Shown here: piece by piece, positions 1 through 64,000 of the stretch
How positions within the stretch are numbered: the stretch's first letter is position 1
How the letters are laid out: each line of letters begins with the position of its first letter
Origin: a virus
Strand: one strand, 5' to 3'
Length of the DNA stretch: 64,000 nucleotides
Virus record (IMG/VR): IMGVR_UViG_3300025141_016305
Coordinates: 62,001 to 126,000 of that record
Position numbers and translations under genes: made by a program
Notes under the pieces: generated by a model
What the model saw: only the letters and a program-made list of their open reading frames with translations
The model's database searches: none
What the model was told of the DNA's origin: nothing

Positions 1-185
1 TTAACTTCTCGCTCTAAGATAGAGTGAGGATAAACTCTGCCATTTCCGTTTTGAGTCTCAGACATCTGCATTAATCCGGAAAGCATAATTCCGCCGTCGG
101 AGACAAACTTCTTATCAGCCTCTGATAAAAGATCTTGGCAAACGCCACCTTCGCATAATTCGTAATATTCTCTTATAAGTTTCAT
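1..185 (-). CDS. 21: Prohead core protease, gp21-like (partial, N-terminal 61 residues)
   Basis: Reading leftward from an ATG at 185, the frame stays open to the window edge and gives 61 residues. Residues 33-61 contain the pattern GLMQMSE..NGNGRVYP followed by an Ile-Leu-Glu helix start. This matches the N-terminal signature of T4 gp21 proteases (G-x-F-M-Q-A-E-x-x-N-x-N-x-R-x-Y-P-x-x-I-L). In T4, gp21 matures the prohead by cutting scaffold and head proteins after (I/L)-x-E motifs. A GTGAGG Shine-Dalgarno-like element sits about 6 bases upstream of the ATG. Its position after the portal and small head genes fits T4 order (20, 67, 68, 21). The catalytic part lies outside the window, so protease activity is inferred from family and context. 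Confidence 0.8.
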   Translation of the reverse strand, partial: MKLIREYYELCEGGVCQDLLSEADKKFVSDGGIMLSGLMQMSETQNGNGRVYPHSILEREV

Positions 186-200
186 TTTATACCTCACTTA

Positions 201-217
201 TTAGCGGGGGCTACCCG
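201..217 (-). other. Small GC-rich hairpin upstream of the gp21-like gene
   Basis: On the minus strand GCGGG and CCCGC can pair around a five-base loop, 15-20 bases before the gp21-like start. There is no T-run after it, so it does not look like a terminator. The roughly 100-base gap 186-285 holds nothing else I can support beyond this hairpin and the ribosome site. A role in slowing initiation of gp21 is speculative. Confidence 0.25.
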
Positions 218-285
218 CCTCATCTAAGATCCCTTGCAACAGCGAGCGACCGGTCGAATCATCCATCTTATTTTTGTTAGTGGCT

Positions 286-615
286 TCATTTTTCTCCTTT
301 TTCTCTTGTTGTAACTCTTAAACTTCTCTCTATTTTAAGGCCTTCATCGCCAAAAACCATATTTGGTACATAGGCCGCGGCGGAGGCAGCAAACCCACAT
401 AAGAATGCCGTAACTAAAGAATCGTCAAAAGTAAATAGTTCTGTGTGATCCTTTACGAACCACAAAAATATTCCAACCCAAAAACCCATACACATTGGAC
501 AGCTAAGCAATTGCCCTAACTTTCCTGATTCTGGGCGGATTAGGTCTAGAATTTTTCCGTATACGAGGATTTGGGTGAGCCCATACGAAATAAGGCAAAA
601 CCAGATAAAGCTCAT
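286..615 (-). CDS. Small membrane protein, DUF1360-like
   Basis: 109 residues with about three hydrophobic segments (roughly 3-20, 42-55 and 67-88) and a CPMC motif at 39-42 followed by GFW. The C-P-x-C-x-G-F-W pattern is typical of the DUF1360 (YjcA-like) small membrane protein family, which is also found in phages. No biochemical role is established for phage members. The start ATG overlaps the stop of the upstream 180-residue gene by one base (TAATG), indicating translational coupling. It lies between the head-region genes and gp21, but the sequence gives no evidence that it is part of the virion. Confidence 0.65.
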   Translation of the reverse strand: MSFIWFCLISYGLTQILVYGKILDLIRPESGKLGQLLSCPMCMGFWVGIFLWFVKDHTELFTFDDSLVTAFLCGFAASAAAYVPNMVFGDEGLKIERSLRVTTREKGEK

Positions 616-1157
616 TAATCTTCACTTTCACCCTCTCTAACAAGAGAGTAATTATATTGAAACCCAAATGGCCTGACTCGGCTATCCATTGAACCCTTTT
701 TATCTGATTGGGGCACATCACCTAAATCAGTTGAATCTTCGTTGTCTGGGAGTAATAAGGAGTCTAGCCTGTCTTCTTCGTAGTCCGCGGAAGACTTAAA
801 ATATGGTTTTTCTTCTTGTATGTATTGATGAACACTATATAGGAAAGCCTGCATCTGATCGATTCCTGGAATTTTAGACTCTAGCATTTCTGCTTCTAGA
901 GATCCGAAAACATTTCCGCCTCTTACACTATTCCTGCTTATAAGGCCCTTATTTGCCAGAAATTTAAAAATCCTATCTTGTGCAGAATACACTTTATCCG
1001 ACATATTATCTTTAGGAAAAGTTACAAATTTCTTTTTTTCGTGCATTAAAACTATATCGATATCTTCATGATCCATAATCATGATATCGCCATTTAAAGT
1101 TCTTCTAGCCTTCAGAGAGACCCTAGGGTCTAACTTTATGTCTACACTAATCGTCAT
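615..1157 (-). CDS. Hypothetical protein in the prohead region
   Basis: 180 residues, not recognised. The N-terminal third is beta-rich and the middle (about 75-110) looks helical. The C-terminal half is acidic (DNEDSTDLGD) and ends in an aromatic YNYSL motif and an acidic tail. It overlaps the upstream 276-residue gene by 11 bases and the downstream gene by one base. It sits between portal and prohead protease, where T4 keeps the prohead core genes 67 and 68, so a scaffold or core role is possible but rests on position alone. A GATAAATA sequence lies at 1161-1168, too close to the ATG to serve as a normal promoter for this gene. Confidence 0.7.
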   Translation of the reverse strand: MTISVDIKLDPRVSLKARRTLNGDIMIMDHEDIDIVLMHEKKKFVTFPKDNMSDKVYSAQDRIFKFLANKGLISRNSVRGGNVFGSLEAEMLESKIPGIDQMQAFLYSVHQYIQEEKPYFKSSADYEEDRLDSLLLPDNEDSTDLGDVPQSDKKGSMDSRVRPFGFQYNYSLVREGESED

Positions 1158-1977
1158 TTTTATTTATCTCTTCTAAGAGGTCTTGCGTTTTTAAAACAAC
1201 TTCTATGGTTTCTGTGTCTATCTCTTTGTTTTTTGATAAATCTAGAATATTATAAACTTTTTCTACCTTTTCTTTAAGGGAATTATCATTTTTTATAAGC
1301 TCTTCTCTTTTCACAACTTGAAGCTTGTCCTTCAGTTTTCCTATTTCTTCGTTCAAATACATTTTTAGGCCTAGGCCGTTGTCAGCAAAAGAAGAAACAT
1401 AGTGACCAAGAAGGTCCCTTTGACCTTCGTTTAGAGCATCGGCATATTCTTCGTTAAATTTGCTAACAAAAGTATTATATACAAGAGAGTCAATTGGCTG
1501 TTGCCCTTCTTGCTTTGTTTCGACAGAGGCAGACATTTGATCAACTATATTCTCCTCTAACAAAACTCGATCCTTTACAGGCAACGCATCTTGAAATATA
1601 GAATAAACAGAAGCTATACTTTTAAAATTAGGAACAAAGTTAGTGAAAACCTTATTAGATAGCATTTTATTGATCTTATTTATCAAAGCTGATTGTTCTT
1701 GAAAAATCTGCTTCTTGTTAAGTGAATTATATCTATTTTTAGCTTCTACTACAATTTTCTCCGCGGTGTTCTTTTCAATATGTCTAGTTTCGTATATTGA
1801 TCGATATAGGTCCAGCTCCTCTTTTAATATGGAAGCTCTTCCAAAATGGTCTTTTATAATTGAAACAATTTTGTTTTGTTTGTTTTTATTGTTTTTGACA
1901 ACAGACTCTGTTAGCTCTCTGACTAATGCCTCATAAACAAAAGCAGTGTTACGTTTCTTATTATGTTTCAGTCTCAT
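1147..1977 (-). CDS. Conserved head-region protein, possible prohead core protein
   Basis: 276 residues, highly charged and almost entirely helical in appearance. It starts with a basic segment (KHNKKRNTAFVYEALVRE), continues with Lys/Glu-rich heptad-like stretches (about 80-120 and 215-276) and ends in acidic residues. The N-terminal block resembles uncharacterised proteins I associate with T4-like marine phages, but I cannot name a family. It overlaps the end of the portal gene by 17 bases. Its location directly after gp20 and its coiled, charged composition fit a scaffold or core protein such as T4 gp67/gp68. That role is inferred. Confidence 0.7.
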   Translation of the reverse strand: MRLKHNKKRNTAFVYEALVRELTESVVKNNKNKQNKIVSIIKDHFGRASILKEELDLYRSIYETRHIEKNTAEKIVVEAKNRYNSLNKKQIFQEQSALINKINKMLSNKVFTNFVPNFKSIASVYSIFQDALPVKDRVLLEENIVDQMSASVETKQEGQQPIDSLVYNTFVSKFNEEYADALNEGQRDLLGHYVSSFADNGLGLKMYLNEEIGKLKDKLQVVKREELIKNDNSLKEKVEKVYNILDLSKNKEIDTETIEVVLKTQDLLEEINKNDD

Positions 1978-3985
1978 CTTTTTCGTCCCTCGCTTTTAAA
2001 CTTTCAAAAAGATTGTTTATTTCTTTTTCGTTGCGCAGCAACTTCAGCTCTTCTAATTTATAATTAGTATTTTCTTCTGCATATACCCTTGTTCCTCGGG
2101 CTAGACCCGCAAGTTCGTCATATCCAGGTAAAGTTTTTCTGATTGAGCCCACCTCCGGAGAGGCTGCTCTATTCATGTTCTTTTTTCTTGGCCCAGAGCT
2201 TTTTCGACGGTCGCCGGCGGCTTTCAGGCTGCGGGGCTCATACCATCCGTGAGATTTATCTGTGGTTGTTCTCCCCTTTTTATCGGTCACCTTTCCGGGC
2301 GTGTCATCTCTCTTGGCTGGGGGCGCGGCAAGTAAATCACCCTCTTCTGGACCTGTAGGTTCTGCTGGTTCTGTGCCTGTATCGTCTGGGGTTGGCTCTC
2401 CTGCTCTGAGATCTGCTTCTGCACCGACTGTTCCTACGCCGCCGGGAACGCCGGCGTCTCCACCCTCTAGTCCCAGATCATCAACCCCAGCATCTAAGCC
2501 AGCAGTGGCCTCAGCCTGTTCGGCTTCTGCGGCGGTTTCTAGGGCCGCCTCAAACTTGCGATCATAGAACATTTCTCTTCTATTTCTGACGAAATCATCA
2601 TCTGACATGCCAAACAGTGTTTTTGACAGCCATTGCTTTGAAAAGAAACCTTCAGTTGCTGAAGATGCTATATCAAATTTAGATTTCCAATGTTCAAGCT
2701 CTTGCATTTCTGCAATTTTAGAAGGATTATTTAATTGACAAGTAAAAGAAACTAGATCCTCATCTCTATAACCCATGGTGTATAAATGAATAATTCCGAT
2801 CTTTTCTAACTCTGTTATAATCGACCTTTGCAACCTTTGAATAGTTCTTGCAAAGCGAATATCTTTTTGTGCCAAAGTAGTTTTATCTTCTTGAATATTT
2901 TCCCCATCCGATGAAATATAAGACGCGGGGACCTTTAATGCTGAAAATAGTTTGTCTCTTAAGTATTTTACGTCATCAATGTCTCCAGTATATTGTCCAC
3001 CTTGTACAGACTCTATTTTCGTTCCAGTGGTCTGGCCGCGGACTGGAATGAAGTAATCTTCTTCAACGGACAATGGATTGTATCTCAGATCCACTCGGCC
3101 AGTAGAACTATCAACAACTTGGTTTCTCTTCATGGTTGTCATTACTTTCTGCATATATTGTTCTACATCTTGAGGGGCTATATTTCCAACATCAACATAA
3201 AAAGCTCTCCTCTCTGGTGATCGGACTATGCGATAAGCCATCATCGCGTCTTCAAGTAATGTTAGTTGGCGCCAGATGCGACGGGCCGGCTCTAGGACTG
3301 AAGTTCCATATGGACTATATTTGTCTTGGCCAAGGACCCTAAAGTGACCTACTTGCCAATTCTCAAAAGTTAATCCGGCGGAGTTCCACTGGTATTGTAC
3401 ATAATTTGGGTTTGTTTTATCCTCTCCTTCTAACCTCTCTACCTCTTGGGTCGGAAGACCGATAACTGAGGTGATTCCTAATTTTTCATCCAAATCTAAA
3501 TACAAAAAGAAATCACCATATTTACACATCGTTCTACACCAAGCAAAAAGATTGTGATTAATGTTAAGAACATCGTGGTACATAGAGTCTAATATTGCTC
3601 GAATCTCTTCATTTTCGCACACAACTTTAAGCATTGGAGTTAAAGCTGAGTATGTTGTCATTTCATCTGCATAAATATCTAGTGCAGATGCTATTTCTGG
3701 TGTGTATTCCATCTGGTCAAAGTCGACATACCTTTCTGTTCTCTGTTGGCTAGCCATAACATTTGCTTGCAAGTTATCGTAAGGATTATAGGCAGTTTTC
3801 TTAAAATCTCTTCCGGAAGCCGATGTGAATTTGGATGAGAACTTGTCCAAATCTATTCTTCTTAGTCTGTGATTTGTCTGAGTTCTGTAATTTGTTAGAG
3901 GACCCGAGAGTAACCTGGTCAGCCTTCTGAAAAGCAAACTTTGCGGATTTCTTGTGTTTTTCTTATTCTTGCTGTTGTCAGCCAT
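1961..3985 (-). CDS. 20: Portal vertex protein, gp20-like
   Basis: 674 residues. Residues around 225-370 carry the gp20 core: AYRIVRSPERRAFYVDVGN, then the EDYFIPVRG, GTKIESVQGGQ and KLFSALKVP segments, matching T4 portal proteins. The portal forms the dodecameric ring at the head vertex through which gp17 packages DNA, and it nucleates prohead assembly. T4 gp20 is 524 residues; this protein is about 150 longer because of a C-terminal extension (about 480-674) rich in Ala, Gly, Glu, Pro and Asp, whose DNA (about 2150-2560) is strikingly GC-rich for this genome. The last 40 residues return to a charged helical sequence. It starts 9 bases after the terminase stop. The core assignment is firm; the extension has no assigned role. 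Confidence 0.95.
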   Translation of the reverse strand: MADNSKNKKNTRNPQSLLFRRLTRLLSGPLTNYRTQTNHRLRRIDLDKFSSKFTSASGRDFKKTAYNPYDNLQANVMASQQRTERYVDFDQMEYTPEIASALDIYADEMTTYSALTPMLKVVCENEEIRAILDSMYHDVLNINHNLFAWCRTMCKYGDFFLYLDLDEKLGITSVIGLPTQEVERLEGEDKTNPNYVQYQWNSAGLTFENWQVGHFRVLGQDKYSPYGTSVLEPARRIWRQLTLLEDAMMAYRIVRSPERRAFYVDVGNIAPQDVEQYMQKVMTTMKRNQVVDSSTGRVDLRYNPLSVEEDYFIPVRGQTTGTKIESVQGGQYTGDIDDVKYLRDKLFSALKVPASYISSDGENIQEDKTTLAQKDIRFARTIQRLQRSIITELEKIGIIHLYTMGYRDEDLVSFTCQLNNPSKIAEMQELEHWKSKFDIASSATEGFFSKQWLSKTLFGMSDDDFVRNRREMFYDRKFEAALETAAEAEQAEATAGLDAGVDDLGLEGGDAGVPGGVGTVGAEADLRAGEPTPDDTGTEPAEPTGPEEGDLLAAPPAKRDDTPGKVTDKKGRTTTDKSHGWYEPRSLKAAGDRRKSSGPRKKNMNRAASPEVGSIRKTLPGYDELAGLARGTRVYAEENTNYKLEELKLLRNEKEINNLFESLKARDEKDETET

Positions 3986-3993
3986 TATTTATA
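3986..3993 (-). promoter_or_regulatory. TATAAATA octamer abutting the portal start codon
   Basis: The minus strand reads TATAAATA directly followed by the portal ATG. This is identical to the T4 late promoter -10 element. Transcription from it would begin a few bases downstream, inside the portal gene, so it cannot drive full-length portal in the usual way. It may be chance in an A/T-rich initiation region. Confidence 0.2.
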
Positions 3994-3994
3994 C

Positions 3995-5581
3995 CTACCC
4001 TTTAAATAGCCATGGAAAATCTGTTACGGCCGATTGGTGTTTATTCATTGTCTCTTTCATCTTAAGGTTCTTAATACCTATCATACCATTTATTCTGGTG
4101 TCTAATTCGTTTGATGATTTAGTTATTGCACCAATAAAGGCTTTATTATAATCTGACTGAAGCTTGTTTGCGGACAGGGCCGTGTCTCGAACCCAACACC
4201 CGACGGCGCACGACATTATCAGATCGTCATTATAAGATCTCATAGCTTCTGGTCTTCCATTGTTCCAAATAAACGTCTTCATCTCAGATAAAAGTCTGGA
4301 AGAATATATCTTAATTAGATTGTTTCTTATGAATTCCTCCATCTTTGCCACGATTAGAGGCCTTGTTTTCGATGTAGTAGTAAATCCAGCTACTGCGTTT
4401 GACATTTGTTCTGCTTTGTACTCTTCAACAAACTCATGAGTTGATTTAACTGAAAAATATAAATTTGGATATCTCATTTCCTTTAATTTTTCCAAAACTG
4501 CAAAGCCAACCGAATTGTTCTCTACAACCAAAAGCCCATTACCATACTCTTGCCCCAAGTCAAACAACACGCGTGAAAATATATCTGGTGTTACTTTTCC
4601 TTGATATTCTGCTATAATTTCCATGGTTTCTAAATTTAAAACATGCGCAACGGAATAGTCTTTTCCGTCGCCGCGGGCGACATCGGCAGAAATGAGGTAC
4701 GTATTTTGCGGATTTCTTTCTTCCCATATCCACAGATTTCTATCAAACCCAGTTCTATACTTTGGTTCTTTTATCATGTTAAAATATGTTTCTATATTTT
4801 CTGGTCCAAAGACTGTTTCACCAGACATATTAAAATTACATTCTAACTCTTGCGCGATTTCTCTGCGAGACATATTTCTTGTCTCTTTTTCAAACCAAGT
4901 TTGATCCCGGTCGGGATGAACGTCCCAGGGTAACTTAGTATGGTGAAAATCATTCGACATGTTTTCTGATTCTGTATATACTTTATGAAACCAATTCCCA
5001 ACACCGTTTGGTGTAGACAAAGCTATACAGCGACCACCGGTGGAGAGCGTAGGGTAAAGACCCATCCACAAATCATCTAGACCTTCGACGTGGGCGGCCT
5101 CGTCAATCACCAACAAAGATAGAGCTTCAGATCGGCCTGCATCGCCGCTTGTTGAAGATGCCTTAATTTGGGAACCATTTGATAAGATAAAAGAGGTTCT
5201 ATTATCTATTTCTACATTGGAAATTGTTAGCCATTTTGGTAAGTTTTTAATAATAGCTTTAACTTTCTTTACTAAATTAGCTGCCGTATTGAACTTTGTT
5301 GCTATAACTAAAACATTCTTTTCTCGATGAAACATCATAAGCCAAGCAACGTATGCAGCACTTATTGTTGAAATCCCAAGTTGCCTGGCCTTTAATATAA
5401 CATTAAACCTATGGTCTTCAAAATCTTCTAATAAGTCTTTTTGAAAAGGGTACAAATGAAAAGGTATCAAGCCTTTCATCGGGTGAGTAATTTTTGCATA
5501 AGTATTTATAAAATATTCGGGCTTCTTTCCACACCGAACTATTTCTTTCATTACTTCTTGCTTAGTTAATTTTAGTGACAT
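3995..5581 (-). CDS. 17: Terminase large subunit, gp17-like
   Basis: 528 residues. The N-terminal ATPase domain has a deviant Walker A (ARQLGIST, about 65-72), Walker B with catalytic Glu (LLVIDEAAH, about 156-164) and a coupling motif (STPNG, 189-193). The C-terminal RNase H-fold nuclease has ISADVARG with its first acidic residue near 299, a VVEN motif near 358 and NDD near 470. Together these make the packaging motor and headful nuclease that dock on the portal. The usual Walker A lysine before Ser/Thr is replaced by Ile, with Lys and Arg just before the loop, an arrangement seen in other phage terminases. It lies between the portal (downstream) and the gp16-position gene (upstream), as in T4. 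Confidence 0.95.
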   Translation of the reverse strand: MSLKLTKQEVMKEIVRCGKKPEYFINTYAKITHPMKGLIPFHLYPFQKDLLEDFEDHRFNVILKARQLGISTISAAYVAWLMMFHREKNVLVIATKFNTAANLVKKVKAIIKNLPKWLTISNVEIDNRTSFILSNGSQIKASSTSGDAGRSEALSLLVIDEAAHVEGLDDLWMGLYPTLSTGGRCIALSTPNGVGNWFHKVYTESENMSNDFHHTKLPWDVHPDRDQTWFEKETRNMSRREIAQELECNFNMSGETVFGPENIETYFNMIKEPKYRTGFDRNLWIWEERNPQNTYLISADVARGDGKDYSVAHVLNLETMEIIAEYQGKVTPDIFSRVLFDLGQEYGNGLLVVENNSVGFAVLEKLKEMRYPNLYFSVKSTHEFVEEYKAEQMSNAVAGFTTTSKTRPLIVAKMEEFIRNNLIKIYSSRLLSEMKTFIWNNGRPEAMRSYNDDLIMSCAVGCWVRDTALSANKLQSDYNKAFIGAITKSSNELDTRINGMIGIKNLKMKETMNKHQSAVTDFPWLFKG

Positions 5582-5588
5582 TTAACTC

Positions 5589-6089
5589 TCAGCTTTTAAG
5601 GCCGCCGAGTGATAACCACTTGCGAGTTGCTGAGTCTAATTGTTCTTCAGATTCCGGTGTATTTTCTTCTGCTTCTCCGCCGCCAATAACCCAACACTTA
5701 TGGACCTTTACGCTGCAGCGGATTCGGGAAATATATTCAACAAATACATCAACTTCGGATGGGTCCGATAAGGAAAGGGCGCTCTTTTTGATCTTTTTGT
5801 ACTCCTTTTGGATAAAGGATTTTACTTTTTCTATCATAGATTCCATTTCTCCTTCAAAATCGTTGTTATGAACTTCCTTAAGAGGTATTTCAGAGTGATA
5901 TTTGATGTGAAGGCGGTCTCCGGAAACGTGGGCGCCGAAGCCGTCCATAACCCTAGAATCTACTAGTGCGTTCCCTTCTTCCCTTCTTAGGCCTATTTTA
6001 ATAGGTTCTCCCTTTTCATCTAACGCGCCATCGTGGGAATTAGATACCACCTGAGAGATACAGTTAATAATTTCTAAAGTTGTTGCCAT
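5589..6089 (-). CDS. Protein in the small-terminase position, function uncertain
   Basis: 166 residues ending 7 bases before the terminase gene. T4 gp16, the small terminase, is 164 residues and lies at the same place, so synteny suggests a packaging accessory role. However, I see no clear DNA-binding or oligomerisation motif of gp16. The N-terminus is helical, the middle contains a DGFGAHVSGDRLHIKYHSE beta-type segment, and residues 85-105 are Lys-rich. The Gly/Glu-rich stretch near 135-150 looks disordered. A CTATTTATA element with an AGAGG ribosome site lies 17-26 bases upstream, which suggests that its own late transcript starts here. Gene reality is firm; function is unproven. Confidence 0.6.
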   Translation of the reverse strand: MATTLEIINCISQVVSNSHDGALDEKGEPIKIGLRREEGNALVDSRVMDGFGAHVSGDRLHIKYHSEIPLKEVHNNDFEGEMESMIEKVKSFIQKEYKKIKKSALSLSDPSEVDVFVEYISRIRCSVKVHKCWVIGGGEAEENTPESEEQLDSATRKWLSLGGLKS

Positions 6090-6106
6090 TGTTTAAAATC
6101 CTCTAC

Positions 6107-6115
6107 TATAAATAG
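6107..6115 (-). promoter_or_regulatory. Candidate late promoter element CTATTTATA before the gp16-position gene
   Basis: The minus strand reads CTATTTATA, followed by GTAGAGG and the ATG at 6089. The same nonamer is found in two other long gaps, in front of the genes starting at 17056 and 40736. Its spacing suits a -10 element for a gp55-type sigma. The opposite strand reads TATAAATAG, the exact T4 late consensus pointing the other way, so the orientation is not certain. Confidence 0.4.
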
Positions 6116-6124
6116 CTTGCTAGT

Positions 6125-6133
6125 AATAAATAG
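6125..6133 (-). promoter_or_regulatory. Second, tandem CTATTTATT element
   Basis: This sits 18 bases upstream of the first element in the same 44-base gap and differs from it only in the last base. Tandem copies in such a short gap are unlikely by chance but not proof of function. Confidence 0.3.
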
Positions 6134-6502
6134 TTAGTTATTTGGTCTCCAGCCAGTTTTCCATCTTTCTTCTCGGTCTTCCACATGTTGAATGTAACAA
6201 TCAAAACAGCATTCGAATTTATTCATATATAAGTCGTCACTTGCAGAGAAAGAATACGAAGTACAAATAGGACATATTCTTTCAGCCTTATTTTGCTTTC
6301 TCTTCTCTCTGACGACAAAACCCTCTAATTCTGTGGTTTGTTTTTTACTTTTTTCATTCTTATAAAATTCTTTTAAGTCTTCTAGGTATTTCTTTTCTTT
6401 TTCTTCGTCCCAGTGTTTTTTAGGGTTTTGTATTGCATCGTCGCCATACTTTTCTTTTATGACTTTCTCTATTTTTGCAATATCATTTAAATCTTTTTTC
6501 AT
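6134..6502 (-). CDS. Small zinc-ribbon-like protein
   Basis: 122 residues. The first 70 are charged and helical (many Lys and Glu). The C-terminal part holds CPIC at 77-80 and a C98-C99-x2-C102 cluster, a plausible four-cysteine zinc site. No family is recognised. It ends 44 bases before the gp16-position gene and begins one base after the stop of the spanin-like gene, so it is probably co-transcribed with the lysis-like genes. Nucleic-acid or protein binding is a guess from the zinc site. Confidence 0.6.
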   Translation of the reverse strand: MKKDLNDIAKIEKVIKEKYGDDAIQNPKKHWDEEKEKKYLEDLKEFYKNEKSKKQTTELEGFVVREKRKQNKAERICPICTSYSFSASDDLYMNKFECCFDCYIQHVEDREERWKTGWRPNN

Positions 6503-6503
6503 A

Positions 6504-6971
6504 TCAATTCATTGTACTCAAAGCAATGCCGTTAGCTATGGCGGTGCCGACATAGTAAACGGCCAAAGTGGCCACCGCGCCGGCGCCGAACCACAGATAC
6601 CAATAGTCATTTGGCCTCTTAAGTGCGATCTCTTCAAGTCTTTGATTTTCCGTTTTAAGAGCAATAATAGTTTTTGCAGAGACTTCTTTGTGATATTCTA
6701 AATCTGCAGTAAGTGTCCCAATCTGTAAATCAAAATCTGCTTTTTGCTTTTCAAGCTTTTCAGACAATTTAAGTTGGCACCGTTCTTCTTCGGTTTCCTT
6801 ATCCGCAATCAATTTAGCTATTGCTGGAACATTAAAACACCATGCCTTGAAGGGAACTTCGTCACCTTTTGATAGTTCAGCTATTGTTGGCTCTGATGCT
6901 ATACTAGTTGTTGTAAAACTAACCAGTAACAGCAAAACCAAAAAGTTCTTCGAGTTTGTTGTTAATTTCAT
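6504..6971 (-). CDS. Exported coiled-coil protein with C-terminal membrane anchor, spanin-like
   Basis: 155 residues. Residues 1-26 form a signal peptide (basic start, LVLLLLVSF core, probable cleavage after SIA). Residues 55-115 are a charged coiled coil, and 124-146 form a transmembrane helix. Two cysteines (45 and 65) could form disulfides in the periplasm. It overlaps the upstream membrane coiled-coil gene by 53 bases in another frame, an arrangement reminiscent of Rz/Rz1 spanin genes. There is no lipobox, so it is not a classical outer-membrane spanin. A lysis role is inferred from topology and from the holin-like gene next door. Confidence 0.55.
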   Translation of the reverse strand: MKLTTNSKNFLVLLLLVSFTTTSIASEPTIAELSKGDEVPFKAWCFNVPAIAKLIADKETEEERCQLKLSEKLEKQKADFDLQIGTLTADLEYHKEVSAKTIIALKTENQRLEEIALKRPNDYWYLWFGAGAVATLAVYYVGTAIANGIALSTMN

Positions 6972-7305
6972 TGGGGCTACTTTCTGCTTTCTTAATAATC
7001 TCTTTAACTTTTTTCTTTTCTTTTCTTGAAAGCTCTTTTTCTTTTATTGCATATTTCTCTTCTATTTTAACAAGAGTTTCTTGATATTTTAAGGTAAGTT
7101 CTTCTCTTTTTTGTATCTCTACATTTCTTGCATCTTGGAGAGCCTGTATCTGACTTTCATAAGACTTCTTTCTAACCTCCATTGTTTCAATGGCTGCTTG
7201 ATTGTTTTTACGTGCAAAGATAAAAATACCGATTGACCAAATCGCCATGGCAAAAACCTTCCAATGTTCTTTGACAAAGAGCCATGCTAGCTTTATTTTT
7301 ATCAT
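6919..7305 (-). CDS. Inner-membrane coiled-coil protein, i-spanin-like
   Basis: 128 residues from an ATG at 7305, whose ATGA overlaps the stop of the holin-like gene. An ATG at 7329 would add eight residues; the coupled start is preferred. One transmembrane helix lies near residues 17-33 (AMAIWSIGIFIF). The rest is a long Lys/Glu coiled coil, ending in a short Phe-Gly segment. This is the layout of inner-membrane spanins: N-terminal anchor and periplasmic rod. The last 53 bases overlap the start of the exported coiled-coil gene. I see no endolysin next to it, so the lysis assignment remains provisional. Confidence 0.55.
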   Translation of the reverse strand: MIKIKLAWLFVKEHWKVFAMAIWSIGIFIFARKNNQAAIETMEVRKKSYESQIQALQDARNVEIQKREELTLKYQETLVKIEEKYAIKEKELSRKEKKKVKEIIKKAESSPNEINNKLEELFGFAVTG

Positions 7306-7508
7306 CGTTCGGTGGATCCATGCTTCCATTTAACAGCCATATCAACAAGAGCTTGGGTTCCAATATATGCTAATGTGATAGCTGTCCAATTATCGCTCGT
7401 TACGGTACCGTACGCACAGAGTCCGGTTGCTGTAATCCATGCTAAAAACTTGCGAGAAATAAATCTCTCTGTATATTTGTCTGCAAAAGCCTTTACCGCG
7501 GTCATCAT
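7302..7508 (-). CDS. Small holin-like membrane protein
   Basis: 68 residues with two hydrophobic segments (about 20-36 and 41-58). The pattern FISRKFLAW, then SDNWT, then AYIGTQALVD resembles small phage holin-like proteins, which have RKFW near the start and an AYIG-Q-x-x-x-D helix. Holins permeabilise the inner membrane at the end of infection. An AGGAGG ribosome site lies about 6 bases upstream of the ATG. Its stop overlaps the start of the spanin-like gene. The family match is from memory and moderate. Confidence 0.55.
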   Translation of the reverse strand: MMTAVKAFADKYTERFISRKFLAWITATGLCAYGTVTSDNWTAITLAYIGTQALVDMAVKWKHGSTER

Positions 7509-7517
7509 AATTTCCTC

Positions 7518-10500
7518 CTAGATATTTACATGTGCAAATCCAGATTTCTTTTCAATATTAATCTGCATATCTACACAGTCCTTTAAACTATCTAGGTGCG
7601 AGATAAGAATAACTGTCTTAAAATAACCCTTTACCATGTCTAAAATGCGAACAAAGCCCTCCATATTTTCTTCGTCTAACGCGGTACCGGGTTCGTCGAG
7701 AATGAATAAGTCTGATTTAGGCAAGCTGGATACAGTTAAAAAAGCTAGACGGATAGCCATAGAGGCTATTGTCTTTTCTGCTCCAGACCCCATCTCTAAT
7801 GGTCTGGGGTCGTACTCTGGGTGCTTGATGAAAATATCTAACTTGTCGTCGCTATTTGAAATAAAGATTTCAAAATCCACAATATTCGTTAAGATTTTTG
7901 CAATCTCCTGATTTATGAACGGAAGTCTCTCTTTGATAATATCATAAGAAACTCCACTTGGATGACAACAAGTCATCAGCAAGTGATATGCTGCGAAGTC
8001 TTCCTTTAAGGTTTCGTATTCTTCCAATTGCTGTTGCATATGTATCAACTTCTGTTCCAGGGAACCATGCTTTTTGTGGAGGTTCATGATCCGGTTTTCG
8101 CACAGGGCAGATTCCTTTTCCCCTTTTTTAATATCTACATCTAAAGCGCTTTGCTTTCTTAGCAGATCCTTAAGATTCTCAATAGACTCCTTGTTAATTT
8201 CGTATTCTTCACTTTTCTTCTGCAGGTTCTCTAGTTCCACCTGTTCTTTAAACAGCAGACTATCGGCTCGCTCCACAGTCAAGCGGTTGCTGGTTATCGA
8301 TGTCGCAAACTTGTTCCTCTTTTCTACCAAAAGATTGTAGTTCTCAATATGAGATTCCACCTCTTCTGGTGATAAGTCTGAAATCTCTTTCCCTAGACGA
8401 TTCACATTAAGTGATAAGTCTCTCTGTTTTACTTCTGTAATTTGAATAAGGTCGATGGCGGAATGGGCATCTTTAATAAATTTACAAGTGGGGTACTGAG
8501 ACCCGCATGGAACCTCCAAGAGAAGATCTTGCTTCTTTCTGCCGGTGATGATTTCATCGCTACTCTTTCTGATTTCTTGCAAAAAATTTCTAAGCTCGTC
8601 TTTTTTGGAGTCAATAATTTCCTTTTTCTCTTCAAAAGAAGTGATATCAAAACCTTCTAAGAAATCAGAAATCTTCTTAAACACAACCTCTTCTGATTCT
8701 AACGCCTTGAGAGAGTCTGTCTTTTTAGAAGTCAAAGACAAAATAGAATTCTTCTTTACTTCTATTTCTTTCATGGTCATAACAGGATCGATGATTTCGG
8801 CCGGAACTGAGTCTATCTTTTCCTGGATTTGTCCTAACTCTTCTGTTAGAAGCGCAGTGTTGTCTTTTAGAGCCAAACAAAGGGCCCTGTTCTTCTCTAT
8901 TGAAAGCCCACTCTTAGCTATATCTCCTTTGATTCCCTTTATCTCAGTATCAAAATCAATATGATCAATTCTCTTAAGTGCTATCTTTGTTGCAGCAGAC
9001 TCTTCTTTTGCCAGTTTGAACTTCTTATCAAAGAGTTCCAAATCCAAAAACTTCGCCAAAAACTCTTTGCGTTTAGTTGAACCTTCGTTTATGAAAGATA
9101 AGGCCTCAAGCTGACTGGCCATCGAAGTCATTAGAAAATCACTGTGGGTTCCAAAGTATTTTCTTACGTTTTTATCTGTATCTTGGCGGGATGTTCCATT
9201 GAGGCTAGTGTTATTGCCAATCAGGTCTTGCTTATAGAACTCCAGATCAGTACTAGCTTCTTGCGTTTCCTCTCCCTTTAGGCGCTTAACATACTTCTTA
9301 GACGACCTTTCCACTATATATTCTTCATCGTGAACCTTAATTGTTGCCCGAGAGCGGCACTCATCCTTATTTTGATTGATTATGTTTAGGTTTTTTCTGA
9401 TAGATTTAGACGTGGTATTATATAAGGAATATAGCAGACTATCAACAATCGAAGATTTACCTGAATAGTTCTTGCCAAAAATGCCTACTATGCCTTCAAG
9501 ATTTGTAAAATCAATTCTGTTTCCCTCGCCATAGTTAAACAGATTGTCCCATTCGAGAGTTTGAAGCGACCAATGTACATTTCTCATTACGTCTTCACCC
9601 TCTTCAATCTGGGTATTATATTTCTTATTGAGTTCATACACTCGTTTCATTACTTCTTCGGAGGCGTTGAATTCCTCTAGGTAATCTGCAATGAGATCTT
9701 CTTGTGTCTTTATACTTCTCAGGTCCCTCTTTTCAATACCATCGGCAGAAGGGACTGTAACTTGCTTTCCTGCCGCTCTATTCAAGTATGTGACCGACTC
9801 AGGCTTGTACTTATACTTTGCTATGTCTACTGCTTTTCGGACCTTCTCAAGCGAGACATTGTTCTTAGATACAATCCTAAGCCTCGCGCCCAAAGGAGGC
9901 ACCGGTCGCGGCAAGTTACCCTTCTCGGTCAAGGAGATTGTAACGAAAGGCTTAGGATTGTTGAATGTGATCAGTTTATTGGTAAAGTTATTTTTGTCTT
10001 GGATATCCCAGAGCAAATAACCTTTCTCTAATGATTCCCCGAAGTTCTGCTGTACGGTCGACCCAGCATACCAGATTCTACCTTCCTTATCTAGCTGCTG
10101 AGTTTTGTGGATATCCCCCAAGAAGGCAAAGTCAAACTCATCAAAAATTTCAATATTGTGATCTCCGCCTAGGGTCCAGTTCTGATCCGTCTTTGATTTG
10201 TCTATCGCGCCGTGATACAAGGCGATATTAACTGCTTCTGGGTTTGTAGGTTCAATCCAATTCTCTTCATCAAAGACAGAAAGAACATTTAAGCAAAACT
10301 GATTGTTTAATTTTGCTTCTCCGGCGGTTTTGAGCAAAATAAGATTTGGTGAATTAATTGCTTTCACAATCGGTGATAAAGCATCTTGCCTAGAGTCATT
10401 CCTCAAATTGCCATCATGATTGCCTAATATAACATAGGTGGGTGCAATGGCTGCCAAGTTCTCGAAGAAGTCTCGACACATATCTACGAATTCTGGTGAT

Positions 10501-10655
10501 ATCTGTGTCTTCGTATGGGCTATATCTCCGCAGTGGATAATATAATCTACGTTTTCTTCTTTTAGTGATTTATAAAGTTGTTTGAACACTTCTCTATATT
10601 CGAAGTGGTATTTTAAATTACGGATATGGGTATCCGCAATATGAGCAAATCTCAT
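7518..10655 (-). CDS. Fused SbcD-SbcC (gp47-gp46) nuclease/ATPase in one polypeptide
   Basis: 1045 residues. Residues 1-350 are an Mre11/SbcD metallophosphoesterase: ADTH (7-10), HCGDIAH, LGNHD and FLGDIH metal-binding motifs. Residues 357-1045 are an SbcC/Rad50 ATPase: it restarts with MRN at 357, Walker A GKNYSGKS at 394-401, long coiled coils, a Cys pair (C-x6-C, near 716-723) at the hinge position of the zinc hook, a signature GSGAEK motif and Walker B LDEP at 986-989. In T4 these are two proteins, gp47 and gp46, which process ends for recombination-dependent replication. Here they share one frame without interruption. Met357 has a GAGG/GAAG-type site upstream in the DNA, so a separate SbcC part by internal initiation is conceivable. 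A sigma70-type promoter precedes the gene. Confidence 0.93.
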   Translation of the reverse strand: MRFAHIADTHIRNLKYHFEYREVFKQLYKSLKEENVDYIIHCGDIAHTKTQISPEFVDMCRDFFENLAAIAPTYVILGNHDGNLRNDSRQDALSPIVKAINSPNLILLKTAGEAKLNNQFCLNVLSVFDEENWIEPTNPEAVNIALYHGAIDKSKTDQNWTLGGDHNIEIFDEFDFAFLGDIHKTQQLDKEGRIWYAGSTVQQNFGESLEKGYLLWDIQDKNNFTNKLITFNNPKPFVTISLTEKGNLPRPVPPLGARLRIVSKNNVSLEKVRKAVDIAKYKYKPESVTYLNRAAGKQVTVPSADGIEKRDLRSIKTQEDLIADYLEEFNASEEVMKRVYELNKKYNTQIEEGEDVMRNVHWSLQTLEWDNLFNYGEGNRIDFTNLEGIVGIFGKNYSGKSSIVDSLLYSLYNTTSKSIRKNLNIINQNKDECRSRATIKVHDEEYIVERSSKKYVKRLKGEETQEASTDLEFYKQDLIGNNTSLNGTSRQDTDKNVRKYFGTHSDFLMTSMASQLEALSFINEGSTKRKEFLAKFLDLELFDKKFKLAKEESAATKIALKRIDHIDFDTEIKGIKGDIAKSGLSIEKNRALCLALKDNTALLTEELGQIQEKIDSVPAEIIDPVMTMKEIEVKKNSILSLTSKKTDSLKALESEEVVFKKISDFLEGFDITSFEEKKEIIDSKKDELRNFLQEIRKSSDEIITGRKKQDLLLEVPCGSQYPTCKFIKDAHSAIDLIQITEVKQRDLSLNVNRLGKEISDLSPEEVESHIENYNLLVEKRNKFATSITSNRLTVERADSLLFKEQVELENLQKKSEEYEINKESIENLKDLLRKQSALDVDIKKGEKESALCENRIMNLHKKHGSLEQKLIHMQQQLEEYETLKEDFAAYHLLMTCCHPSGVSYDIIKERLPFINQEIAKILTNIVDFEIFISNSDDKLDIFIKHPEYDPRPLEMGSGAEKTIASMAIRLAFLTVSSLPKSDLFILDEPGTALDEENMEGFVRILDMVKGYFKTVILISHLDSLKDCVDMQINIEKKSGFAHVNI

Positions 10656-10680
10656 CTATTCTCCATGAGTAGTTTTGATT

Positions 10681-10709
10681 AGTATAACAGGATCTGATGT
10701 GGTCGTCAA
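10681..10709 (-). promoter_or_regulatory. Sigma70-type promoter upstream of the SbcD-SbcC fusion
   Basis: The minus strand has TTGACG (10709-10704), a spacer of exactly 17 bases and TATACT (10686-10681), preceded by TG one base upstream (extended -10). Both hexamers match the consensus at five of six positions. The predicted start is about 20 bases before the ATG at 10655, which has a GGAG ribosome site. This suggests early or middle expression by host RNA polymerase, separate from the late structural genes. Confidence 0.8.
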
Positions 10710-10712
10710 GAA

Positions 10713-11147
10713 CTATTTAGGGAATGCGTGCTTGCTGGTCTGATACAGGAATTGCCTAAAAGCTTCACTGTTTGTTCCTAGTTTTCTGGCTTTCCAAGCC
10801 TCAACTGCAGCGATATGTAGTGATTTTCTCGCAGTGGCAGATGGAATTGCTCGAAAAGCTCGTGTTGCGGCGTTGACTGCGGCCCGCTCTACGGCGTACT
10901 GCGTCGGCAGCGCTGCAGCTGGGACACCAAGTACGCCCAAGACGGCCGCGGCGGCGGCGCCTTGGCCGGTGCCAACATCTTTCACAAATTGCACTGCTTT
11001 AGCTATCTCATCTGGGTCCCCGTCTTTTAGTCTTGTTTGAAGGTTCTGGTGTGCTCCTGCTTCAATTGGATCGTCGAGCATATATAGTTCTTTTAAGGTA
11101 TTTCTAATTTCTTCTTTTATAATTTTAATAAGGTCTGATTTTTTCAT
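10713..11147 (-). CDS. Hypothetical protein with possible capsid-targeting N-terminus
   Basis: 144 residues, no family recognised. The N-terminus is basic and amphipathic (KKSDLIKIIKEEI) and includes I-K-E, which fits the (I/L)-x-E cleavage rule of T4-type gp21 proteases. T4 internal head proteins carry a short N-terminal capsid-targeting sequence of this type. The middle (about 75-100) is Ala/Gly/Val-rich and hydrophobic, and the C-terminus is basic. It is followed by a 57-base gap holding the promoter of the SbcD-SbcC fusion. The head-targeting idea is inference; a plain hypothetical is the safe call. Confidence 0.6.
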   Translation of the reverse strand: MKKSDLIKIIKEEIRNTLKELYMLDDPIEAGAHQNLQTRLKDGDPDEIAKAVQFVKDVGTGQGAAAAAVLGVLGVPAAALPTQYAVERAAVNAATRAFRAIPSATARKSLHIAAVEAWKARKLGTNSEAFRQFLYQTSKHAFPK

Positions 11148-11153
11148 TGGTTA

Positions 11154-11324
11154 TTAAAATCTCCTTAATCCAAGTTTTTCTAGCTGATCTGAAGTAAGCT
11201 TTTCAAGAATAATGGCGAAAGCTTTCTTCTCAGCTTCTGTGATCATGTTTAGATCCCCAGTGTCAGCAAGATGTTGCATTTCTTCCGCTATGATTTCTTT
11301 AAGTCTTCTTTTGGTAAGTTCCAT
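11154..11324 (-). CDS. Small helical protein (56 residues)
   Basis: An ATG at 11324 opens a 56-codon frame ending in TAA at 11154. It fits neatly between the primase (10 bases upstream) and the 144-residue gene (6 bases downstream), which supports it as real. The peptide starts MELTKRRLKEIIAEEMQ and continues as a charged helical sequence. The I-A-E motif near residue 13 resembles the FIAE end of the T4 capsid-targeting sequence. No other family is recognised. Confidence 0.65.
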   Translation of the reverse strand: MELTKRRLKEIIAEEMQHLADTGDLNMITEAEKKAFAIILEKLTSDQLEKLGLRRF

Positions 11325-11334
11325 ATTTTAATCC

Positions 11335-12252
11335 TCAAAAATTAAGTTTGTATTTTAAATAGTCCAAATCTGAAACAAAATCCGCATTTTGTTTCCTCTT
11401 TTCGACCTCTTCCTTTGGCATTTCGCCAATGTCTGCGAAAGGTGTTATCGAAAACGTCTTCACAGATATATTGTATTCTCTCAGTTTTTTGGCAATTCTC
11501 AGCTCTTTATCTTTTGCATCTTCGTCCAAAGAGATATAAACATCTGGCTGTCTGTCACATATTTTTTGAAATAGTTTTGATTTCTCTCTCAGAGTTGAAC
11601 CAAGCAGGGGGATTGCATTTTTGCACTTCATCGCATCAAACACGCCCTCTACTAAAAGTATATCATCATCCCAATCGATATTTAAGTCATTGAAAATAAT
11701 GTCCTTACTAACTTGAGGATTTTTGTATTTGGCCCAATCGTCTGCGTAAGACCTAGCGATAAAAAAGTTTAGATTTCCGAGATGGTCAAAAGATGGAACG
11801 ATTACTCTGTCCTTGTATTCACCATAGTTACAAAACCCAACTTTCCACTTGAGAATATCCAGATCGGTATATCCTCGCGCATACATATAATTTAAAGCCT
11901 TCCTTTTGACAGGGGTCTTTTTTCCTGTTAAAGTCTGAAAATGCTCTGGTAAATCAATAATTTGTGGTGGAGGCTTTATTTCTTCTGCGAAGATCGTGTC
12001 ATATTTGGAAAGATCAACTTCTCCTTCTAGTAGTCTCCAGTCCGCATAATAAGACGGAGCATACCGCCGGATCAGTGGAGATATTTTTGTTCCAGAGTAA
12101 TCGCATATCCAGCACTTAAACACTCCCTTTTCAGGATTAACTGAAAGCTTTAGCTTGTGGTGATTACACTTTGGACAATGAAAAAGGTGCTCTTCTCCGT
12201 TTGACCAGCATCGCCCTAGGGCTTTTTTAAGTAGTTTCAGCTTGTCCGACAA
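11335..12252 (-). CDS. DNA primase, DnaG type (zinc finger plus Toprim)
   Basis: 305 residues. A CHC2-type zinc ribbon is visible at the start (C26-x2-C29 and C47-x2-C50). The Toprim domain follows: LLVEGVFDAMK near 200 with its catalytic Glu, then ISLDEDAKD near 240 with the metal-binding Asp-x-Asp. This is the layout of phage primases such as T4 gp61, which lay RNA primers for lagging-strand synthesis with the replicative helicase. It is about half the size of bacterial DnaG and lacks the helicase-binding C-terminal domain. Its start overlaps the end of the RuvC-like gene by 26 bases, indicating coupled translation. Confidence 0.9.
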   Translation of the reverse strand: MSDKLKLLKKALGRCWSNGEEHLFHCPKCNHHKLKLSVNPEKGVFKCWICDYSGTKISPLIRRYAPSYYADWRLLEGEVDLSKYDTIFAEEIKPPPQIIDLPEHFQTLTGKKTPVKRKALNYMYARGYTDLDILKWKVGFCNYGEYKDRVIVPSFDHLGNLNFFIARSYADDWAKYKNPQVSKDIIFNDLNIDWDDDILLVEGVFDAMKCKNAIPLLGSTLREKSKLFQKICDRQPDVYISLDEDAKDKELRIAKKLREYNISVKTFSITPFADIGEMPKEEVEKRKQNADFVSDLDYLKYKLNF

Positions 12253-12766
12253 GTTTTGACCCCGCTAATCCAATTACAATACTGTCACACATGTCATAAG
12301 TCCCGGGTTTGGGATTTCCATGTTTTGTATATTCTATCGTAATTTGAGGGTAGTTGTCAAGGACAAATTGCAACACTTTTTCTTTGGCGATTTCTCCGCG
12401 ATGAATTTTAACCCCAGCAACCTTTCGGGCCGAAGTTGCTGCTATCATTTCCGGCTTCATTCCGAAAATTTCATAACATTGCCATGATACAATACCATTG
12501 AAGCGAGAAAGTGTCGATAATGTACGAGCAGAGGAAAAACCACTACGAAAAGATTGCAAGGATTGTTCAACGTATATATTTGTTATGTTATGGTTTTTTT
12601 TAATTTTCAACAAATCATCCTTTAAAAGGTCGGCTTTCTCATATAAAGTAGGAAACTTTCGCTTATTTCTAGTATCCCAAATGAAGCTTTCGATTATTTT
12701 ATTATCTTCTATTATAGAAGCTCCCGTAATAGATGTTGATATATCAAGTCCTAGAATTTTTTTCAT
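12227..12766 (-). CDS. RuvC-like Holliday-junction/branched-DNA nuclease
   Basis: 179 residues with an RNase H-fold pattern: ILGLDIST at 4-11 with the first catalytic Asp (8), YVEQ near 67 with a Glu, and DMCDS near 158-162 supplying the final acidic residues. This fits RuvC-type resolvases, including poxvirus A22-like and phage members. In phages such enzymes trim branched DNA before packaging, the role of endonuclease VII in T4. The gene overlaps the J-domain gene by 23 bases upstream and the primase by 26 bases downstream. The assignment rests on motifs and length; the exact subfamily is unsure. Confidence 0.8.
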   Translation of the reverse strand: MKKILGLDISTSITGASIIEDNKIIESFIWDTRNKRKFPTLYEKADLLKDDLLKIKKNHNITNIYVEQSLQSFRSGFSSARTLSTLSRFNGIVSWQCYEIFGMKPEMIAATSARKVAGVKIHRGEIAKEKVLQFVLDNYPQITIEYTKHGNPKPGTYDMCDSIVIGLAGSKLVGQAETT

Positions 12767-13415
12767 ATAATATTTTTAACAACCTCTCTAAAGTGTTTTC
12801 TTTTTTTTCTTCATCTTCAGAAAAATACCATTTCCACACCAATGTTGATTCTATCATATGTAATTGCCTTTTGATATCATTTATTTTTTGTTGTGTTAAT
12901 TTTATTTTTGCCTCCGGGACAACTGGTATGTCTATTCCCAATTCTAGGGCGACATCTGCTAAAGTGACCAAATTATCGTCTTCCATGGCAGCGATAGCCT
13001 TTTTAAAAAGAGCTTCTTTTTCTTTTTTAGTTTCCCCCTCCAAAGAACTAGTTTTGTCAGGATGTATTTTTGATGCGATTTTTTTAAAAAGCTTTTTAAC
13101 TTCAGGATCCTTTGATTTATCCTGCTCTACTTTCTTTTTGCTTATTTCTTCTGGTGTTGGGCCAGGGGTTGGCGGACGTTGATGGGATTGTTGATTTGGA
13201 TCAGGCTTTGCAACTTGCCTGATCTTATCGCTCTCTGGTTCGTCATCTTCTTTGATGTCTTCTAAATTTTCGGCCGAAGTTGAAAATTTATTCTGATAGA
13301 TAGTATCAACTTCCTTTGCTGCACTGTTAAATATTTCCTTGGCAACGGCAAGTTCTGATGTTAAAGATCCCAACTTAACAGACAAAAGTTTTATCTTTCT
13401 ATGAGCGGGAGACAC
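12744..13415 (-). CDS. J-domain (DnaJ-like) cochaperone
   Basis: 223 residues. The HPD tripeptide at 118-120 (in SKIHPDK) marks a J domain; the preceding basic helix KKLFKKIA and the following Leu/Ala-rich helix fit helices II and III. Residues 1-45 look helical and 60-95 are a Pro/Asp/Gln-rich linker. The C-terminus is a charged helix. J domains stimulate Hsp70 (DnaK) ATPase, so this could recruit host DnaK for virion assembly or replication complexes. Its start overlaps the stop of a virion gene by one base, while its end overlaps the RuvC-like gene, linking structural and replication genes translationally. Confidence 0.85.
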   Translation of the reverse strand: MSPAHRKIKLLSVKLGSLTSELAVAKEIFNSAAKEVDTIYQNKFSTSAENLEDIKEDDEPESDKIRQVAKPDPNQQSHQRPPTPGPTPEEISKKKVEQDKSKDPEVKKLFKKIASKIHPDKTSSLEGETKKEKEALFKKAIAAMEDDNLVTLADVALELGIDIPVVPEAKIKLTQQKINDIKRQLHMIESTLVWKWYFSEDEEKKENTLERLLKILYEKNSRT

Positions 13416-14629
13416 TAAAAGTCCAGCCGCAACTTAAACATATAATCTTTATATTCACTTTTCTTTACAGGATTTGCCAATGACGCGACGGCTATTAAGT
13501 TTTTATGTTCATCATATATTCCTATTTTCGAAATATATGTTACGTTCTCAAATCTCGAATCATAACCAGTAAATCCAGAATTCTTAACATTTTTTATTTG
13601 GCCAGGAGACTCTATAAACCCTGCTTGGTCTAAACTACCTGATGCTTTATTGTTTTTGTCAATAAACGTTGGGTTATTAGAGTAGTTAAATTCCGAAGCG
13701 TCGGCGTGGGCTAGCATTGTAATTGTCGGTATCTTATTGGTTCCCTTAAACTTTACTTCGTACGAGGAATCAATTACATCGCCATGGGTAATTTTTGTTC
13801 CCACCATATCAAGGCCGGTTCCGAAAGATAGCCAATTGGGTGCAGAGTTACTCCCGGGTGCTAGGTATTTATCTTGATATGTACTGTTTTGGGCCAAGGC
13901 GCCTGTCAATAGCATAATCCCTTGATTGTATAATACCATGCCAATTTGTGACCCGGAATGAATTCCATGAGTTGATATCAGTTCTCCGTTACCGTAAATA
14001 TCTTTTGCTTGAGATGTTAAAGATCCGGTCACATAAAAATTCAATTCTACCGTCTCTTTTATCATTTCAGATCCATAAAATATAGATGGAACACAAATCA
14101 TGTTAACCTTGCTGGTTCCCAAGGTGCTATATTTAACGGCTGTTTTTGTCAAGGGGTTTTGAGTGTTTATGACATTTTTTAAAGCCCGAATATATTTTTT
14201 GTTATCTGCCGCAAAAGATGGATTCCCAGCGCCCTGTGCAGAAAAAGTATTTTCATCAAACTCTTGGCCGGTGTCGATGTATATTCTACTAATCGAGGCT
14301 GTTAAAGGCAAGGTGTGAGTCAGAGTGTCTCCATTGGAAAACTGGCTTGAATCATCAAATTGTGTTGCACTAATAGATCTAAACGCATACCTTGTTGTAT
14401 CTTTTGAAACAAATTGACTAACCAGGGAATTTGCGGGGCGATTAATATTAAGCTCGTATAAACTAACATTGCCCTGTTCCATATGTTTTACATTGTTTTC
14501 AAAGCTACCGCTAAAATTTTCTTCGTAATTTAGATATACATTGTTGTTGTTGATTATGAAGTTAAACTCGGGCTTTGCGACAATTGTGCTGTAAACAATG
14601 TCCCTTGTTTTAAACTTCTTGAAAGACAT
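13415..14629 (-). CDS. Virion structural protein, paralogue of the 455-residue neighbour
   Basis: 404 residues, Asn/Ser/Thr-rich and beta-strand-like. The C-terminal part matches the next gene upstream: EFNYSNNPT versus EFNYSSNPT, a YISKIGIYDEHKNLIAVASL segment versus YVTTVGMYSADNELLAVAKL, then a Pro-Leu/Val-Lys/Arg motif and a final LRLDF versus VRLDY. Ending in R-L-D-aromatic is a shared hallmark. The pair probably arose by duplication and may form tail or fibre-associated parts. It starts 2 bases after the stop of the 455-residue gene. Location in the late structural block supports a virion role; no precise function is recognised. Confidence 0.75.
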   Translation of the reverse strand: MSFKKFKTRDIVYSTIVAKPEFNFIINNNNVYLNYEENFSGSFENNVKHMEQGNVSLYELNINRPANSLVSQFVSKDTTRYAFRSISATQFDDSSQFSNGDTLTHTLPLTASISRIYIDTGQEFDENTFSAQGAGNPSFAADNKKYIRALKNVINTQNPLTKTAVKYSTLGTSKVNMICVPSIFYGSEMIKETVELNFYVTGSLTSQAKDIYGNGELISTHGIHSGSQIGMVLYNQGIMLLTGALAQNSTYQDKYLAPGSNSAPNWLSFGTGLDMVGTKITHGDVIDSSYEVKFKGTNKIPTITMLAHADASEFNYSNNPTFIDKNNKASGSLDQAGFIESPGQIKNVKNSGFTGYDSRFENVTYISKIGIYDEHKNLIAVASLANPVKKSEYKDYMFKLRLDF

Positions 14630-14631
14630 TT

Positions 14632-15999
14632 TTAGTAATCCAGTCTAACCCTCAGAGTTAGCTCATTAGTAGGGTCTTTGCGCAAAGGCTCAGAAAGCTT
14701 TGCAACAGCTAACAATTCATTGTCAGCAGAATACATACCCACAGTCGTAACATAGGATCTGGGTAGAGCATCATACTCTCCGCCTTTGACTCTTATTTGT
14801 GACCCAGTTAAGTACGTAGGATTAGAACTATAATTAAATTCATTGTGATTTCCTCTGCAAAAATAAATAGTAGAATTTAATTCTGTTGTATTGTTGAACT
14901 GTATATTACAAATTCTGTGACGGTAATTATCACACATATCATTTATTGTACCAGATGCAAGCAAATTTTGAATCGGTGCATTAAGCGCGACACCATCTGT
15001 AGGGTATCTCGTGGCTGAGCTGGTCAAATTCATTGCTGCATTTACGCTTAACAAGCCGTCCATATCACGTTGGGCGTCGATATATCCGCCGACGGGATCA
15101 TCGGATGGTGAGGCCGCGTTGTACCCACCAACGTTGTGTAATCTTGAGTGGTCCAGCACCACAATTCCTGCTTGATAATATATTAAACCAACATTTAATC
15201 CAGTTCCACCGTTGGCAGAATTTGAAATTTGTATATGCCAAATTGTGTCTCCGCTTATTTCTGATGCTTTTAAAATTCCATACTCGCCGGCGGGTGAATT
15301 AATTTTATAGCTAGACTCTGCACCCGAATCAGAAATTCTTATTTGAGGACCTTTGGGTCCTTGAGGCAATGCGGTTGTCTTGTCATAACGGCCGACACCA
15401 TAATCGAACTGAAATGACCCTTTCTTTATTTCATCCTTAACAAGCAGTCTGGAAAAATTAATGAAAACTGGATCTAGAATTTTTTGTTGCAAGCGCCCAA
15501 AGGCACCGCGTCTGCCGTCGGCATCGGATGTAATGTCTGAATCGTTAAAATTTCCGTCTCTGTCAAACACTCTTATGTCGCCGTTTGAATCATAGCCGAG
15601 TAGTTGCTGAGCCATTTGATTGTATATATTGACTCTTTTGTTTGCTTGACCCAAACCAGAACCCGTAACGACTCTTTCATACAGTTGATCAGCATGTTCG
15701 TATACGCCCTCGAAGGAAGTCGCCATAGAGCCAGTGTTGGGAATTTTTCTGACTATACCACACGTGAGATCAAATAAATGATTTGCCGATGAACTAACAC
15801 ATGGATAGTCATATACAGACTGAAACATACCGTGAGTAAATGTTTTAATGTTATTCCCTCTCACTACAGTGTCAGTGCCTGCAGACTCTGCATAGGTGCC
15901 TGAAACCAATGTACCTGTAATTGGGATTGCCTCGTGAAGAAGCGTTCTGGAGTGGGCTCTTTCTGATTCCCCTAAACTTTTAAAAAATGTATTGGCCAT
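14632..15999 (-). CDS. Virion structural protein, paralogue of the 404-residue neighbour
   Basis: 455 residues. The N-terminal half (about 1-210) contains SRTLLHEAIP and a segment with DSNGDIRVFDRDGNFNDSD. The C-terminal 120 residues align with the 404-residue protein downstream (see that entry). Composition is typical of beta-rich phage appendage proteins. It lies 19 bases after the 345-residue protein gene and 2 bases before its paralogue, so the three form a compact transcription unit. The function within the virion (tail, collar or fibre) cannot be told from sequence. Confidence 0.75.
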   Translation of the reverse strand: MANTFFKSLGESERAHSRTLLHEAIPITGTLVSGTYAESAGTDTVVRGNNIKTFTHGMFQSVYDYPCVSSSANHLFDLTCGIVRKIPNTGSMATSFEGVYEHADQLYERVVTGSGLGQANKRVNIYNQMAQQLLGYDSNGDIRVFDRDGNFNDSDITSDADGRRGAFGRLQQKILDPVFINFSRLLVKDEIKKGSFQFDYGVGRYDKTTALPQGPKGPQIRISDSGAESSYKINSPAGEYGILKASEISGDTIWHIQISNSANGGTGLNVGLIYYQAGIVVLDHSRLHNVGGYNAASPSDDPVGGYIDAQRDMDGLLSVNAAMNLTSSATRYPTDGVALNAPIQNLLASGTINDMCDNYRHRICNIQFNNTTELNSTIYFCRGNHNEFNYSSNPTYLTGSQIRVKGGEYDALPRSYVTTVGMYSADNELLAVAKLSEPLRKDPTNELTLRVRLDY

Positions 16000-16018
16000 T
16001 ATGTTCTCCTAACTTATG

Positions 16019-17056
16019 TTAAACCTTTTTTATTATTCTTATCGGTACATCAATCGACTGCCCTGTCGTAACACCTACAACATTTATACTAGTGTCTATG
16101 TATTTGTAACTGGCAATAGATGCGCCGGATCCGTCGAATAAAGATATTGCAGCGGAAGAATCATTACCAAACTTATTGAATAAGGACATAGAATTTCTTA
16201 TATTGGGGGCAGCTTTAGGTCGGATACTCAGAACAGTGCCGAGTGGGCCGTCGAAACGCTCCACTTCTTTTGCACGATCTAAAGCGTCCGAGTCCATAGT
16301 TCTACTGATTTTCTTCCTCTTTCTTATATTTGCTCTGGGACCATATACTGTTCCTCTGGTATTGTCGCCCAAAGCAAAATAATATGTAGCCATAGAATCA
16401 TCATCCACAAATTGTGGTGCTAGCGCTGGTAACTCTCCGGAGCCAACATACTCACTTAACCTTATCAAGCGATGATCTACTCTTACCAAGAACGCTGTTT
16501 CCAACAGATCGGCAGGCATTTCATCAACAATGCTCAAGCCCGAAGATGATGCATCTCCTTGGATTCCTGTATCTACCGATATGCCTTTGCACAAATCATA
16601 TGGTGAATCGTCACCCAGTAAAACCCCCACTTTGGAACGACCTATGTTCGAAGCGTTGCCATTTGTTGTCGTGTTATAATCAGCAGTCAAAATGTAACCT
16701 TCCAAACTAAAACTTGTTCTTGCAGACATGTTACCAGCTATTTTTTGGCCGGTGCCTCCGTCACTTAACTTGAATGTCGGCATATATAATATATTGTTTC
16801 TATTGATTGTAACCAGCTTACTCTTCATAAGAGATGTGTTATTGGTAAAGGCTTCCAAAATTGGCGTCTGCATAACTTCAAGATCATAAAAGGCGGATCC
16901 ACTTGGGTGTGAAGAATTGTATATACCATAATTTATTTCTTCATCACCAAAAGCAAACTTAACAATCTTAAAATTTCCTTTTGCTAATCTTTGGCGGCCG
17001 GCGTCGGTGAGAACCGCGTCTAATATAATATCGCCCGAGTTATCTAAAAATGCCAT
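16019..17056 (-). CDS. Virion structural protein with LTxxGRxxLAxGxFK N-terminal domain
   Basis: 345 residues. The start MAFLDNSGDIILDAVLTDAG and the following RQRLAKGNFKIVKFAFGDEE match a protein type frequent in large marine phages, usually annotated only as structural. The same N-terminal pattern is found in the 278-residue protein at 23400. The rest is beta-rich with Gly/Ser loops. A clear AAAAAGGAG ribosome site precedes the ATG. The CTATTTATA element 30 bases upstream in the 101-base gap suggests a late promoter for this gene and the following paralogue pair. Confidence 0.75.
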   Translation of the reverse strand: MAFLDNSGDIILDAVLTDAGRQRLAKGNFKIVKFAFGDEEINYGIYNSSHPSGSAFYDLEVMQTPILEAFTNNTSLMKSKLVTINRNNILYMPTFKLSDGGTGQKIAGNMSARTSFSLEGYILTADYNTTTNGNASNIGRSKVGVLLGDDSPYDLCKGISVDTGIQGDASSSGLSIVDEMPADLLETAFLVRVDHRLIRLSEYVGSGELPALAPQFVDDDSMATYYFALGDNTRGTVYGPRANIRKRKKISRTMDSDALDRAKEVERFDGPLGTVLSIRPKAAPNIRNSMSLFNKFGNDSSAAISLFDGSGASIASYKYIDTSINVVGVTTGQSIDVPIRIIKKV

Positions 17057-17157
17057 TAATATACTCCTTTTTACACAAAATCAATTATAAATAGTATTTT
17101 ACCTCTAATAATTCTATTTTATTTTACTAACAAGACTTACAATTACTGTTCGCTTTG
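17057..17157 (-). promoter_or_regulatory. 101-base AT-rich gap with CTATTTATA late-promoter candidate
   Basis: This is one of the two longest gaps in the window. On the minus strand it is AT-rich and carries CTATTTATA at 17094-17086, 29 bases before the ATG at 17056, then AAAAAGGAG as ribosome site. I see no hairpin or T-run that would act as a terminator for the 1006-residue gene and no credible small frame. Confidence 0.4.
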
Positions 17158-20100
17158 CTATCCTATAATGTTACCGTCCTCATCTATCATGTTACCGTAT
17201 TGATCTCTTCTAATGACCGGGCCCGATCGGCCAGACACAACACCAATCACCGCCTCTTTTGGTGGCTCAGTTTTTCCGGTGGCTTTTCTGATCTGTTTTT
17301 GCAATTTCATAACTTCCTTTACAGTCTCCTGTTCAGCGTTTAAAACTAATTTTTTTTCTCTTTTAAATTTAAAATTAATATCTATTTTTTTACTAGTTGT
17401 TTTTGATTTAATCCTTAGCTTAAAATTCTTATCCCAAACTTTGCCTTTATCTTCTCCTGTTTCTAGATTTCGTTCTATAGGGTGGCCTATTTCGAAATTA
17501 TCTATACTTGGAGCGCTGGCGTAGAAATCTCTTAGCTGTTCTGGACTTACATTATCTAAATCAATATCGGGAAACGCGAGAGCGCGCTGTCTAAATGCTG
17601 GCTCTATTTTGATTATTTTTTGAAAATACATCGGATCTAAACTTCTAGGCTTCCTCAATTCTATCGCCTCCATATCTAAAAATATACCATTCTGATAGCT
17701 AACCATTCGGGCGCGGAAAACCTCTGTGGGATTTGAAATTCCGCCATCGTCGATGGCTCTGAAGCAAAAATAATATTGTTTATTGGGTTCAACTGAGAAA
17801 GATACAAAACCTGTTTTTCCTGTTGCGACTGTGCGAACAGATCTAGAATTCTTAAAATCTTGATAACTAGTTGGCAAATAATCTAAAACCAAAACTTCAA
17901 ATTGTGTTGGCAAACTATCAGACCCAAAACCTAATTTATCTTGGGCGGTTTTTCCTTGATTTTCTGCCATAAAATCATGGACTTCTCTGTCTGTCTCTTT
18001 TATTTTCACAACCTCTTCTGTGACCCGGCCGGCATTCGATTGCAATAAAACCGATATCTTATCATCTTTCCCTTGATATGGGAGAAACGTGACTTGAGGG
18101 AACATAGGGGGCTTATCAAAAACTGTAATTTGTTTTTCAAAAAAAGGTGTTTCTATTATATTGAATCGAGTGTTCGACAAGACAGTAACTTTGGTTTTAA
18201 GCAATGTTGGGCCAGGAGACGGAGAACTTGTGCCCTCTTCTTTCTTCTCTTGTTTTCCAGAATTATCAGCCTCTTTTTCTTTTTCTTCTAGTAATTCTGC
18301 TGCCTCTTCATCTGTATACTCTATTACTGCAATTGTACCATCCGGTTTTCTGACTGTTGCTTTTATCGGGGTGCCACTAAATTGATCATAAATAATCTCT
18401 ATTATTGTATATTGGTTTTCATCTGCTTCGTCTTTTGCAACAAATCTATCACCTCCTGCACTTGATGGCGCCGTTTGTGCCACCTGTGTTTCGCCAGAAG
18501 GTGTTGTATTGGGAAGTCTATATGCATAGTCTGTTGCAATTACAAAGTTAATTGCATTAACTCTATAGATGTATTTTTTACCGGTAATGATTTGTGTGTC
18601 TATAAAGTTTATTTCCAAAACTTCTCCACTATCTGAAAAATAAAAATCTTGCATAACTTCGTTGGTATTTGCATTTATTTTTTCGACGTGATAAGCTACA
18701 ATTTCTGAGTGTGCTTTTTTCCCTTCTAAAATCTCTGCGAATGTTCTTGTAAGGTTATTCTGCTTCACATATTTTCTGAGGTCGTTTAAAAATATTTGGC
18801 TTGAGATCGCATCTTCGAACTTTAATAATCTTTCAGGCTTGTCATCTCCGTAATGTCCTAAAGGATATTGAGCTTGGTTTGAGGCGTAACCTCCTCCTGT
18901 GGAGGATAGATGTTTTAGCTTTTGTTCAAAGTTCATCCATGTTCTGCCTCTTATGCCTGATCGAAAGCGATCGTTTAGAGTTTGTTCCTTGGGGGCAGAA
19001 TTCTTATAATAAATCGTCTCGTCATTAACTTGAGCAAACACTCTATCACGGGCCGGCCAATCATTATTTATCGGAGATATTAAGTCTAACAAATGGCGAT
19101 CCATTTTTGTATTTCTTAAAAATTGTGCAATTGTATTATCCTGTTTTGTATTTATCGCAATAGATACCGAGTTTGCTGCAGTATATTCTAGCTCGGAGTT
19201 TGCCTCTGTGAATAGTTCCACCTTATCGCTAGTAAATTTGTGCACAGTTTCTGATGGTGCTTGTTCCTGTTCTGAGTTGTTTGGTGTTAGAACCGTATCA
19301 TTGTCTGCTTTTTTTGATTTACTTTTTTTATTAAAAATCTCGTATAATGACGGTATTTGATATTCGTCTCTAACTTCGTTTCCAAGCTTGTCCGATAATA
19401 CTACTCTATTTTCAGATAAAGAAATATCAACTACATTAAAGCCAGGAGAGTGAAGGTTCTGTGTCTCCTTCTCTGATATCGGCAGACCTGCTTCAAAAAC
19501 AGAATCGCAATAATAGGGCATTGTATTAAATAAGCCAAACCTATATTCTCTATGCTTATTCTCGTCATAATATGCAGATGACTTGCCGTACATATAAACA
19601 TCAAAAAATATACCGGGCTGGTTTCTAAAATCTCGATAATTTTCTGTTTTAAATTTAGTCCAATATGCATCTAAAGTGACATCGAACATTGTAATAAAAT
19701 CTAAATTTGTGGCAGAATCATCGGTACGAGTTGCACCCATCTTTACATCAAAAGGTATTCCAAGATCTCTTCTTTCGTCTTCATCACCATTCAAAGTGTT
19801 AAGAAATTTTAAAGGATTTTCCTGATACCACATACTGAGGTTGCTAGCTCGGAAATAATCCATTTCCAGTTGTTGCAGTGTAGATCTTTTGCTTTTTATA
19901 ATCGCGGTGGCCGTTCTGATTCCTTCAGCCGGTTGAGGTATCGGTGAAGATATAAAGTATTCTTCATTAACCATCGATATAGTTCTATCTGCGCTGTTCA
20001 CTGGCTCGTGGGGGTCGATTGTTTCCGAAACGTAAAACGCTTCGACTCGGACTTGCGCTTGTTGAACCTCGTCTAAATCTGGATCAATAGTCGGGGGCGT

Positions 20101-20178
20101 ATTCTGACCCGGGACAGTCTCTGCCACTTCGGCCAAAGGCTCTAAATCTAAATCTTTACATGGGTCTGTTATAGACAT
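17158..20178 (-). CDS. Large virion protein with fibronectin-III-like segments
   Basis: 1006 residues. Two stretches look like fibronectin type III or similar beta-sandwich modules: around 520-545 (GKKYIYRVNAINFV) and around 790-825 (KQYYFCFRAIDDGGISNPTE), the latter with the Tyr-x-Phe-x-x-x-A-x-D/N-x-x-G pattern of such domains. A charged Glu/Lys linker (about 620-650) separates domains. The N-terminus is acidic and the C-terminus is basic with KTTSKKIDINFKFKREKK near 950. It sits in the late block between the 1061- and 345-residue structural proteins. A tail-associated or host-contact role is likely; no family name is justified. Confidence 0.7.
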   Translation of the reverse strand: MSITDPCKDLDLEPLAEVAETVPGQNTPPTIDPDLDEVQQAQVRVEAFYVSETIDPHEPVNSADRTISMVNEEYFISSPIPQPAEGIRTATAIIKSKRSTLQQLEMDYFRASNLSMWYQENPLKFLNTLNGDEDERRDLGIPFDVKMGATRTDDSATNLDFITMFDVTLDAYWTKFKTENYRDFRNQPGIFFDVYMYGKSSAYYDENKHREYRFGLFNTMPYYCDSVFEAGLPISEKETQNLHSPGFNVVDISLSENRVVLSDKLGNEVRDEYQIPSLYEIFNKKSKSKKADNDTVLTPNNSEQEQAPSETVHKFTSDKVELFTEANSELEYTAANSVSIAINTKQDNTIAQFLRNTKMDRHLLDLISPINNDWPARDRVFAQVNDETIYYKNSAPKEQTLNDRFRSGIRGRTWMNFEQKLKHLSSTGGGYASNQAQYPLGHYGDDKPERLLKFEDAISSQIFLNDLRKYVKQNNLTRTFAEILEGKKAHSEIVAYHVEKINANTNEVMQDFYFSDSGEVLEINFIDTQIITGKKYIYRVNAINFVIATDYAYRLPNTTPSGETQVAQTAPSSAGGDRFVAKDEADENQYTIIEIIYDQFSGTPIKATVRKPDGTIAVIEYTDEEAAELLEEKEKEADNSGKQEKKEEGTSSPSPGPTLLKTKVTVLSNTRFNIIETPFFEKQITVFDKPPMFPQVTFLPYQGKDDKISVLLQSNAGRVTEEVVKIKETDREVHDFMAENQGKTAQDKLGFGSDSLPTQFEVLVLDYLPTSYQDFKNSRSVRTVATGKTGFVSFSVEPNKQYYFCFRAIDDGGISNPTEVFRARMVSYQNGIFLDMEAIELRKPRSLDPMYFQKIIKIEPAFRQRALAFPDIDLDNVSPEQLRDFYASAPSIDNFEIGHPIERNLETGEDKGKVWDKNFKLRIKSKTTSKKIDINFKFKREKKLVLNAEQETVKEVMKLQKQIRKATGKTEPPKEAVIGVVSGRSGPVIRRDQYGNMIDEDGNIIG

Positions 20179-20194
20179 AATATATTACTCACCT

Positions 20195-23100
20195 TTAAGA
20201 TGTTAAAAAAACGTTATTAACAAGAACGCCCAAATTATTGCCCGCAACTTTAGGTACATATTGTATCAATGCAATAGTGCCCGCTACTGGAGCTTGTTTT
20301 ATCGGAACTCCAGACTTTTTGCCTGGCTGTATTTCTAGGGGTTCTAGTTTATTTTCCTCGAATAATCCCTTTGCTTTATCAGCAGCTTTAACTGATTTGG
20401 AAACCTGATCCTTGCCAGTGTTTGCGATTGATTTCCAATCTCTACTTCCTTTTGATATATTAGTTAAAGTATTTAAATCATTACTAATTTTTTGCATATC
20501 ATCATGTATGCTCCCTAGCAAATCTATCGTAAGTACATTCGACTTATATTCGCTTGTTATTGATTTTATAAATTCTTTTCTTTCTGGTTCTTTCAGTGCG
20601 GCTTCGCAAAGAACCTTCTCTAACTCTAGGCTTAGTTTTTCCGGTGACCTAAGCTTTGTAGGAGTGTTTGATTCTTTCCTTTGTTGGGCCTTTTTTAGTC
20701 TTTGGTTTGACTTTGGCAAACTATAGCTTATTGTTGCTCCTAGCTGTTTCTCTAGCGACTGCTTTCCTGTCAAAGAATCGGGCTTAAAAACGCTAGTTTT
20801 AGGAGTCAAAGATCCTTTAGTGTCGCTTTGATCATGCAATGTCGACATTAATTGTGCAGAAAGAGAATTATATCTATTTGTAGCTGTGATCCCAGGGTTT
20901 AAAGAAACAGCGGGAAACCTAACGGCTTGATTTGCGGTTACTGTAAAATAAAAAGCTGGAGCGATCGAGACAGCTGGGACAATTGTCGATGGAAAACATG
21001 TGTGTATCGATGTTGCAATAGCCGGTGTCCTATTTAAGTCTCCGTAATAACTTTGTTGATTTTGTTGTGCTGTGACGAGTGCGGTAGCGATCGTCCCAAC
21101 TGCAGTTGCAGCGGTGGCTGCCATACTAATTGGAGGCGGCTGAGGTTGAGTTTTTATCGGAGGTTCATACAATATTTCTGCACCCGTAAGAGCTGTCACA
21201 ACTTCTGGGATTTGTGCGGACAAACTTATAATTCCAGGAGTTAAATTTGGAGACAAACTCCTTAAAATTGATGCTGTGTTAATATCTGCCTCTGCATCTC
21301 CGGTCATACTTTTAACTATCTCATCACTAACATCTATTTGGCCATCGACTGCGATTTGATTTACAGCTGACTCCAACCTATTACACATATCTGTAAATCT
21401 TTCTATTCCCCCAGGAAGAACAGAAGAGGGGTGTATTAAGTTGCGCAAGTTTTCTTTCAAAGTTTCTAAATCCCCGGAACCTTTAAAGATTATTTCATAA
21501 CACGATACAAAAGTATCGATTATGCTATTTATTTTCGTCTCCATATTTCTTTCTGTCGATTGCCTAAATTTGCTTGTATATTCATTTTTCATAGGATCAA
21601 AACTACCCACTGACACTAATTCCTCTTTGCTTTCGACACTTTCCGACCTTCTCGCGATGCCGTCTTCAGAGTTATCATCATGCTGACCTAGGGACTGCTC
21701 TTTTACTGAAAGGATGAACGATCTCTCTTGGGTTGTTGTATATTTACTAGGAATGTTTGCATATCTCGCGTACTCTGTTAAGCCAATTCTAGCTGTTTTG
21801 AAGGCGGTAAATCTTTCTTTTATTGTCTTTTTTATTCCATCGATTATATCCATATCTAACACATACTTATAGTTCCCGAAATTAACATTGTTATATAAGT
21901 CGAAATCCTTTAAAAGAAATGATCTATAAAATTTTTTACCAATCTCCGATGGATCTTGTCTTAGATTCAACTCTTGCATGTATGCGTATTTTGTTTCCTT
22001 TTTTAACAAAACCCTAGGAGTAGAGCCCAGTATGTTGTCAGCAGTATCTATTAAACAAGTAGGCTCTCTTTCGGTTTCGTGAATTTCATACTCTGGAACA
22101 CCTGCTGCATTTGCACTAGTTGGTGAGTTTGTCATTCTTACTCTGCTAACTTTAAATCTTAAATGTTTGGTGCGATCTACAAACTCCTCAATTAAACTTG
22201 CATTAGGCTTGTCTGCTGAGAGGTGATATTCAAAAAGCCACCCTAAAGGCGAGTTTAAAGAAAGAAGGTTCCCATACTCCAAACTAAAACCTACGCCATG
22301 GTGAGATTCAGCTGATCTGATAGGTATTGTTAATCCATCGTTAGTTGTTTCATTAGCTGTTTCGACTCTGATAAAATGAGTTACTGCCGAAATTAAAATA
22401 TTAGATTTATTTAATTGAGAATAATACAAACATGCTCGCTTTTTTGCATTCCTAGCTTTGTCTATATTGTCAGAGAACGATAATATACTGTTGTCAGTAA
22501 CTTGCAATTTTCGCACCTGCTTCGCAAGATCTCCACCGGTTGACTCGGAAGTGGCATCTAATGTTGAAAATTCATACGGCATAGAACCATTGAAGCCAGA
22601 TGCAAACCCTTCATCATCAATGTGACCCGGGGCGGAGACTTTTATGTATGAAACCTTTTTAGAATTAAGGGGTGGGCCCATGGAATCTGGATGGTCAGCA
22701 TAGCCGGCCATCCAACCCACATATTCAATCCCTCCGACCTTTGGGCCCGGTTTAGACGGCGAATGATAATGTGCGGGTCCAAAATACGGTGTCCCGTCTA
22801 GGGAATATAAAATATCAACCGTCTTTGGCACTCTCAACCTTCCACTCTTTACTTCGAAAAGAGCATCGAACGTCGCGTTGCCTCCCAAGCCCAACAATCC
22901 ATCAGGAACTTGGTATTCAGACGCGAGGGCTTGCATGTCCAAGTGAACAAAGCCAAATATAAAATGCGCCATCGTTGCCTTTGGCAGAGCATCAATATCA
23001 ACTTCAAAGTAAAGATTATTAACCATGGTTCCATTAAAGGAGTCGATATCAGATACCGAACCAACATAATCCTGTTGCAGTATTTCAGACAAAGAGATCT

Positions 23101-23380
23101 CTGCCATTTCATAGCTGTTCTTTAGAGCAGTAAGATCACTTTGAGATGAAAACCTAGTTTCTGGATTCATCATTCGCAACGCGGAGTTCTTTTGAGATTC
23201 AGGCACCAAGAGAAAGAATATCTTTATATATTGCTTAAAACGACTGCTGCCAATCCAAGATGAACTATCATTATTATCTTTAGTTGATAGAAATGATTGG
23301 ATTGTTATCTTGTCTTGACCAACAACAATCCTTTTTGTTCTCAATACTGGAAATATGTCAAAACTATCTATTAAGGACAT
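20195..23380 (-). CDS. Large virion structural protein (1061 residues)
   Basis: 1061 residues, not recognised. The N-terminal 280 residues are beta-rich with many Gly and Pro. Residues 470-740 are more helical and charged. An Ala/Pro-rich stretch (about 745-775, PPISMAATAATAV) could be a hydrophobic hinge, and the C-terminal 200 residues are Lys-rich and helical. A virion role is inferred from its place among structural genes and its size. It starts 19 bases after the 278-residue gene and ends 16 bases before the 1006-residue gene. Confidence 0.7.
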   Translation of the reverse strand: MSLIDSFDIFPVLRTKRIVVGQDKITIQSFLSTKDNNDSSSWIGSSRFKQYIKIFFLLVPESQKNSALRMMNPETRFSSQSDLTALKNSYEMAEISLSEILQQDYVGSVSDIDSFNGTMVNNLYFEVDIDALPKATMAHFIFGFVHLDMQALASEYQVPDGLLGLGGNATFDALFEVKSGRLRVPKTVDILYSLDGTPYFGPAHYHSPSKPGPKVGGIEYVGWMAGYADHPDSMGPPLNSKKVSYIKVSAPGHIDDEGFASGFNGSMPYEFSTLDATSESTGGDLAKQVRKLQVTDNSILSFSDNIDKARNAKKRACLYYSQLNKSNILISAVTHFIRVETANETTNDGLTIPIRSAESHHGVGFSLEYGNLLSLNSPLGWLFEYHLSADKPNASLIEEFVDRTKHLRFKVSRVRMTNSPTSANAAGVPEYEIHETEREPTCLIDTADNILGSTPRVLLKKETKYAYMQELNLRQDPSEIGKKFYRSFLLKDFDLYNNVNFGNYKYVLDMDIIDGIKKTIKERFTAFKTARIGLTEYARYANIPSKYTTTQERSFILSVKEQSLGQHDDNSEDGIARRSESVESKEELVSVGSFDPMKNEYTSKFRQSTERNMETKINSIIDTFVSCYEIIFKGSGDLETLKENLRNLIHPSSVLPGGIERFTDMCNRLESAVNQIAVDGQIDVSDEIVKSMTGDAEADINTASILRSLSPNLTPGIISLSAQIPEVVTALTGAEILYEPPIKTQPQPPPISMAATAATAVGTIATALVTAQQNQQSYYGDLNRTPAIATSIHTCFPSTIVPAVSIAPAFYFTVTANQAVRFPAVSLNPGITATNRYNSLSAQLMSTLHDQSDTKGSLTPKTSVFKPDSLTGKQSLEKQLGATISYSLPKSNQRLKKAQQRKESNTPTKLRSPEKLSLELEKVLCEAALKEPERKEFIKSITSEYKSNVLTIDLLGSIHDDMQKISNDLNTLTNISKGSRDWKSIANTGKDQVSKSVKAADKAKGLFEENKLEPLEIQPGKKSGVPIKQAPVAGTIALIQYVPKVAGNNLGVLVNNVFLTS

Positions 23381-23399
23381 TTATTAATCTGTCTCCTGC

Positions 23400-24236
23400 T
23401 TAAACATTAGTGTTTTTATCTTTTTCTTGTAACTCTATCAAATCTATCGCATCGTCGACGTAAATGTTAAAAAACTTAAATATCTCTTCTCTGTCATCTA
23501 TTGGTATAAATACACCAGAACCTTTGCTAGTTTCTTTTAATATTTCTATTTCAAAATTTTCATCACCAAAAAGCGTACTATATTCTTCAACGTCTATTAC
23601 TAAATCTTCTTTATGTTTTTTGATTTTACTATTATCAGTAAATGTGACAACATCAGTTGTTAAGTCTATAAAAGAACTAGGTAAAACCGGTGGTGCCGTA
23701 TTGTTTGTTTCTGTTCTATCTACAATATAAGTATATTCTGGGTTTATTGTTATTTGCGGGGTACTGTTTATGACTCCGCTTGTGTGTAATACTTCTCCGC
23801 TACTGTGTAAATATGTTAAAGATCCTGTTATAGGGGCGCCATAGCTTTTAAGCGAAAAACTTGGAGCTGTCTGAGTTCCAAGATTACAAGATCCCAAAGG
23901 GTACTTTAATATTCTATCATTTTCTATAGGGTCTGAATATCTAGATATTTGATTAAAGACCCCTCTCTTTTCTTGTTTGATTAGTTCTGACTGATAATCA
24001 TAACTTGTCTCTATTCCTGTTGTCAAATACTGGTTCTTTAATCTAATGTCGTCTTTTATTCTTTGCTCTATATCGTTTTGGATCTCTTCTTTTCCTGTAT
24101 AAGATAAATCATATATTATATCGTCGTCGAAAAATTGATAATACACGGGCTTAAATGCGCCGCGGGCGAGAAGACTCCTGCCGAAGCGCGTTAGCTCTAT
24201 ATCAATAACTTCTTCTTTCTTGTTAAAAAAGCCCAT
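23400..24236 (-). CDS. Virion protein with LTxxGRxxLAxGxFK N-terminal domain
   Basis: 278 residues. The N-terminal 45 residues (IELTRFGRSLLARGAFKPVY, then QFFDDDIIYD) repeat the pattern at the start of the 345-residue protein at 16019: LT-x-x-GR-x-x-LA-x-G-x-FK, then an aromatic and Asp-Asp/Glu-x-Ile-x-Tyr. The shared domain may be a docking module in one virion substructure. The middle is Thr/Ser-rich and the C-terminus is acidic (IDLIELQEKDKN). It overlaps the upstream 723-residue gene by one base. Similar short proteins occur in large phages without an assigned role. Confidence 0.7.
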   Translation of the reverse strand: MGFFNKKEEVIDIELTRFGRSLLARGAFKPVYYQFFDDDIIYDLSYTGKEEIQNDIEQRIKDDIRLKNQYLTTGIETSYDYQSELIKQEKRGVFNQISRYSDPIENDRILKYPLGSCNLGTQTAPSFSLKSYGAPITGSLTYLHSSGEVLHTSGVINSTPQITINPEYTYIVDRTETNNTAPPVLPSSFIDLTTDVVTFTDNSKIKKHKEDLVIDVEEYSTLFGDENFEIEILKETSKGSGVFIPIDDREEIFKFFNIYVDDAIDLIELQEKDKNTNV

Positions 24237-26407
24237 TACTGCTTATATCCTAGCCCATAAAAATCAACTTTACTTTCAAGTTTAATTAGTTCTACAAAAG
24301 AAAAGTAATCATAAGGCCAGTTATATGCTACCCTAGAATTAAAGCCGGCTTGGCCATTTATAATATCAACCACGCTCTTGCCACCTTGGCGAAATCTTTC
24401 AAAATGATGTATAGGGTCAATAGACTTTTTTACCAAGTATTGATAATCACTAATTCCCCTATACTTACACTTAAAAACAATCCACCTCACTTCCTTCTCT
24501 AAAAATTCTCTTGGACTTTCATAAGTCGAATGATTGCCGCCGGCGCCCATAATATTGAGAATAGTAGAATCTAAGATATGAGAACAATAAACAGAGTCTG
24601 GATTGTTGAATGTCATTGGATTAGAATATTGTGTATGCGCTGTGGATTCTGGACTTTCTGGGTATAAATTTTGCCACATATTTGATAAATCAGTTGCATT
24701 TAACTTTGCATTAAATTCAAAGAAATATATCATAAACGGTTCAATATCTTCTATTGCCAAAAAGTCAAAAGAAGGTGGCAAAATATATCGTTGCATCATT
24801 CTTAACTGATAGGCGATACTATCTACTGCATTTGTCCCTGCCATCGACGACTTTCTTTCGTAATCTTTTATCAATGCGAAAATATCATCCCTGTCTGCCA
24901 TTGTAGATGCTTGCGTGATGTAGTCATCCAAAGCTCGATTATTTAATTTTTTTGCCTTAGCAAAGTGTTTTTTATTCAACTCAAAAAATTTAACTTTGCA
25001 ATCCTTGGTCGTATAATAAGGTATTGCAAGAACCGCCTCTTTTACTGTTTTTTCAAATGCCAATTGACCTAGTTTAATAGTCTTTCTGGTGCTGGTGGAT
25101 TGCCTTAATAGACCTTTCTTTTTTCTAGGGTCGAGTTGAGTTCTTGGTTGTTCTTTTAAGAATCCAACTGCTGATGCTAAGCCGTAAGCTCCCTGGTCTT
25201 GTATTCTTAAATAATACCCTTTGCTTCCTGTAGTGGGTACTCCGTATTGATGCCACATTCCCGTTGAAGAAGTCACCATATTTATTGAGCTTGTGGCATT
25301 TAACATAAAATAATCATTCCATGAGCCACGCTCACGATACGGCGAACCTTTAACCTTCATTGTAGTTTGACCACCGGCAACGATATCATCGTTATTAGCA
25401 CTTACATTAGCTATCACTGTTGTTTCCGCATCAGCAAAGTCATGTATGGGGGTTTCCCATTTGGGCTGGATTACCCACCTGTATCCGAAATCTGCAAAGT
25501 CGCTATCTTCTCCTGTTACAGCACTAGCTTTGGTCGTGCCAAAGGGATCTTGACGGTGATATTTATCACGATCTAACTTTACAATTGTATTAAAATTCAA
25601 GGAGGCACCCACGCCCATAGAAGCAGAATAGTTCAGTTTTCCAACATCTATGCTCGGGGAATCCGCATTTAAGAATAAACTAAAATTTTGATAGGAAGCT
25701 GTTAAGTTATTAACAATCTCTGGTGCGGAATAAAACCTTGTTTCTGGTGGTGTAAATGTTAATTCCACATATGGCATCGCGTTTTGGTCCAAATACGGCG
25801 GGACGTATGGCATGTGTCCGTGTTGTTTTGTATGAGTTGTATAAGAATATTTGACAGTGGAGCCGTCCATTTGTTCAGTTCCGCCGTCCGTAATGGGTAT
25901 AATTCTTTTTGTGTCGTTTGCATCACAAGGGGGCCCAAAAGCAGAATGTCTATCATACATCATAAAGTTATTATTCTCTATATATACCCTCATCTTATAT
26001 TGTTTATCGGCAACAAGTTGTGCCTTTACCGGAGGTGACACGAGAGTTTGAAGGCTTTCATCTTCTAAGAAAAAGGAAACTGTTTCTGCTGCAAAATTAT
26101 TAAATGCAGATCTAAAGGGGAGCATTGCGTAAGTGAATGCTGCAGCATTCGTGCTAAAATCTAATTGAAGTTGCCGCGGGACACTATAGTCGTTAAGATT
26201 ACCAAATCTAAACGGCCTTTCAATTACCATATTGAAGAGCCTATTACCATACAACAAACTAGCAGATGTATGAGGCTCGTTATCATAAAGCCTTTCGTCA
26301 AACATGGATTCGATATTTAGTATATTATCAAACGTATACCTTTTTATCGGCATTGATGCTGTGGCAAATCTAAAATGTGATCCACGTGCTTTTCTGTTAC
26401 TTGCCAT
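24236..26407 (-). CDS. Virion structural protein (723 residues)
   Basis: 723 residues, not recognised. It begins with a basic segment (ASNRKARGSHFRFA) and continues as an aromatic, Asn-rich, beta-type protein; about 430-530 is helical and basic. The C-terminal 100 residues contain Tyr/Phe/Trp-rich stretches such as NWPYDYFSF. The gene comes directly after the giant 3357-residue gene, across a 53-base gap, and has an AAAGGA ribosome site. Its stop overlaps the next start by one base. It probably works together with the giant protein in the baseplate periphery or fibre network; this is inference from position. Confidence 0.7.
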   Translation of the reverse strand: MASNRKARGSHFRFATASMPIKRYTFDNILNIESMFDERLYDNEPHTSASLLYGNRLFNMVIERPFRFGNLNDYSVPRQLQLDFSTNAAAFTYAMLPFRSAFNNFAAETVSFFLEDESLQTLVSPPVKAQLVADKQYKMRVYIENNNFMMYDRHSAFGPPCDANDTKRIIPITDGGTEQMDGSTVKYSYTTHTKQHGHMPYVPPYLDQNAMPYVELTFTPPETRFYSAPEIVNNLTASYQNFSLFLNADSPSIDVGKLNYSASMGVGASLNFNTIVKLDRDKYHRQDPFGTTKASAVTGEDSDFADFGYRWVIQPKWETPIHDFADAETTVIANVSANNDDIVAGGQTTMKVKGSPYRERGSWNDYFMLNATSSINMVTSSTGMWHQYGVPTTGSKGYYLRIQDQGAYGLASAVGFLKEQPRTQLDPRKKKGLLRQSTSTRKTIKLGQLAFEKTVKEAVLAIPYYTTKDCKVKFFELNKKHFAKAKKLNNRALDDYITQASTMADRDDIFALIKDYERKSSMAGTNAVDSIAYQLRMMQRYILPPSFDFLAIEDIEPFMIYFFEFNAKLNATDLSNMWQNLYPESPESTAHTQYSNPMTFNNPDSVYCSHILDSTILNIMGAGGNHSTYESPREFLEKEVRWIVFKCKYRGISDYQYLVKKSIDPIHHFERFRQGGKSVVDIINGQAGFNSRVAYNWPYDYFSFVELIKLESKVDFYGLGYKQ

Positions 26408-26460
26408 AATAAAATTCCTTTTCCAAAATCAAAATTTACCCAATACGAACACTCAAGGGA
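26408..26460 (-). other. 53-base gap after the giant LamG gene
   Basis: AT-rich, with AAAGGA as ribosome site for the 723-residue gene. I see no CTATTTATA element, no sigma70 promoter and no hairpin with a T-run in it. Confidence 0.4.
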
Positions 26461-29400
26461 TTAGCCACTACCTTCAGGCAAGCCCAAGTACCAGAAAGCG
26501 TTACATACTTGCGGGCCATAATAAAGGGTGTATGTCTCCGGCTTTATCGGTTCTTGTAGGTTTGAGTCGGCCGGGAAATCCTCTACTATAAAATTATTGG
26601 GCACCCTTGATAAAATTCCCTTCTTTTCATCTCTTATGTAGTAGGGATTATCAACATCATAAGAATAGACACCCCCATGTAACCTAGGTATGCCTTCATC
26701 TGTTGTTCTGTTTAATAACGACCCTGTGAATCCGGCGGTATAAATAGTTCCTAGGCTGCTCATAAAGTGCCATGTCGAAGAATCGGATGAGCCGCTTGTC
26801 GTCAGTGAAACTACTGGGTCACCCATAACACCTTTAAATTGATACAAATAATCAGTACCTGTAAGGTCAGCAATTTTTTCGGTGGCTGAACCTGAGCAAA
26901 TATGCGTATGGGCGACGTCGGCGAAACAGGCCATTTGGCAGGATTCGGTGAGAATCCATTCAGTTGCCAATATATTAGTGAGGCAATAATCACCAGTCGC
27001 GCCGGGAAAGGGGTTTCCACCTTCCGGAACAAACTGACTCTTTCCTTGGCCTGGGCCGACATCTCTTATTGGTAACATGGGATAATCAACTGCGAGGCCG
27101 GCCTTGATTGAGTTCATTAAAATGCCCGGGCCGAATATTAGTTTCATTGCCTGCTGCTTCGAGGCCCTTATTCTATGATCTAGCAAGTTATATCTTGCAT
27201 GATTTGGAAGGCCACCAGTGATATAACTGTTTGGTGCTGCAGAGTAAGACCCGCTCTTTAAGTAATTATCATGGAATATTTCACCCAATTGCATAATTCG
27301 CTCTGCCGGATAAAAGCCTCGATAGGGTAAAAACCTCTTAACTGCCTGGCACCTAAGTGTTAGTTTTGTCGGAACCATTCCTCCGGCATAAGGCTTATCA
27401 AACTTTTCCTGAACGTCTAAGCGCTCTGTTACTACTCCGAAATATTTCATAAAATCGGAGGTACCATAAGTCTTAAAAAATTGAGATCCAACTTGTATAT
27501 CACCCGAAGAATGTTGATGTATCGCTCCAGTCAGTGATAAAAAGTCATCTTTAATACAACTTATATCTGAAAAAGAGTCCAAATCGAAAAACTTTTCAAC
27601 ATACTCACTAATTCTGAATTCGGGAACAATGGAGTGATCTTGTCCCACTCTGCGCATCTCGTCTCTATACTCTTCATAAGAGTTGAAAAACGGCTTTGGC
27701 TTGTTATCTGCCGCGGACCAGATTGCCTCGCCGGCGAGGTACTCTTCTCCGGCCGTGCCGGCGTCCGCAGCTCGGATGTAAGCAGTTTGAGGTATCTTCC
27801 TGTTATAAACAATAGACGGAGGCGGGGTGCCATAAATTAAATTAAGTCCGCATGGCCAATTTCCAAAATCGTTTTGGAACATCCCTTGGCCGCGGCCACC
27901 TTGGCCGCCGCCTTTGTTAAGCGAACCTGCACTATCAGAGCGCTGATCCATCCGGTTTCTCATCCAAGTCTTTAGAGTGTAGCCTGAAGACGGGCCACGG
28001 AGACCCCAGCTGTGGATCTGGGCGATGCCCGTGTAATTTCCTCCCCAGGTATTTTGTATTTCTACAGGGTCCATCAAAGGTCCATCCAGTGGCCAGGAAC
28101 TCATTGTCATGGCAGTGAGACTAAGTGCTGTGTAATCGAGGTCGCCTAGGGAAATAGAGTCATCATGTATTTGTCTTGCATTGATGTATTGATACGAACC
28201 AAAAAAAGTATGTTGAAAATGATTTTTTTCATTTATTTCCGTATTAAGCATCCGTTCTGGCCAGATTTGGTGGCGGCCGGGGACGGAAATAGATTTTTTG
28301 TAAGTTTTTATTATTGGTAGCACCATTGGACTCATGTCCGCAAAGGTTCCACTAACTGTATATCTGTATTGCCAATAATCCGGCCTTTGAATCGTTGTAT
28401 GGCGGTAGGACGTGTTATCACTCCAACCTCCTATAACGTTATCATTGGTTGGGGTTTTGTGTTCTGGTGCTCTGGTATATGTTCTATCTGCTCTTACAGC
28501 TGTTGGGTACCCATGAAAAACAAAACCTTCTCTTGTTCTTGCATTCTTTGTGAACGTATTTTCTTCTCTTGGATATATCGTTTCGATATAATTAAGCTCT
28601 CTTAACTCTCTATCCTTATTCTGCGCGGTAGATTCTGGGAACCAAGTTTCATAAATAGCATCAAATCGATGGGGCTTGATTTCATCGACATTTAAATCTT
28701 TTATAATCTCTGGATTTGCATAAGTTGTTAGTTCATTCTGAAATGAAACCCTTAAGGATACTGAACCATGCATAACTTCTCTTATTGACTGTATTGAATC
28801 CACATCAAAAATAAAGTTTTCAGTTGCATCCCCCTCTTCAGAGAATCTCTCTTGCAAAAGACCCAACTCCTGAGAGGGATCAGTTGCAACGTTGTAATAA
28901 TATTCGTCAGCGTTCCACATCTGATGTTCGACAAGTTGACTTGTAGCATTGCCGCGAATCATCAAAGTTCCAAGCTCAGCAAAAGCAGAATCAGTTGGGC
29001 GCTTCATTCTATGTTTTGTCAGGGTTAATGGATTAAAGCGATTTGTTGCAAAAATATCTTTATAATTCTCAACCGTTCTTGCACTAGTCTTTGTGGTGAC
29101 CGGCACAGCACCTGTTTCAGAGCCAGTGCCATCCTTATTAGCATTTGGAACATTTATCTGCTCAGCAGGGTGGAATGAAAAGTGATAATCCATCAAGGAT
29201 GAAACGTTAAAGCTTGTCCCCCTACGAACAATTGAGAAAGTGTTATTCTTTCTGTGATGTCTCATCACTGGATGTGAGCCACCCCTTGTTTGTTTCCAAG
29301 AAGGCCAACCATATGGACCTTGACGATTAAGAATGATAGAATTTAAAACTAGGCCGGCGCCATCGCCCGACAGGCCTGCGAGGTCCTTGCCGGCCTGCGC

Positions 29401-32400
29401 GTGGCCAGAGCCTCCCAAAAAGGGGCCCGCGACTATCTCATCGTTTATATAATTGATCCAGCCGATGTGCGGCGATGAGCCCTGGGTGATAGTAAAACTT
29501 TCATGACCGAGAGAATTAGCTGATGAAGAAAGCGGTTCTCTAACTATTGTATTAAGACCAGCAAAATCAACGAACAAATGGCTGCGCCAGGAGGTGGGAG
29601 AAAATACTGATGGTGCATTCAAGCCATAAACCAAACCCAGCTGACCGGGATACTCTACAACGCCAAACTCAGATTGACTTAAAAATTGAATTGATTCTGC
29701 TGAACTAATTGTTTTATTACTTCTTGTAGTATCAGTGTTTAATTTTCTATTTTCAGCATGATGTGGTCCATACGTTGTCACATCTCCACCAATAAATTGA
29801 TGCCTAAAGCCGCCATTTCGCAGTAGAAAATATGACCCAGGATTAAGGTAGCTGGTGTCGGGATATATAACCTGTGAAGTTCTAATCCAACTGTAGCCCA
29901 AATCATAACTTGGTATTTCTCCTTGTACAAAACCGTTATACTTTGAGTACCTATCTAAAAAAGGATTACCAGCAATAGACTTATATGCAGAATGTACTCC
30001 AAAGGTGTCACCAAAAGTCGATGGTTTCGGAATTACTTCGCCGTTGGCATGCCGGGGGCGGTGGTCGATTACTGCATTACCCCGAGATCTTGCATAACCT
30101 CCAGTTGGGAGTAATGTATAAGTCTGAGCGAAAGGCTGGGCAGAATCATAATTTAAATCAGTTCGAACCCTAAGATTTCTGTAGTTCATTGTGCTATATA
30201 CGGAAAGCTCTCCTGATGCTTTATCATACTTGTATGAGTCTGCCCCTATGGCGCTACCAGATGGGTCGAAACTAGCTTCATGGGCAGAGAACCGATTTAC
30301 AATAACATGTTCGGTACGACCTCTATCTGGTAGGGCATAGTCTCTTTCAGGGTGATTTATAAACTGTGTTCTAACTGAAGATCCTGCAAAGAATTTACCT
30401 CCTGAAAAGCCCGTAATGGAATCAGTCCAAGCGCCGGTCCTTGAAAGCACAGTGTTGCCGTCTGGGCCGGCAGATGCTTGTGTTATGGTCAGAGTGCCAG
30501 TATTGACATTCCCCCCGTTTGTATGAACCACTGTCACTGTTGATCCGTGATTTGCATCGATGGCAGTCTTAAGATTATCTATCGATGCCCGGGCGTTGGC
30601 GCCTCTTGTCACTGTAATCTTTGGTGCCGAAGCAGAAACGCCTTCGTCCCGAAATTCATATGTCTTATCTACGCCTGTAGCGCTGATTATATTTACCTGG
30701 TTGCCAGAAGCGGGATTAGCATCGTATACAATCGTACCAACGGCTGCGAGTGGCTGAGCATTTGGCTGAGGTTGTTCTCTAGGTTCTCGTAAGTTTCTGG
30801 AAGTTCCGTACGGCTCTGTTCCAATAAAAGATCCTTCATTATCAATGAAATAATTGTTATTTGAGGCCCGGGCATTAGTTATGACAACTTCATAATCTTT
30901 GTTATAGTTGCCCAACAACAAAGAGCTAGTAGTATGTTTTATGTTTGCAATATTCATAAAACGCATACTTCCTAGATCTCGATGGAACATTGATTTAGGA
31001 GTGGAATTCATACCAGGAGATTTAACGGTTATTGAGCCGGCTGCCTCGACTATGTCATACCCCTCTGGCCGGTTTTGTTCCGGTGTGCCAAAGGGTACCC
31101 TTCTGTGGGGCATGCCTCCGACGTGAGCCCTAGTAAATGGACCCTGAAGGGCAGTTATGGAATCCTCATCATCATGGTTGTTTGTTATTGCTAGCTTTTC
31201 TTTAAAGTCGCTAAAGTCATTTCCTACAGAGGAACTATGCAAAGTAAAAGGTAGAATCAAATCTGCATCAGCGTCGAGATACCCATCTGTGTCGGAAGTA
31301 TCTGTTTTTGCTGTATATATCTTTTTCTTATTTGGGTCTAAAATATCATCGCACTTTTTAAAGTCATATATGTCGTTTGCGCTAATGCTAATTTCTTTCC
31401 CACTATTAATAACCTTATACAGGCCGTCAATTTTATTAGCTTTTCTGTTTGAACCTGGGATTAGAAAATCTTGTCTATCGACAGAGAATTTATACGGCTT
31501 TGTCAAACTTCGAAGCACATAAGTAGAACCCTCTACATCTTTTGTTATAATATTGTTTAATGTCTGGCGGCCTGCGGTGTTTTCTCTTTCTTTTCTTTCT
31601 TTCTGCCATAGGCAATTGTTAGCCTCATTGTCCGCCGAGTGGCCATGTTCCCAATCATATAAAAGCTCGTTAATGCCTAAGAATGGCGTTTCAGGCAAAG
31701 AAGGCTCTTTAAACTCAAGCGTTGGAGCTTTGTGTTGATACTTGTTTCTTTCTAGTGCGTGACTTTCTACAACGTTTTTTAAATCTGCCCTAAGATTGGA
31801 GCTAGCCGGTTGCAACTCGTACAACATTCTCCCTAGTGATGCATCAATCCATTTATAATAGTTAACAAACTGATCTAAATCAACGTCATTTTGAACTCTT
31901 GAAAAGAATTTTTCTTTTACCTTTTCAAGCATCTTGTAGTTTGGTCGATATTTATTAACAGGCTCACCAAGCATATTGTTAAAAGAAACTAAACCTGCTA
32001 CAAAATTGAGCATTTCTTTAGAAATAATTTGATACATGCTCTTCTCAAAAGCAAAATCATATGTTATTGGCCTACTGTCAGTTGTGAATTTATCAATTTC
32101 TTGATCTTTTATCTTAACCCTATCGCTAGTGTATGCATTATCAAGTTCCACATATTCCACACTTTGAAGATAATCTTGTACTATTGCAGTATTTTGATTG
32201 GTAAAGTTCTCAGAAATACCTGGATACTTATACCCTACAACTTCTCCATATTTTTCAACATCTCCCAAACTACCACTGGCAAAATCAACTATTGATAAAA
32301 CCGAAGAGCTGAATGCTGGGTTGTTGTCAAATTGCCAACTAAGTGCTAAAGTGTTAAGGTTTAATCTATTACTTCCAGTATTATGCGCATTTACAAGTTG

Positions 32401-35400
32401 AGGGTTTTCTCTTCCATAATTATTTACATTTAGAGCATGCTCTTTTATTTCATTGTGATTAAGCTTGTCCGTCCAAACATTTAAGAAAATGCCTCTTGTA
32501 TCTGCAGAATTAACAATGGCTCCAGTCAAATGGGTTCTCTCTGCTCCCATGTAGAAAGACTTGTTAAATTTAGACCAATACTCATATTCAGTTTGGTTTA
32601 TCGCAGAAGTTAAGTGAAAACTATTTCTCAACACATCTACATCATATTGCTTTCCTATGAATTCTACTTTGTATCCGTAATCATCTATTTCTCCAAATGG
32701 CACAGAACTATCTTTTGAAGCTATAACTGCAAAATTCCATCGAGAGTTATTATACACTTGTTGGTAATAACTGGAGGTGATTTCATGAAATTGGCCAAGA
32801 GAACTTGTTAATTTAAAGTAAGCTGTGTCGTCTTTGTTTGGATGTTTTATGGCTGACACATTGAAAGATAACTGATTTGAAAGATCTCCTCCTGTGTGTG
32901 TCGAAGGAGTTCCATCAGAGCCACTGTGCATACCAACACCAACCTGAGATGCGCCCCCGCCGACATTGTTGACTACAATGGCCTGATTTCCAGCTGCTCC
33001 ATTATTTTGGTTTTGAATATTGACGACTGTATTATCTAGTGTAGCATCGAAATTGGCCGGCAGGTTGTTTATTATTCTTTGTATTTGCGATGCGATTTCA
33101 GTATTTGTTAAATACCCCGTGTTCGATGGGCCGGCGAGTGAGGAACTTTGAGGGACGCCGCCCGGGGCAAAGATCCAATCTTGACTGTCAAAGCTGGCCG
33201 TCAGGACACGCTGTGTGGCTGCGGTGGCGATTTGAGGGCCGTTGCCGTTCCAATAGTGCTCCGGAGAGCTGTCACCGTCCTCACCACCATTAAGTCTCAA
33301 ACTCCCAGAAGCGAGCTGAGTCCAAGTGTCTTCTCCCGCGTATTGTGCGATGCGTACGCCCAGCGGCTGGCCAGTGCCGGCTCCCAAAGTGTTGTCGTCT
33401 GCTTTAACTTGCATCGTGCCCTGTACAATGCCCGCGTTCATAGGTGAGTAATAAGAAATACTGGCCGCTTCTGTAATGTTGTTCGCTCTCTGGTCTCCTG
33501 CTGCGTCCATGAGTTCAGTATTTTGTAACTTTATGTGCCCTCTTTGTGCAGCGTCCGTTATCGCCATGCCGACATTATAGAACCACTCGGTAATATGGCC
33601 GCCGGCGGCTGCAACTAAACTAAACTGAGAAGCCACAGAGTAGTCGTTATCCGAGTTTCTTCTAACTCTATTTTGGTAGGCAGTTTTTGTTCCTCCGCCA
33701 GAAGCAGTGATGCTTACGATGTTTGTCGAAAAAGAGCCGGTATCAACAAAATTAATCTTTAATATTTTTGTGTTTGCATCGAGGATCTGAATTTGGATTG
33801 GCTCAGACTTTCCAGATGACCAATGAGTCCTCCACATTCCATTGTATGTGCCAGAATCAGTACCTATCTGCAGCGGGTACAAGTAAAATTGAGCATAGCC
33901 GCCTGGAAATTCATGGTCGGAACCGTCGCCGCCAAAGTTGTTTCCTTTTTGAACTCTTGCATATACTGGTATGTTGTTCCAAGAAATATTATCGCCTCGA
34001 AGATAATTTGTTTTTGAATCATCATGTCTTGCTTCAAGCACTATCGTGTTTAAATCGTCATCATCACTAGCGCCGTCGATAATAGTGATCGTCGAACCAG
34101 TTGGAGGCGAAGATGCTATTGATATATAGCCGGATGACGAGGTAGCCGCAACGGCCGGTGTTGTAACTACAGGAGCGGAATCATAAGTTGGGCCGCAGCC
34201 ATAAAGGGAAGAATTAGTTATGGCTGCGGGTACATTAAGTTTTGGAAAAATAAAAGAACCCTCAGCTGTCCAAGGCGTCATCAAATAAGTTGAACCAGAC
34301 ATAAACTTTCTAGTCTCTTCTTCATTAGAGGCTGAACTTGTTTGTATTATATTTGCGTCTTTATTAACCCCTTCGAAAGAGATCGTTTTCTTCTTTACAG
34401 CAGTATAAACTGGTTCGTTTAAAATCTCTCTTTCTTCGTTGTTTGCATATACATTAAGGCGTATAAGATTTTCGTCAATACCAAAGCACCTTATAAGGTT
34501 TCTGTATGAAGCTTCTGTTCCTTTAGATTTAAAAATATGATTTAAATTTCTATAAATATTTTTAAGAATCTTATTTTTAATATCATACGTATTTTGTTCA
34601 AAAAGAATAGAAGGAGATTGGGGGTCTCCTTGTCCATAAAACATCTCTTCGATAGTTTCATATCTAGATAGCGCTGATTCTGTATAGTTCGATCCCTTTG
34701 GAGGATCCACATTAAAGCCGCGGCCCATGAGCTGTAATCTTGCAAGCTTTGAATTATCTTCAAACCCTGCAGAATTAACTGAAAATTCATTTGCGCAACC
34801 AAACAAATATTGATCATCAGAAAATACATAATTTGAACCTGTAACGTTTGTAAATTCTGTTAATTCTGACGATTTAATTCTTGTCAGATTATCGATATAA
34901 GATTTAATGCTATCGAATTCTGAGGCCATGGCCTGTAGGAGAATCCCCATCTGACTCTTTATATTACTCGACCCCTCTCCGTCAGAATCGTACGCCCATT
35001 GTGGGACACTTTTCGCTAATGCTGTATGGTTTTGTGAATCATATCCTTTGCCGATCTTAATATATTCTTGCAGTGTACCCCTCGTTAGAGCCTCATACAT
35101 TACTGGGTCGGCGGATTCGTTATTAACTGCAGCGGAATCAGTTATAGCAGATCCGGCTACTCTAGAGGTGCTATTATAGCCAACAAATAAACCATTGGCT
35201 ATTCTTCCGGAATAGTCCAATATTATATTATCTGTCGAGTCTTGGCCTAAAATTCCTTCATTAAATTTATAATATAGCCCTAGGCCCGGGGCATGAGTGA
35301 TATCATCAACAGTTGCACCATATACCGGTTTGTCATAATAGACGCCTATTTCCCTTGCGTTTCGCTCAGTTTTCCAAAACCTAAAATCATCCACTGATCC

Positions 35401-36534
35401 GGATAATTTTCCCCAACCTAGGCCGGCTTGGGTAGTGGTTGTAACAGTAGAGACGGGTGCGGCTGCTGCACCAATAGTACCAGACATTGTTAATAACACT
35501 CTACCAACATTTGTACTATTCTTGATTGTCTCTTGTGGGTGGCCGGCAGTGTCTTTCTCCAAAACACCATCAACATAAAGTCTAGCTTTTAGAGCGCTGC
35601 CAGTATTTGCTACAGATACAGCATAGTGATGCCATTTACCATCAGCTACCTGGCCAGAAGTTAGATTAGTGGTTATTTGTCGACTTGAAAAGCCTACGTT
35701 GCCAGACAGATATGTAACCAAAAAAGGGTTAGAGCTAGATCCAGTTAATTCGACCAAAAATCGCCCATGGCCGGTATTAGCTGGAAGTGGTGAATTTACT
35801 GTGTATGAATCAAATACAACTTCTCTTTTGGATGCGTCTTCAAATTTAGATTTTTTCAACCAAAATTCAACAGTATTTCCATGTTCACCATCTATCTCTA
35901 TGTTGTTGGTCATCCTCAGCGAGGGAAGATATCTAGTATTAGGATTCACCCCACCATCAAAAGCAATATATTCTAATTTATCTGTAAGGTTATAATATGT
36001 AGAATTGGAACTTATAGAACCAGTATCACTTAAAGAAAAATTAACGTACCCAGTGGCTTTCGGATAAACATGTCTAAGAACTGAAACGTCTAACGCTGAA
36101 GCGCTCAATAACCACTCCAGCCTTTCGGCCCTTGAACCATCATAAGGATAAGTCTCTGTTATCCTATAAAACGCATCTCTATAATATTGTTCCGCGGAGC
36201 CATAACAAGCAAAAGTTGAAGGATCCTTAAAATCAACACTTGGCCTGATTAAGTTTTGAAGCTTGTGATGGGCGCTTATAAACCTATTTGACTCTATATC
36301 ATTCTCAATATTGCTGCCAATAGTGTCACTTATTCCCATACCGTGCTGAGGGCCTAAATACTGAGGGTTACCTATCGGCCTTGGTTCTTCCACTTCTGGG
36401 AGTCTATTCTGAATTCCTGATTCTGTATTTGCCCTGCCAGAAGGAGCACCAGGATTAAGATCCCTGTTGGTCTCTTCTTCTAAACCGGTAGCTCTGGTTC
36501 TTGGCGGGGGGAGGTTGTTGTTGTCATGACTCAT
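26461..36534 (-). CDS. Giant virion protein (3357 residues) with LamG-like lectin domain
   Basis: 3357 residues in one uninterrupted frame. Residues about 1-85 are Asn/Pro/Gly-rich. Near 110-140 is YYRDAFYRITETYPYDGSRA, a motif seen in other large-phage tail proteins. Residues about 190-400 form a LamG/concanavalin-A-like domain: GNTVEFWLKKS, DGKWHHYAVS, RLYVDGVLEKD and SVDDFRFWKTERNA. Two copies of a beta module with a TQ/NQ-x2-G-x2-GN core are near 1111-1205 and 1928-2046. Remaining parts are Gly/Ser/Asn-rich. The position after gp6, a P2 I/H or T4 gp7-like place, suggests a giant baseplate or fibre protein that binds glycans. The start is ATGA-coupled to the 622-residue gene. Confidence 0.85.
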   Translation of the reverse strand: MSHDNNNLPPPRTRATGLEEETNRDLNPGAPSGRANTESGIQNRLPEVEEPRPIGNPQYLGPQHGMGISDTIGSNIENDIESNRFISAHHKLQNLIRPSVDFKDPSTFACYGSAEQYYRDAFYRITETYPYDGSRAERLEWLLSASALDVSVLRHVYPKATGYVNFSLSDTGSISSNSTYYNLTDKLEYIAFDGGVNPNTRYLPSLRMTNNIEIDGEHGNTVEFWLKKSKFEDASKREVVFDSYTVNSPLPANTGHGRFLVELTGSSSNPFLVTYLSGNVGFSSRQITTNLTSGQVADGKWHHYAVSVANTGSALKARLYVDGVLEKDTAGHPQETIKNSTNVGRVLLTMSGTIGAAAAPVSTVTTTTQAGLGWGKLSGSVDDFRFWKTERNAREIGVYYDKPVYGATVDDITHAPGLGLYYKFNEGILGQDSTDNIILDYSGRIANGLFVGYNSTSRVAGSAITDSAAVNNESADPVMYEALTRGTLQEYIKIGKGYDSQNHTALAKSVPQWAYDSDGEGSSNIKSQMGILLQAMASEFDSIKSYIDNLTRIKSSELTEFTNVTGSNYVFSDDQYLFGCANEFSVNSAGFEDNSKLARLQLMGRGFNVDPPKGSNYTESALSRYETIEEMFYGQGDPQSPSILFEQNTYDIKNKILKNIYRNLNHIFKSKGTEASYRNLIRCFGIDENLIRLNVYANNEEREILNEPVYTAVKKKTISFEGVNKDANIIQTSSASNEEETRKFMSGSTYLMTPWTAEGSFIFPKLNVPAAITNSSLYGCGPTYDSAPVVTTPAVAATSSSGYISIASSPPTGSTITIIDGASDDDDLNTIVLEARHDDSKTNYLRGDNISWNNIPVYARVQKGNNFGGDGSDHEFPGGYAQFYLYPLQIGTDSGTYNGMWRTHWSSGKSEPIQIQILDANTKILKINFVDTGSFSTNIVSITASGGGTKTAYQNRVRRNSDNDYSVASQFSLVAAAGGHITEWFYNVGMAITDAAQRGHIKLQNTELMDAAGDQRANNITEAASISYYSPMNAGIVQGTMQVKADDNTLGAGTGQPLGVRIAQYAGEDTWTQLASGSLRLNGGEDGDSSPEHYWNGNGPQIATAATQRVLTASFDSQDWIFAPGGVPQSSSLAGPSNTGYLTNTEIASQIQRIINNLPANFDATLDNTVVNIQNQNNGAAGNQAIVVNNVGGGASQVGVGMHSGSDGTPSTHTGGDLSNQLSFNVSAIKHPNKDDTAYFKLTSSLGQFHEITSSYYQQVYNNSRWNFAVIASKDSSVPFGEIDDYGYKVEFIGKQYDVDVLRNSFHLTSAINQTEYEYWSKFNKSFYMGAERTHLTGAIVNSADTRGIFLNVWTDKLNHNEIKEHALNVNNYGRENPQLVNAHNTGSNRLNLNTLALSWQFDNNPAFSSSVLSIVDFASGSLGDVEKYGEVVGYKYPGISENFTNQNTAIVQDYLQSVEYVELDNAYTSDRVKIKDQEIDKFTTDSRPITYDFAFEKSMYQIISKEMLNFVAGLVSFNNMLGEPVNKYRPNYKMLEKVKEKFFSRVQNDVDLDQFVNYYKWIDASLGRMLYELQPASSNLRADLKNVVESHALERNKYQHKAPTLEFKEPSLPETPFLGINELLYDWEHGHSADNEANNCLWQKERKERENTAGRQTLNNIITKDVEGSTYVLRSLTKPYKFSVDRQDFLIPGSNRKANKIDGLYKVINSGKEISISANDIYDFKKCDDILDPNKKKIYTAKTDTSDTDGYLDADADLILPFTLHSSSVGNDFSDFKEKLAITNNHDDEDSITALQGPFTRAHVGGMPHRRVPFGTPEQNRPEGYDIVEAAGSITVKSPGMNSTPKSMFHRDLGSMRFMNIANIKHTTSSLLLGNYNKDYEVVITNARASNNNYFIDNEGSFIGTEPYGTSRNLREPREQPQPNAQPLAAVGTIVYDANPASGNQVNIISATGVDKTYEFRDEGVSASAPKITVTRGANARASIDNLKTAIDANHGSTVTVVHTNGGNVNTGTLTITQASAGPDGNTVLSRTGAWTDSITGFSGGKFFAGSSVRTQFINHPERDYALPDRGRTEHVIVNRFSAHEASFDPSGSAIGADSYKYDKASGELSVYSTMNYRNLRVRTDLNYDSAQPFAQTYTLLPTGGYARSRGNAVIDHRPRHANGEVIPKPSTFGDTFGVHSAYKSIAGNPFLDRYSKYNGFVQGEIPSYDLGYSWIRTSQVIYPDTSYLNPGSYFLLRNGGFRHQFIGGDVTTYGPHHAENRKLNTDTTRSNKTISSAESIQFLSQSEFGVVEYPGQLGLVYGLNAPSVFSPTSWRSHLFVDFAGLNTIVREPLSSSANSLGHESFTITQGSSPHIGWINYINDEIVAGPFLGGSGHAQAGKDLAGLSGDGAGLVLNSIILNRQGPYGWPSWKQTRGGSHPVMRHHRKNNTFSIVRRGTSFNVSSLMDYHFSFHPAEQINVPNANKDGTGSETGAVPVTTKTSARTVENYKDIFATNRFNPLTLTKHRMKRPTDSAFAELGTLMIRGNATSQLVEHQMWNADEYYYNVATDPSQELGLLQERFSEEGDATENFIFDVDSIQSIREVMHGSVSLRVSFQNELTTYANPEIIKDLNVDEIKPHRFDAIYETWFPESTAQNKDRELRELNYIETIYPREENTFTKNARTREGFVFHGYPTAVRADRTYTRAPEHKTPTNDNVIGGWSDNTSYRHTTIQRPDYWQYRYTVSGTFADMSPMVLPIIKTYKKSISVPGRHQIWPERMLNTEINEKNHFQHTFFGSYQYINARQIHDDSISLGDLDYTALSLTAMTMSSWPLDGPLMDPVEIQNTWGGNYTGIAQIHSWGLRGPSSGYTLKTWMRNRMDQRSDSAGSLNKGGGQGGRGQGMFQNDFGNWPCGLNLIYGTPPPSIVYNRKIPQTAYIRAADAGTAGEEYLAGEAIWSAADNKPKPFFNSYEEYRDEMRRVGQDHSIVPEFRISEYVEKFFDLDSFSDISCIKDDFLSLTGAIHQHSSGDIQVGSQFFKTYGTSDFMKYFGVVTERLDVQEKFDKPYAGGMVPTKLTLRCQAVKRFLPYRGFYPAERIMQLGEIFHDNYLKSGSYSAAPNSYITGGLPNHARYNLLDHRIRASKQQAMKLIFGPGILMNSIKAGLAVDYPMLPIRDVGPGQGKSQFVPEGGNPFPGATGDYCLTNILATEWILTESCQMACFADVAHTHICSGSATEKIADLTGTDYLYQFKGVMGDPVVSLTTSGSSDSSTWHFMSSLGTIYTAGFTGSLLNRTTDEGIPRLHGGVYSYDVDNPYYIRDEKKGILSRVPNNFIVEDFPADSNLQEPIKPETYTLYYGPQVCNAFWYLGLPEGSG
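30395..30750 (-). repeat. Structural beta module, copy B, in the 3357-residue protein
   Basis: Residues about 1928-2046 encode a short domain ending in TLTITQASAGPDGNTVL. It shares the TQ-x-x-x-G-x-x-GN core and the preceding strand pattern with copy A (32920-33200) and with a segment of the 622-residue protein (37440-37825). The similarity is at protein level only. Confidence 0.5.
32920..33200 (-). repeat. Structural beta module, copy A, in the 3357-residue protein
   Basis: Residues about 1111-1205 include VVNIQNQNNGAAGNQAIVV, the equivalent of TITQASAGPDGNTVL in copy B. Before it comes a helix equivalent to a bin of about 15 residues (IASQIQRIINNL), matching the IDNLKTAIDA helix of copy B. 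Confidence 0.45.
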
Positions 36535-38399
36535 GGATTCACTCTAAACTTAAACTTTTCTTTTTGCTCAACAAAATCAGTACTATCTTTGTAGAGAAAA
36601 CTTATTTCATATAAATAGTTTGGCTCTAAAATTGACATATCTAAATCGAAAAATAAACCTTTTTCATCATAAGATAATGAAGAAAAGCTAGGAGAACTAC
36701 CAGTGGAATAAGGTATAATCTCTAAATTGTCTGATACTCTCACAACTCTGTAATAGGCATCTTTTATAATCGTGGCTGTTGCTGTATTGCTAGCAACTGT
36801 ATAAATATTTGGTTGCCATGATTTATCTCTAGTAAAAATCCTAAAAGTATAAACTTCATTTTTGTCATATGAAGATTTTAAATTAGTAATATTTGTAAGA
36901 TAAGAAGGTATCTCCATATAGGAGCCAGGAGACTCAGTTGTTACCGTAAAGCCCGAACCTGTAAAAATTTGTTCGTGCCCTGAACTGCCTGTTGTACTCC
37001 AGACGTCTATCAACTTTGTCTCCGTGCCTGCATATGCAAACTCTGCTTTATATATCCCCTTGGAAGCTCTACTAGCGGTTATATGACTCAGGTTGATAGT
37101 AGTCACGCCACCGCCTTGAGAAAGGGCTTCAGCCGGGGCGGAGGCAGATGTATGCAATTGTACTAAGAGGGCTGACCCCGTATTTGGAATATCTACCAAA
37201 TTGTTTCTTCTTCTGTTATAGAGATAAATATTATTAAGATTATCTGCAGGGGGAGCTAAAGAGCTAGATTTTATAACACTGCTTCTGTCATCTTTAGTGG
37301 AAGCATCCCACTGTGCCTCTATAACCGGTCTTTTGAAAAAATTGTGAGAAGATCTTGCAAAAAACTTCTTAGTATAAAAAGATCTTAACTGTGCTCCATC
37401 TTCATATGAGCCGCTTAATCTTAATACAAAACCATTATTTGGGGCGCCTGTTCCGCCATTAAAGCTATTAAGTACAGCAACAGCTTCAGCCACACTTGAA
37501 GAAAGTGTTGTGTTTCCATAAAATCCCCTAATATTTTGGGTTAAGCTAGCAGTTACCTCTGAGGCGTTTTCATTTGCTCCGACTTTTGTTGCAGAAATGG
37601 CTGATCCTAAACCACTATTGTTTATCTCTTGAACTAAACTCTCGACAGATCCAGTGAGACCGGTCGACCCGATTGGGACCAAGACTGTTTTTCCAACAGA
37701 GCCACTAGTGTTAGAAAATTTAAATATTCTATGATCTCCCTCGTGAGAGTATATTTTAAATTCACTATCAACGGATACAGGCGTTGCAAGATTAGCCCCT
37801 TTAAAAACAATCGAACCAGTAGCTGCTGTTGATAACCCTTTGTAATCTTTTATGAATTCTTCTGTTATAGCTGTGACGTCGATTATAAAATCTTCCGTTC
37901 CGATATCAAACCCAGCTTGATAGTCTAATGGTGCCAATGGATTGTGTATAATTGCCGGGTCTGCGTAGTCGCTCCCCTGATTGTGCCAAGCTAAACCGGT
38001 ACTACATGAAACCCAGTTACTATTTCCAACATCTGTGAAGGATTCCATGTCGAGACCAGTACCCTCACTCCAATCCCTAACTAAAGGATGTGCAGTTACT
38101 GAAAACTTTTCGGGAGTAGTCTGCCCATGGGCAGCGTTAAAGAGTTTTAACTTAAAAGTAACGGATCCAGAACCCAGCATATATGCACTATCTCTATCAT
38201 TTGAAATTCCACTGACTGGGATTTGTACCAAAATTCTAGATTGCTCTAGTGAAGAAGTGTTGGATTGGCCAAATATTGAAAAAATCTCTACTATATCTGA
38301 AGAACCCATATTGGCCAGGGTCGCTCTGTTACTTAAATTTGTTTTAAAAGCAGAAGAAATGGTGTTGTCTTTTCCAGCTATATATCTTTTTATAGACAT
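36531..38399 (-). CDS. Virion structural protein (622 residues) downstream of gp6
   Basis: 622 residues. The N-terminus (SIKRYIAGKDNTISSAF, then NMGSSDIVEIFSIFGQ) belongs to a type I recall from large marine phages, always beside gp6-like genes and LamG giants. Residues 55-110 resemble DNRLRE-like beta domains: ILVQIPVSGI, FKLKLFN, then VRDWSEGTGLD. A further module near 191-320 shares the TQ-x-x-x-G-x-x-GNT core with the 3357-residue protein. The last 200 residues are beta-rich with aromatic strands. It is likely an external baseplate part. The stop overlaps the giant gene start by four bases (ATGA). Confidence 0.75.
   Translation of the reverse strand: MSIKRYIAGKDNTISSAFKTNLSNRATLANMGSSDIVEIFSIFGQSNTSSLEQSRILVQIPVSGISNDRDSAYMLGSGSVTFKLKLFNAAHGQTTPEKFSVTAHPLVRDWSEGTGLDMESFTDVGNSNWVSCSTGLAWHNQGSDYADPAIIHNPLAPLDYQAGFDIGTEDFIIDVTAITEEFIKDYKGLSTAATGSIVFKGANLATPVSVDSEFKIYSHEGDHRIFKFSNTSGSVGKTVLVPIGSTGLTGSVESLVQEINNSGLGSAISATKVGANENASEVTASLTQNIRGFYGNTTLSSSVAEAVAVLNSFNGGTGAPNNGFVLRLSGSYEDGAQLRSFYTKKFFARSSHNFFKRPVIEAQWDASTKDDRSSVIKSSSLAPPADNLNNIYLYNRRRNNLVDIPNTGSALLVQLHTSASAPAEALSQGGGVTTINLSHITASRASKGIYKAEFAYAGTETKLIDVWSTTGSSGHEQIFTGSGFTVTTESPGSYMEIPSYLTNITNLKSSYDKNEVYTFRIFTRDKSWQPNIYTVASNTATATIIKDAYYRVVRVSDNLEIIPYSTGSSPSFSSLSYDEKGLFFDLDMSILEPNYLYEISFLYKDSTDFVEQKEKFKFRVNP
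37440..37825 (-). repeat. Structural beta module in the 622-residue protein, related to modules A and B
   Basis: Residues about 191-320 end in SLTQNIRGFYGNTTL, equivalent to TITQASAGPDGNTVL in the giant protein. A helix with VESLVQEINNSG precedes it at the same relative place as IDNLKTAIDA in copy B. Confidence 0.45.
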
Positions 38400-38412
38400 T
38401 CAATCAATCCCT

Positions 38413-40269
38413 TTAATAATTTCTTTTTCCATTGTATTGTTTCATCACTATATCCGATGGTCTCTTGATTTCCCATATATGATCCGGGTCGATTTTCAAA
38501 GATTCCATGGGTCTTAATTTGCCTCTAGTGTCATACAAATTTCCTTCGTAACCTGTACCAGCTTTGGAAACCAAATTGACTGAACGTACCATACTAACGC
38601 CCGGAAAGTTTTGGATTATAGACCAAACCTTTGAAATATTGAAATGTTCTCCGATTTCTGGTGGGTTCATTGTTAATTCTTTATACAAAGTGTCCCTTAA
38701 TGGGCCTGTTAATCTTTCTCTGCTTGTGTTGCCCTCTGCTACAATATCATATTCTATTCCCAAATTTACTATATATGCGGGAAAAAGATCAACACTGTCT
38801 GATATCATTCTTCTAGTATTCAGAAAGGTTTTCAAATTTGCATATAAAGAAGGTGTTGGAGCCTGCAACTTTCCATCCGGACCTTCAGCGATAATGTACA
38901 TGTTTAAGTTTCGTCTAAAATCGTTATCGTCTCTTATAACTGTCGCTCTTTTGATTTTTCCATAGCGCGGTGGCATAGCATAAACCGCAGCTGCATAATC
39001 CTGCAGTGTGACTGCTCTCTTTTGTGCTGCGAAAGCCCCGCGGTGGCGGTGCTTCATCTCATTTGTCGACATCATGGAAACATCACCATTTATTGGGTTT
39101 GGGTTTCTTACCCTTATGCTATCTCTTACATACTTAATATAAGAGGGGTTCAGCAAATGCTCACTCTTAAACGTCATCCCAGTACTTAAAACTTGATTAC
39201 ATGCACCGGCAGCGACATTTACATTGCTTTTTTCATTATATTTATATTTTATTGTTAATGTTGTGTTGATTGGAGAAACCCCTAATTTATCGTTAGAGAC
39301 TAATTTGGTAGGATCGACAGATCTTGTACCATCCAAAGTACTTTTTCCGCTCATTTTTATCGCTAAATTGCTAGGATCTGCAACTGCATCTTCTTTAATC
39401 TTGTTAGCAGATCCAAAAGAAAATTCTAAAAATGTTTTTCCTCTTCTTTTTCTAACTACAAATCTTCTCATAACTGCCTCTGGGCGCATTATAGAAGATA
39501 CTTGAGTATTTGTATCTGAGATATTTGGTATGCTTTTCAACATAGAATTGGAAGTTAATGAATCTAGTTGGTGATATTCGTTGCCCTCTGAATCCGTTAC
39601 GCTTACAATTCCACTTACGTTTGGATGCCTCACTTCAATAATTGGTGACCTTGTAGGAACACCAACCACAGTGGATTGTTGCGCAATTTGACCAGAAGTT
39701 ACAGGAATTGACAACTTTGCAAGAAAAACTTTAACTTTAGATCCGTCGATTTCGGCAACTTCAGTGTTTGTGAAGTCAACCAAAACATCTTGAATTGTTA
39801 TATCATTGTCCAAAGTGAAAGTCTGACCACTTTCTGTGGCCAACAACATAAAAGGAGAAGAGTCACCTGCGTGCAAAACACCATCAAGATACGTACTATC
39901 TGGCTGGCCGTTGGCATCAGCCGGGATGGATAGGATCATTTCTAACGTTGTTGAGACTCTGGCCGCCAAGTCAAACTCTGCGCCATGCTCCTCCGCGAGG
40001 TCCCTAACGCTATTCTCTTCCTGCGCAGTAACCAGATTTGATTCTGCTGCGATATAATCTGTATAAAACGCTAATTGATCTCCAACATAAGACACCAGAT
40101 CAAACATCAAAGACCCAAAAGATGAAGCATTAAAATCTTGATATGTGTCTGGGTAATTTACTTTTACATACTCTACGAGTCTTTGTTTTATTGTGTCAAA
40201 ATCTCTAGCAGTATAATCTATAAAATTTTTAGGCACATTAATTGCGCGGTTGTTTATTCTTATTCCCAT
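38413..40269 (-). CDS. 6: Baseplate wedge protein, gp6-like
   Basis: 618 residues. Residues about 15-95 match gp6: IDYTARDFDTIKQRLVEYVK, YPDTYQDFNASSFGSLMFDL, VSYVGDQLAFYTDYIAAES. The middle part (RKRRGKTFLEFSFGSA) and the C-terminal SVDLFPAYIVNLGIEYDIVA also fit wedge proteins of the gp6/J family. In T4, gp6 forms the ring that holds the wedges and the inner baseplate together. The gene follows gp25 after 2 bases, an order conserved across contractile injection systems (spike, gp25/W, gp6/J). T4 gp6 is 660 residues, so length fits. Confidence 0.9.
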   Translation of the reverse strand: MGIRINNRAINVPKNFIDYTARDFDTIKQRLVEYVKVNYPDTYQDFNASSFGSLMFDLVSYVGDQLAFYTDYIAAESNLVTAQEENSVRDLAEEHGAEFDLAARVSTTLEMILSIPADANGQPDSTYLDGVLHAGDSSPFMLLATESGQTFTLDNDITIQDVLVDFTNTEVAEIDGSKVKVFLAKLSIPVTSGQIAQQSTVVGVPTRSPIIEVRHPNVSGIVSVTDSEGNEYHQLDSLTSNSMLKSIPNISDTNTQVSSIMRPEAVMRRFVVRKRRGKTFLEFSFGSANKIKEDAVADPSNLAIKMSGKSTLDGTRSVDPTKLVSNDKLGVSPINTTLTIKYKYNEKSNVNVAAGACNQVLSTGMTFKSEHLLNPSYIKYVRDSIRVRNPNPINGDVSMMSTNEMKHRHRGAFAAQKRAVTLQDYAAAVYAMPPRYGKIKRATVIRDDNDFRRNLNMYIIAEGPDGKLQAPTPSLYANLKTFLNTRRMISDSVDLFPAYIVNLGIEYDIVAEGNTSRERLTGPLRDTLYKELTMNPPEIGEHFNISKVWSIIQNFPGVSMVRSVNLVSKAGTGYEGNLYDTRGKLRPMESLKIDPDHIWEIKRPSDIVMKQYNGKRNY

Positions 40270-40271
40270 TT

Positions 40272-40736
40272 TTAATAATCCCTATTAATAGTAGATTCTA
40301 TTTTTGTGTTTTGCTGTACCATATCCTCACTGTCATTAGCAACTGTCCAGCCGTCTGTGCCGACGTTCATGGATCCTTGTAAATTTAAGCGCTTAACATA
40401 ATAATGTATTGTAATATGCGCTTGGCTGATGTCGATTAACTCCGGGTCAGATTTAACATCTACTGACGTTATTTGTATTGCTGGTAGGTACCTTTTTACT
40501 TGTTGTTTTATTTTTCCTACAACTGCCATAAACTCTTGAGAATTTGCAGTTTCAAATAAATATTTTGTCAAACCCACTCCCAGAGCAGGTCTCATGGGCC
40601 ACTCGCCAGGTATTGTTCTTAAAAGAAACAAGAGGTCTTGATGTAGAGACCGGGCGACTTCCTCTCTCTCGATTGCCATATATGGCCCGTGTTCGAGATT
40701 CTTTTTTAATGGCCATACAGGCTGCAACAAGCTCAC
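40272..40736 (-). CDS. 25: Baseplate wedge protein, gp25-like
   Basis: 154 residues from a GTG at 40736. The GTG is preceded at 8 bases by a perfect GGAGG (40749-40745), whereas an upstream ATG at 40784 would place a promoter-like element and the ribosome site inside the coding region. Residues about 25-70 show the gp25/W pattern: AIEREEVARSLHQDLLFLL, then GEWPMRPALGVGL and YLFE. gp25 links baseplate wedge and sheath start and is the most conserved wedge part in contractile tails. Its gene is directly before gp6, as in many contractile systems. The last 25 residues are a charged Asp/Asn-rich tail. Confidence 0.88.
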   Translation of the reverse strand: MSLLQPVWPLKKNLEHGPYMAIEREEVARSLHQDLLFLLRTIPGEWPMRPALGVGLTKYLFETANSQEFMAVVGKIKQQVKRYLPAIQITSVDVKSDPELIDISQAHITIHYYVKRLNLQGSMNVGTDGWTVANDSEDMVQQNTKIESTINRDY

Positions 40737-40752
40737 AAAACTATCCTCCAGA

Positions 40753-40761
40753 TATAAATAG
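40753..40761 (-). promoter_or_regulatory. Candidate late promoter element CTATTTATA before gp25
   Basis: The minus strand reads CTATTTATA then TCT and the GGAGG ribosome site of the GTG-started gp25 gene. Between this element and the 3606-residue gene stop the gap (65 bases in all with the GTG start) is AT-rich and holds nothing else I recognise. Confidence 0.4.
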
Positions 40762-40801
40762 TGATTTATCAATATTCTTTGCAAATAAGTTTGTTTACAT
40801 T

Positions 40802-43800
40802 TTACTCTTCACTCTCATCGCACAAATCATCTTCGTCAAGTAGATCTGAACAATTCTTCTTTACCAGCTCTCTTTCTCCTTTTATTTCCGGAGTAGCTAA
40901 GGCTAAATTAGTAAATACTGTCATTGGATGTCCATAACGACCGTATTGACCTATTTTCCACTTAAGGTCCCAACCCACATCTACTTCCATACACGGGGCC
41001 GCGAAAGCAAAAGAAAGGTCCATCATAGACAGGGGGCCACCGATGGAATAAGACAACATTCTACTAACAGTAGTTCCAAGTGCTTCCCACCCGGATGTGT
41101 TACTAGGGCCATGGGATAGTAATTCGCGACTAGTCGCGAACGGCTTGGGCGTAAGCAAATACGCAGATAGATACATATCTGCTAGAGCCGTTGGAAAAAT
41201 AGGGGCATATTTGCCATGGCCGGAGCCTCCTTCTTGTCTTCTTCGAGTCCTATCTATTAGGCCGGCCGGCATTTCATTCGTATTTCCGGCTGTAATAAAC
41301 TTTAGATCTGAATTTCTAAGATTCTTTAGATTACAATTTGAGTAATGATATCTCATCTCTTTATATGCAGGGTCTAAAACATTAGCAATTCCGCGCAAAA
41401 CTATCGATGGCATTTGCTTTATAATTTCATACAAATCCTCCACAAACATCTTAAGTAGATCTGTATCAAAAGGAAAATCAAAACAAGGCAAATTCGATCC
41501 GTCTGATAATGAACTTTGCAAATTCATCTTTAACATTTCTGATTGTGTAACATCCGACATGAAATTTAATTTTTCTTTTGGTGATAGCGAGCATACAAGA
41601 AAAACACTAGCTAGACTAGATTTTGCACCGGTGAGCAGACCGCCGGCGGTACGTGGGTCAGCCGGAATCTTTCCATATCCTCCTAGAATACTAGTGGAAA
41701 AAACTGTGGCTATAGACATATACCTTTTTACTGGAAAAATGTATTCTAAAGCCAACTTGCATTCTGGCTTTTCTATTAGCTTATGTAGCCTTTCGTTTTT
41801 AGAATGAATGTACTGATTTTGTATATTTACAATCGAAAAATTTTGAAAACCTACATCCTCTTCATGTGAAGCTAACGGGTGACTATATAAATATTTCTGT
41901 TCACCTTCTCTCGCCACTGTCTTATAACACCTCTCCTCGTTGGAAAGGTTACCATATGCTTCAGATCCGACCTTTTCTATTATTGATTCAAACAGAGCAG
42001 TTGAATCTTCACTAGGTGTATTGTGCATCAGGCGAACTCCGTAATTCACAACGGAGGAATCAAAAAGTGAATCAGTTTGTCGATATAATTCTGTCATGAA
42101 AGTATCTTTAAATTTATTATAAAAATAATAAACCCCTGTTTCTTCTAAAGCGCACACCCAAGAATCGTGCTGTTTTTGTATGCTTCTTCTTAAAAAGGTT
42201 TTCGCATGGCGCTGTATGTGATTTGTATAGCTGTTTCCAAAACCAAAACGATACAGGTGGTAATAATTAGATATTGTTGCAGCTCGGATTTTATCTCTTA
42301 CAAGATTATATTTGTCGCGACTAAAAAAGGTAGCTATCTTTTGATGCCTCTCCATTCCAGGAAAGCCGTTGAGCGCGATATCATTTAAATTGGTAAAGTC
42401 CAAAACATGATTTAGTGGATCTACAGCTGGTTGCCCATTCGGCAGGCGAGGTACTGATGATTCAAGACTGTTCATCAAATATAAATTAATCTCTGTGAAG
42501 TGATCTTTGAATCTTATTAATTCTGTTGGCAAATCAGTGTTGTTTGCTGTAAAAATATCATCAACAAACCGACTACTATTTATTCTATCTTCAACGATGA
42601 ATTCAAAATTTTGAAGCTGCTTTTTCAAAAATCTAAACACCAGCAACATATCATCCCTATATCTTATAAACGCTGGTGAAGTTAAAATACGTTGGGATGC
42701 TAAATTGATTAGCAGCGAGTCTTTATTCATTCTATGAGATTTGTACGCTTCAAAAAACTCATCGGGATTATAGCGGTCGTCGCCTAAAAATGGTGAGAAG
42801 CCACACATCATGTCTGGAATCTCAACGGAAGGAATTATATGTTCCACTTGTGCCCTTGTGCTGTTATTATCCCAATTTGTACTATACCGAGATTGGGATA
42901 TGTCCACTAACCCTCTCTCAACTCGGACTTGCTCTTCAACCAAGTCTGCATAAAATATCTCTGGGTCGACGCCATCTGCAAAGCCCTGGATTCTCCTGAT
43001 CAGCGGCGATGATAAATCTTCGAAATCAAGACCAGTGTCCTCCTCGAAAGCATTTGCTTGATGTCTAGAGGCGGCATCTAAGCGATCTGCGTCTTCGCGA
43101 ATGATACCTGATCTTATCCTGCCAGCGCTAGGTAATAATATATCTCTCACTCTTTCGAACTGTGCTTGTGTGATTTCTATGAATCGACCTTGGGGGCCCA
43201 TGTATTGGCCTCCCAATTGTGGAGTTCCAGTTTCGTCTCCAACATAATAACCGTAGCGACCCGTTCCAGTAACTGTATACTCGTCACCACCTAAAACATC
43301 ACTCTTTTCTGGGAGCCAACTTGGCATTGTTGTTCTTCCCCAAAAAGACTCCACTCTTCTCTGTTTAAACCAGTGTAATATATTTGCAATTGAAATGGCC
43401 AACTTATTTCTTAATCTTGCCGGTTGAAGAGGGGTAGCAACTATAGTGTTACCAGTTCTTTGCAATCTATCTGGTAGAGTATTCATGTTTAGTGCCGTAT
43501 TATAAAGAAAGTTTAAACCATACCTTTGTTGGCTTTTTAAGTTTTTAAAATGCTCTCTTCTCTTTCCCAATTCATCAGTAAAGATTACTTCTTCTACAGT
43601 TCCCAAAGCATAATTTATATTTCCCAAATTCGCCCGGGTTGGATCTGCGTCGGGGTTTCCAAGAAAAGCGTTTTCTACTTGTTCAAATATTTTCCTAGAT
43701 GCGCTTAGAAAATTAATTCCAGTGTCTTCCTCAAATTGTTCCATTGATGCCGCAGCGGCAGCAGAAAGGGCTTGACCCTCTGCAATATTTCTGGCCTCTG

Positions 43801-46800
43801 GAGATAATATGTCTCTTATTCTTTGAAATTGTTCCTCTGTAAGCTCTTTGAATTCACCACCCTCTATGTAACCCCTTCTTCCTGTTGTGTGGCTGCTAGT
43901 CTCTTCGCCAGGGTTTGTATAAAACAAATAATTTGGTGGTCTCTTAAGAATATTTTTATTATCTTTCATGAGATAGCCACAATCCGCAAACAACTTATCT
44001 ATGTCTGCTTGATTGTTCGAGAAATTGCCTAGGCCTTCGTCTGCTTCTATTTTACATGCGTAGGAATATATTTTTGACACGGAACAAAAAGACTTTCTAT
44101 TGTTATCCCTTTTTTGTAAGTTACTTTGTCTTATGAAGTAAGGAAAATTTGAAATTCTCTCGATTACATCATTGTATTTTTTTGACCTAGTTTGATCAGT
44201 AGAGTCTGGATTCATTGTCGCATATGCGTTTTCTATCATTTCAATATACTCATCAATGACCTTTTTAATCGCCCTCTTTAATAAGTCTTTTCGAAAATCT
44301 ACGGATGAAGTGTCTGAAAACTCCATCACTCTTGGTGTTACAACTTTTGAAAACACCTCTTTTATTGCGCCATCTCTATCATCTACGACTTGTGTAATCA
44401 AAATTCTAACTGGTACAATGTAGTCATTTACACCTAGGACCTTTTGGTTCGGAGGGTTTAGTCCCCGGTCAGTAGCCGAGAATTTCCCAGTTGTTATGTT
44501 ACGCGCAAACTCTTCTATTTTGTTAAACAAGACTTGGCGATCGAACCTTCTAACTTGATTCCCAACTCGAACTTCAGAAGAAATGTAAGGATTGTACCCC
44601 ATAGAGTGTGCTAATCCCACAGAGGTTATATTTTCTCTTGCACCCTTTGTGCATAGAACTAAATTTTGCAATTCTGCATTGCCAGGATTTATAATTTTTT
44701 CAATATACTGACCTTTGCGGGCTTCATCAGGGGGCGTGCCGGCATGTAAATCAGTCTCTTCCTCTAGATAATCTAACAGCTTCTTAAACGATTGTGTAAC
44801 TGGATCATCTGGCATCTGCGATGGCCATGTTGAGATAGCTTGATCATCACTGGCGCCAGGAGAATTAAAAATTATTGATGAATGACCTTTTAAATCAACC
44901 ACTGTCTCAACCCATCTCTCGGTGAAACCCTTTTCTGGGAGATCTTCTGTGTTTTCTTGTTCGGCATCTGTAATGGTTGAGTATAATGTTTCCAATTCAT
45001 TAAAATCTTGTTCTGGCATTTCTCCATAAACATTTAAGAAAACGGTCTTACCATTGCGAAGCTTGATCCAATCGTTTGGAAAGTTGTTATTGTTTATTAT
45101 TACTCTAGTCCCATCGGCGCCGTATCTATAAACATTAAGCCAAGGAGCATCTGGATCCAAAGGAGTGTGGTTAGTATTTCCAATTCCCAACATCTTATAT
45201 CCGCGGGAGATGGTATTAGAATCCTGGTCTGGATGGTCGACATTGTAAAGAGACTTTAAAAGTGCTCGGTCGGTCAAACCCTGAAATGTTATTTCTCTTT
45301 CGTCTGAAGTGTAATCTACTGTTGTTTCTCCATCCATAGGAATAAGATAAAATCTATTGCTTTCTTTTGTAAAACTATTTGGTAGAAATAATTTTTGCAT
45401 TTGCCTTGTAATCGTTCCAGCGGTGGACAAAGAGAGATCAAGATCTTGAGTATTAAAAAGCGAAGAGATATCTTCTTGTTTGTGATCGAAAAAATCGTAT
45501 GGATTGCCAGCATTTGATACGTTTAAAACCTGCCGCTGCCTTTTTATAAACCGGCCAGGGGACCTTTTAATGACCTCTGCTAAGTGATGAGCCTTGCTTT
45601 CAAGATTTTCAGTGGAAATAAAGCCGAACTTTGGTAAAATTGCATTGTCATATCTTCTTGTTAGTCCGTTAATTTGAGTAAATAAATTTTTTAAATCTTC
45701 TATACTATATATTTCTTGGTTTTTCCAAGCTTCAAGAGGATCCTCTGTCCCATCCAGAAAAGACAAGTCAGGAGCAAAGTCACCGCCTTGCATACTTAAA
45801 CTTAATAGACTATCAGGGAGAGCCTTAAGGATCCCGCCAGATGGTGGAAAAATACTATCTGTTGTTTGTTTTAAGGTTAAGTTTGTTGATGGGTCCTCTT
45901 CTGTTTCTATTACCGCCAGAAACTCATCAAAAGCCCTAGTCGTATCAAGCGTTAAATTGCTAAAATCTGCAAGCCCACCTTCTACTCTAATATAATGTTC
46001 GATTGATAGAAATGGATCATTTAAAATTTCAGTTTCAGGAATCGATGTTTTCCAAAGTTGCCGGTTGCCAAAAATCTCCTCAGTAATATCGCTAGATACG
46101 TCGACGTTTGGAATATTGTTTATGAACCAATCGCGATAAGAAACAGAAACATTATTATATATCTTTTTAGATAAATCTGGCATCAACAACAATTCGGTGG
46201 ATACCATCTTATCTACTGCTTTCTGGCCATCAGAAATGTTTGTTATTTTTTCCGCTACTGGTCTCCATATGTCTTTTAGAGATTGGCTTTTTTGTAATTC
46301 ACTATAGACGTATCTGGAGATAAAATCACTGTAAAACTGATCACCTAATACACCTTCGACATCCCATTCTGAATATGGTATTGAGCCCTTTAGCATAAGC
46401 TCGATCAAACAGATTCGAACAAAACCTTTCAGCGTTGCCACCTGTATAGCACTCTCTATGGGTCCGGGTTTTGAATAGTCTAAATTTTGTGGCTGATTTT
46501 CTGGCTTTGCAAGTTCTGTTGCTACAAGATCCGGAATCTCTTCTATCACCATTTTATCGAAAGATAAAATTCCATAATGACTTAGGTTAAATCGATTTCT
46601 AAGGCAGCCAGTAGTTTCATCTATATATCTGCCGCGGATACGATCACCAACGCGTTGGCCATAAGCCTCATCAAACATTCTAGAGCCCCTCAATTTAAAG
46701 AATATTTGTTCCATGATTCCTTCGAAACTCTTCTGATAGAGAGAATCGGTACCGGGGCCGTATATTAAATTCCTCGCGTCACTGTCACTTGGCATTGCAT

Positions 46801-49800
46801 ATTGTACATTGGAGTCGTAACTGTATCTACTTAAGTCTTCGTTGATTTTACTTAAGTATTGCTGAGCGAAAACCTCTCTTTTGGATATAATTTCCTGCTG
46901 TGGCGAAGGTTCGATTGACCTAAGCAGAAGATTTTGAAACTCTTCTGGAATGGGGTCACAATATCTAAAGTGCTGTTCTTCTGGGAAGAGCTTGTTGTCT
47001 TTTACGATTATGACTTGCGAGTCTTTATCCAGATAAGTTCCAAACTCCTTTAAAGAAATTTCTGGACCGAAGTCCTTCACCTCTCTTGGGAACTTAAGAG
47101 TCAAAACATTCTCAACAGATGTGCTAATTACGGATTGACGACCTTCATACTCTCGCCTATTTTCTTGGGCAATATCATGTACATCCTTTAGAAATACCAT
47201 ATATTCCGATTTTGTTTGTGTGGCAAAAACCTTTGGTGCTTCTCTTTCCAATATTTGTGATAATTCTCTGAGTCTTTCAAGTAATTTATTTTGCTTTTCT
47301 GGTAGTGTGATTTTATCCCCTACAAACTCATTTTCTTGCCCTTCTGCCAAGCGAATATTCGCGGCATCTTCCGAAAAGAAGTCCTTAAAAACCAACAAAT
47401 CTTTGAAATTTTGAGTTTCTGCAGTTGTGACCTCTTCCCCAAACCCAATTGGTGATAGAACCACTTGTAATGCCGCGGAGTCTTCCGGGCTTAGGTTCTT
47501 TAGTTGCTCTACGCTTATGACCGTTGGTGGCGAAAAGTTTTCTCTATACTTAACAGTTACAAAACTTCTCTCCTCAGTTGAAGGATCAATGTATTCTGCT
47601 GCCTCATAAACACTATATAAAATCTGGAACTGTTCCTCTATCGACTCTTGTGTTATAACTTGCTGAAATCTATCTCCTTGACTAGCATATCTTCTTATTG
47701 ATTCTGCTGCAGATTCGAACCTCAAGACTGCAGTGGCGTTGAAATTTGGATCTCCAGGGCGGGCGACACTCGGTACTTCTGTTGATAAGTTTGGAACAAA
47801 GGCTCCAAGAGAATTAACATAGGATGATTTTGCTTTTTCAAAAACACCTTTTGTTGTTCTTTCAATTGCCTCATTTAAACTATTTGGAAAAGAATTGAAC
47901 AGTGCATTTGAGTCGCCAACTCTAAATAGTTCTTCAGCTATTGGAGCTAAGCCATTTTCAGATAGGGCCTTTTGAGCTTCGAATTCGTCCAAAAGGTTCT
48001 GCTCTGCTAACTCTAAAGCTCTCCTAATTTCGTCATCTTGGACATTATCATTAGCCATAATCTTACGACGAATTTCATTCAACACTTCTGTTGTGGTTTC
48101 GCAAGTTGCGGCGCCAGCTATAGTACTGGTGGCTTGCAAGGCATCACACAGCGTAGATGGGACAAATGAACTAATAGTGTCAAAAAACTCAATTATATCT
48201 TCGTGAGTTTGAAAGCTATTCTGTAAATCAAATGTTTGAGAGAGGCGCCCAAGTATTCCCACCGCAGAGGGAGGGATTGGCTCACCAGAAAAAAGTCTAC
48301 ACAACTCTTCCCCTGAAAGTGTCCTCAAGGAAGCGTCTATGAAATCTGCGGCCTTCTCTCTATCTTCGTTTTCTAGTCGCAAATTAAACATTGCATCAGC
48401 CAGTGCTTTTTGTACAAAAGGAGACAAGCCTTCACCGCTTCCAAATGTGTTGGAAAACTGATCGGCACAGAATGGAAATTCTAAAAATTGAAGTATGGTA
48501 CGTAAAAATGTGCATATCAATCTATTAATAATCTCTTGCAATTTTTTATATAAAAGATCAAGAAAATCCACATCAAAACCAAAAATTGGTATTCTATCTG
48601 GTATTGGTATATTAAAGTTTGGTATTTTTATTGAAAACCCCGGAAGTTTTGCACACTTTAAATAATCACAAAGCAAACCAGTTAAATTAAGCTTTTTAAA
48701 AATCTCCTCTTTTAAGAGGTGTGCATTACATGTATCACCAAGCATGCTCAGTATCTCGTCTTTACCATAAGGGGTATCTGCAACATTTTTTGTTAGAAAA
48801 TTAATTTCTGTTAGTTTTTCTGCCCATTCAACTTGTGCTTGTGCGCCTTGTTTGGCCCACGAGCCAGCTTTGTGCCAATAGGCTTCATCCTCGTTTGTGC
48901 TTGTTCCGCTAGCGGAGATTCCCAGATTAAATGTGTGCTCCAACAAATAAGCAATTCCATTTTTTGGATCAAAAAGATCAGCGCAGCCGAAACCACCAGT
49001 ATCAACTTGATTTGATATATTGTCTGTAATTCCACTCACAATTGGAATTGGAGTGCTTGTCATTTGTCTGATTCTTGCCAAATACCCGACAGCATATGGT
49101 TTCATAAACTCCGTCGGCGCATGTACCTCTCTTGACCTAGGTGTCATACCGGGGGCGCGGGGTGCCATAACTGCAGTGTCTTCATATATAATTGCATTGC
49201 TTGTGACTATTTTGCTTATTATGATCACCGGGGATTTTGAAATAATTCGCTCCCGGGCGCGGTCTGTTTCGTAGTCTCCTAGTAAGCCCAAGCCTTCATT
49301 GCCCGGAATTGTAAAATCAAAATGAATTGTTATTTCTGGTGCGAATAGACCTAAATCAGCCCTGGGTGTGTTTGTTGTTATGAAACTAGGATCTCTTTCA
49401 TTGACAAGTGCCTTGATTTGATCCACAAGCATTTGTAAATTATTTGCCTCTTGCAAGGGGTCAAATCCACTGGGGTCAAACTGAAATCGTGCCTCTTTTG
49501 CTTGTTTTGCAGCTTCCCTTATATCTTCTTTGGCCACCTGCAATCTTCTGTCCAACTCTGCGATATCTATGGAAATAGAAAGGGGCGTTGTTTGAAAAGT
49601 GTTCAAAAAATCTGATGCTTTCGGATCAGAATCTGCAGCTAATTTAGACAAAGAGACAAGCGATTCGCCAATTATCTCGCTACCGTCAAATCTACCAAAC
49701 GGACCTAGGTCAATATCTATTCGAGACCTTTCTTGTGCTGACAATTCAGAATCTTCACGTGAAACTTTTAGGGCGGCCTCTCTAAATCTTCTGACTATTT

Positions 49801-51622
49801 CTCTTCTGTTTGCTGCAGCGTACGCTCTATATTCTTTAAATCTTCTTTTGTTTTCTTCTGGGGATAAATCTTCGCATGCCTCATCAATCCTAGCCGCTAG
49901 AGGATCCGGGACAGTATCTGTATAAGAGGACTCTTCTGGGTCGAGTGCAGGAGCTTCTTGAGTTGATATTGAGTACCCTTCCGTTATTAGATTTAATTTA
50001 TCTACATTTATTTCAAAATAGGCACGATAAGGGTCCCCGGTACGAAACGAAGGGGTTCGATATTGAATGAATTTAATTAATGGCTCTTGAAGGTTCAAAC
50101 CCTCTATTTCATCATAAAACTGAACTTCTGATTCTACTATTTCATTTGATTTTGAAAGATTTTCCCTTGTTGTTAATACCCAATATTTAGATCTATCTTC
50201 ACTTGCTATATCGTGCGGAAGCATGTTTGAATGTTCTGGCTGTGGTATGTCCGAGCCCACTACAAAATACTCATCCAAAAACTCTATTTTATCTTTATAT
50301 ATGTACCAGATATCTGGCTTATTATAAAAATCTAACACTTTACTTAAGGCTTTGTCTTCCAAAGATTTTATTGTTTCGGGATCATAATTAAAAATATTTT
50401 CAAAAGTAAACTCTGTGATATCGAAAAATCCAACTGTTTTACTATTCACAACAAATGGATCCGGATCTGTCAGGGGGTCTGGTTGCAAAGCTCTCTCTAT
50501 GTAACCTCTTGCTTGTTCTAAATCAATCGTAGGATCTATTTCATCCTCTGCAATCATTTCCATTGTTTTTACGGCGGCATCATATAATATACTAGCCTTT
50601 GCGGAATCTTGGCCGGTGGCTTTTGGTCTTGCCTTATAAATTATAGAAGCAGCAGACATAGAAATACTTTCTTCCGTCCCGCCAGAACGAACAGCTTCGG
50701 CGCTTGGAGAATCTTGCCCTAAGCGGCTGGCACTTTGCAGCACGGGACCCCTAGGGCGGATTGGGTCCCAATCATAAGAAGCTGGTGCCTTTTCTTTGAA
50801 AATAGCAACGTGGCCTTGGTTGTCTTTTAATGAATTCAAAACGTCTAGAGAGGCGAGCGGAAATGCAGGGGCGAATATTGCTCCTTGGCTTTCTGCAGAG
50901 TCTGGGCGTTGCGCTAAGAGGAGACTAACAAACCGGTTAAATAATTCATATGGTATTATATCTACAACTAGGCCCCCTTCCGCTGTCCCAAAACTTACTT
51001 CTTGTACTGTCCCATCCAAAACTATTGGTCTGGTTATAACATCCTCTCTATGGTAGTACCCTTCATTTGAAAGACCGGAAGCCTGAGGGAGCCATCCATG
51101 CATAACTGCAAGAGTCGCTTCTCCAAGTTGGCCATACTCTCTTTCAAACAAAGTTATAATTGAATCAATAACCTGCAAAGTTAGTGATTCTTTTCTTGCA
51201 ATTTTGCTAGCATTTGAAAGATCATTATACTCAACACCTTTTTCCAACTCGTTCAATTCAGCTATCATTCTATTGACACCAAATTTGTTAAAAAGATAAC
51301 AAAGTATAAAAAACTGGTTATCTAGTTGATATTTCATTATTCGAGATTGCAGGTCTTTATTGAAGGTTGCAACATCTCTAGGCGTAGAGCCAACTCCGGA
51401 AACACAGTCAAACCACCCATTTGGATCGTATGCTACGCCCTCATTTGCTTCTTCTTGTGGAGGTAGGTCTTGGGCTCTAACGACGGACCCTAAAGCTAAT
51501 TTAACAGCGGATATGTCACTACCGATATCGCCTATTTTTCGAGGTCCGAAAGATAAAGTTCTCTCTCCCTTGTCTGTAGTGTGCGTTACTTCTAGCTTGA
51601 ATGATCTGATCGTACTAGACAT
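40802..51622 (-). CDS. Giant baseplate-region protein (3606 residues)
   Basis: 3606 residues, unbroken. No full-length family is recognised. The N-terminal 250 residues are helical with an FKLEVTHTTDKGERTLSFG start. Long charged helical and linker regions follow; around 990-1070 is a Pro/Phe/Leu-rich stretch (PNFNIPIPDRIPIFGF) and hydrophobic helices. Two related segments near 2579-2657 and 2802-2887 form an internal duplication. Several Cys are scattered. The gene lies between the spike-like gene (15 bases upstream) and gp25, the place where simpler contractile phages keep hub or tail-completion genes, so a hub- or wedge-associated scaffold is likely. It is larger than any T4 baseplate protein (gp7 is about 1030). 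Confidence 0.8.
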   Translation of the reverse strand: MSSTIRSFKLEVTHTTDKGERTLSFGPRKIGDIGSDISAVKLALGSVVRAQDLPPQEEANEGVAYDPNGWFDCVSGVGSTPRDVATFNKDLQSRIMKYQLDNQFFILCYLFNKFGVNRMIAELNELEKGVEYNDLSNASKIARKESLTLQVIDSIITLFEREYGQLGEATLAVMHGWLPQASGLSNEGYYHREDVITRPIVLDGTVQEVSFGTAEGGLVVDIIPYELFNRFVSLLLAQRPDSAESQGAIFAPAFPLASLDVLNSLKDNQGHVAIFKEKAPASYDWDPIRPRGPVLQSASRLGQDSPSAEAVRSGGTEESISMSAASIIYKARPKATGQDSAKASILYDAAVKTMEMIAEDEIDPTIDLEQARGYIERALQPDPLTDPDPFVVNSKTVGFFDITEFTFENIFNYDPETIKSLEDKALSKVLDFYNKPDIWYIYKDKIEFLDEYFVVGSDIPQPEHSNMLPHDIASEDRSKYWVLTTRENLSKSNEIVESEVQFYDEIEGLNLQEPLIKFIQYRTPSFRTGDPYRAYFEINVDKLNLITEGYSISTQEAPALDPEESSYTDTVPDPLAARIDEACEDLSPEENKRRFKEYRAYAAANRREIVRRFREAALKVSREDSELSAQERSRIDIDLGPFGRFDGSEIIGESLVSLSKLAADSDPKASDFLNTFQTTPLSISIDIAELDRRLQVAKEDIREAAKQAKEARFQFDPSGFDPLQEANNLQMLVDQIKALVNERDPSFITTNTPRADLGLFAPEITIHFDFTIPGNEGLGLLGDYETDRARERIISKSPVIIISKIVTSNAIIYEDTAVMAPRAPGMTPRSREVHAPTEFMKPYAVGYLARIRQMTSTPIPIVSGITDNISNQVDTGGFGCADLFDPKNGIAYLLEHTFNLGISASGTSTNEDEAYWHKAGSWAKQGAQAQVEWAEKLTEINFLTKNVADTPYGKDEILSMLGDTCNAHLLKEEIFKKLNLTGLLCDYLKCAKLPGFSIKIPNFNIPIPDRIPIFGFDVDFLDLLYKKLQEIINRLICTFLRTILQFLEFPFCADQFSNTFGSGEGLSPFVQKALADAMFNLRLENEDREKAADFIDASLRTLSGEELCRLFSGEPIPPSAVGILGRLSQTFDLQNSFQTHEDIIEFFDTISSFVPSTLCDALQATSTIAGAATCETTTEVLNEIRRKIMANDNVQDDEIRRALELAEQNLLDEFEAQKALSENGLAPIAEELFRVGDSNALFNSFPNSLNEAIERTTKGVFEKAKSSYVNSLGAFVPNLSTEVPSVARPGDPNFNATAVLRFESAAESIRRYASQGDRFQQVITQESIEEQFQILYSVYEAAEYIDPSTEERSFVTVKYRENFSPPTVISVEQLKNLSPEDSAALQVVLSPIGFGEEVTTAETQNFKDLLVFKDFFSEDAANIRLAEGQENEFVGDKITLPEKQNKLLERLRELSQILEREAPKVFATQTKSEYMVFLKDVHDIAQENRREYEGRQSVISTSVENVLTLKFPREVKDFGPEISLKEFGTYLDKDSQVIIVKDNKLFPEEQHFRYCDPIPEEFQNLLLRSIEPSPQQEIISKREVFAQQYLSKINEDLSRYSYDSNVQYAMPSDSDARNLIYGPGTDSLYQKSFEGIMEQIFFKLRGSRMFDEAYGQRVGDRIRGRYIDETTGCLRNRFNLSHYGILSFDKMVIEEIPDLVATELAKPENQPQNLDYSKPGPIESAIQVATLKGFVRICLIELMLKGSIPYSEWDVEGVLGDQFYSDFISRYVYSELQKSQSLKDIWRPVAEKITNISDGQKAVDKMVSTELLLMPDLSKKIYNNVSVSYRDWFINNIPNVDVSSDITEEIFGNRQLWKTSIPETEILNDPFLSIEHYIRVEGGLADFSNLTLDTTRAFDEFLAVIETEEDPSTNLTLKQTTDSIFPPSGGILKALPDSLLSLSMQGGDFAPDLSFLDGTEDPLEAWKNQEIYSIEDLKNLFTQINGLTRRYDNAILPKFGFISTENLESKAHHLAEVIKRSPGRFIKRQRQVLNVSNAGNPYDFFDHKQEDISSLFNTQDLDLSLSTAGTITRQMQKLFLPNSFTKESNRFYLIPMDGETTVDYTSDEREITFQGLTDRALLKSLYNVDHPDQDSNTISRGYKMLGIGNTNHTPLDPDAPWLNVYRYGADGTRVIINNNNFPNDWIKLRNGKTVFLNVYGEMPEQDFNELETLYSTITDAEQENTEDLPEKGFTERWVETVVDLKGHSSIIFNSPGASDDQAISTWPSQMPDDPVTQSFKKLLDYLEEETDLHAGTPPDEARKGQYIEKIINPGNAELQNLVLCTKGARENITSVGLAHSMGYNPYISSEVRVGNQVRRFDRQVLFNKIEEFARNITTGKFSATDRGLNPPNQKVLGVNDYIVPVRILITQVVDDRDGAIKEVFSKVVTPRVMEFSDTSSVDFRKDLLKRAIKKVIDEYIEMIENAYATMNPDSTDQTRSKKYNDVIERISNFPYFIRQSNLQKRDNNRKSFCSVSKIYSYACKIEADEGLGNFSNNQADIDKLFADCGYLMKDNKNILKRPPNYLFYTNPGEETSSHTTGRRGYIEGGEFKELTEEQFQRIRDILSPEARNIAEGQALSAAAAASMEQFEEDTGINFLSASRKIFEQVENAFLGNPDADPTRANLGNINYALGTVEEVIFTDELGKRREHFKNLKSQQRYGLNFLYNTALNMNTLPDRLQRTGNTIVATPLQPARLRNKLAISIANILHWFKQRRVESFWGRTTMPSWLPEKSDVLGGDEYTVTGTGRYGYYVGDETGTPQLGGQYMGPQGRFIEITQAQFERVRDILLPSAGRIRSGIIREDADRLDAASRHQANAFEEDTGLDFEDLSSPLIRRIQGFADGVDPEIFYADLVEEQVRVERGLVDISQSRYSTNWDNNSTRAQVEHIIPSVEIPDMMCGFSPFLGDDRYNPDEFFEAYKSHRMNKDSLLINLASQRILTSPAFIRYRDDMLLVFRFLKKQLQNFEFIVEDRINSSRFVDDIFTANNTDLPTELIRFKDHFTEINLYLMNSLESSVPRLPNGQPAVDPLNHVLDFTNLNDIALNGFPGMERHQKIATFFSRDKYNLVRDKIRAATISNYYHLYRFGFGNSYTNHIQRHAKTFLRRSIQKQHDSWVCALEETGVYYFYNKFKDTFMTELYRQTDSLFDSSVVNYGVRLMHNTPSEDSTALFESIIEKVGSEAYGNLSNEERCYKTVAREGEQKYLYSHPLASHEEDVGFQNFSIVNIQNQYIHSKNERLHKLIEKPECKLALEYIFPVKRYMSIATVFSTSILGGYGKIPADPRTAGGLLTGAKSSLASVFLVCSLSPKEKLNFMSDVTQSEMLKMNLQSSLSDGSNLPCFDFPFDTDLLKMFVEDLYEIIKQMPSIVLRGIANVLDPAYKEMRYHYSNCNLKNLRNSDLKFITAGNTNEMPAGLIDRTRRRQEGGSGHGKYAPIFPTALADMYLSAYLLTPKPFATSRELLSHGPSNTSGWEALGTTVSRMLSYSIGGPLSMMDLSFAFAAPCMEVDVGWDLKWKIGQYGRYGHPMTVFTNLALATPEIKGERELVKKNCSDLLDEDDLCDESEE
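42960..43215 (-). repeat. Internal duplication in the 3606-residue protein, copy 2
   Basis: Residues about 2802-2887: GRFIEITQAQFERVRDILLP, a Ser/Arg/Ala linker, then NAFEEDTGLDFEDLSSP and GFADGVDP. It matches copy 1 (43650-43885) motif by motif and in spacing. Parts of the DNA also match, for example around CCAGTGTC and TCCTC in both copies. Confidence 0.7.
43650..43885 (-). repeat. Internal duplication in the 3606-residue protein, copy 1
   Basis: Residues about 2579-2657: GEFKELTEEQFQRIRDILSP, an Ala-rich linker, then EQFEEDTGINFLSASRK and FLGNPDADP. The corresponding motifs in copy 2 are FIEITQAQFERVRDILLP and NAFEEDTGLDF. Confidence 0.7.
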
Positions 51623-51637
51623 ATTTTATATTCTCCG

Positions 51638-53032
51638 TTAATTAACAGTGTTATATTTGCTGTTAATGTATTCCTCTGATTCGTGATCTAAAAATCTTAT
51701 TTTAAATTGGGCTAAGTTCAACTTGTTAAATGTACATTGCAAGTCCCCTGTTGTCAAGAGTGCAAGATCAGTTGAAATTCCCTTTGCCGCATTCATAAGA
51801 TTCCACAGGGCTGGGCCTGTTGCTGTCTCATGATGGTGCATCGCTAACGTTCGGTTAAATTCGGTCTGAAATGTTATGACATTGTTGATTATTCTTGTTG
51901 TCTCTTCAACTAATTTCACAATTTGCTCAAGTGCCATTTCCAAATTAGACCCAAGAACCATTGGTTGTTGAGGCAGGTCCTGGTCGGGGTGAGTTACTTT
52001 TTTCCCATTATTAGCAACCAGATGAATACCAACATCTGATGCATTGATTTGGTTGCCTTGCGAATTCACGGTCTCATGATTTCCTCTGGTTATAAATTTA
52101 ATATTTTGCCTTGCATGCATCCTTACTCTATCTGCTTTGAGCATAATGGCAGAAGCTGGTGCACCAGGATTATCAATTTTTGTATTTCTATAGGAAAGGA
52201 GCCCAAAGTCATCATATGCGACCATCTCTTTCTTTAGCGGTTTTGAGATTTTAAAATATTCATCAACATCTGTCATTTGACTTATATATATGCGGGCTGC
52301 GTCCATCATCATCCCGGGGTGAATTCCATCACTTAAACGCTTCCCTTGCAAGGAATTGGATCTAACAGTATTATATAAAGGACCAAGAACAATTGGCTTT
52401 CCAGTTCCAAAATCAGCTACTGGGAAAGGTGACATTCTACCTGCCACAATATCAATTGCACCAGCGGCCATATGGTCAGAATATCCAGATTTTTCGCTGC
52501 GGCTAAGAGAATCAGGTGACCAGTTTTCTGTTCTATCCGCCGGGTTCCTATCTCTACCTAAGCAGATCAAAGTATTATTCGCTCCTTGAAGTACAGTATC
52601 CGTTTCCCTATTAAAAAACTCCGGTATTACATGACTTTCGTCAAGTGGCCTATTTCCACTACCATCTGCGGGGGTGTCCGAGGGTCCAGCTAAAAACGAA
52701 AAAGCAGAATCCAAAGGCTTAAAAGAAAAATGGTTTCTCGGTATGCCTTTTGTTTGTACCTTTTTTGTACTATTTTCTGGTGTCCTCTCTTGTGGGCCGG
52801 ATCCAGGGGAAGATGCTGGCGGCTCGTCAGGTGGTGGGCTTTCTCCTCGCAATTTCGCGCCATGAGCCATGGCCCGATCAAAATCTTCTCTCCTGGCTTG
52901 GGCCGCGGTCTCTCTACGCTCAGCGCTTCGCCGCGCAGATTGTTCGAGGCGCAAATCTTCCATAGCATCAGCCTCTGCCTGTGCGGCTCTAGACTTAAAA
53001 TCGTTACCGTTATTGTTGTCGTTATCTGCCAT
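51638..53032 (-). CDS. Spike-like baseplate protein
   Basis: 464 residues. Residues 1-110 are charged, Arg/Glu/Ala-rich and then Pro/Ser-rich, probably helical plus disordered. The C-terminal half carries a pattern I know from phage central-spike-type proteins: IMLKADRVRMHARQNIKFIT, then NSQGNQI, a GIHLVANN strand, QQPMVLGSNLEMALEQIV and a final LAMHHHET helix. Short repeating beta strands (AIMLKADRVRMHAR) suit a beta-helical needle. The location directly before the giant and gp25 genes fits the order spike, gp25, gp6. The match is from memory of a family, so the exact T4 counterpart (gp5 C-terminal part) is tentative. Confidence 0.65.
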   Translation of the reverse strand: MADNDNNNGNDFKSRAAQAEADAMEDLRLEQSARRSAERRETAAQARREDFDRAMAHGAKLRGESPPPDEPPASSPGSGPQERTPENSTKKVQTKGIPRNHFSFKPLDSAFSFLAGPSDTPADGSGNRPLDESHVIPEFFNRETDTVLQGANNTLICLGRDRNPADRTENWSPDSLSRSEKSGYSDHMAAGAIDIVAGRMSPFPVADFGTGKPIVLGPLYNTVRSNSLQGKRLSDGIHPGMMMDAARIYISQMTDVDEYFKISKPLKKEMVAYDDFGLLSYRNTKIDNPGAPASAIMLKADRVRMHARQNIKFITRGNHETVNSQGNQINASDVGIHLVANNGKKVTHPDQDLPQQPMVLGSNLEMALEQIVKLVEETTRIINNVITFQTEFNRTLAMHHHETATGPALWNLMNAAKGISTDLALLTTGDLQCTFNKLNLAQFKIRFLDHESEEYINSKYNTVN

Positions 53033-53044
53033 TTTCTTTCTCTT

Positions 53045-53725
53045 TTATCTGATCGATTTTAAGATGCCAATACTAAAATTGTGTTTATTGGGAAATTCAA
53101 CTGCAGCCATCGCGCCGTTGCGAAGTCCATCAGCTTTATTAACGGAATAGAATCTAGGAAACCTATCCAATCTTTTAATTTGTTTTGGTACAGTTTTATA
53201 CCACTCTGGAGGCACAACTGCACCGGTGGCGTCTTTCTCGACGTACTCATCAGCGTCCATCTCAATACCTTCAAGAGTAAACAAGCCGGAATCGGCCACA
53301 CTACTAAATGGTTTGTCTGGATTAAGAATCGACGCGTCCGAGGGATCCATCAAAGTCATTTCTGAAATAAATCTATCAATTAATTTCATTTCTGGCAACG
53401 GCAAGCATCCTGAAATTTCTGGTATATACACTATTGCCTCTACTATGTTTGCATCTTTTGCATCTTCTGGTGTTTTGCTGCCCATCACCAAAGACAAGAA
53501 TGTATTATCATGTTTTTCCCAAAAAGTTTTATAATCCATATAAGACCAGTGCATGATTATGCCGTTGTAAGTTTGAGATGGCTTGTCTAGGCCCTTGGTA
53601 TTAGGGTGCCTAGGCTCTAACCCTTCTAAGGCATATCTCATAGGGTTGTATCTAAGATTCATCTGATCAGATGGTTGTCTTTTTTTGTCTCTTTCTTCTA
53701 CTGGGCCTGAACCGTAACCTGACAT
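53045..53725 (-). CDS. Hypothetical protein next to the spike-like gene
   Basis: 226 residues, not recognised. The start is hydrophilic (SGYGSGPVEERDKKRQPSDQ). The middle, EAIVYIPEISGCLPLPE, looks like a strand pair followed by a loop, and the C-terminus has short beta strands with AVEFPNKHNFSIGIL. It lies 12 bases before the spike-like gene and one base after the 99-residue gene. An OB-fold or hub role beside the spike is conceivable, but nothing in the sequence proves it. Confidence 0.65.
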   Translation of the reverse strand: MSGYGSGPVEERDKKRQPSDQMNLRYNPMRYALEGLEPRHPNTKGLDKPSQTYNGIIMHWSYMDYKTFWEKHDNTFLSLVMGSKTPEDAKDANIVEAIVYIPEISGCLPLPEMKLIDRFISEMTLMDPSDASILNPDKPFSSVADSGLFTLEGIEMDADEYVEKDATGAVVPPEWYKTVPKQIKRLDRFPRFYSVNKADGLRNGAMAAVEFPNKHNFSIGILKSIR

Positions 53726-53726
53726 C

Positions 53727-54026
53727 TTACTCCTCCTCTTGATCCTGATTTATTAAATCAAAAAGTTCTTGCTTATCTTCTTCCGATATTCCTTCTTTGT
53801 TGTTTTCCTTCTTTTGCATTAAACCTGCCAACTTTACTAGTTGTTCATTTGATCTTTGTAGGGTTTCTAAGTATTTTGCAGCGATTAATCCAACTTCTTT
53901 ATGTCTATCATCAGATATCTGCATGTATTTTAAAAGATTCATAAGCAGGCTTTTTGTGGCTGCTCGATCATCAACTATGTTTTTCGTTGCATCTTCAATG
54001 AAGTCTATAACTGTCTTTTTTGCCAT
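53727..54026 (-). CDS. Small helical protein following the gp55-like sigma gene
   Basis: 99 residues, all helical in appearance. It has an RHKEVGLIAAKYLETLQRSN segment that I recall from uncharacterised large-phage proteins. The C-terminus is hydrophobic-acidic: KQELFDLINQDQEEE. T4 gp55 and gp33 both have short hydrophobic-acidic C-termini that bind the sliding clamp (for example LDFLL in gp33). Together with its place 28 bases after the sigma gene this allows a gp33-like coactivator, but the evidence is thin. Coding is well supported by packing (one base before the next gene). Confidence 0.6.
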   Translation of the reverse strand: MAKKTVIDFIEDATKNIVDDRAATKSLLMNLLKYMQISDDRHKEVGLIAAKYLETLQRSNEQLVKLAGLMQKKENNKEGISEEDKQELFDLINQDQEEE

Positions 54027-54054
54027 ATTTTAATTAGGTATGTGCTAAATTTTA

Positions 54055-54750
54055 CTATTCTTTATCCCACTTTGTTTTAAACAATCTATACTTTTCTCTT
54101 AATTTATTTAGATTATTTACAACTTGTTTTGTATTAAGGCCTGTTAATTCTCTCAAGTACAAATAAACCGCCTTCTTGTTGAATATTTCAATGTCCTCTA
54201 TATTGTGCAGGAGAACTTTTACAGCCTCAAGAACAGATTTTTCGTTTGGTTTTAAATTGCCGTTGTCCCACTTGTCAACTTGGCTTAGCAAACTGTTCCA
54301 AAATTCTATCTCTGTGCGTCTTTCTATATATGAATCAACTTCTGTGTCGGAGGTTCCATTTAGGACATCGGCTCCTCCATTTTCTACAAGGTTCTCATAC
54401 GAAACCTCTCTTTTAATTTTTTTAGAATTCTTTTTTACTTTGTGAATAAACCAATTTTTTGTAACAACAGAGAAATAAGAAAAAGCTTTTGACCCCTTGT
54501 TTGGGTCATATTTTTCTAATATCGTAGTTAGCCAAACTTTACAATCTTCCCTTAAAGAATCAATATTTGGAAGTGTATTGAACTTATAAGTAAAAATGAT
54601 TTTATTAACCATCTCATCAAAAGCAGGCTGGATTAGAGATCCATATAGTTTTTCTCTTTCCTTTTTGCAATTAGTTGATGCATAGCTTACTATTGCATCT
54701 TCATGTAATTTTGTAAAATAATCATTTTTCTTACTTTTCCTTCTTCTCAT
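54055..54750 (-). CDS. 55: Late-transcription sigma factor, gp55-like
   Basis: 231 residues. Residues about 40-110 look like sigma region 2: a helix with FDEMVNKIIFTYKF, then SLREDCKVWLTTILEKYDPN, KGSKAFSYFSVVTKNWFIHK and a basic KVKKNSKK. The phrase D-x-x-K-G-x-x-A-x-x-Y-F/I is typical for gp55-type and sigma70-type factors. gp55 replaces the host sigma on RNA polymerase to read late promoters. The C-terminal part (130-231) is charged and helical and lacks an evident clamp-binding tail. The start abuts the previous stop. The gene is between small proteins and the baseplate block it would turn on. Confidence 0.8.
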   Translation of the reverse strand: MRRRKSKKNDYFTKLHEDAIVSYASTNCKKEREKLYGSLIQPAFDEMVNKIIFTYKFNTLPNIDSLREDCKVWLTTILEKYDPNKGSKAFSYFSVVTKNWFIHKVKKNSKKIKREVSYENLVENGGADVLNGTSDTEVDSYIERRTEIEFWNSLLSQVDKWDNGNLKPNEKSVLEAVKVLLHNIEDIEIFNKKAVYLYLRELTGLNTKQVVNNLNKLREKYRLFKTKWDKE

Positions 54751-55047
54751 TTAGTCTTCACCTAATCCAATTTCTTTTGTTTCTTTTGACTCGTTCAATA
54801 CCAAGTCCAGTCCACCTAGTATTGCTACTAACTCTCTACTATGCTCTAAAAGGTTGTGTAATGTGGTGTCACCATAAAACATTTCAAGTTCATGAATGCT
54901 ATTAATATGACTAGAAAAATCTGTGATCATCTCTGACAATGACTCCATATCTTGATTAGCTGTTGCTATAATTTGCAATAACCATCTTACATATAGCATT
55001 AAAACTAAAACTATCAATAAACTCACTATAAACAACCAAAACCACAT
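54751..55047 (-). CDS. Small single-pass membrane protein
   Basis: 98 residues. Residues 1-28 are very hydrophobic (WFWLFIVSLLIVLVLMLYV), a membrane anchor with the rest probably facing the cytoplasm or periplasm as a helical, acidic domain. No family is recognised. It overlaps the zinc-ribbon gene by one base and abuts the sigma gene, so it is part of the same operon. Function unknown. Confidence 0.6.
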   Translation of the reverse strand: MWFWLFIVSLLIVLVLMLYVRWLLQIIATANQDMESLSEMITDFSSHINSIHELEMFYGDTTLHNLLEHSRELVAILGGLDLVLNESKETKEIGLGED

Positions 55048-55295
55048 TACAATTCCTTATTTTTTAATTTTTGTTTTTCACTCTTCATTTCTTGCTTGGT
55101 TCTTTTGATATAATCATCTACAACCTGGCCAGTCTTTGAAGAATTAAAATTTGAAGTCTTTATGTCTAAAATTGCAGGGACCTTGTAAATATTTTCTCCT
55201 CCGCACAAAATGCACGCATTTTGCCCATCAAACATACTATGTTTCACTTCAAACGTTTCAAGACAATCCTTGCATTTATAAACATAGACCGGCAC
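55047..55295 (-). CDS. FmdB-type zinc-ribbon protein
   Basis: 82 residues. The N-terminus PVYVYKCKDC, with Cys 8 and 11, and a second pair at 28 and 31 (ACILC) give a four-Cys zinc ribbon of the FmdB/CxxC_CXXC regulatory type. FmdB-like ribbons are common as small phage proteins, and in bacteria they are linked with transcription or translation. The C-terminal half is a charged Lys-rich helix. Its start and stop each overlap the neighbours by one base. The position near the sigma gene allows a transcriptional role, but this is only an inference. Confidence 0.75.
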   Translation of the reverse strand: MPVYVYKCKDCLETFEVKHSMFDGQNACILCGGENIYKVPAILDIKTSNFNSSKTGQVVDDYIKRTKQEMKSEKQKLKNKEL

Positions 55296-55516
55296 TAATC
55301 AGAGCCCACAGTAGTGTTGGTCTCTTCTAGGCGATGCAAACTATTTTCGTTTTCGACCTTAAAATTTGGAGGATTAGTAACAACAAGTTCGCTCTGACTT
55401 GGGTCACTTACCACAAAATTAAATGATCTTAATACCGGTACAATATCTGTTTGTTCTAGTAAAGATTTTTGTAGGGCCATCATGATGGCTCCCATTGCTT
55501 GGTCTGATAATTTCAT
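55295..55516 (-). CDS. Small conserved phage protein of unknown function
   Basis: 73 residues. The start KLSDQAMGAIMMALQKSLLE is a helix, followed by ILVVRSF-like strands and VVTNPPNF. Similar short proteins near structural or sigma genes of large marine phages are known to me, without function. The C-terminus is polar (ENSLHRLEETNTTVGSD). It overlaps the FmdB-like gene by one base and follows the GDP-mannose dehydratase by one base. It marks the boundary between the glycan module and the late-gene module. Confidence 0.6.
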   Translation of the reverse strand: MKLSDQAMGAIMMALQKSLLEQTDIVPVLRSFNFVVSDPSQSELVVTNPPNFKVENENSLHRLEETNTTVGSD

Positions 55517-55517
55517 A

Positions 55518-56489
55518 TTACATATTCTCCTTTATCTTTTTGAAATCACTCTCATACATAATTTTGGCTAATTTCTTAAATGTTACTTTTGGCTGCCAAC
55601 CCAATACTCTTTTTGCCTTTGAACTATCGCCCAACAAAAGCGGTACTTCATGTGGTCTAAATAATCTTTCATCTATTTTAACATGCTTATCTACATCTAG
55701 GCCTGCTATAGTAAAAACTTCTTCCAAAAATTCTTTAACAGTATGTGTTTCCCCAGTTGAAATAACATAATCATCAGGGTATTTTTGTTGCAACATAAGC
55801 CACATTGCTTCAACATAGTCGCCGGCGAAACCCCAGTCACGTTTTGCTTCTAGGTTGCCCAAATATAAAGTATCCTGTAGGCCTAACTTGATCCTGGCTG
55901 CAGCAAGTGTTATCTTTCTAGTCACAAATGTTTCCCCTCGTTTAGGAGATTCGTGATTAAACAAGATACCAGAAGAAGCATGCATTCCGTACCCGGTCCT
56001 ATAATTATTCACTAAATTATGAGCAAACAATTTTGCACATGCATATGGAGATGCCGGCTGGAACGCTGTCTTTTCTGATTGTGGCACTTCTGGATTATCT
56101 CCAAACATCTCAGACGATGAGGCTTGATAGAATTTGCAATTCGGCCGGAGTTCTCTTAGTGCATTTAAAATTTTTAATGTGCCCATCGCGATGCCGTCGA
56201 CCGTATTTTCAGGTATATCGAAAGATACTCTAACGTGAGATTGTGCCGCAAGATTGTAGAATTCATCTGGCTTGTATTTATTGATTAATTTCCACACAGA
56301 CCCTGCATCATTTAGATCAAAAAACTCCATATGAAACCTGGGGTGACCGAAGACATGATCTACTCTTCCAGTGTTGAAAGAGGAGCTTCTTCTTTTGAGA
56401 CCTATAACTCTATATTTTTTATTCAATAAAAATTCGGCCAGATAGGCGCCGTCTTGGCCTGTGATTCCTGTGATCAATGCTGTTTTCAT
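55518..56489 (-). CDS. gmd: GDP-mannose 4,6-dehydratase
   Basis: 323 residues, an extended SDR enzyme. [12 protein letters not shown] near the start is the NAD(P)-binding glycine motif; SSSEMFGD and PYACAK supply the Ser/Thr-Tyr-Lys catalytic set; [17 protein letters not shown] is diagnostic for GMD. It converts GDP-mannose into GDP-4-keto-6-deoxymannose, the branch point to GDP-fucose, GDP-rhamnose and GDP-perosamine. In this module the perosamine-synthetase-like DegT enzyme (61244) and the GNAT (62307) make GDP-perosamine or its N-acyl form the likely end product. It is slightly shorter than bacterial GMDs (about 345-370). Last gene of the module. Confidence 0.95.
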
Positions 56490-56491
56490 CT

Positions 56492-57493
56492 TTATTCCTT
56501 ATTTAGTTCTTCATTTAAAATATCTACAATTTTATCTGCGGAATTGCCGTCACCATATGGACATGGTAAATCTATAGACCAATCTGATTTTACCTTTTCA
56601 AAGGCCCTCTTTAGTTCCTTGGGCTTGGCGCACATAAACGCAAAACTACCTATACCCTCTAACCTCTCTGTCTGTTCTCTACAAACAATGCATTTTTTTT
56701 TCAGAAACGATGTTTCTTCTTGTAATCCGCCTGAGTCTGTTATGACAAACCTTGTTGTTGCCAAAATAGATATAAATTCACTATACTCCATTGGCTCGAT
56801 AATATTAACGTCTGATAGTAGATGTTTATGTTTTTGTACATTTGGATTAGGGTGTAAGGGTATTATAAAATCTAAATGCTTGTTATTTTTTGCAATATTG
56901 TTTATTTCTTTAAACCACATGTGCATTTGTTGATGGTTTTCTCTTCTATGCATAGTTACTACAACTTTATTAGAATAAGTTGGAACTAGATCTTTCAAAT
57001 TATCTAAAACTGTATTGCCTACTACTTCAATTCTTCCCTGCGTGGATTCATCGAGAAGAAATTTTTTCGATGTCTCAGTTGGGCACAGGTGTAAATCAGC
57101 AATTCTAGAAATAGCCTGCCTATTAAACTCTTCTGGATATGGTTGTAATTTATTATAAGTTCTTAGACCTGCTTCGAGATGTACAACTTTTATCTTTCTG
57201 TGAAATGCAGCCAAGGCCACCGCAAAGGCCGAGGTAGTGTCTCCTTGTACTAGTACCGCCTTTACGCCTTTGAACACTTCGTCTTGGTTCATTATGGAAG
57301 ACACAATTGAATCAAGTCTATTTTTTCCATGAACAATAGATAATCTAATTATATCCCCTTCCTCTGCTATAATCTTTCGTAGCAAATCTTCATGTTGCCC
57401 TGTAAACAACAATTTATAAGGCAGATTAATCTTGGCCAATATTGGTTTAATTTTTATAAACTCGGGCCTAGTCCCAAAAGATACTAATATCAC
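56492..57493 (-). CDS. wecB: UDP-N-acetylglucosamine 2-epimerase, WecB-like
   Basis: 333 residues from a GTG at 57493, one base after the stop of the HAD gene, with a GAAGAAGAG-like ribosome site. An upstream ATG would add 21 hydrophobic residues overlapping the HAD gene and not matching the family. Motifs: [60 protein letters not shown] and DSGGLQEE. These are the full set of the epimerase family; TGQHE favours the non-hydrolysing WecB type, which makes UDP-ManNAc, over NeuC. In front of NeuB and NeuA genes it may still feed amino-sugar synthesis, but the exact product is open. Confidence 0.9.
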
Positions 57494-57494
57494 T

Positions 57495-57800
57495 TTATAA
57501 CTCTTCTTCAAAAAAAGTATCAGAAGTAATTGCCTTATCACATATGAATAAATCATAGATCGGCTTCTTTAAAATTAGGTCATGATACTTAACACCCCAC
57601 TTTTTAAATTGTTTTTGTGTTGTTTCTGTCCAGTCTATACCTGAACCAGTGCCGCGGGCGGTCCAATAAATAATCTGATTACCTTGGTCAAAAAGTTCGT
57701 TTATTTTTGATATGCGATTCTTCAGCGGTGTAGCTTTTGAATAATCTCTATTCGGCGGTGAGGAACAAATTGTCTCATCTATATCAACATAAATTATCAT
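57495..57800 (-). CDS. Small HAD-superfamily phosphatase
   Basis: 101 residues. The start YVDIDETICS holds the nucleophile Asp6, general acid Asp8 and Thr10 (DxDxT). WTARGTG near 46-52 is motif II, and FICDKAI near 85-91 with Asp is motif III/IV. Such compact HAD proteins are frequent in capsule and nonulosonate clusters, where they may remove a sugar phosphate. Here it lies between the epimerase and the NeuB-like synthase and overlaps the NeuB stop by one base. The substrate is unknown. Confidence 0.75.
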   Translation of the reverse strand: MIIYVDIDETICSSPPNRDYSKATPLKNRISKINELFDQGNQIIYWTARGTGSGIDWTETTQKQFKKWGVKYHDLILKKPIYDLFICDKAITSDTFFEEEL

Positions 57801-58621
57801 TATTTTCCTCTTAGGCTTTCTCTTTTGGAAAGCTCTGAACCCAATACTTGTCTTGGGCCGGGATTTCCAAAAGATTTTTCAATATCTCTGATTCCTTTTA
57901 CAAGCTTCATTAAGCCAATTGGTTCTACTGACGCCATCTGATCGCTGCCCCACATTGTTCTGTCTAAAGTTATGTGTCGTTCGACCCATGTGCAGCCCAT
58001 GGCGACTGCTGCAAATGTGGTAACTAAACCATATTCATGGCCGCTATAGCCTATATCTTTATTGACGTTTTTACTGGAAAGGTGATGAATATAGTTCAGG
58101 TTTAATTCTTCTATTTTTGAAGGGTAGGAAGAGTTTGTATGCATTATAACATCCGGATCGCAAACATCTACGCACAATGAAATTTCCTCCTCCGTACTCA
58201 TTCCTGTGGAAATTATCAAATTATCACAATTTTGTCTTGCGTATAAACAAAGTTCAAGATCGGTTATAAGTGCAGATGGGATTTTCATTATAGAAGTATA
58301 TTGTTTCATGAAATCAACTGATGGCTTATCCCATACAGATGCGAATAATTTTACTTTCTTAGTTTCTGCATATTTATACAAATCATCATATTGTTCTTTT
58401 TCAAATTCGATCCTATTTTTATAATCAATATATTTCATCTCGCCCCAGGGTGTAGAGCGCATTTTATCTTTCTGATGTTCTGGGACGCAAAGTTCTGGTG
58501 TTCTTTTTTGAAACTTTGCATAATCACATCCGGAAACTTCGGCCAAATCAATTAGCTTTTTTGCCAATTCAATATCGCCATTGTGGTTTATTCCAATTTC
58601 TGCTATTATTTTAACTGCCAT
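57800..58621 (-). CDS. neuB: NeuB-type nonulosonate (sialic acid) synthase lacking the SAF domain
   Basis: 273 residues, a TIM-barrel synthase. Motifs: IIAEIGINHNGD, DYAKFQKRTPE, FASVWD, KIPSALITD, LIISTGMST, HTNSSYP, IGYSGHEYG and ERHITLDRTM with SDQMAS. These fit the NeuB/SpsE family, which condenses phosphoenolpyruvate with ManNAc or a related sugar. Bacterial NeuB has about 345 residues with a C-terminal antifreeze-like SAF domain; here the chain ends at LSKRESLRGK, just at the domain border. The SAF domain supplies part of the partner's active site in NeuB dimers, so the substrate or oligomer may differ. It overlaps the NeuA gene by 11 bases. Confidence 0.88.
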   Translation of the reverse strand: MAVKIIAEIGINHNGDIELAKKLIDLAEVSGCDYAKFQKRTPELCVPEHQKDKMRSTPWGEMKYIDYKNRIEFEKEQYDDLYKYAETKKVKLFASVWDKPSVDFMKQYTSIMKIPSALITDLELCLYARQNCDNLIISTGMSTEEEISLCVDVCDPDVIMHTNSSYPSKIEELNLNYIHHLSSKNVNKDIGYSGHEYGLVTTFAAVAMGCTWVERHITLDRTMWGSDQMASVEPIGLMKLVKGIRDIEKSFGNPGPRQVLGSELSKRESLRGK

Positions 58622-59255
58622 GTTTATTCTTGAATTCCTCTAAATCACTAAGAGTATCTATATCAATAACTTTTGGTATCTTGTAATATAAAGTATCTTT
58701 ATTATACAGGTTGTTGTTTAGGTTTTTAATCTCATTTGTTTTAAATATACTAATCATATGACATATTTTAAAACATTTGGGATAATCTTGCCTCCTATAG
58801 TAATCGTGCGGGACTATTTGAGAGCCCCTATTGTTATCCTCTTCTTTTAGAAATAAATAAGGACTAACATCTATTTCTTCTCTGCACAATAAAGATAGAG
58901 CTTTATTGCACTTAAACCATTCATACGCCTTCAATACATCTTCCCATTTTCTTTCTGGGTATGTCAAATACAGCATTATTACATCTCCAGATAATTGACA
59001 ATCTTCAACAACTTCCTCGACACACTGTAATGTGGAAGCTGTGTCTTTTGCGCTTTTAGCACTACGATTGTGAATATTGCACATTGCAAAATCACTGCGT
59101 ACGCGGGCAATAATCGATGGATCATCTGTACTAACAAAGACCTTATCACGATATTGTTTTGGGATCTTATTTAGCGTGGCATCTAACAGTATTTGATTTT
59201 TTTTTGGCAGGCCTTTGGAGCCCTTTCTGGCTGGTATGATAATGTTGAAGTTCAT
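58611..59255 (-). CDS. neuA: CMP-nonulosonate (CMP-sialic acid) synthetase, NeuA-like
   Basis: 214 residues. The start IIPARKGSKGLPKKN is the CTP-binding motif of NeuA/KdsB cytidylyltransferases. FVSTDDPSI and IDIDTLSDLE (with metal-binding Asp residues) follow. The usual G-K/R-P-L-I helix after the first motif is missing or strongly changed, so the segment is shorter than usual. It would load a nonulosonate onto CMP for transfer. The gene is overlapped by the NeuB gene, the classical pair. The exact sugar (Neu5Ac, legionaminate, pseudaminate or KDO-like) is not settled. Confidence 0.85.
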   Translation of the reverse strand: MNFNIIIPARKGSKGLPKKNQILLDATLNKIPKQYRDKVFVSTDDPSIIARVRSDFAMCNIHNRSAKSAKDTASTLQCVEEVVEDCQLSGDVIMLYLTYPERKWEDVLKAYEWFKCNKALSLLCREEIDVSPYLFLKEEDNNRGSQIVPHDYYRRQDYPKCFKICHMISIFKTNEIKNLNNNLYNKDTLYYKIPKVIDIDTLSDLEEFKNKHGS

Positions 59256-59258
59256 TTT

Positions 59259-59903
59259 TCATCTATTTGCTTTTTCATATATGGGAAACTGTGATAAGTC
59301 TTTATGAATCCCTGAAGTTTCTAGATCTTCATTGTAATCCTCTATATTTTTGAATAGCTCCAAGCCCTCTGCCGCTTGTTCCGGGGGCATATACATATTC
59401 CACCCTATCATGTCGAAAGAGTCGTCCTTGTAAAGTTTATCTATATGGCGACCTTCATATCTAGCTACCTTGAACCAGTCGTATGCTTTTTTATCGTTTG
59501 TAAGAATCATTCCACCTTTGCCAATTGGAATATGTTTTCTGCGGTGAAAAGAGAGACAATAATAAGAATCTTGCACGTACATGTCTTTTCTCATTCTGGT
59601 TGCTGCATCATAAACTGGGTATGGAGATAATTGATATTCTCCTGACCAATCTATATCTTTAAATTTTACCTGACAACCTGCGTGAATCACTGTGCACGGG
59701 ACGGATACATAGGTTCTTTTTGGGAGCGTAATTTCTCCTTCTGCTTTTAAATACTTTAAGCACAAAAACATCGCATCAGTACAATTATCAATGGCTACAG
59801 CATATTTGCTTCCCGCGTAATTTGCCATCTTCTTTTCAAAAAGATCGACCACATCCCATGGATCAGATAAATTATAATCCTTTATATACTTTTCTACTAA
59901 CAT
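59259..59903 (-). CDS. Short DegT/DnrJ/EryC1 aminotransferase-family protein
   Basis: 214 residues from an ATG at 59903, two bases after the lipoprotein stop; an ATG at 59942 would overlap that gene by 37 bases. Motifs: DNCTDAMFLCL (cofactor-binding loop), YDAATRMR, LSFHRRKHIPIGKGGMI with the probable PLP lysine, and a Tyr-Glu-Gly-Arg motif. Full DegT enzymes are about 360-400 residues; the C-terminal small domain is missing here. A downstream remnant is not visible, because the NeuA gene follows after 3 bases. It may be a compact family variant rather than a broken gene. The sugar-4-amino role is inferred. Confidence 0.7.
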   Translation of the reverse strand: MLVEKYIKDYNLSDPWDVVDLFEKKMANYAGSKYAVAIDNCTDAMFLCLKYLKAEGEITLPKRTYVSVPCTVIHAGCQVKFKDIDWSGEYQLSPYPVYDAATRMRKDMYVQDSYYCLSFHRRKHIPIGKGGMILTNDKKAYDWFKVARYEGRHIDKLYKDDSFDMIGWNMYMPPEQAAEGLELFKNIEDYNEDLETSGIHKDLSQFPIYEKANR

Positions 59904-59905
59904 AA

Positions 59906-60568
59906 TTATTGCGGGTCTTCTACTCGTATTAACAAATTGCATGCATCGGCTTGATTAAAACATCGATCGATAATGCACTGCTCGTCAGTAAAGCGACCAG
60001 CAGCGTCGACGCAGTTTGCCCTAACACAATTAGCAAAGTTGATATAGGCATTCTGTGCAGCTGCACTATACCGGTCCATGCACATGCGGCTGCATTCCAC
60101 TTGTTCTTCTTCCATCATATATTGGCCACAATTTTCCTGATCAAAACAACCAACCAATTCAAGACACTCAGCTGCTACGGCGCGATCTACTCCGGTGTCG
60201 GGAAACTGACTATCACTGCCGGTGGATGGCTGATCCTCTTCTACTGCCGGAGTGAAGTCGCTCATCGGTGCGGTACCGCCTGTTGGCTCGGCGGATTCTT
60301 CTTCGGTCATAATTCCTGCCATGACGCTAGGGGAGTTTGGAGTTTCTTGGCCGGCCGAGGGAATGTATTCATTAACAGGTGGGGTTTGCGTGTTGCTTGG
60401 CGTACATCCGTACCGGCTGCCTTCGAGAGTTAATTGTTCAGTACACTCAAGCCCATCGCCACAGTCGAAATCGCCAGCATTGCAGTTGCCGCTAGGAATG
60501 TGCCTTTTTTCTTTTTCGCACCCAAAAAGAAAAATAAGTGTTGTTAATAGTATAAAAATTAATTTCAT
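59906..60568 (-). CDS. Cys-rich lipoprotein, Myxococcota-like in style
   Basis: 220 residues. The signal peptide is KLIFILLTTLIFLFGC with a lipobox Cys at 17. Then come CNAGDFDCGDGLEC and YGC, a Pro/Glu/Thr/Ser-rich linker (about 60-125) and a C-terminal domain with ten or more Cys in pairs (ECLELVGC, CSRMCMD, CIIDRC). This layout is common in secreted or surface lipoproteins of Myxococcota and related bacteria. The DNA is GC-richer (one 60-base line is about 55% G+C) than the flanking sugar genes, suggesting recent acquisition. In a phage, surface lipoproteins often block superinfection; this is speculative. It sits 3 bases after the oxygenase gene. Confidence 0.8.
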   Translation of the reverse strand: MKLIFILLTTLIFLFGCEKEKRHIPSGNCNAGDFDCGDGLECTEQLTLEGSRYGCTPSNTQTPPVNEYIPSAGQETPNSPSVMAGIMTEEESAEPTGGTAPMSDFTPAVEEDQPSTGSDSQFPDTGVDRAVAAECLELVGCFDQENCGQYMMEEEQVECSRMCMDRYSAAAQNAYINFANCVRANCVDAAGRFTDEQCIIDRCFNQADACNLLIRVEDPQ

Positions 60569-60571
60569 TTT

Positions 60572-61228
60572 TTATCCTTTTTTTCTTGTCATCTTATCAT
60601 AATATTCGCCAACTTTAAATGATTTACCCGTGGTCGCAGTAGTGCCCGCGAAATCTTCATCATAGGCAAAACCAGGAATAACTCTAAAATCAAAACTAAC
60701 TCTTGTCGCACCTGTCTTATTGGTTTTGTTTCCGTGGCGGACTTGATTTAAATAAGCAAACAAAAATTCGCCATATTCCAACTCTATTGGCTTAAAGTCT
60801 CCTAGGCCTGGTAGGGTTTCTGACCAGATTGTATTAGTTCCGTAACATTTAGTGATGGGCAAAAAGATATTTACCTCTCCTAATGGGTGCTTATGGTTAG
60901 AATCCCCATCGCAGTGCCAAAGATAGACTGCTTTTGCCCCAGGTCTATGAAATCGAATGTTCGGATATTTTTGATATATAAGCGTATCGTCTTGAAACAA
61001 GGGAAATACAACCTTTCGAAGGAAAGAGGTATATAAGTTCTCGAATTCTGGCCAGCCATCATCAATCTTTTTATAGAAAGCTTTATGGAAAGGTGTGTGA
61101 GTATCCTCTCCTAGTGCCAAATTTTTCTTTCGATCGTGACTGTCTAAATCTTCTAGGGGCACCTCGTATAAGGCGCGTACAAGCTGGGAAAAAGGATATT
61201 TTTTTGTATCATACTTTATTATTTTCAT
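60572..61228 (-). CDS. Fe(II)/2-oxoglutarate-dependent oxygenase, StrG-like
   Basis: 218 residues. The iron-binding triad is visible: H105-C-D107 (in LWHCDGDS) and H165 (in VRHGNK), with Arg176 (TRVSFDFR) for 2-oxoglutarate. The core between them (NIFLPITK, then TIWSETLPG, ELEYGEFLF) is the double-stranded beta-helix pattern. Related proteins include StrG of streptomycin clusters and oxygenases in sugar operons. It may hydroxylate an activated sugar or glycan, but the substrate is unknown. It lies 15 bases after the DegT enzyme and 3 bases before the lipoprotein. Confidence 0.75.
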   Translation of the reverse strand: MKIIKYDTKKYPFSQLVRALYEVPLEDLDSHDRKKNLALGEDTHTPFHKAFYKKIDDGWPEFENLYTSFLRKVVFPLFQDDTLIYQKYPNIRFHRPGAKAVYLWHCDGDSNHKHPLGEVNIFLPITKCYGTNTIWSETLPGLGDFKPIELEYGEFLFAYLNQVRHGNKTNKTGATRVSFDFRVIPGFAYDEDFAGTTATTGKSFKVGEYYDKMTRKKG

Positions 61229-61243
61229 TTATACTCTCCAATT

Positions 61244-62323
61244 TTAGTAATATTGTTTAGAAAATTTAATTATTTTTTCACAAATATAATCAATTTCTAA
61301 ATTTGTTAAATCCGGAAACGATGGAAAAACTACCACTTCCTTGTTTATCAATTTTGCATTTATATCTTTTCCGGAAAAATTTAAGTGTTTATGAGCCCTG
61401 TAGGAATAAAACATTGGCCTAGTATCGATTGCCGCGGCCATAAAGAAATCTTTTGCTACATCATATCCTTTTGAACCTGGTATTTTAATTCCGAACATCC
61501 ACTTTGAATGAGTAGTATTTTCTTCTTCTATTTGCAGTTTCACGTTGGGGATGTTTTTTAAATTTTCTTTGTACCTTGAAAAAATTCTTTTTTTACTTTC
61601 GATGATACTGTTGCTATCTTCTAATTGCCCAAGAAGCAGAGCAGCTTGTATATTCGTCATTCTATAGTTGTATCCTAATTCATCATGAATAAATCTGACT
61701 TCGCTCTGCCCTTGTCCTCTTAGTTTTGAAGCGTATTCATAAATATTTTTATCATTTGTCAAAAAAGCACCACCTTCACCACAAGTTATATTTTTATTGC
61801 CGTAAAAAGATAGTGAAGAACACAGGGATTGAGTACCAGAAGAATAGCCGGCATAAGACCCAAAAAAACCCTCACAGTTGTCTTCAATAATTGGACAATT
61901 AAATTTTTGTTTCAAATCTGGGACGTTTATTATGTTTCCCAAGTTATGTACAGCAAATATCGCGCTTCCCTCTTCAACCTTGTCTATTTCCATATTCCAA
62001 GTATTTAAATTCAGATCGACACACTCAACTGCCCATTCATTATTATCATACACTAGAGAATTGTAAGCTGCAACGTAACATGCACTAGGCACTATAATCT
62101 TTTTTATATCTGGGCGTGTTTTTTTTAGCGCTCTTACCACAAGGTGTGTGGCAGCGGTACCATTATTAGTAAGGAGTGCATATTTGTAGCCTCCTACTTC
62201 TGATAGTTTTTCTGAAGCTAAATCAACATATTTGCCTGTTGAAGATACCCAGGAAGACTTTATGGCATCATTAGCATAGTGCGCGCTTTTCGCGGAGATA
62301 GATGGCTTATATACCGGAATCAT
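61244..62323 (-). CDS. DegT/DnrJ/EryC1 sugar aminotransferase, perosamine-synthetase-like
   Basis: 359 residues, full length for the family. The start MIPVYKPSISAK, then KSSWVSSTGKYVDL, matches GDP-perosamine synthetases (Per/RfbE). TNNGTAATHLV is the cofactor loop, EDNCEGFFGS carries the Asp that contacts the pyridine nitrogen, and SFYGNKNITCGEGG has the PLP lysine. The reaction would be glutamate-dependent amination of a 4-keto sugar; with Gmd in the same module the substrate is probably GDP-4-keto-6-deoxymannose. The start overlaps the GNAT gene by 17 bases, which fits a following N-acylation. Confidence 0.88.
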   Translation of the reverse strand: MIPVYKPSISAKSAHYANDAIKSSWVSSTGKYVDLASEKLSEVGGYKYALLTNNGTAATHLVVRALKKTRPDIKKIIVPSACYVAAYNSLVYDNNEWAVECVDLNLNTWNMEIDKVEEGSAIFAVHNLGNIINVPDLKQKFNCPIIEDNCEGFFGSYAGYSSGTQSLCSSLSFYGNKNITCGEGGAFLTNDKNIYEYASKLRGQGQSEVRFIHDELGYNYRMTNIQAALLLGQLEDSNSIIESKKRIFSRYKENLKNIPNVKLQIEEENTTHSKWMFGIKIPGSKGYDVAKDFFMAAAIDTRPMFYSYRAHKHLNFSGKDINAKLINKEVVVFPSFPDLTNLEIDYICEKIIKFSKQYY

Positions 62324-62729
62324 TTTCTCTTCTCATAAAAATAGTATCTTCTGTTTCTTTAAACTTGCTGAATTCGAATGTTTCATATACATGAATTGCT
62401 CTTTCGTTGTCCCTATCCACTGACAAATATATCTCTCCAGAGTACGAATCTATAAGCTTTTTCATTATCTTTTTGCCATAACCCTTTCCATAATGACCTT
62501 CTTTCACACATATTCCAAGCCACACTTTGTCGGATGCGTGATCTAGATCTAGGTGACCATAGCCGATTGCGGCCGTATCTATCAAAAGAAAAGTGACAAT
62601 ATGGTTTTCAATCGCGGTTTCGGGTGTGCGATTAGAATAATATCTAAACTTTTTTTCAGACGAACCTATTGAATGTATAAAATTTCTCAAAGTAGAAATA
62701 TTATTCTGATCAATTTTTAAGAATTTCAT
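62307..62729 (-). CDS. GNAT acetyltransferase, probably sugar N-acyltransferase
   Basis: 140 residues. The acetyl-CoA site is clear: GICVKEGHYGKGYGKKIMKK with the Q/R-x-x-G-x-G/A-type loop (HYGKGYGK), then SVDRDNERAIHVYETFEF for the last strand and helix. GNAT enzymes in O-antigen clusters acylate amino sugars such as perosamine. It overlaps the DegT gene by 17 bases downstream and the DUF6492 gene by 20 bases upstream, so the three are translated in a coupled manner. The assignment of substrate is by context only. Confidence 0.85.
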   Translation of the reverse strand: MKFLKIDQNNISTLRNFIHSIGSSEKKFRYYSNRTPETAIENHIVTFLLIDTAAIGYGHLDLDHASDKVWLGICVKEGHYGKGYGKKIMKKLIDSYSGEIYLSVDRDNERAIHVYETFEFSKFKETEDTIFMRRENDSGI

Positions 62730-63678
62730 TTACCTCTTCTACACAAGTTTCAGCATGTTTTTTCGACCCTATTCGAGTATGGTTTTGAAAAGTCACCGCA
62801 TCCCATCCGGCTTCACTACACCTTTTTGATATGTGCGCGCACGAATCTTTAAAATTTTCAAAAGAAAATGCGGCTTCCTCTTCTTTGGATAAGATATGTA
62901 CATCTCCATAAAGGTTTGTTCTAGAACCTATAGTGTGATTTTCTTCTCCTGGTACGCCCATTCGCCCCTTATAGGCCAAAATGCTCTTTTGAGGTCTGAT
63001 TGCAACTCTGTTCGGATGATGTTTTAGAACATAATTAAAATAAAGCTCATAAGTTGTAAACAAAAGAGGTAACTTATCATGAGCCGGTTTTGGAGATGGT
63101 ATGCAGCGATACTCTTGTTGGGTAACTGAAATATCTGCCTTCCAAAATGGCATATTATGACGCTTTTCAACCCTTTCAAACATCTCTTTTAGAATATCTT
63201 TTTGAATCAACATATGATGACATATTCCAGAATATCTACTTTGCTTTGTCAGGCCGGGAATTAGCTTTTCCATATGTTCTAAATACGGGTGCTGAGTGAC
63301 ATGGCTTGGTATATCATAACTTGCATTGTAAAGAGCAATATCATCTTCATTTATAAATTCTGTTTCTTTTAAAAATATAGTGTCTGCATCACAAACGAGT
63401 ACATCTCTTTCCAAATCAGGAATAACTAGAGCCGAAGTTGTTTGTATAAGGCCTCCATAATAGTTAAAAGTTTTTCTATGGAATCCTACAATATCTCCAA
63501 CATCTGTAAAGGAAAACGGAAACTTCTCTTCTGAATAAAACTCAGCTTTATCTGTTAGCTTTTCTTTGGATACAACTATGATCCTTCTAACGTTTTTTAC
63601 ATTTTTTCTGATCCCGTCGATACACAGATCCAGAGTATCGGTGTCTTTTCTATGAGCGGGTATAACTACGTCTATCAT
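62710..63678 (-). CDS. DUF6492-type glycosyltransferase
   Basis: 322 residues from an ATG at 63678, whose ATGA overlaps the stop of the next gene upstream. A second start 4 codons earlier would give MEIS. The N-terminus IDVVIPAHRKDTDTLDLCID is a GT-A nucleotide-binding fold; DVLVCDADTIFL carries the Asp-x-Asp metal motif. YSGICHHMLIQ and the mid part fit the DUF6492 family, which is found in polysaccharide clusters. It probably transfers an activated sugar of this module to a glycan acceptor. The specific donor is not known. Confidence 0.75.
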   Translation of the reverse strand: MIDVVIPAHRKDTDTLDLCIDGIRKNVKNVRRIIVVSKEKLTDKAEFYSEEKFPFSFTDVGDIVGFHRKTFNYYGGLIQTTSALVIPDLERDVLVCDADTIFLKETEFINEDDIALYNASYDIPSHVTQHPYLEHMEKLIPGLTKQSRYSGICHHMLIQKDILKEMFERVEKRHNMPFWKADISVTQQEYRCIPSPKPAHDKLPLLFTTYELYFNYVLKHHPNRVAIRPQKSILAYKGRMGVPGEENHTIGSRTNLYGDVHILSKEEEAAFSFENFKDSCAHISKRCSEAGWDAVTFQNHTRIGSKKHAETCVEEVNEILKN

Positions 63679-64000
63679 ACTAATTTCCAAACATCATAAT
63701 AATCACTTTTCATATGATTCATATCGTGAAAAAACATCCCATTGCCAAAACTACTATACCATTTTTGATCTTCATGTTTAAACTGTTCAACAAAGTCTTT
63801 ACTGTGTATTATCTTTTTATGTTTTCCAATCATTCCGGCGGCGAGGACAAATGTGCTCGAACCTGCAATAAGTACGTCACACTCTGACAATATTGAGAAA
63901 TCTGCCATATAGTTGTTTTCTGGCTTGAAATAGAATCGAATGTTTTTGTTTTTTAAATATGTGTATGTTTCGTAAAAAGAAGGATAGTTTATATCTGGAT
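63675..64000 (-). CDS. Glycan-related protein, possible glycosyltransferase (partial, C-terminal part)
   Basis: The frame is open through the right window edge; about 108 residues are visible and the start is outside. Upstream of the Met at 63908 the same frame reads NIRFYFKPENNY without stop, so that Met is internal. The segment SILSECDVLIAGSSTFVLAAG resembles the donor-binding C-terminal part of fucosyltransferase-like and other GT-B enzymes (Asp-x-x-x-Leu-x-x-Cys-Asp, then a Gly/Asn-x-Ser-Thr-Phe motif). The C-terminus is aromatic (WYSSFGNGMFFHD). It continues the glycan module beyond the window. Confidence 0.6.
   Translation of the reverse strand, partial: PDINYPSFYETYTYLKNKNIRFYFKPENNYMADFSILSECDVLIAGSSTFVLAAGMIGKHKKIIHSKDFVEQFKHEDQKWYSSFGNGMFFHDMNHMKSDYYDVWKLV

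Follow-up and report, generated by a model that had tools for sequence, protein, structure and literature searches.

Does a gene that joins in a single frame the two partners of the Mre11-Rad50 (SbcD-SbcC) nuclease encode a genuine one-chain enzyme, and is such a fusion a novelty? The question is raised by a gene located within what we call the window: a stretch of 64,000 nucleotides (positions 62,001 to 126,000) of the IMG/VR record IMGVR_UViG_3300025141_016305. The record comprises 175,011 bases and codes for portal, terminase, baseplate, tail sheath and major head protein: its source is a large marine contractile-tailed phage.

One chain from nuclease to ATPase

The gene (7518-10655 of the window, minus strand, as are all the features located below) is a single uninterrupted open reading frame of 1045 codons that begins with ATG and contains no internal stop. 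This bears out the fusion that a sequence-only reading had proposed, with minus as the coding strand. The protein opens with an Mre11/SbcD phosphoesterase, followed by a helix-loop-helix, a linker of about seven residues and a full SbcC/Rad50 ATPase. Profile searches recognize both halves as SbcD-like and SbcC-like, supporting homology to T4 gp47 and gp46 joined in frame. Pfam finds Metallophos at residues 1-184 (10104-10655; E 1.3e-14), a calcineurin-like domain also outlined by conservation, and SMC_N at residues 364-461 (E 9.8e-15). PHROG_100 (SbcD-like) matches residues 1-357 (2.8e-31) and PHROG_77 (SbcC-like) residues 299-1043 (6e-53). The latter match begins at position 247 of its profile, and the PHROG_100 profile has 989 positions for a protein of about 350 residues, which suggests that both families already include fused members.

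The nuclease motifs (ADTH 7-10, CGD 42-44, GNHD 78-81, GDIH 180-183) stand exactly where they had first been read, as do Walker A (GKNYSGKS, 394-401; 9453-9476) and Walker B (FILDEP, 984-989; 7689-7706). The ATPase motifs (Walker A, Q-loop, signature, Walker B and H-loop) are all present and conserved. The ABC signature reads SGAE (957-960; 7776-7787) instead of SGGE/Q, and SGAE or SGME throughout the group to which the protein belongs.

An AlphaFold2 model built from 35 sequences (mean pLDDT 80.7) has a pTM of 0.47, so that its local folds are usable while the relative placement of the domains is not reliable. Along the chain it displays the nuclease, a strand-rich capping part, the helix-loop-helix, a break of about seven residues, the N-terminal lobe, coiled-coil arms and the C-terminal lobe, and this is the order of Mre11 and Rad50. 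The helices at 315-329 and 333-353 (9597-9713) occupy the position of the Rad50-binding domain of Mre11, within the part of the protein where the PHROG_77 match has begun. Alignment and model then place the linker DVMRNVH at residues 354-360 (9576-9596). The N-terminal ATPase lobe spans residues 361-540 (9036-9575). A predicted antiparallel coiled coil with two arms of about 175 residues (~540-897; 7965-9038) precedes the C-terminal lobe (900-1045; 7521-7958), which phmmer matches to Rad50 structures such as 3qkt. Comparison of the model with PDB folds retrieves Mre11, Rad50 and SbcCD, together with other SMC proteins. In BFVD full-length giant-virus proteins (Tupanvirus, Harvfovirus, Yasminevirus, Catovirus) rank first, and phage fusions come lower.

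Genome context and probable role

The fusion gene lies between primase/RuvC genes and packaging genes, in an order that is conserved. Upstream are a DnaG-like primase (11335-12252; PHROG_47, E 1e-35) and a RuvC-like Holliday junction resolvase (12227-12766; PHROG_159, E 5e-11); directly downstream is a 68-residue open reading frame (7302-7508). In the marine clade (the best 80 of at least 593 relatives), this small frame accompanies the fusion at 80 of 80 loci, the primase at 64, the terminase at 65 and the portal at 53, counts that must be read knowing that many of these loci are too short to display all neighbours. The primase is also found at 20 of the 21 loci of the Mel-JY01 group. Elsewhere the record encodes a UvsX-like recombinase, SSB, a DnaB-like helicase, a DNA polymerase, an exonuclease and ribonucleotide reductase, and a search of its 175,011 bases found no second metallophosphoesterase gene.

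Other parts of the window deserve a word. On the minus strand, 26461-36534 encodes a 3357-residue protein with a concanavalin-like lectin domain (Pfam Laminin_G_3), and 40802-51622 a 3606-residue protein without any Pfam match; both giants are probably tail or adhesin proteins. Further on (55518-62323, minus strand), a nucleotide-sugar epimerase and two aminotransferase-like genes belong to a run of probable sugar-metabolism genes.

Sequence motifs and the recombination genes of the genome together make it very probable that the gene specifies a single-chain Mre11-Rad50 (SbcD-SbcC) nuclease, of the type of Mimivirus R555, devoted to end resection of the gp46/gp47 kind in recombination-dependent replication, a mode of replication that we infer for this phage from its gene content. 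Two chains would most likely pair via their nuclease domains, their ATP-bound heads and the tip of the coiled coil, so that a single gene product would form the usual M2R2 complex. Binding and hydrolysis of ATP would govern whether DNA ends and hairpins can reach the nuclease sites. The resected ends would supply the UvsX-like recombinase of the phage, in recombination-dependent replication and repair, as gp46/gp47 provide them in T4. It may also help degrade host DNA. T4 indeed has the same two domains, in the same gene order and in a similar replication context, but as two proteins, with CxxC (CPTC) at the tip of gp46, SEGE as the signature and GHxH in gp47. Escherichia coli SbcCD likewise shares domains, gene order, ATPase and nuclease folds, yet its two proteins come from overlapping genes, SbcC alone has 1048 residues, and it displays SGGE and a GHxH metal site where the fusion has SGAE and GDIH.

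Might the enzyme instead serve mainly in attack or counter-defence, degrading the host chromosome or cleaving DNA ends that are aberrant or made by defence systems, rather than in phage replication? The annotation of T4 gp46/47 as needed for host DNA degradation as well as recombination would agree with this, and fold searches also meet SMC-type defence proteins (Lamassu, JetABC), probably only via the shared ABC fold. We nevertheless consider this unlikely, as the conserved place of the gene, between primase/RuvC and packaging functions, and the full recombination set of the same genome argue for replication. As for the benefit of joining the two halves in such a resection nuclease, it is most simply to secure their co-expression, ratio and joint inheritance. 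The fixed 1:1 ratio put forward in the sequence-only reading adds little, because the Mre11/Rad50 complex is already 2:2. That reading also supposed that fusion may alter how the nuclease opens on DNA ends.

The junction between the two halves

The ratio would no longer be fixed if the gene had two products, the full fusion and a free SbcC translated from an internal start at Met356. An ATG is indeed found around codon 356 of the window gene, immediately before the SbcC domain, and GAGG precedes it by about 10 nucleotides. In relatives, however, the position of this methionine holds Leu, Ser, Phe, Tyr, His, Gly, Asn or Lys, and across the clade no signal marks a start at this position, so that a conserved two-product scheme is unsupported and we rejected it; a free SbcC thus appears very improbable. 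Scans for promoters and terminators near the fusion gene gave results at chance level.

Is the fusion itself an accident of the data? A scan of IMG/VR proteins gave at least 593 relatives, and we fetched the best 80. Among these, 77 span the whole gene and three are interrupted by contig ends; no split SbcD/SbcC pair of the clade was present among the loci fetched. In the linker R358 and N359, and just past it W362, are nearly invariant in 79 aligned proteins, as are the residues of the metal site, Walker A and B, signature and H-loop. That a lost stop or a frameshift created the fusion during sequencing or assembly is therefore rejected, its probability being next to nil, for all 77 full-length relatives, on independent contigs and with 51-75% identity, keep both halves in one frame, their synteny is kept, and the junction is short, conserved and free of leftover intergenic sequence.

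Such accidents may exist elsewhere. The genome of Listeria phage LMTA-57 (L086) is annotated with a recombination exonuclease of 1009 residues (3908-6937), whereas phage A511 has split genes: one base is missing in a run of A before the sbcD stop, and the ribosome-binding site and ATG of sbcC are intact behind it, so that this fusion may be a sequencing error. A few other loci are irregular. In one relative (L115, 3304-6545) the frame breaks within the nuclease domain rather than at the junction of the two halves. When genome contigs were searched, a few metagenome-assembled 'bacterial' contigs were found to carry the gene; they are likely to be viral or mis-binned. In a WOR-3 metagenome-assembled genome (CP070664.1; L092, L093), two parts resembling the window protein lie far apart on the chromosome, one of them adjoining a masked stretch, probably a result of mis-assembly or mis-binning.

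Likeness to R555 and variation at the coiled-coil tip

The fusion is genuine, yet it is not new. Contrary to the rarity implied by the sequence-only reading, Yoshida, Claverie and Ogata described Mre11/Rad50 fusions in 2011, in Mimivirus (R555), five bacteria (where some are plasmid-borne), six eukaryotes and Bacillus phage 0305phi8-36 (PMC3175470), and we now find the arrangement on many IMG/VR contigs and in cultured phages. The window gene is thus a further member of a family already described. These authors argued that the abundant R555-like genes of aquatic metagenomes are viral, and probably from phages, reporting phage-type primases on GOS scaffolds that carry them, while verifying the fusion in only a few environmental sequences (PMC3175470). 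A survey of jumbo phages holds SbcC and SbcD to be practically universal in them, and the passages available to us make no mention of a Mre11/Rad50 fusion (PMC7824862).

The likeness to R555, judged here from its published description, covers several features. Mre11 precedes Rad50 in both proteins, a helix-loop-helix and a short linker are retained in both, neither virus has a separate SbcCD pair, and the window gene neighbours a phage primase as R555-like aquatic genes do. In R555-type fusions the capping and helix-loop-helix region is kept and the linker has an estimated nine to twelve residues (PMC3175470); in our model the linker would be slightly shorter, at about seven. The protein is also smaller than R555 (1045 against 1351 residues) and, unlike R555, comes from a contractile-tailed phage. 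In R555 a His stands at the third Asp position of the pattern DXH...GDXXD...GNHD, and the residue matching His206 of the Pfu enzyme is an Asp (PMC3175470). Both substitutions are found in the window protein, as GDIAH (43-47, that is GDxxH) and GDIH (180-183), where G43, D44, H47, G180, D181 and H183 are invariant in the 79 aligned proteins.

The claim that the Mre11 part is complete must accordingly be qualified: the phosphoesterase motifs are all there, but D181 replaces the canonical metal-ligand histidine of GHxH. D8, H10, D44, N79, H80, H148, D181 and H183 are invariant in relatives, and among the seven Mre11 metal ligands (D, H, D, N, H, H, H) six are kept (D8, H10, D44, N79, H148, H183). 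GHxH is the canonical form in Mre11, SbcD and gp47; at the position of Pfu His206, Asp is found in 26 of the 28 fused proteins sampled and His in all eight split reference proteins. This contrast may simply follow the tree. Judging from the sequence, the metal preference or activity of the enzyme could differ from the canonical one.

Among cultured phages unbroken fused frames range from 921 to 1326 residues. We find them in Rhizobium phage RHph_TM30 (959 residues), Vibrio phages Va2 (1082) and 1.031.O (1054), Acinetobacter phage Ab1-TPeters (935), Cobetia phage Carin-5 (995), E. coli phage IME392 (921), Tenacibaculum phages PTm1 (1318) and pT24 (1310), Sphingomonas phage PAU (1301), Chryseobacterium phage MA9V-1 (1326) and Microcystis phage Mel-JY01. 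Their annotations – metallo-phosphoesterase, coil containing protein, SbcC-like, SbcD-like, AAA domain protein or hypothetical – are so mixed that the fusion passes unremarked. In a tree built from the conserved cores, 22 fused proteins, including that of the window, make up one clade (support 100/98), and a second group of six is placed elsewhere. The fused state requires two changes on this tree, a single change sufficing in 22% of bootstrap trees, with long branches limiting what the tree can tell; one or two origins of the phage fusions are possible. The single-chain proteins of Mel-JY01, PAU (gp288), PTm1/pT24 and MA9V-1 belong to the clade of the window protein, but often have longer coils (1300 residues) and other tips, and Mel-JY01 is distant from it (31% identity).

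Further arrangements exist. In Yersinia phage YerA41 (L148), an 827-residue frame (205-2688) combines the nuclease with the first part of the ATPase, the C-terminal lobe following as a separate overlapping frame (2685-3242). Either the fusion is divided here at another point, or a frameshift has intervened. In a 484-kb uncultured phage (LR756508.1; L085, ~4001-8160) an insert of about 1 kb, possibly an intron, breaks up the fused gene; it holds a frame with zinc-finger-like Cys motifs, a putative homing endonuclease.

The CxxC zinc hook is absent from the coiled-coil tip of the window protein, and alignment and model place there a C-x6-C (CGSQYPTC, 717-724; 8484-8507), a form that most of the clade shares (62 of the 79 aligned proteins). 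Close relatives (L018, L020-L025, L027, L030) do have CxxC, so that the window tip counts only against a canonical hook. Between L012 and L018, identity is about 90% or higher in the nuclease and in most of the head regions and drops to 27% at the tip, as if tips had been exchanged. Forms with C-x6-C, C-x7-C and CxxC alternate among the close relatives L012, L018, L020-L025, L027, L030, L032, L033, L049 and L078, whose heads are nearly identical. A narrow literature search found no published description of tip exchange, and its occurrence between close relatives may be a new observation. We tentatively suggest, while giving the idea a rather low probability, that the tip is an exchangeable dimerization module in which a C-x6-C hook (PCGxxxxC[K/R]FI[K/R]DA) replaces or alternates with CxxC, perhaps preventing enzymes of co-infecting phages, or of phage and host, from mixing.

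Two types of hook on nearly identical heads constitute a natural pair to probe the role of the tip, and single-chain versions are handy for structural study of the opening of Mre11-Rad50. Finally, whole genes, in long contigs and in cultured phages, support the inference made in 2011 that the R555-like fusions of aquatic environments are phage genes.
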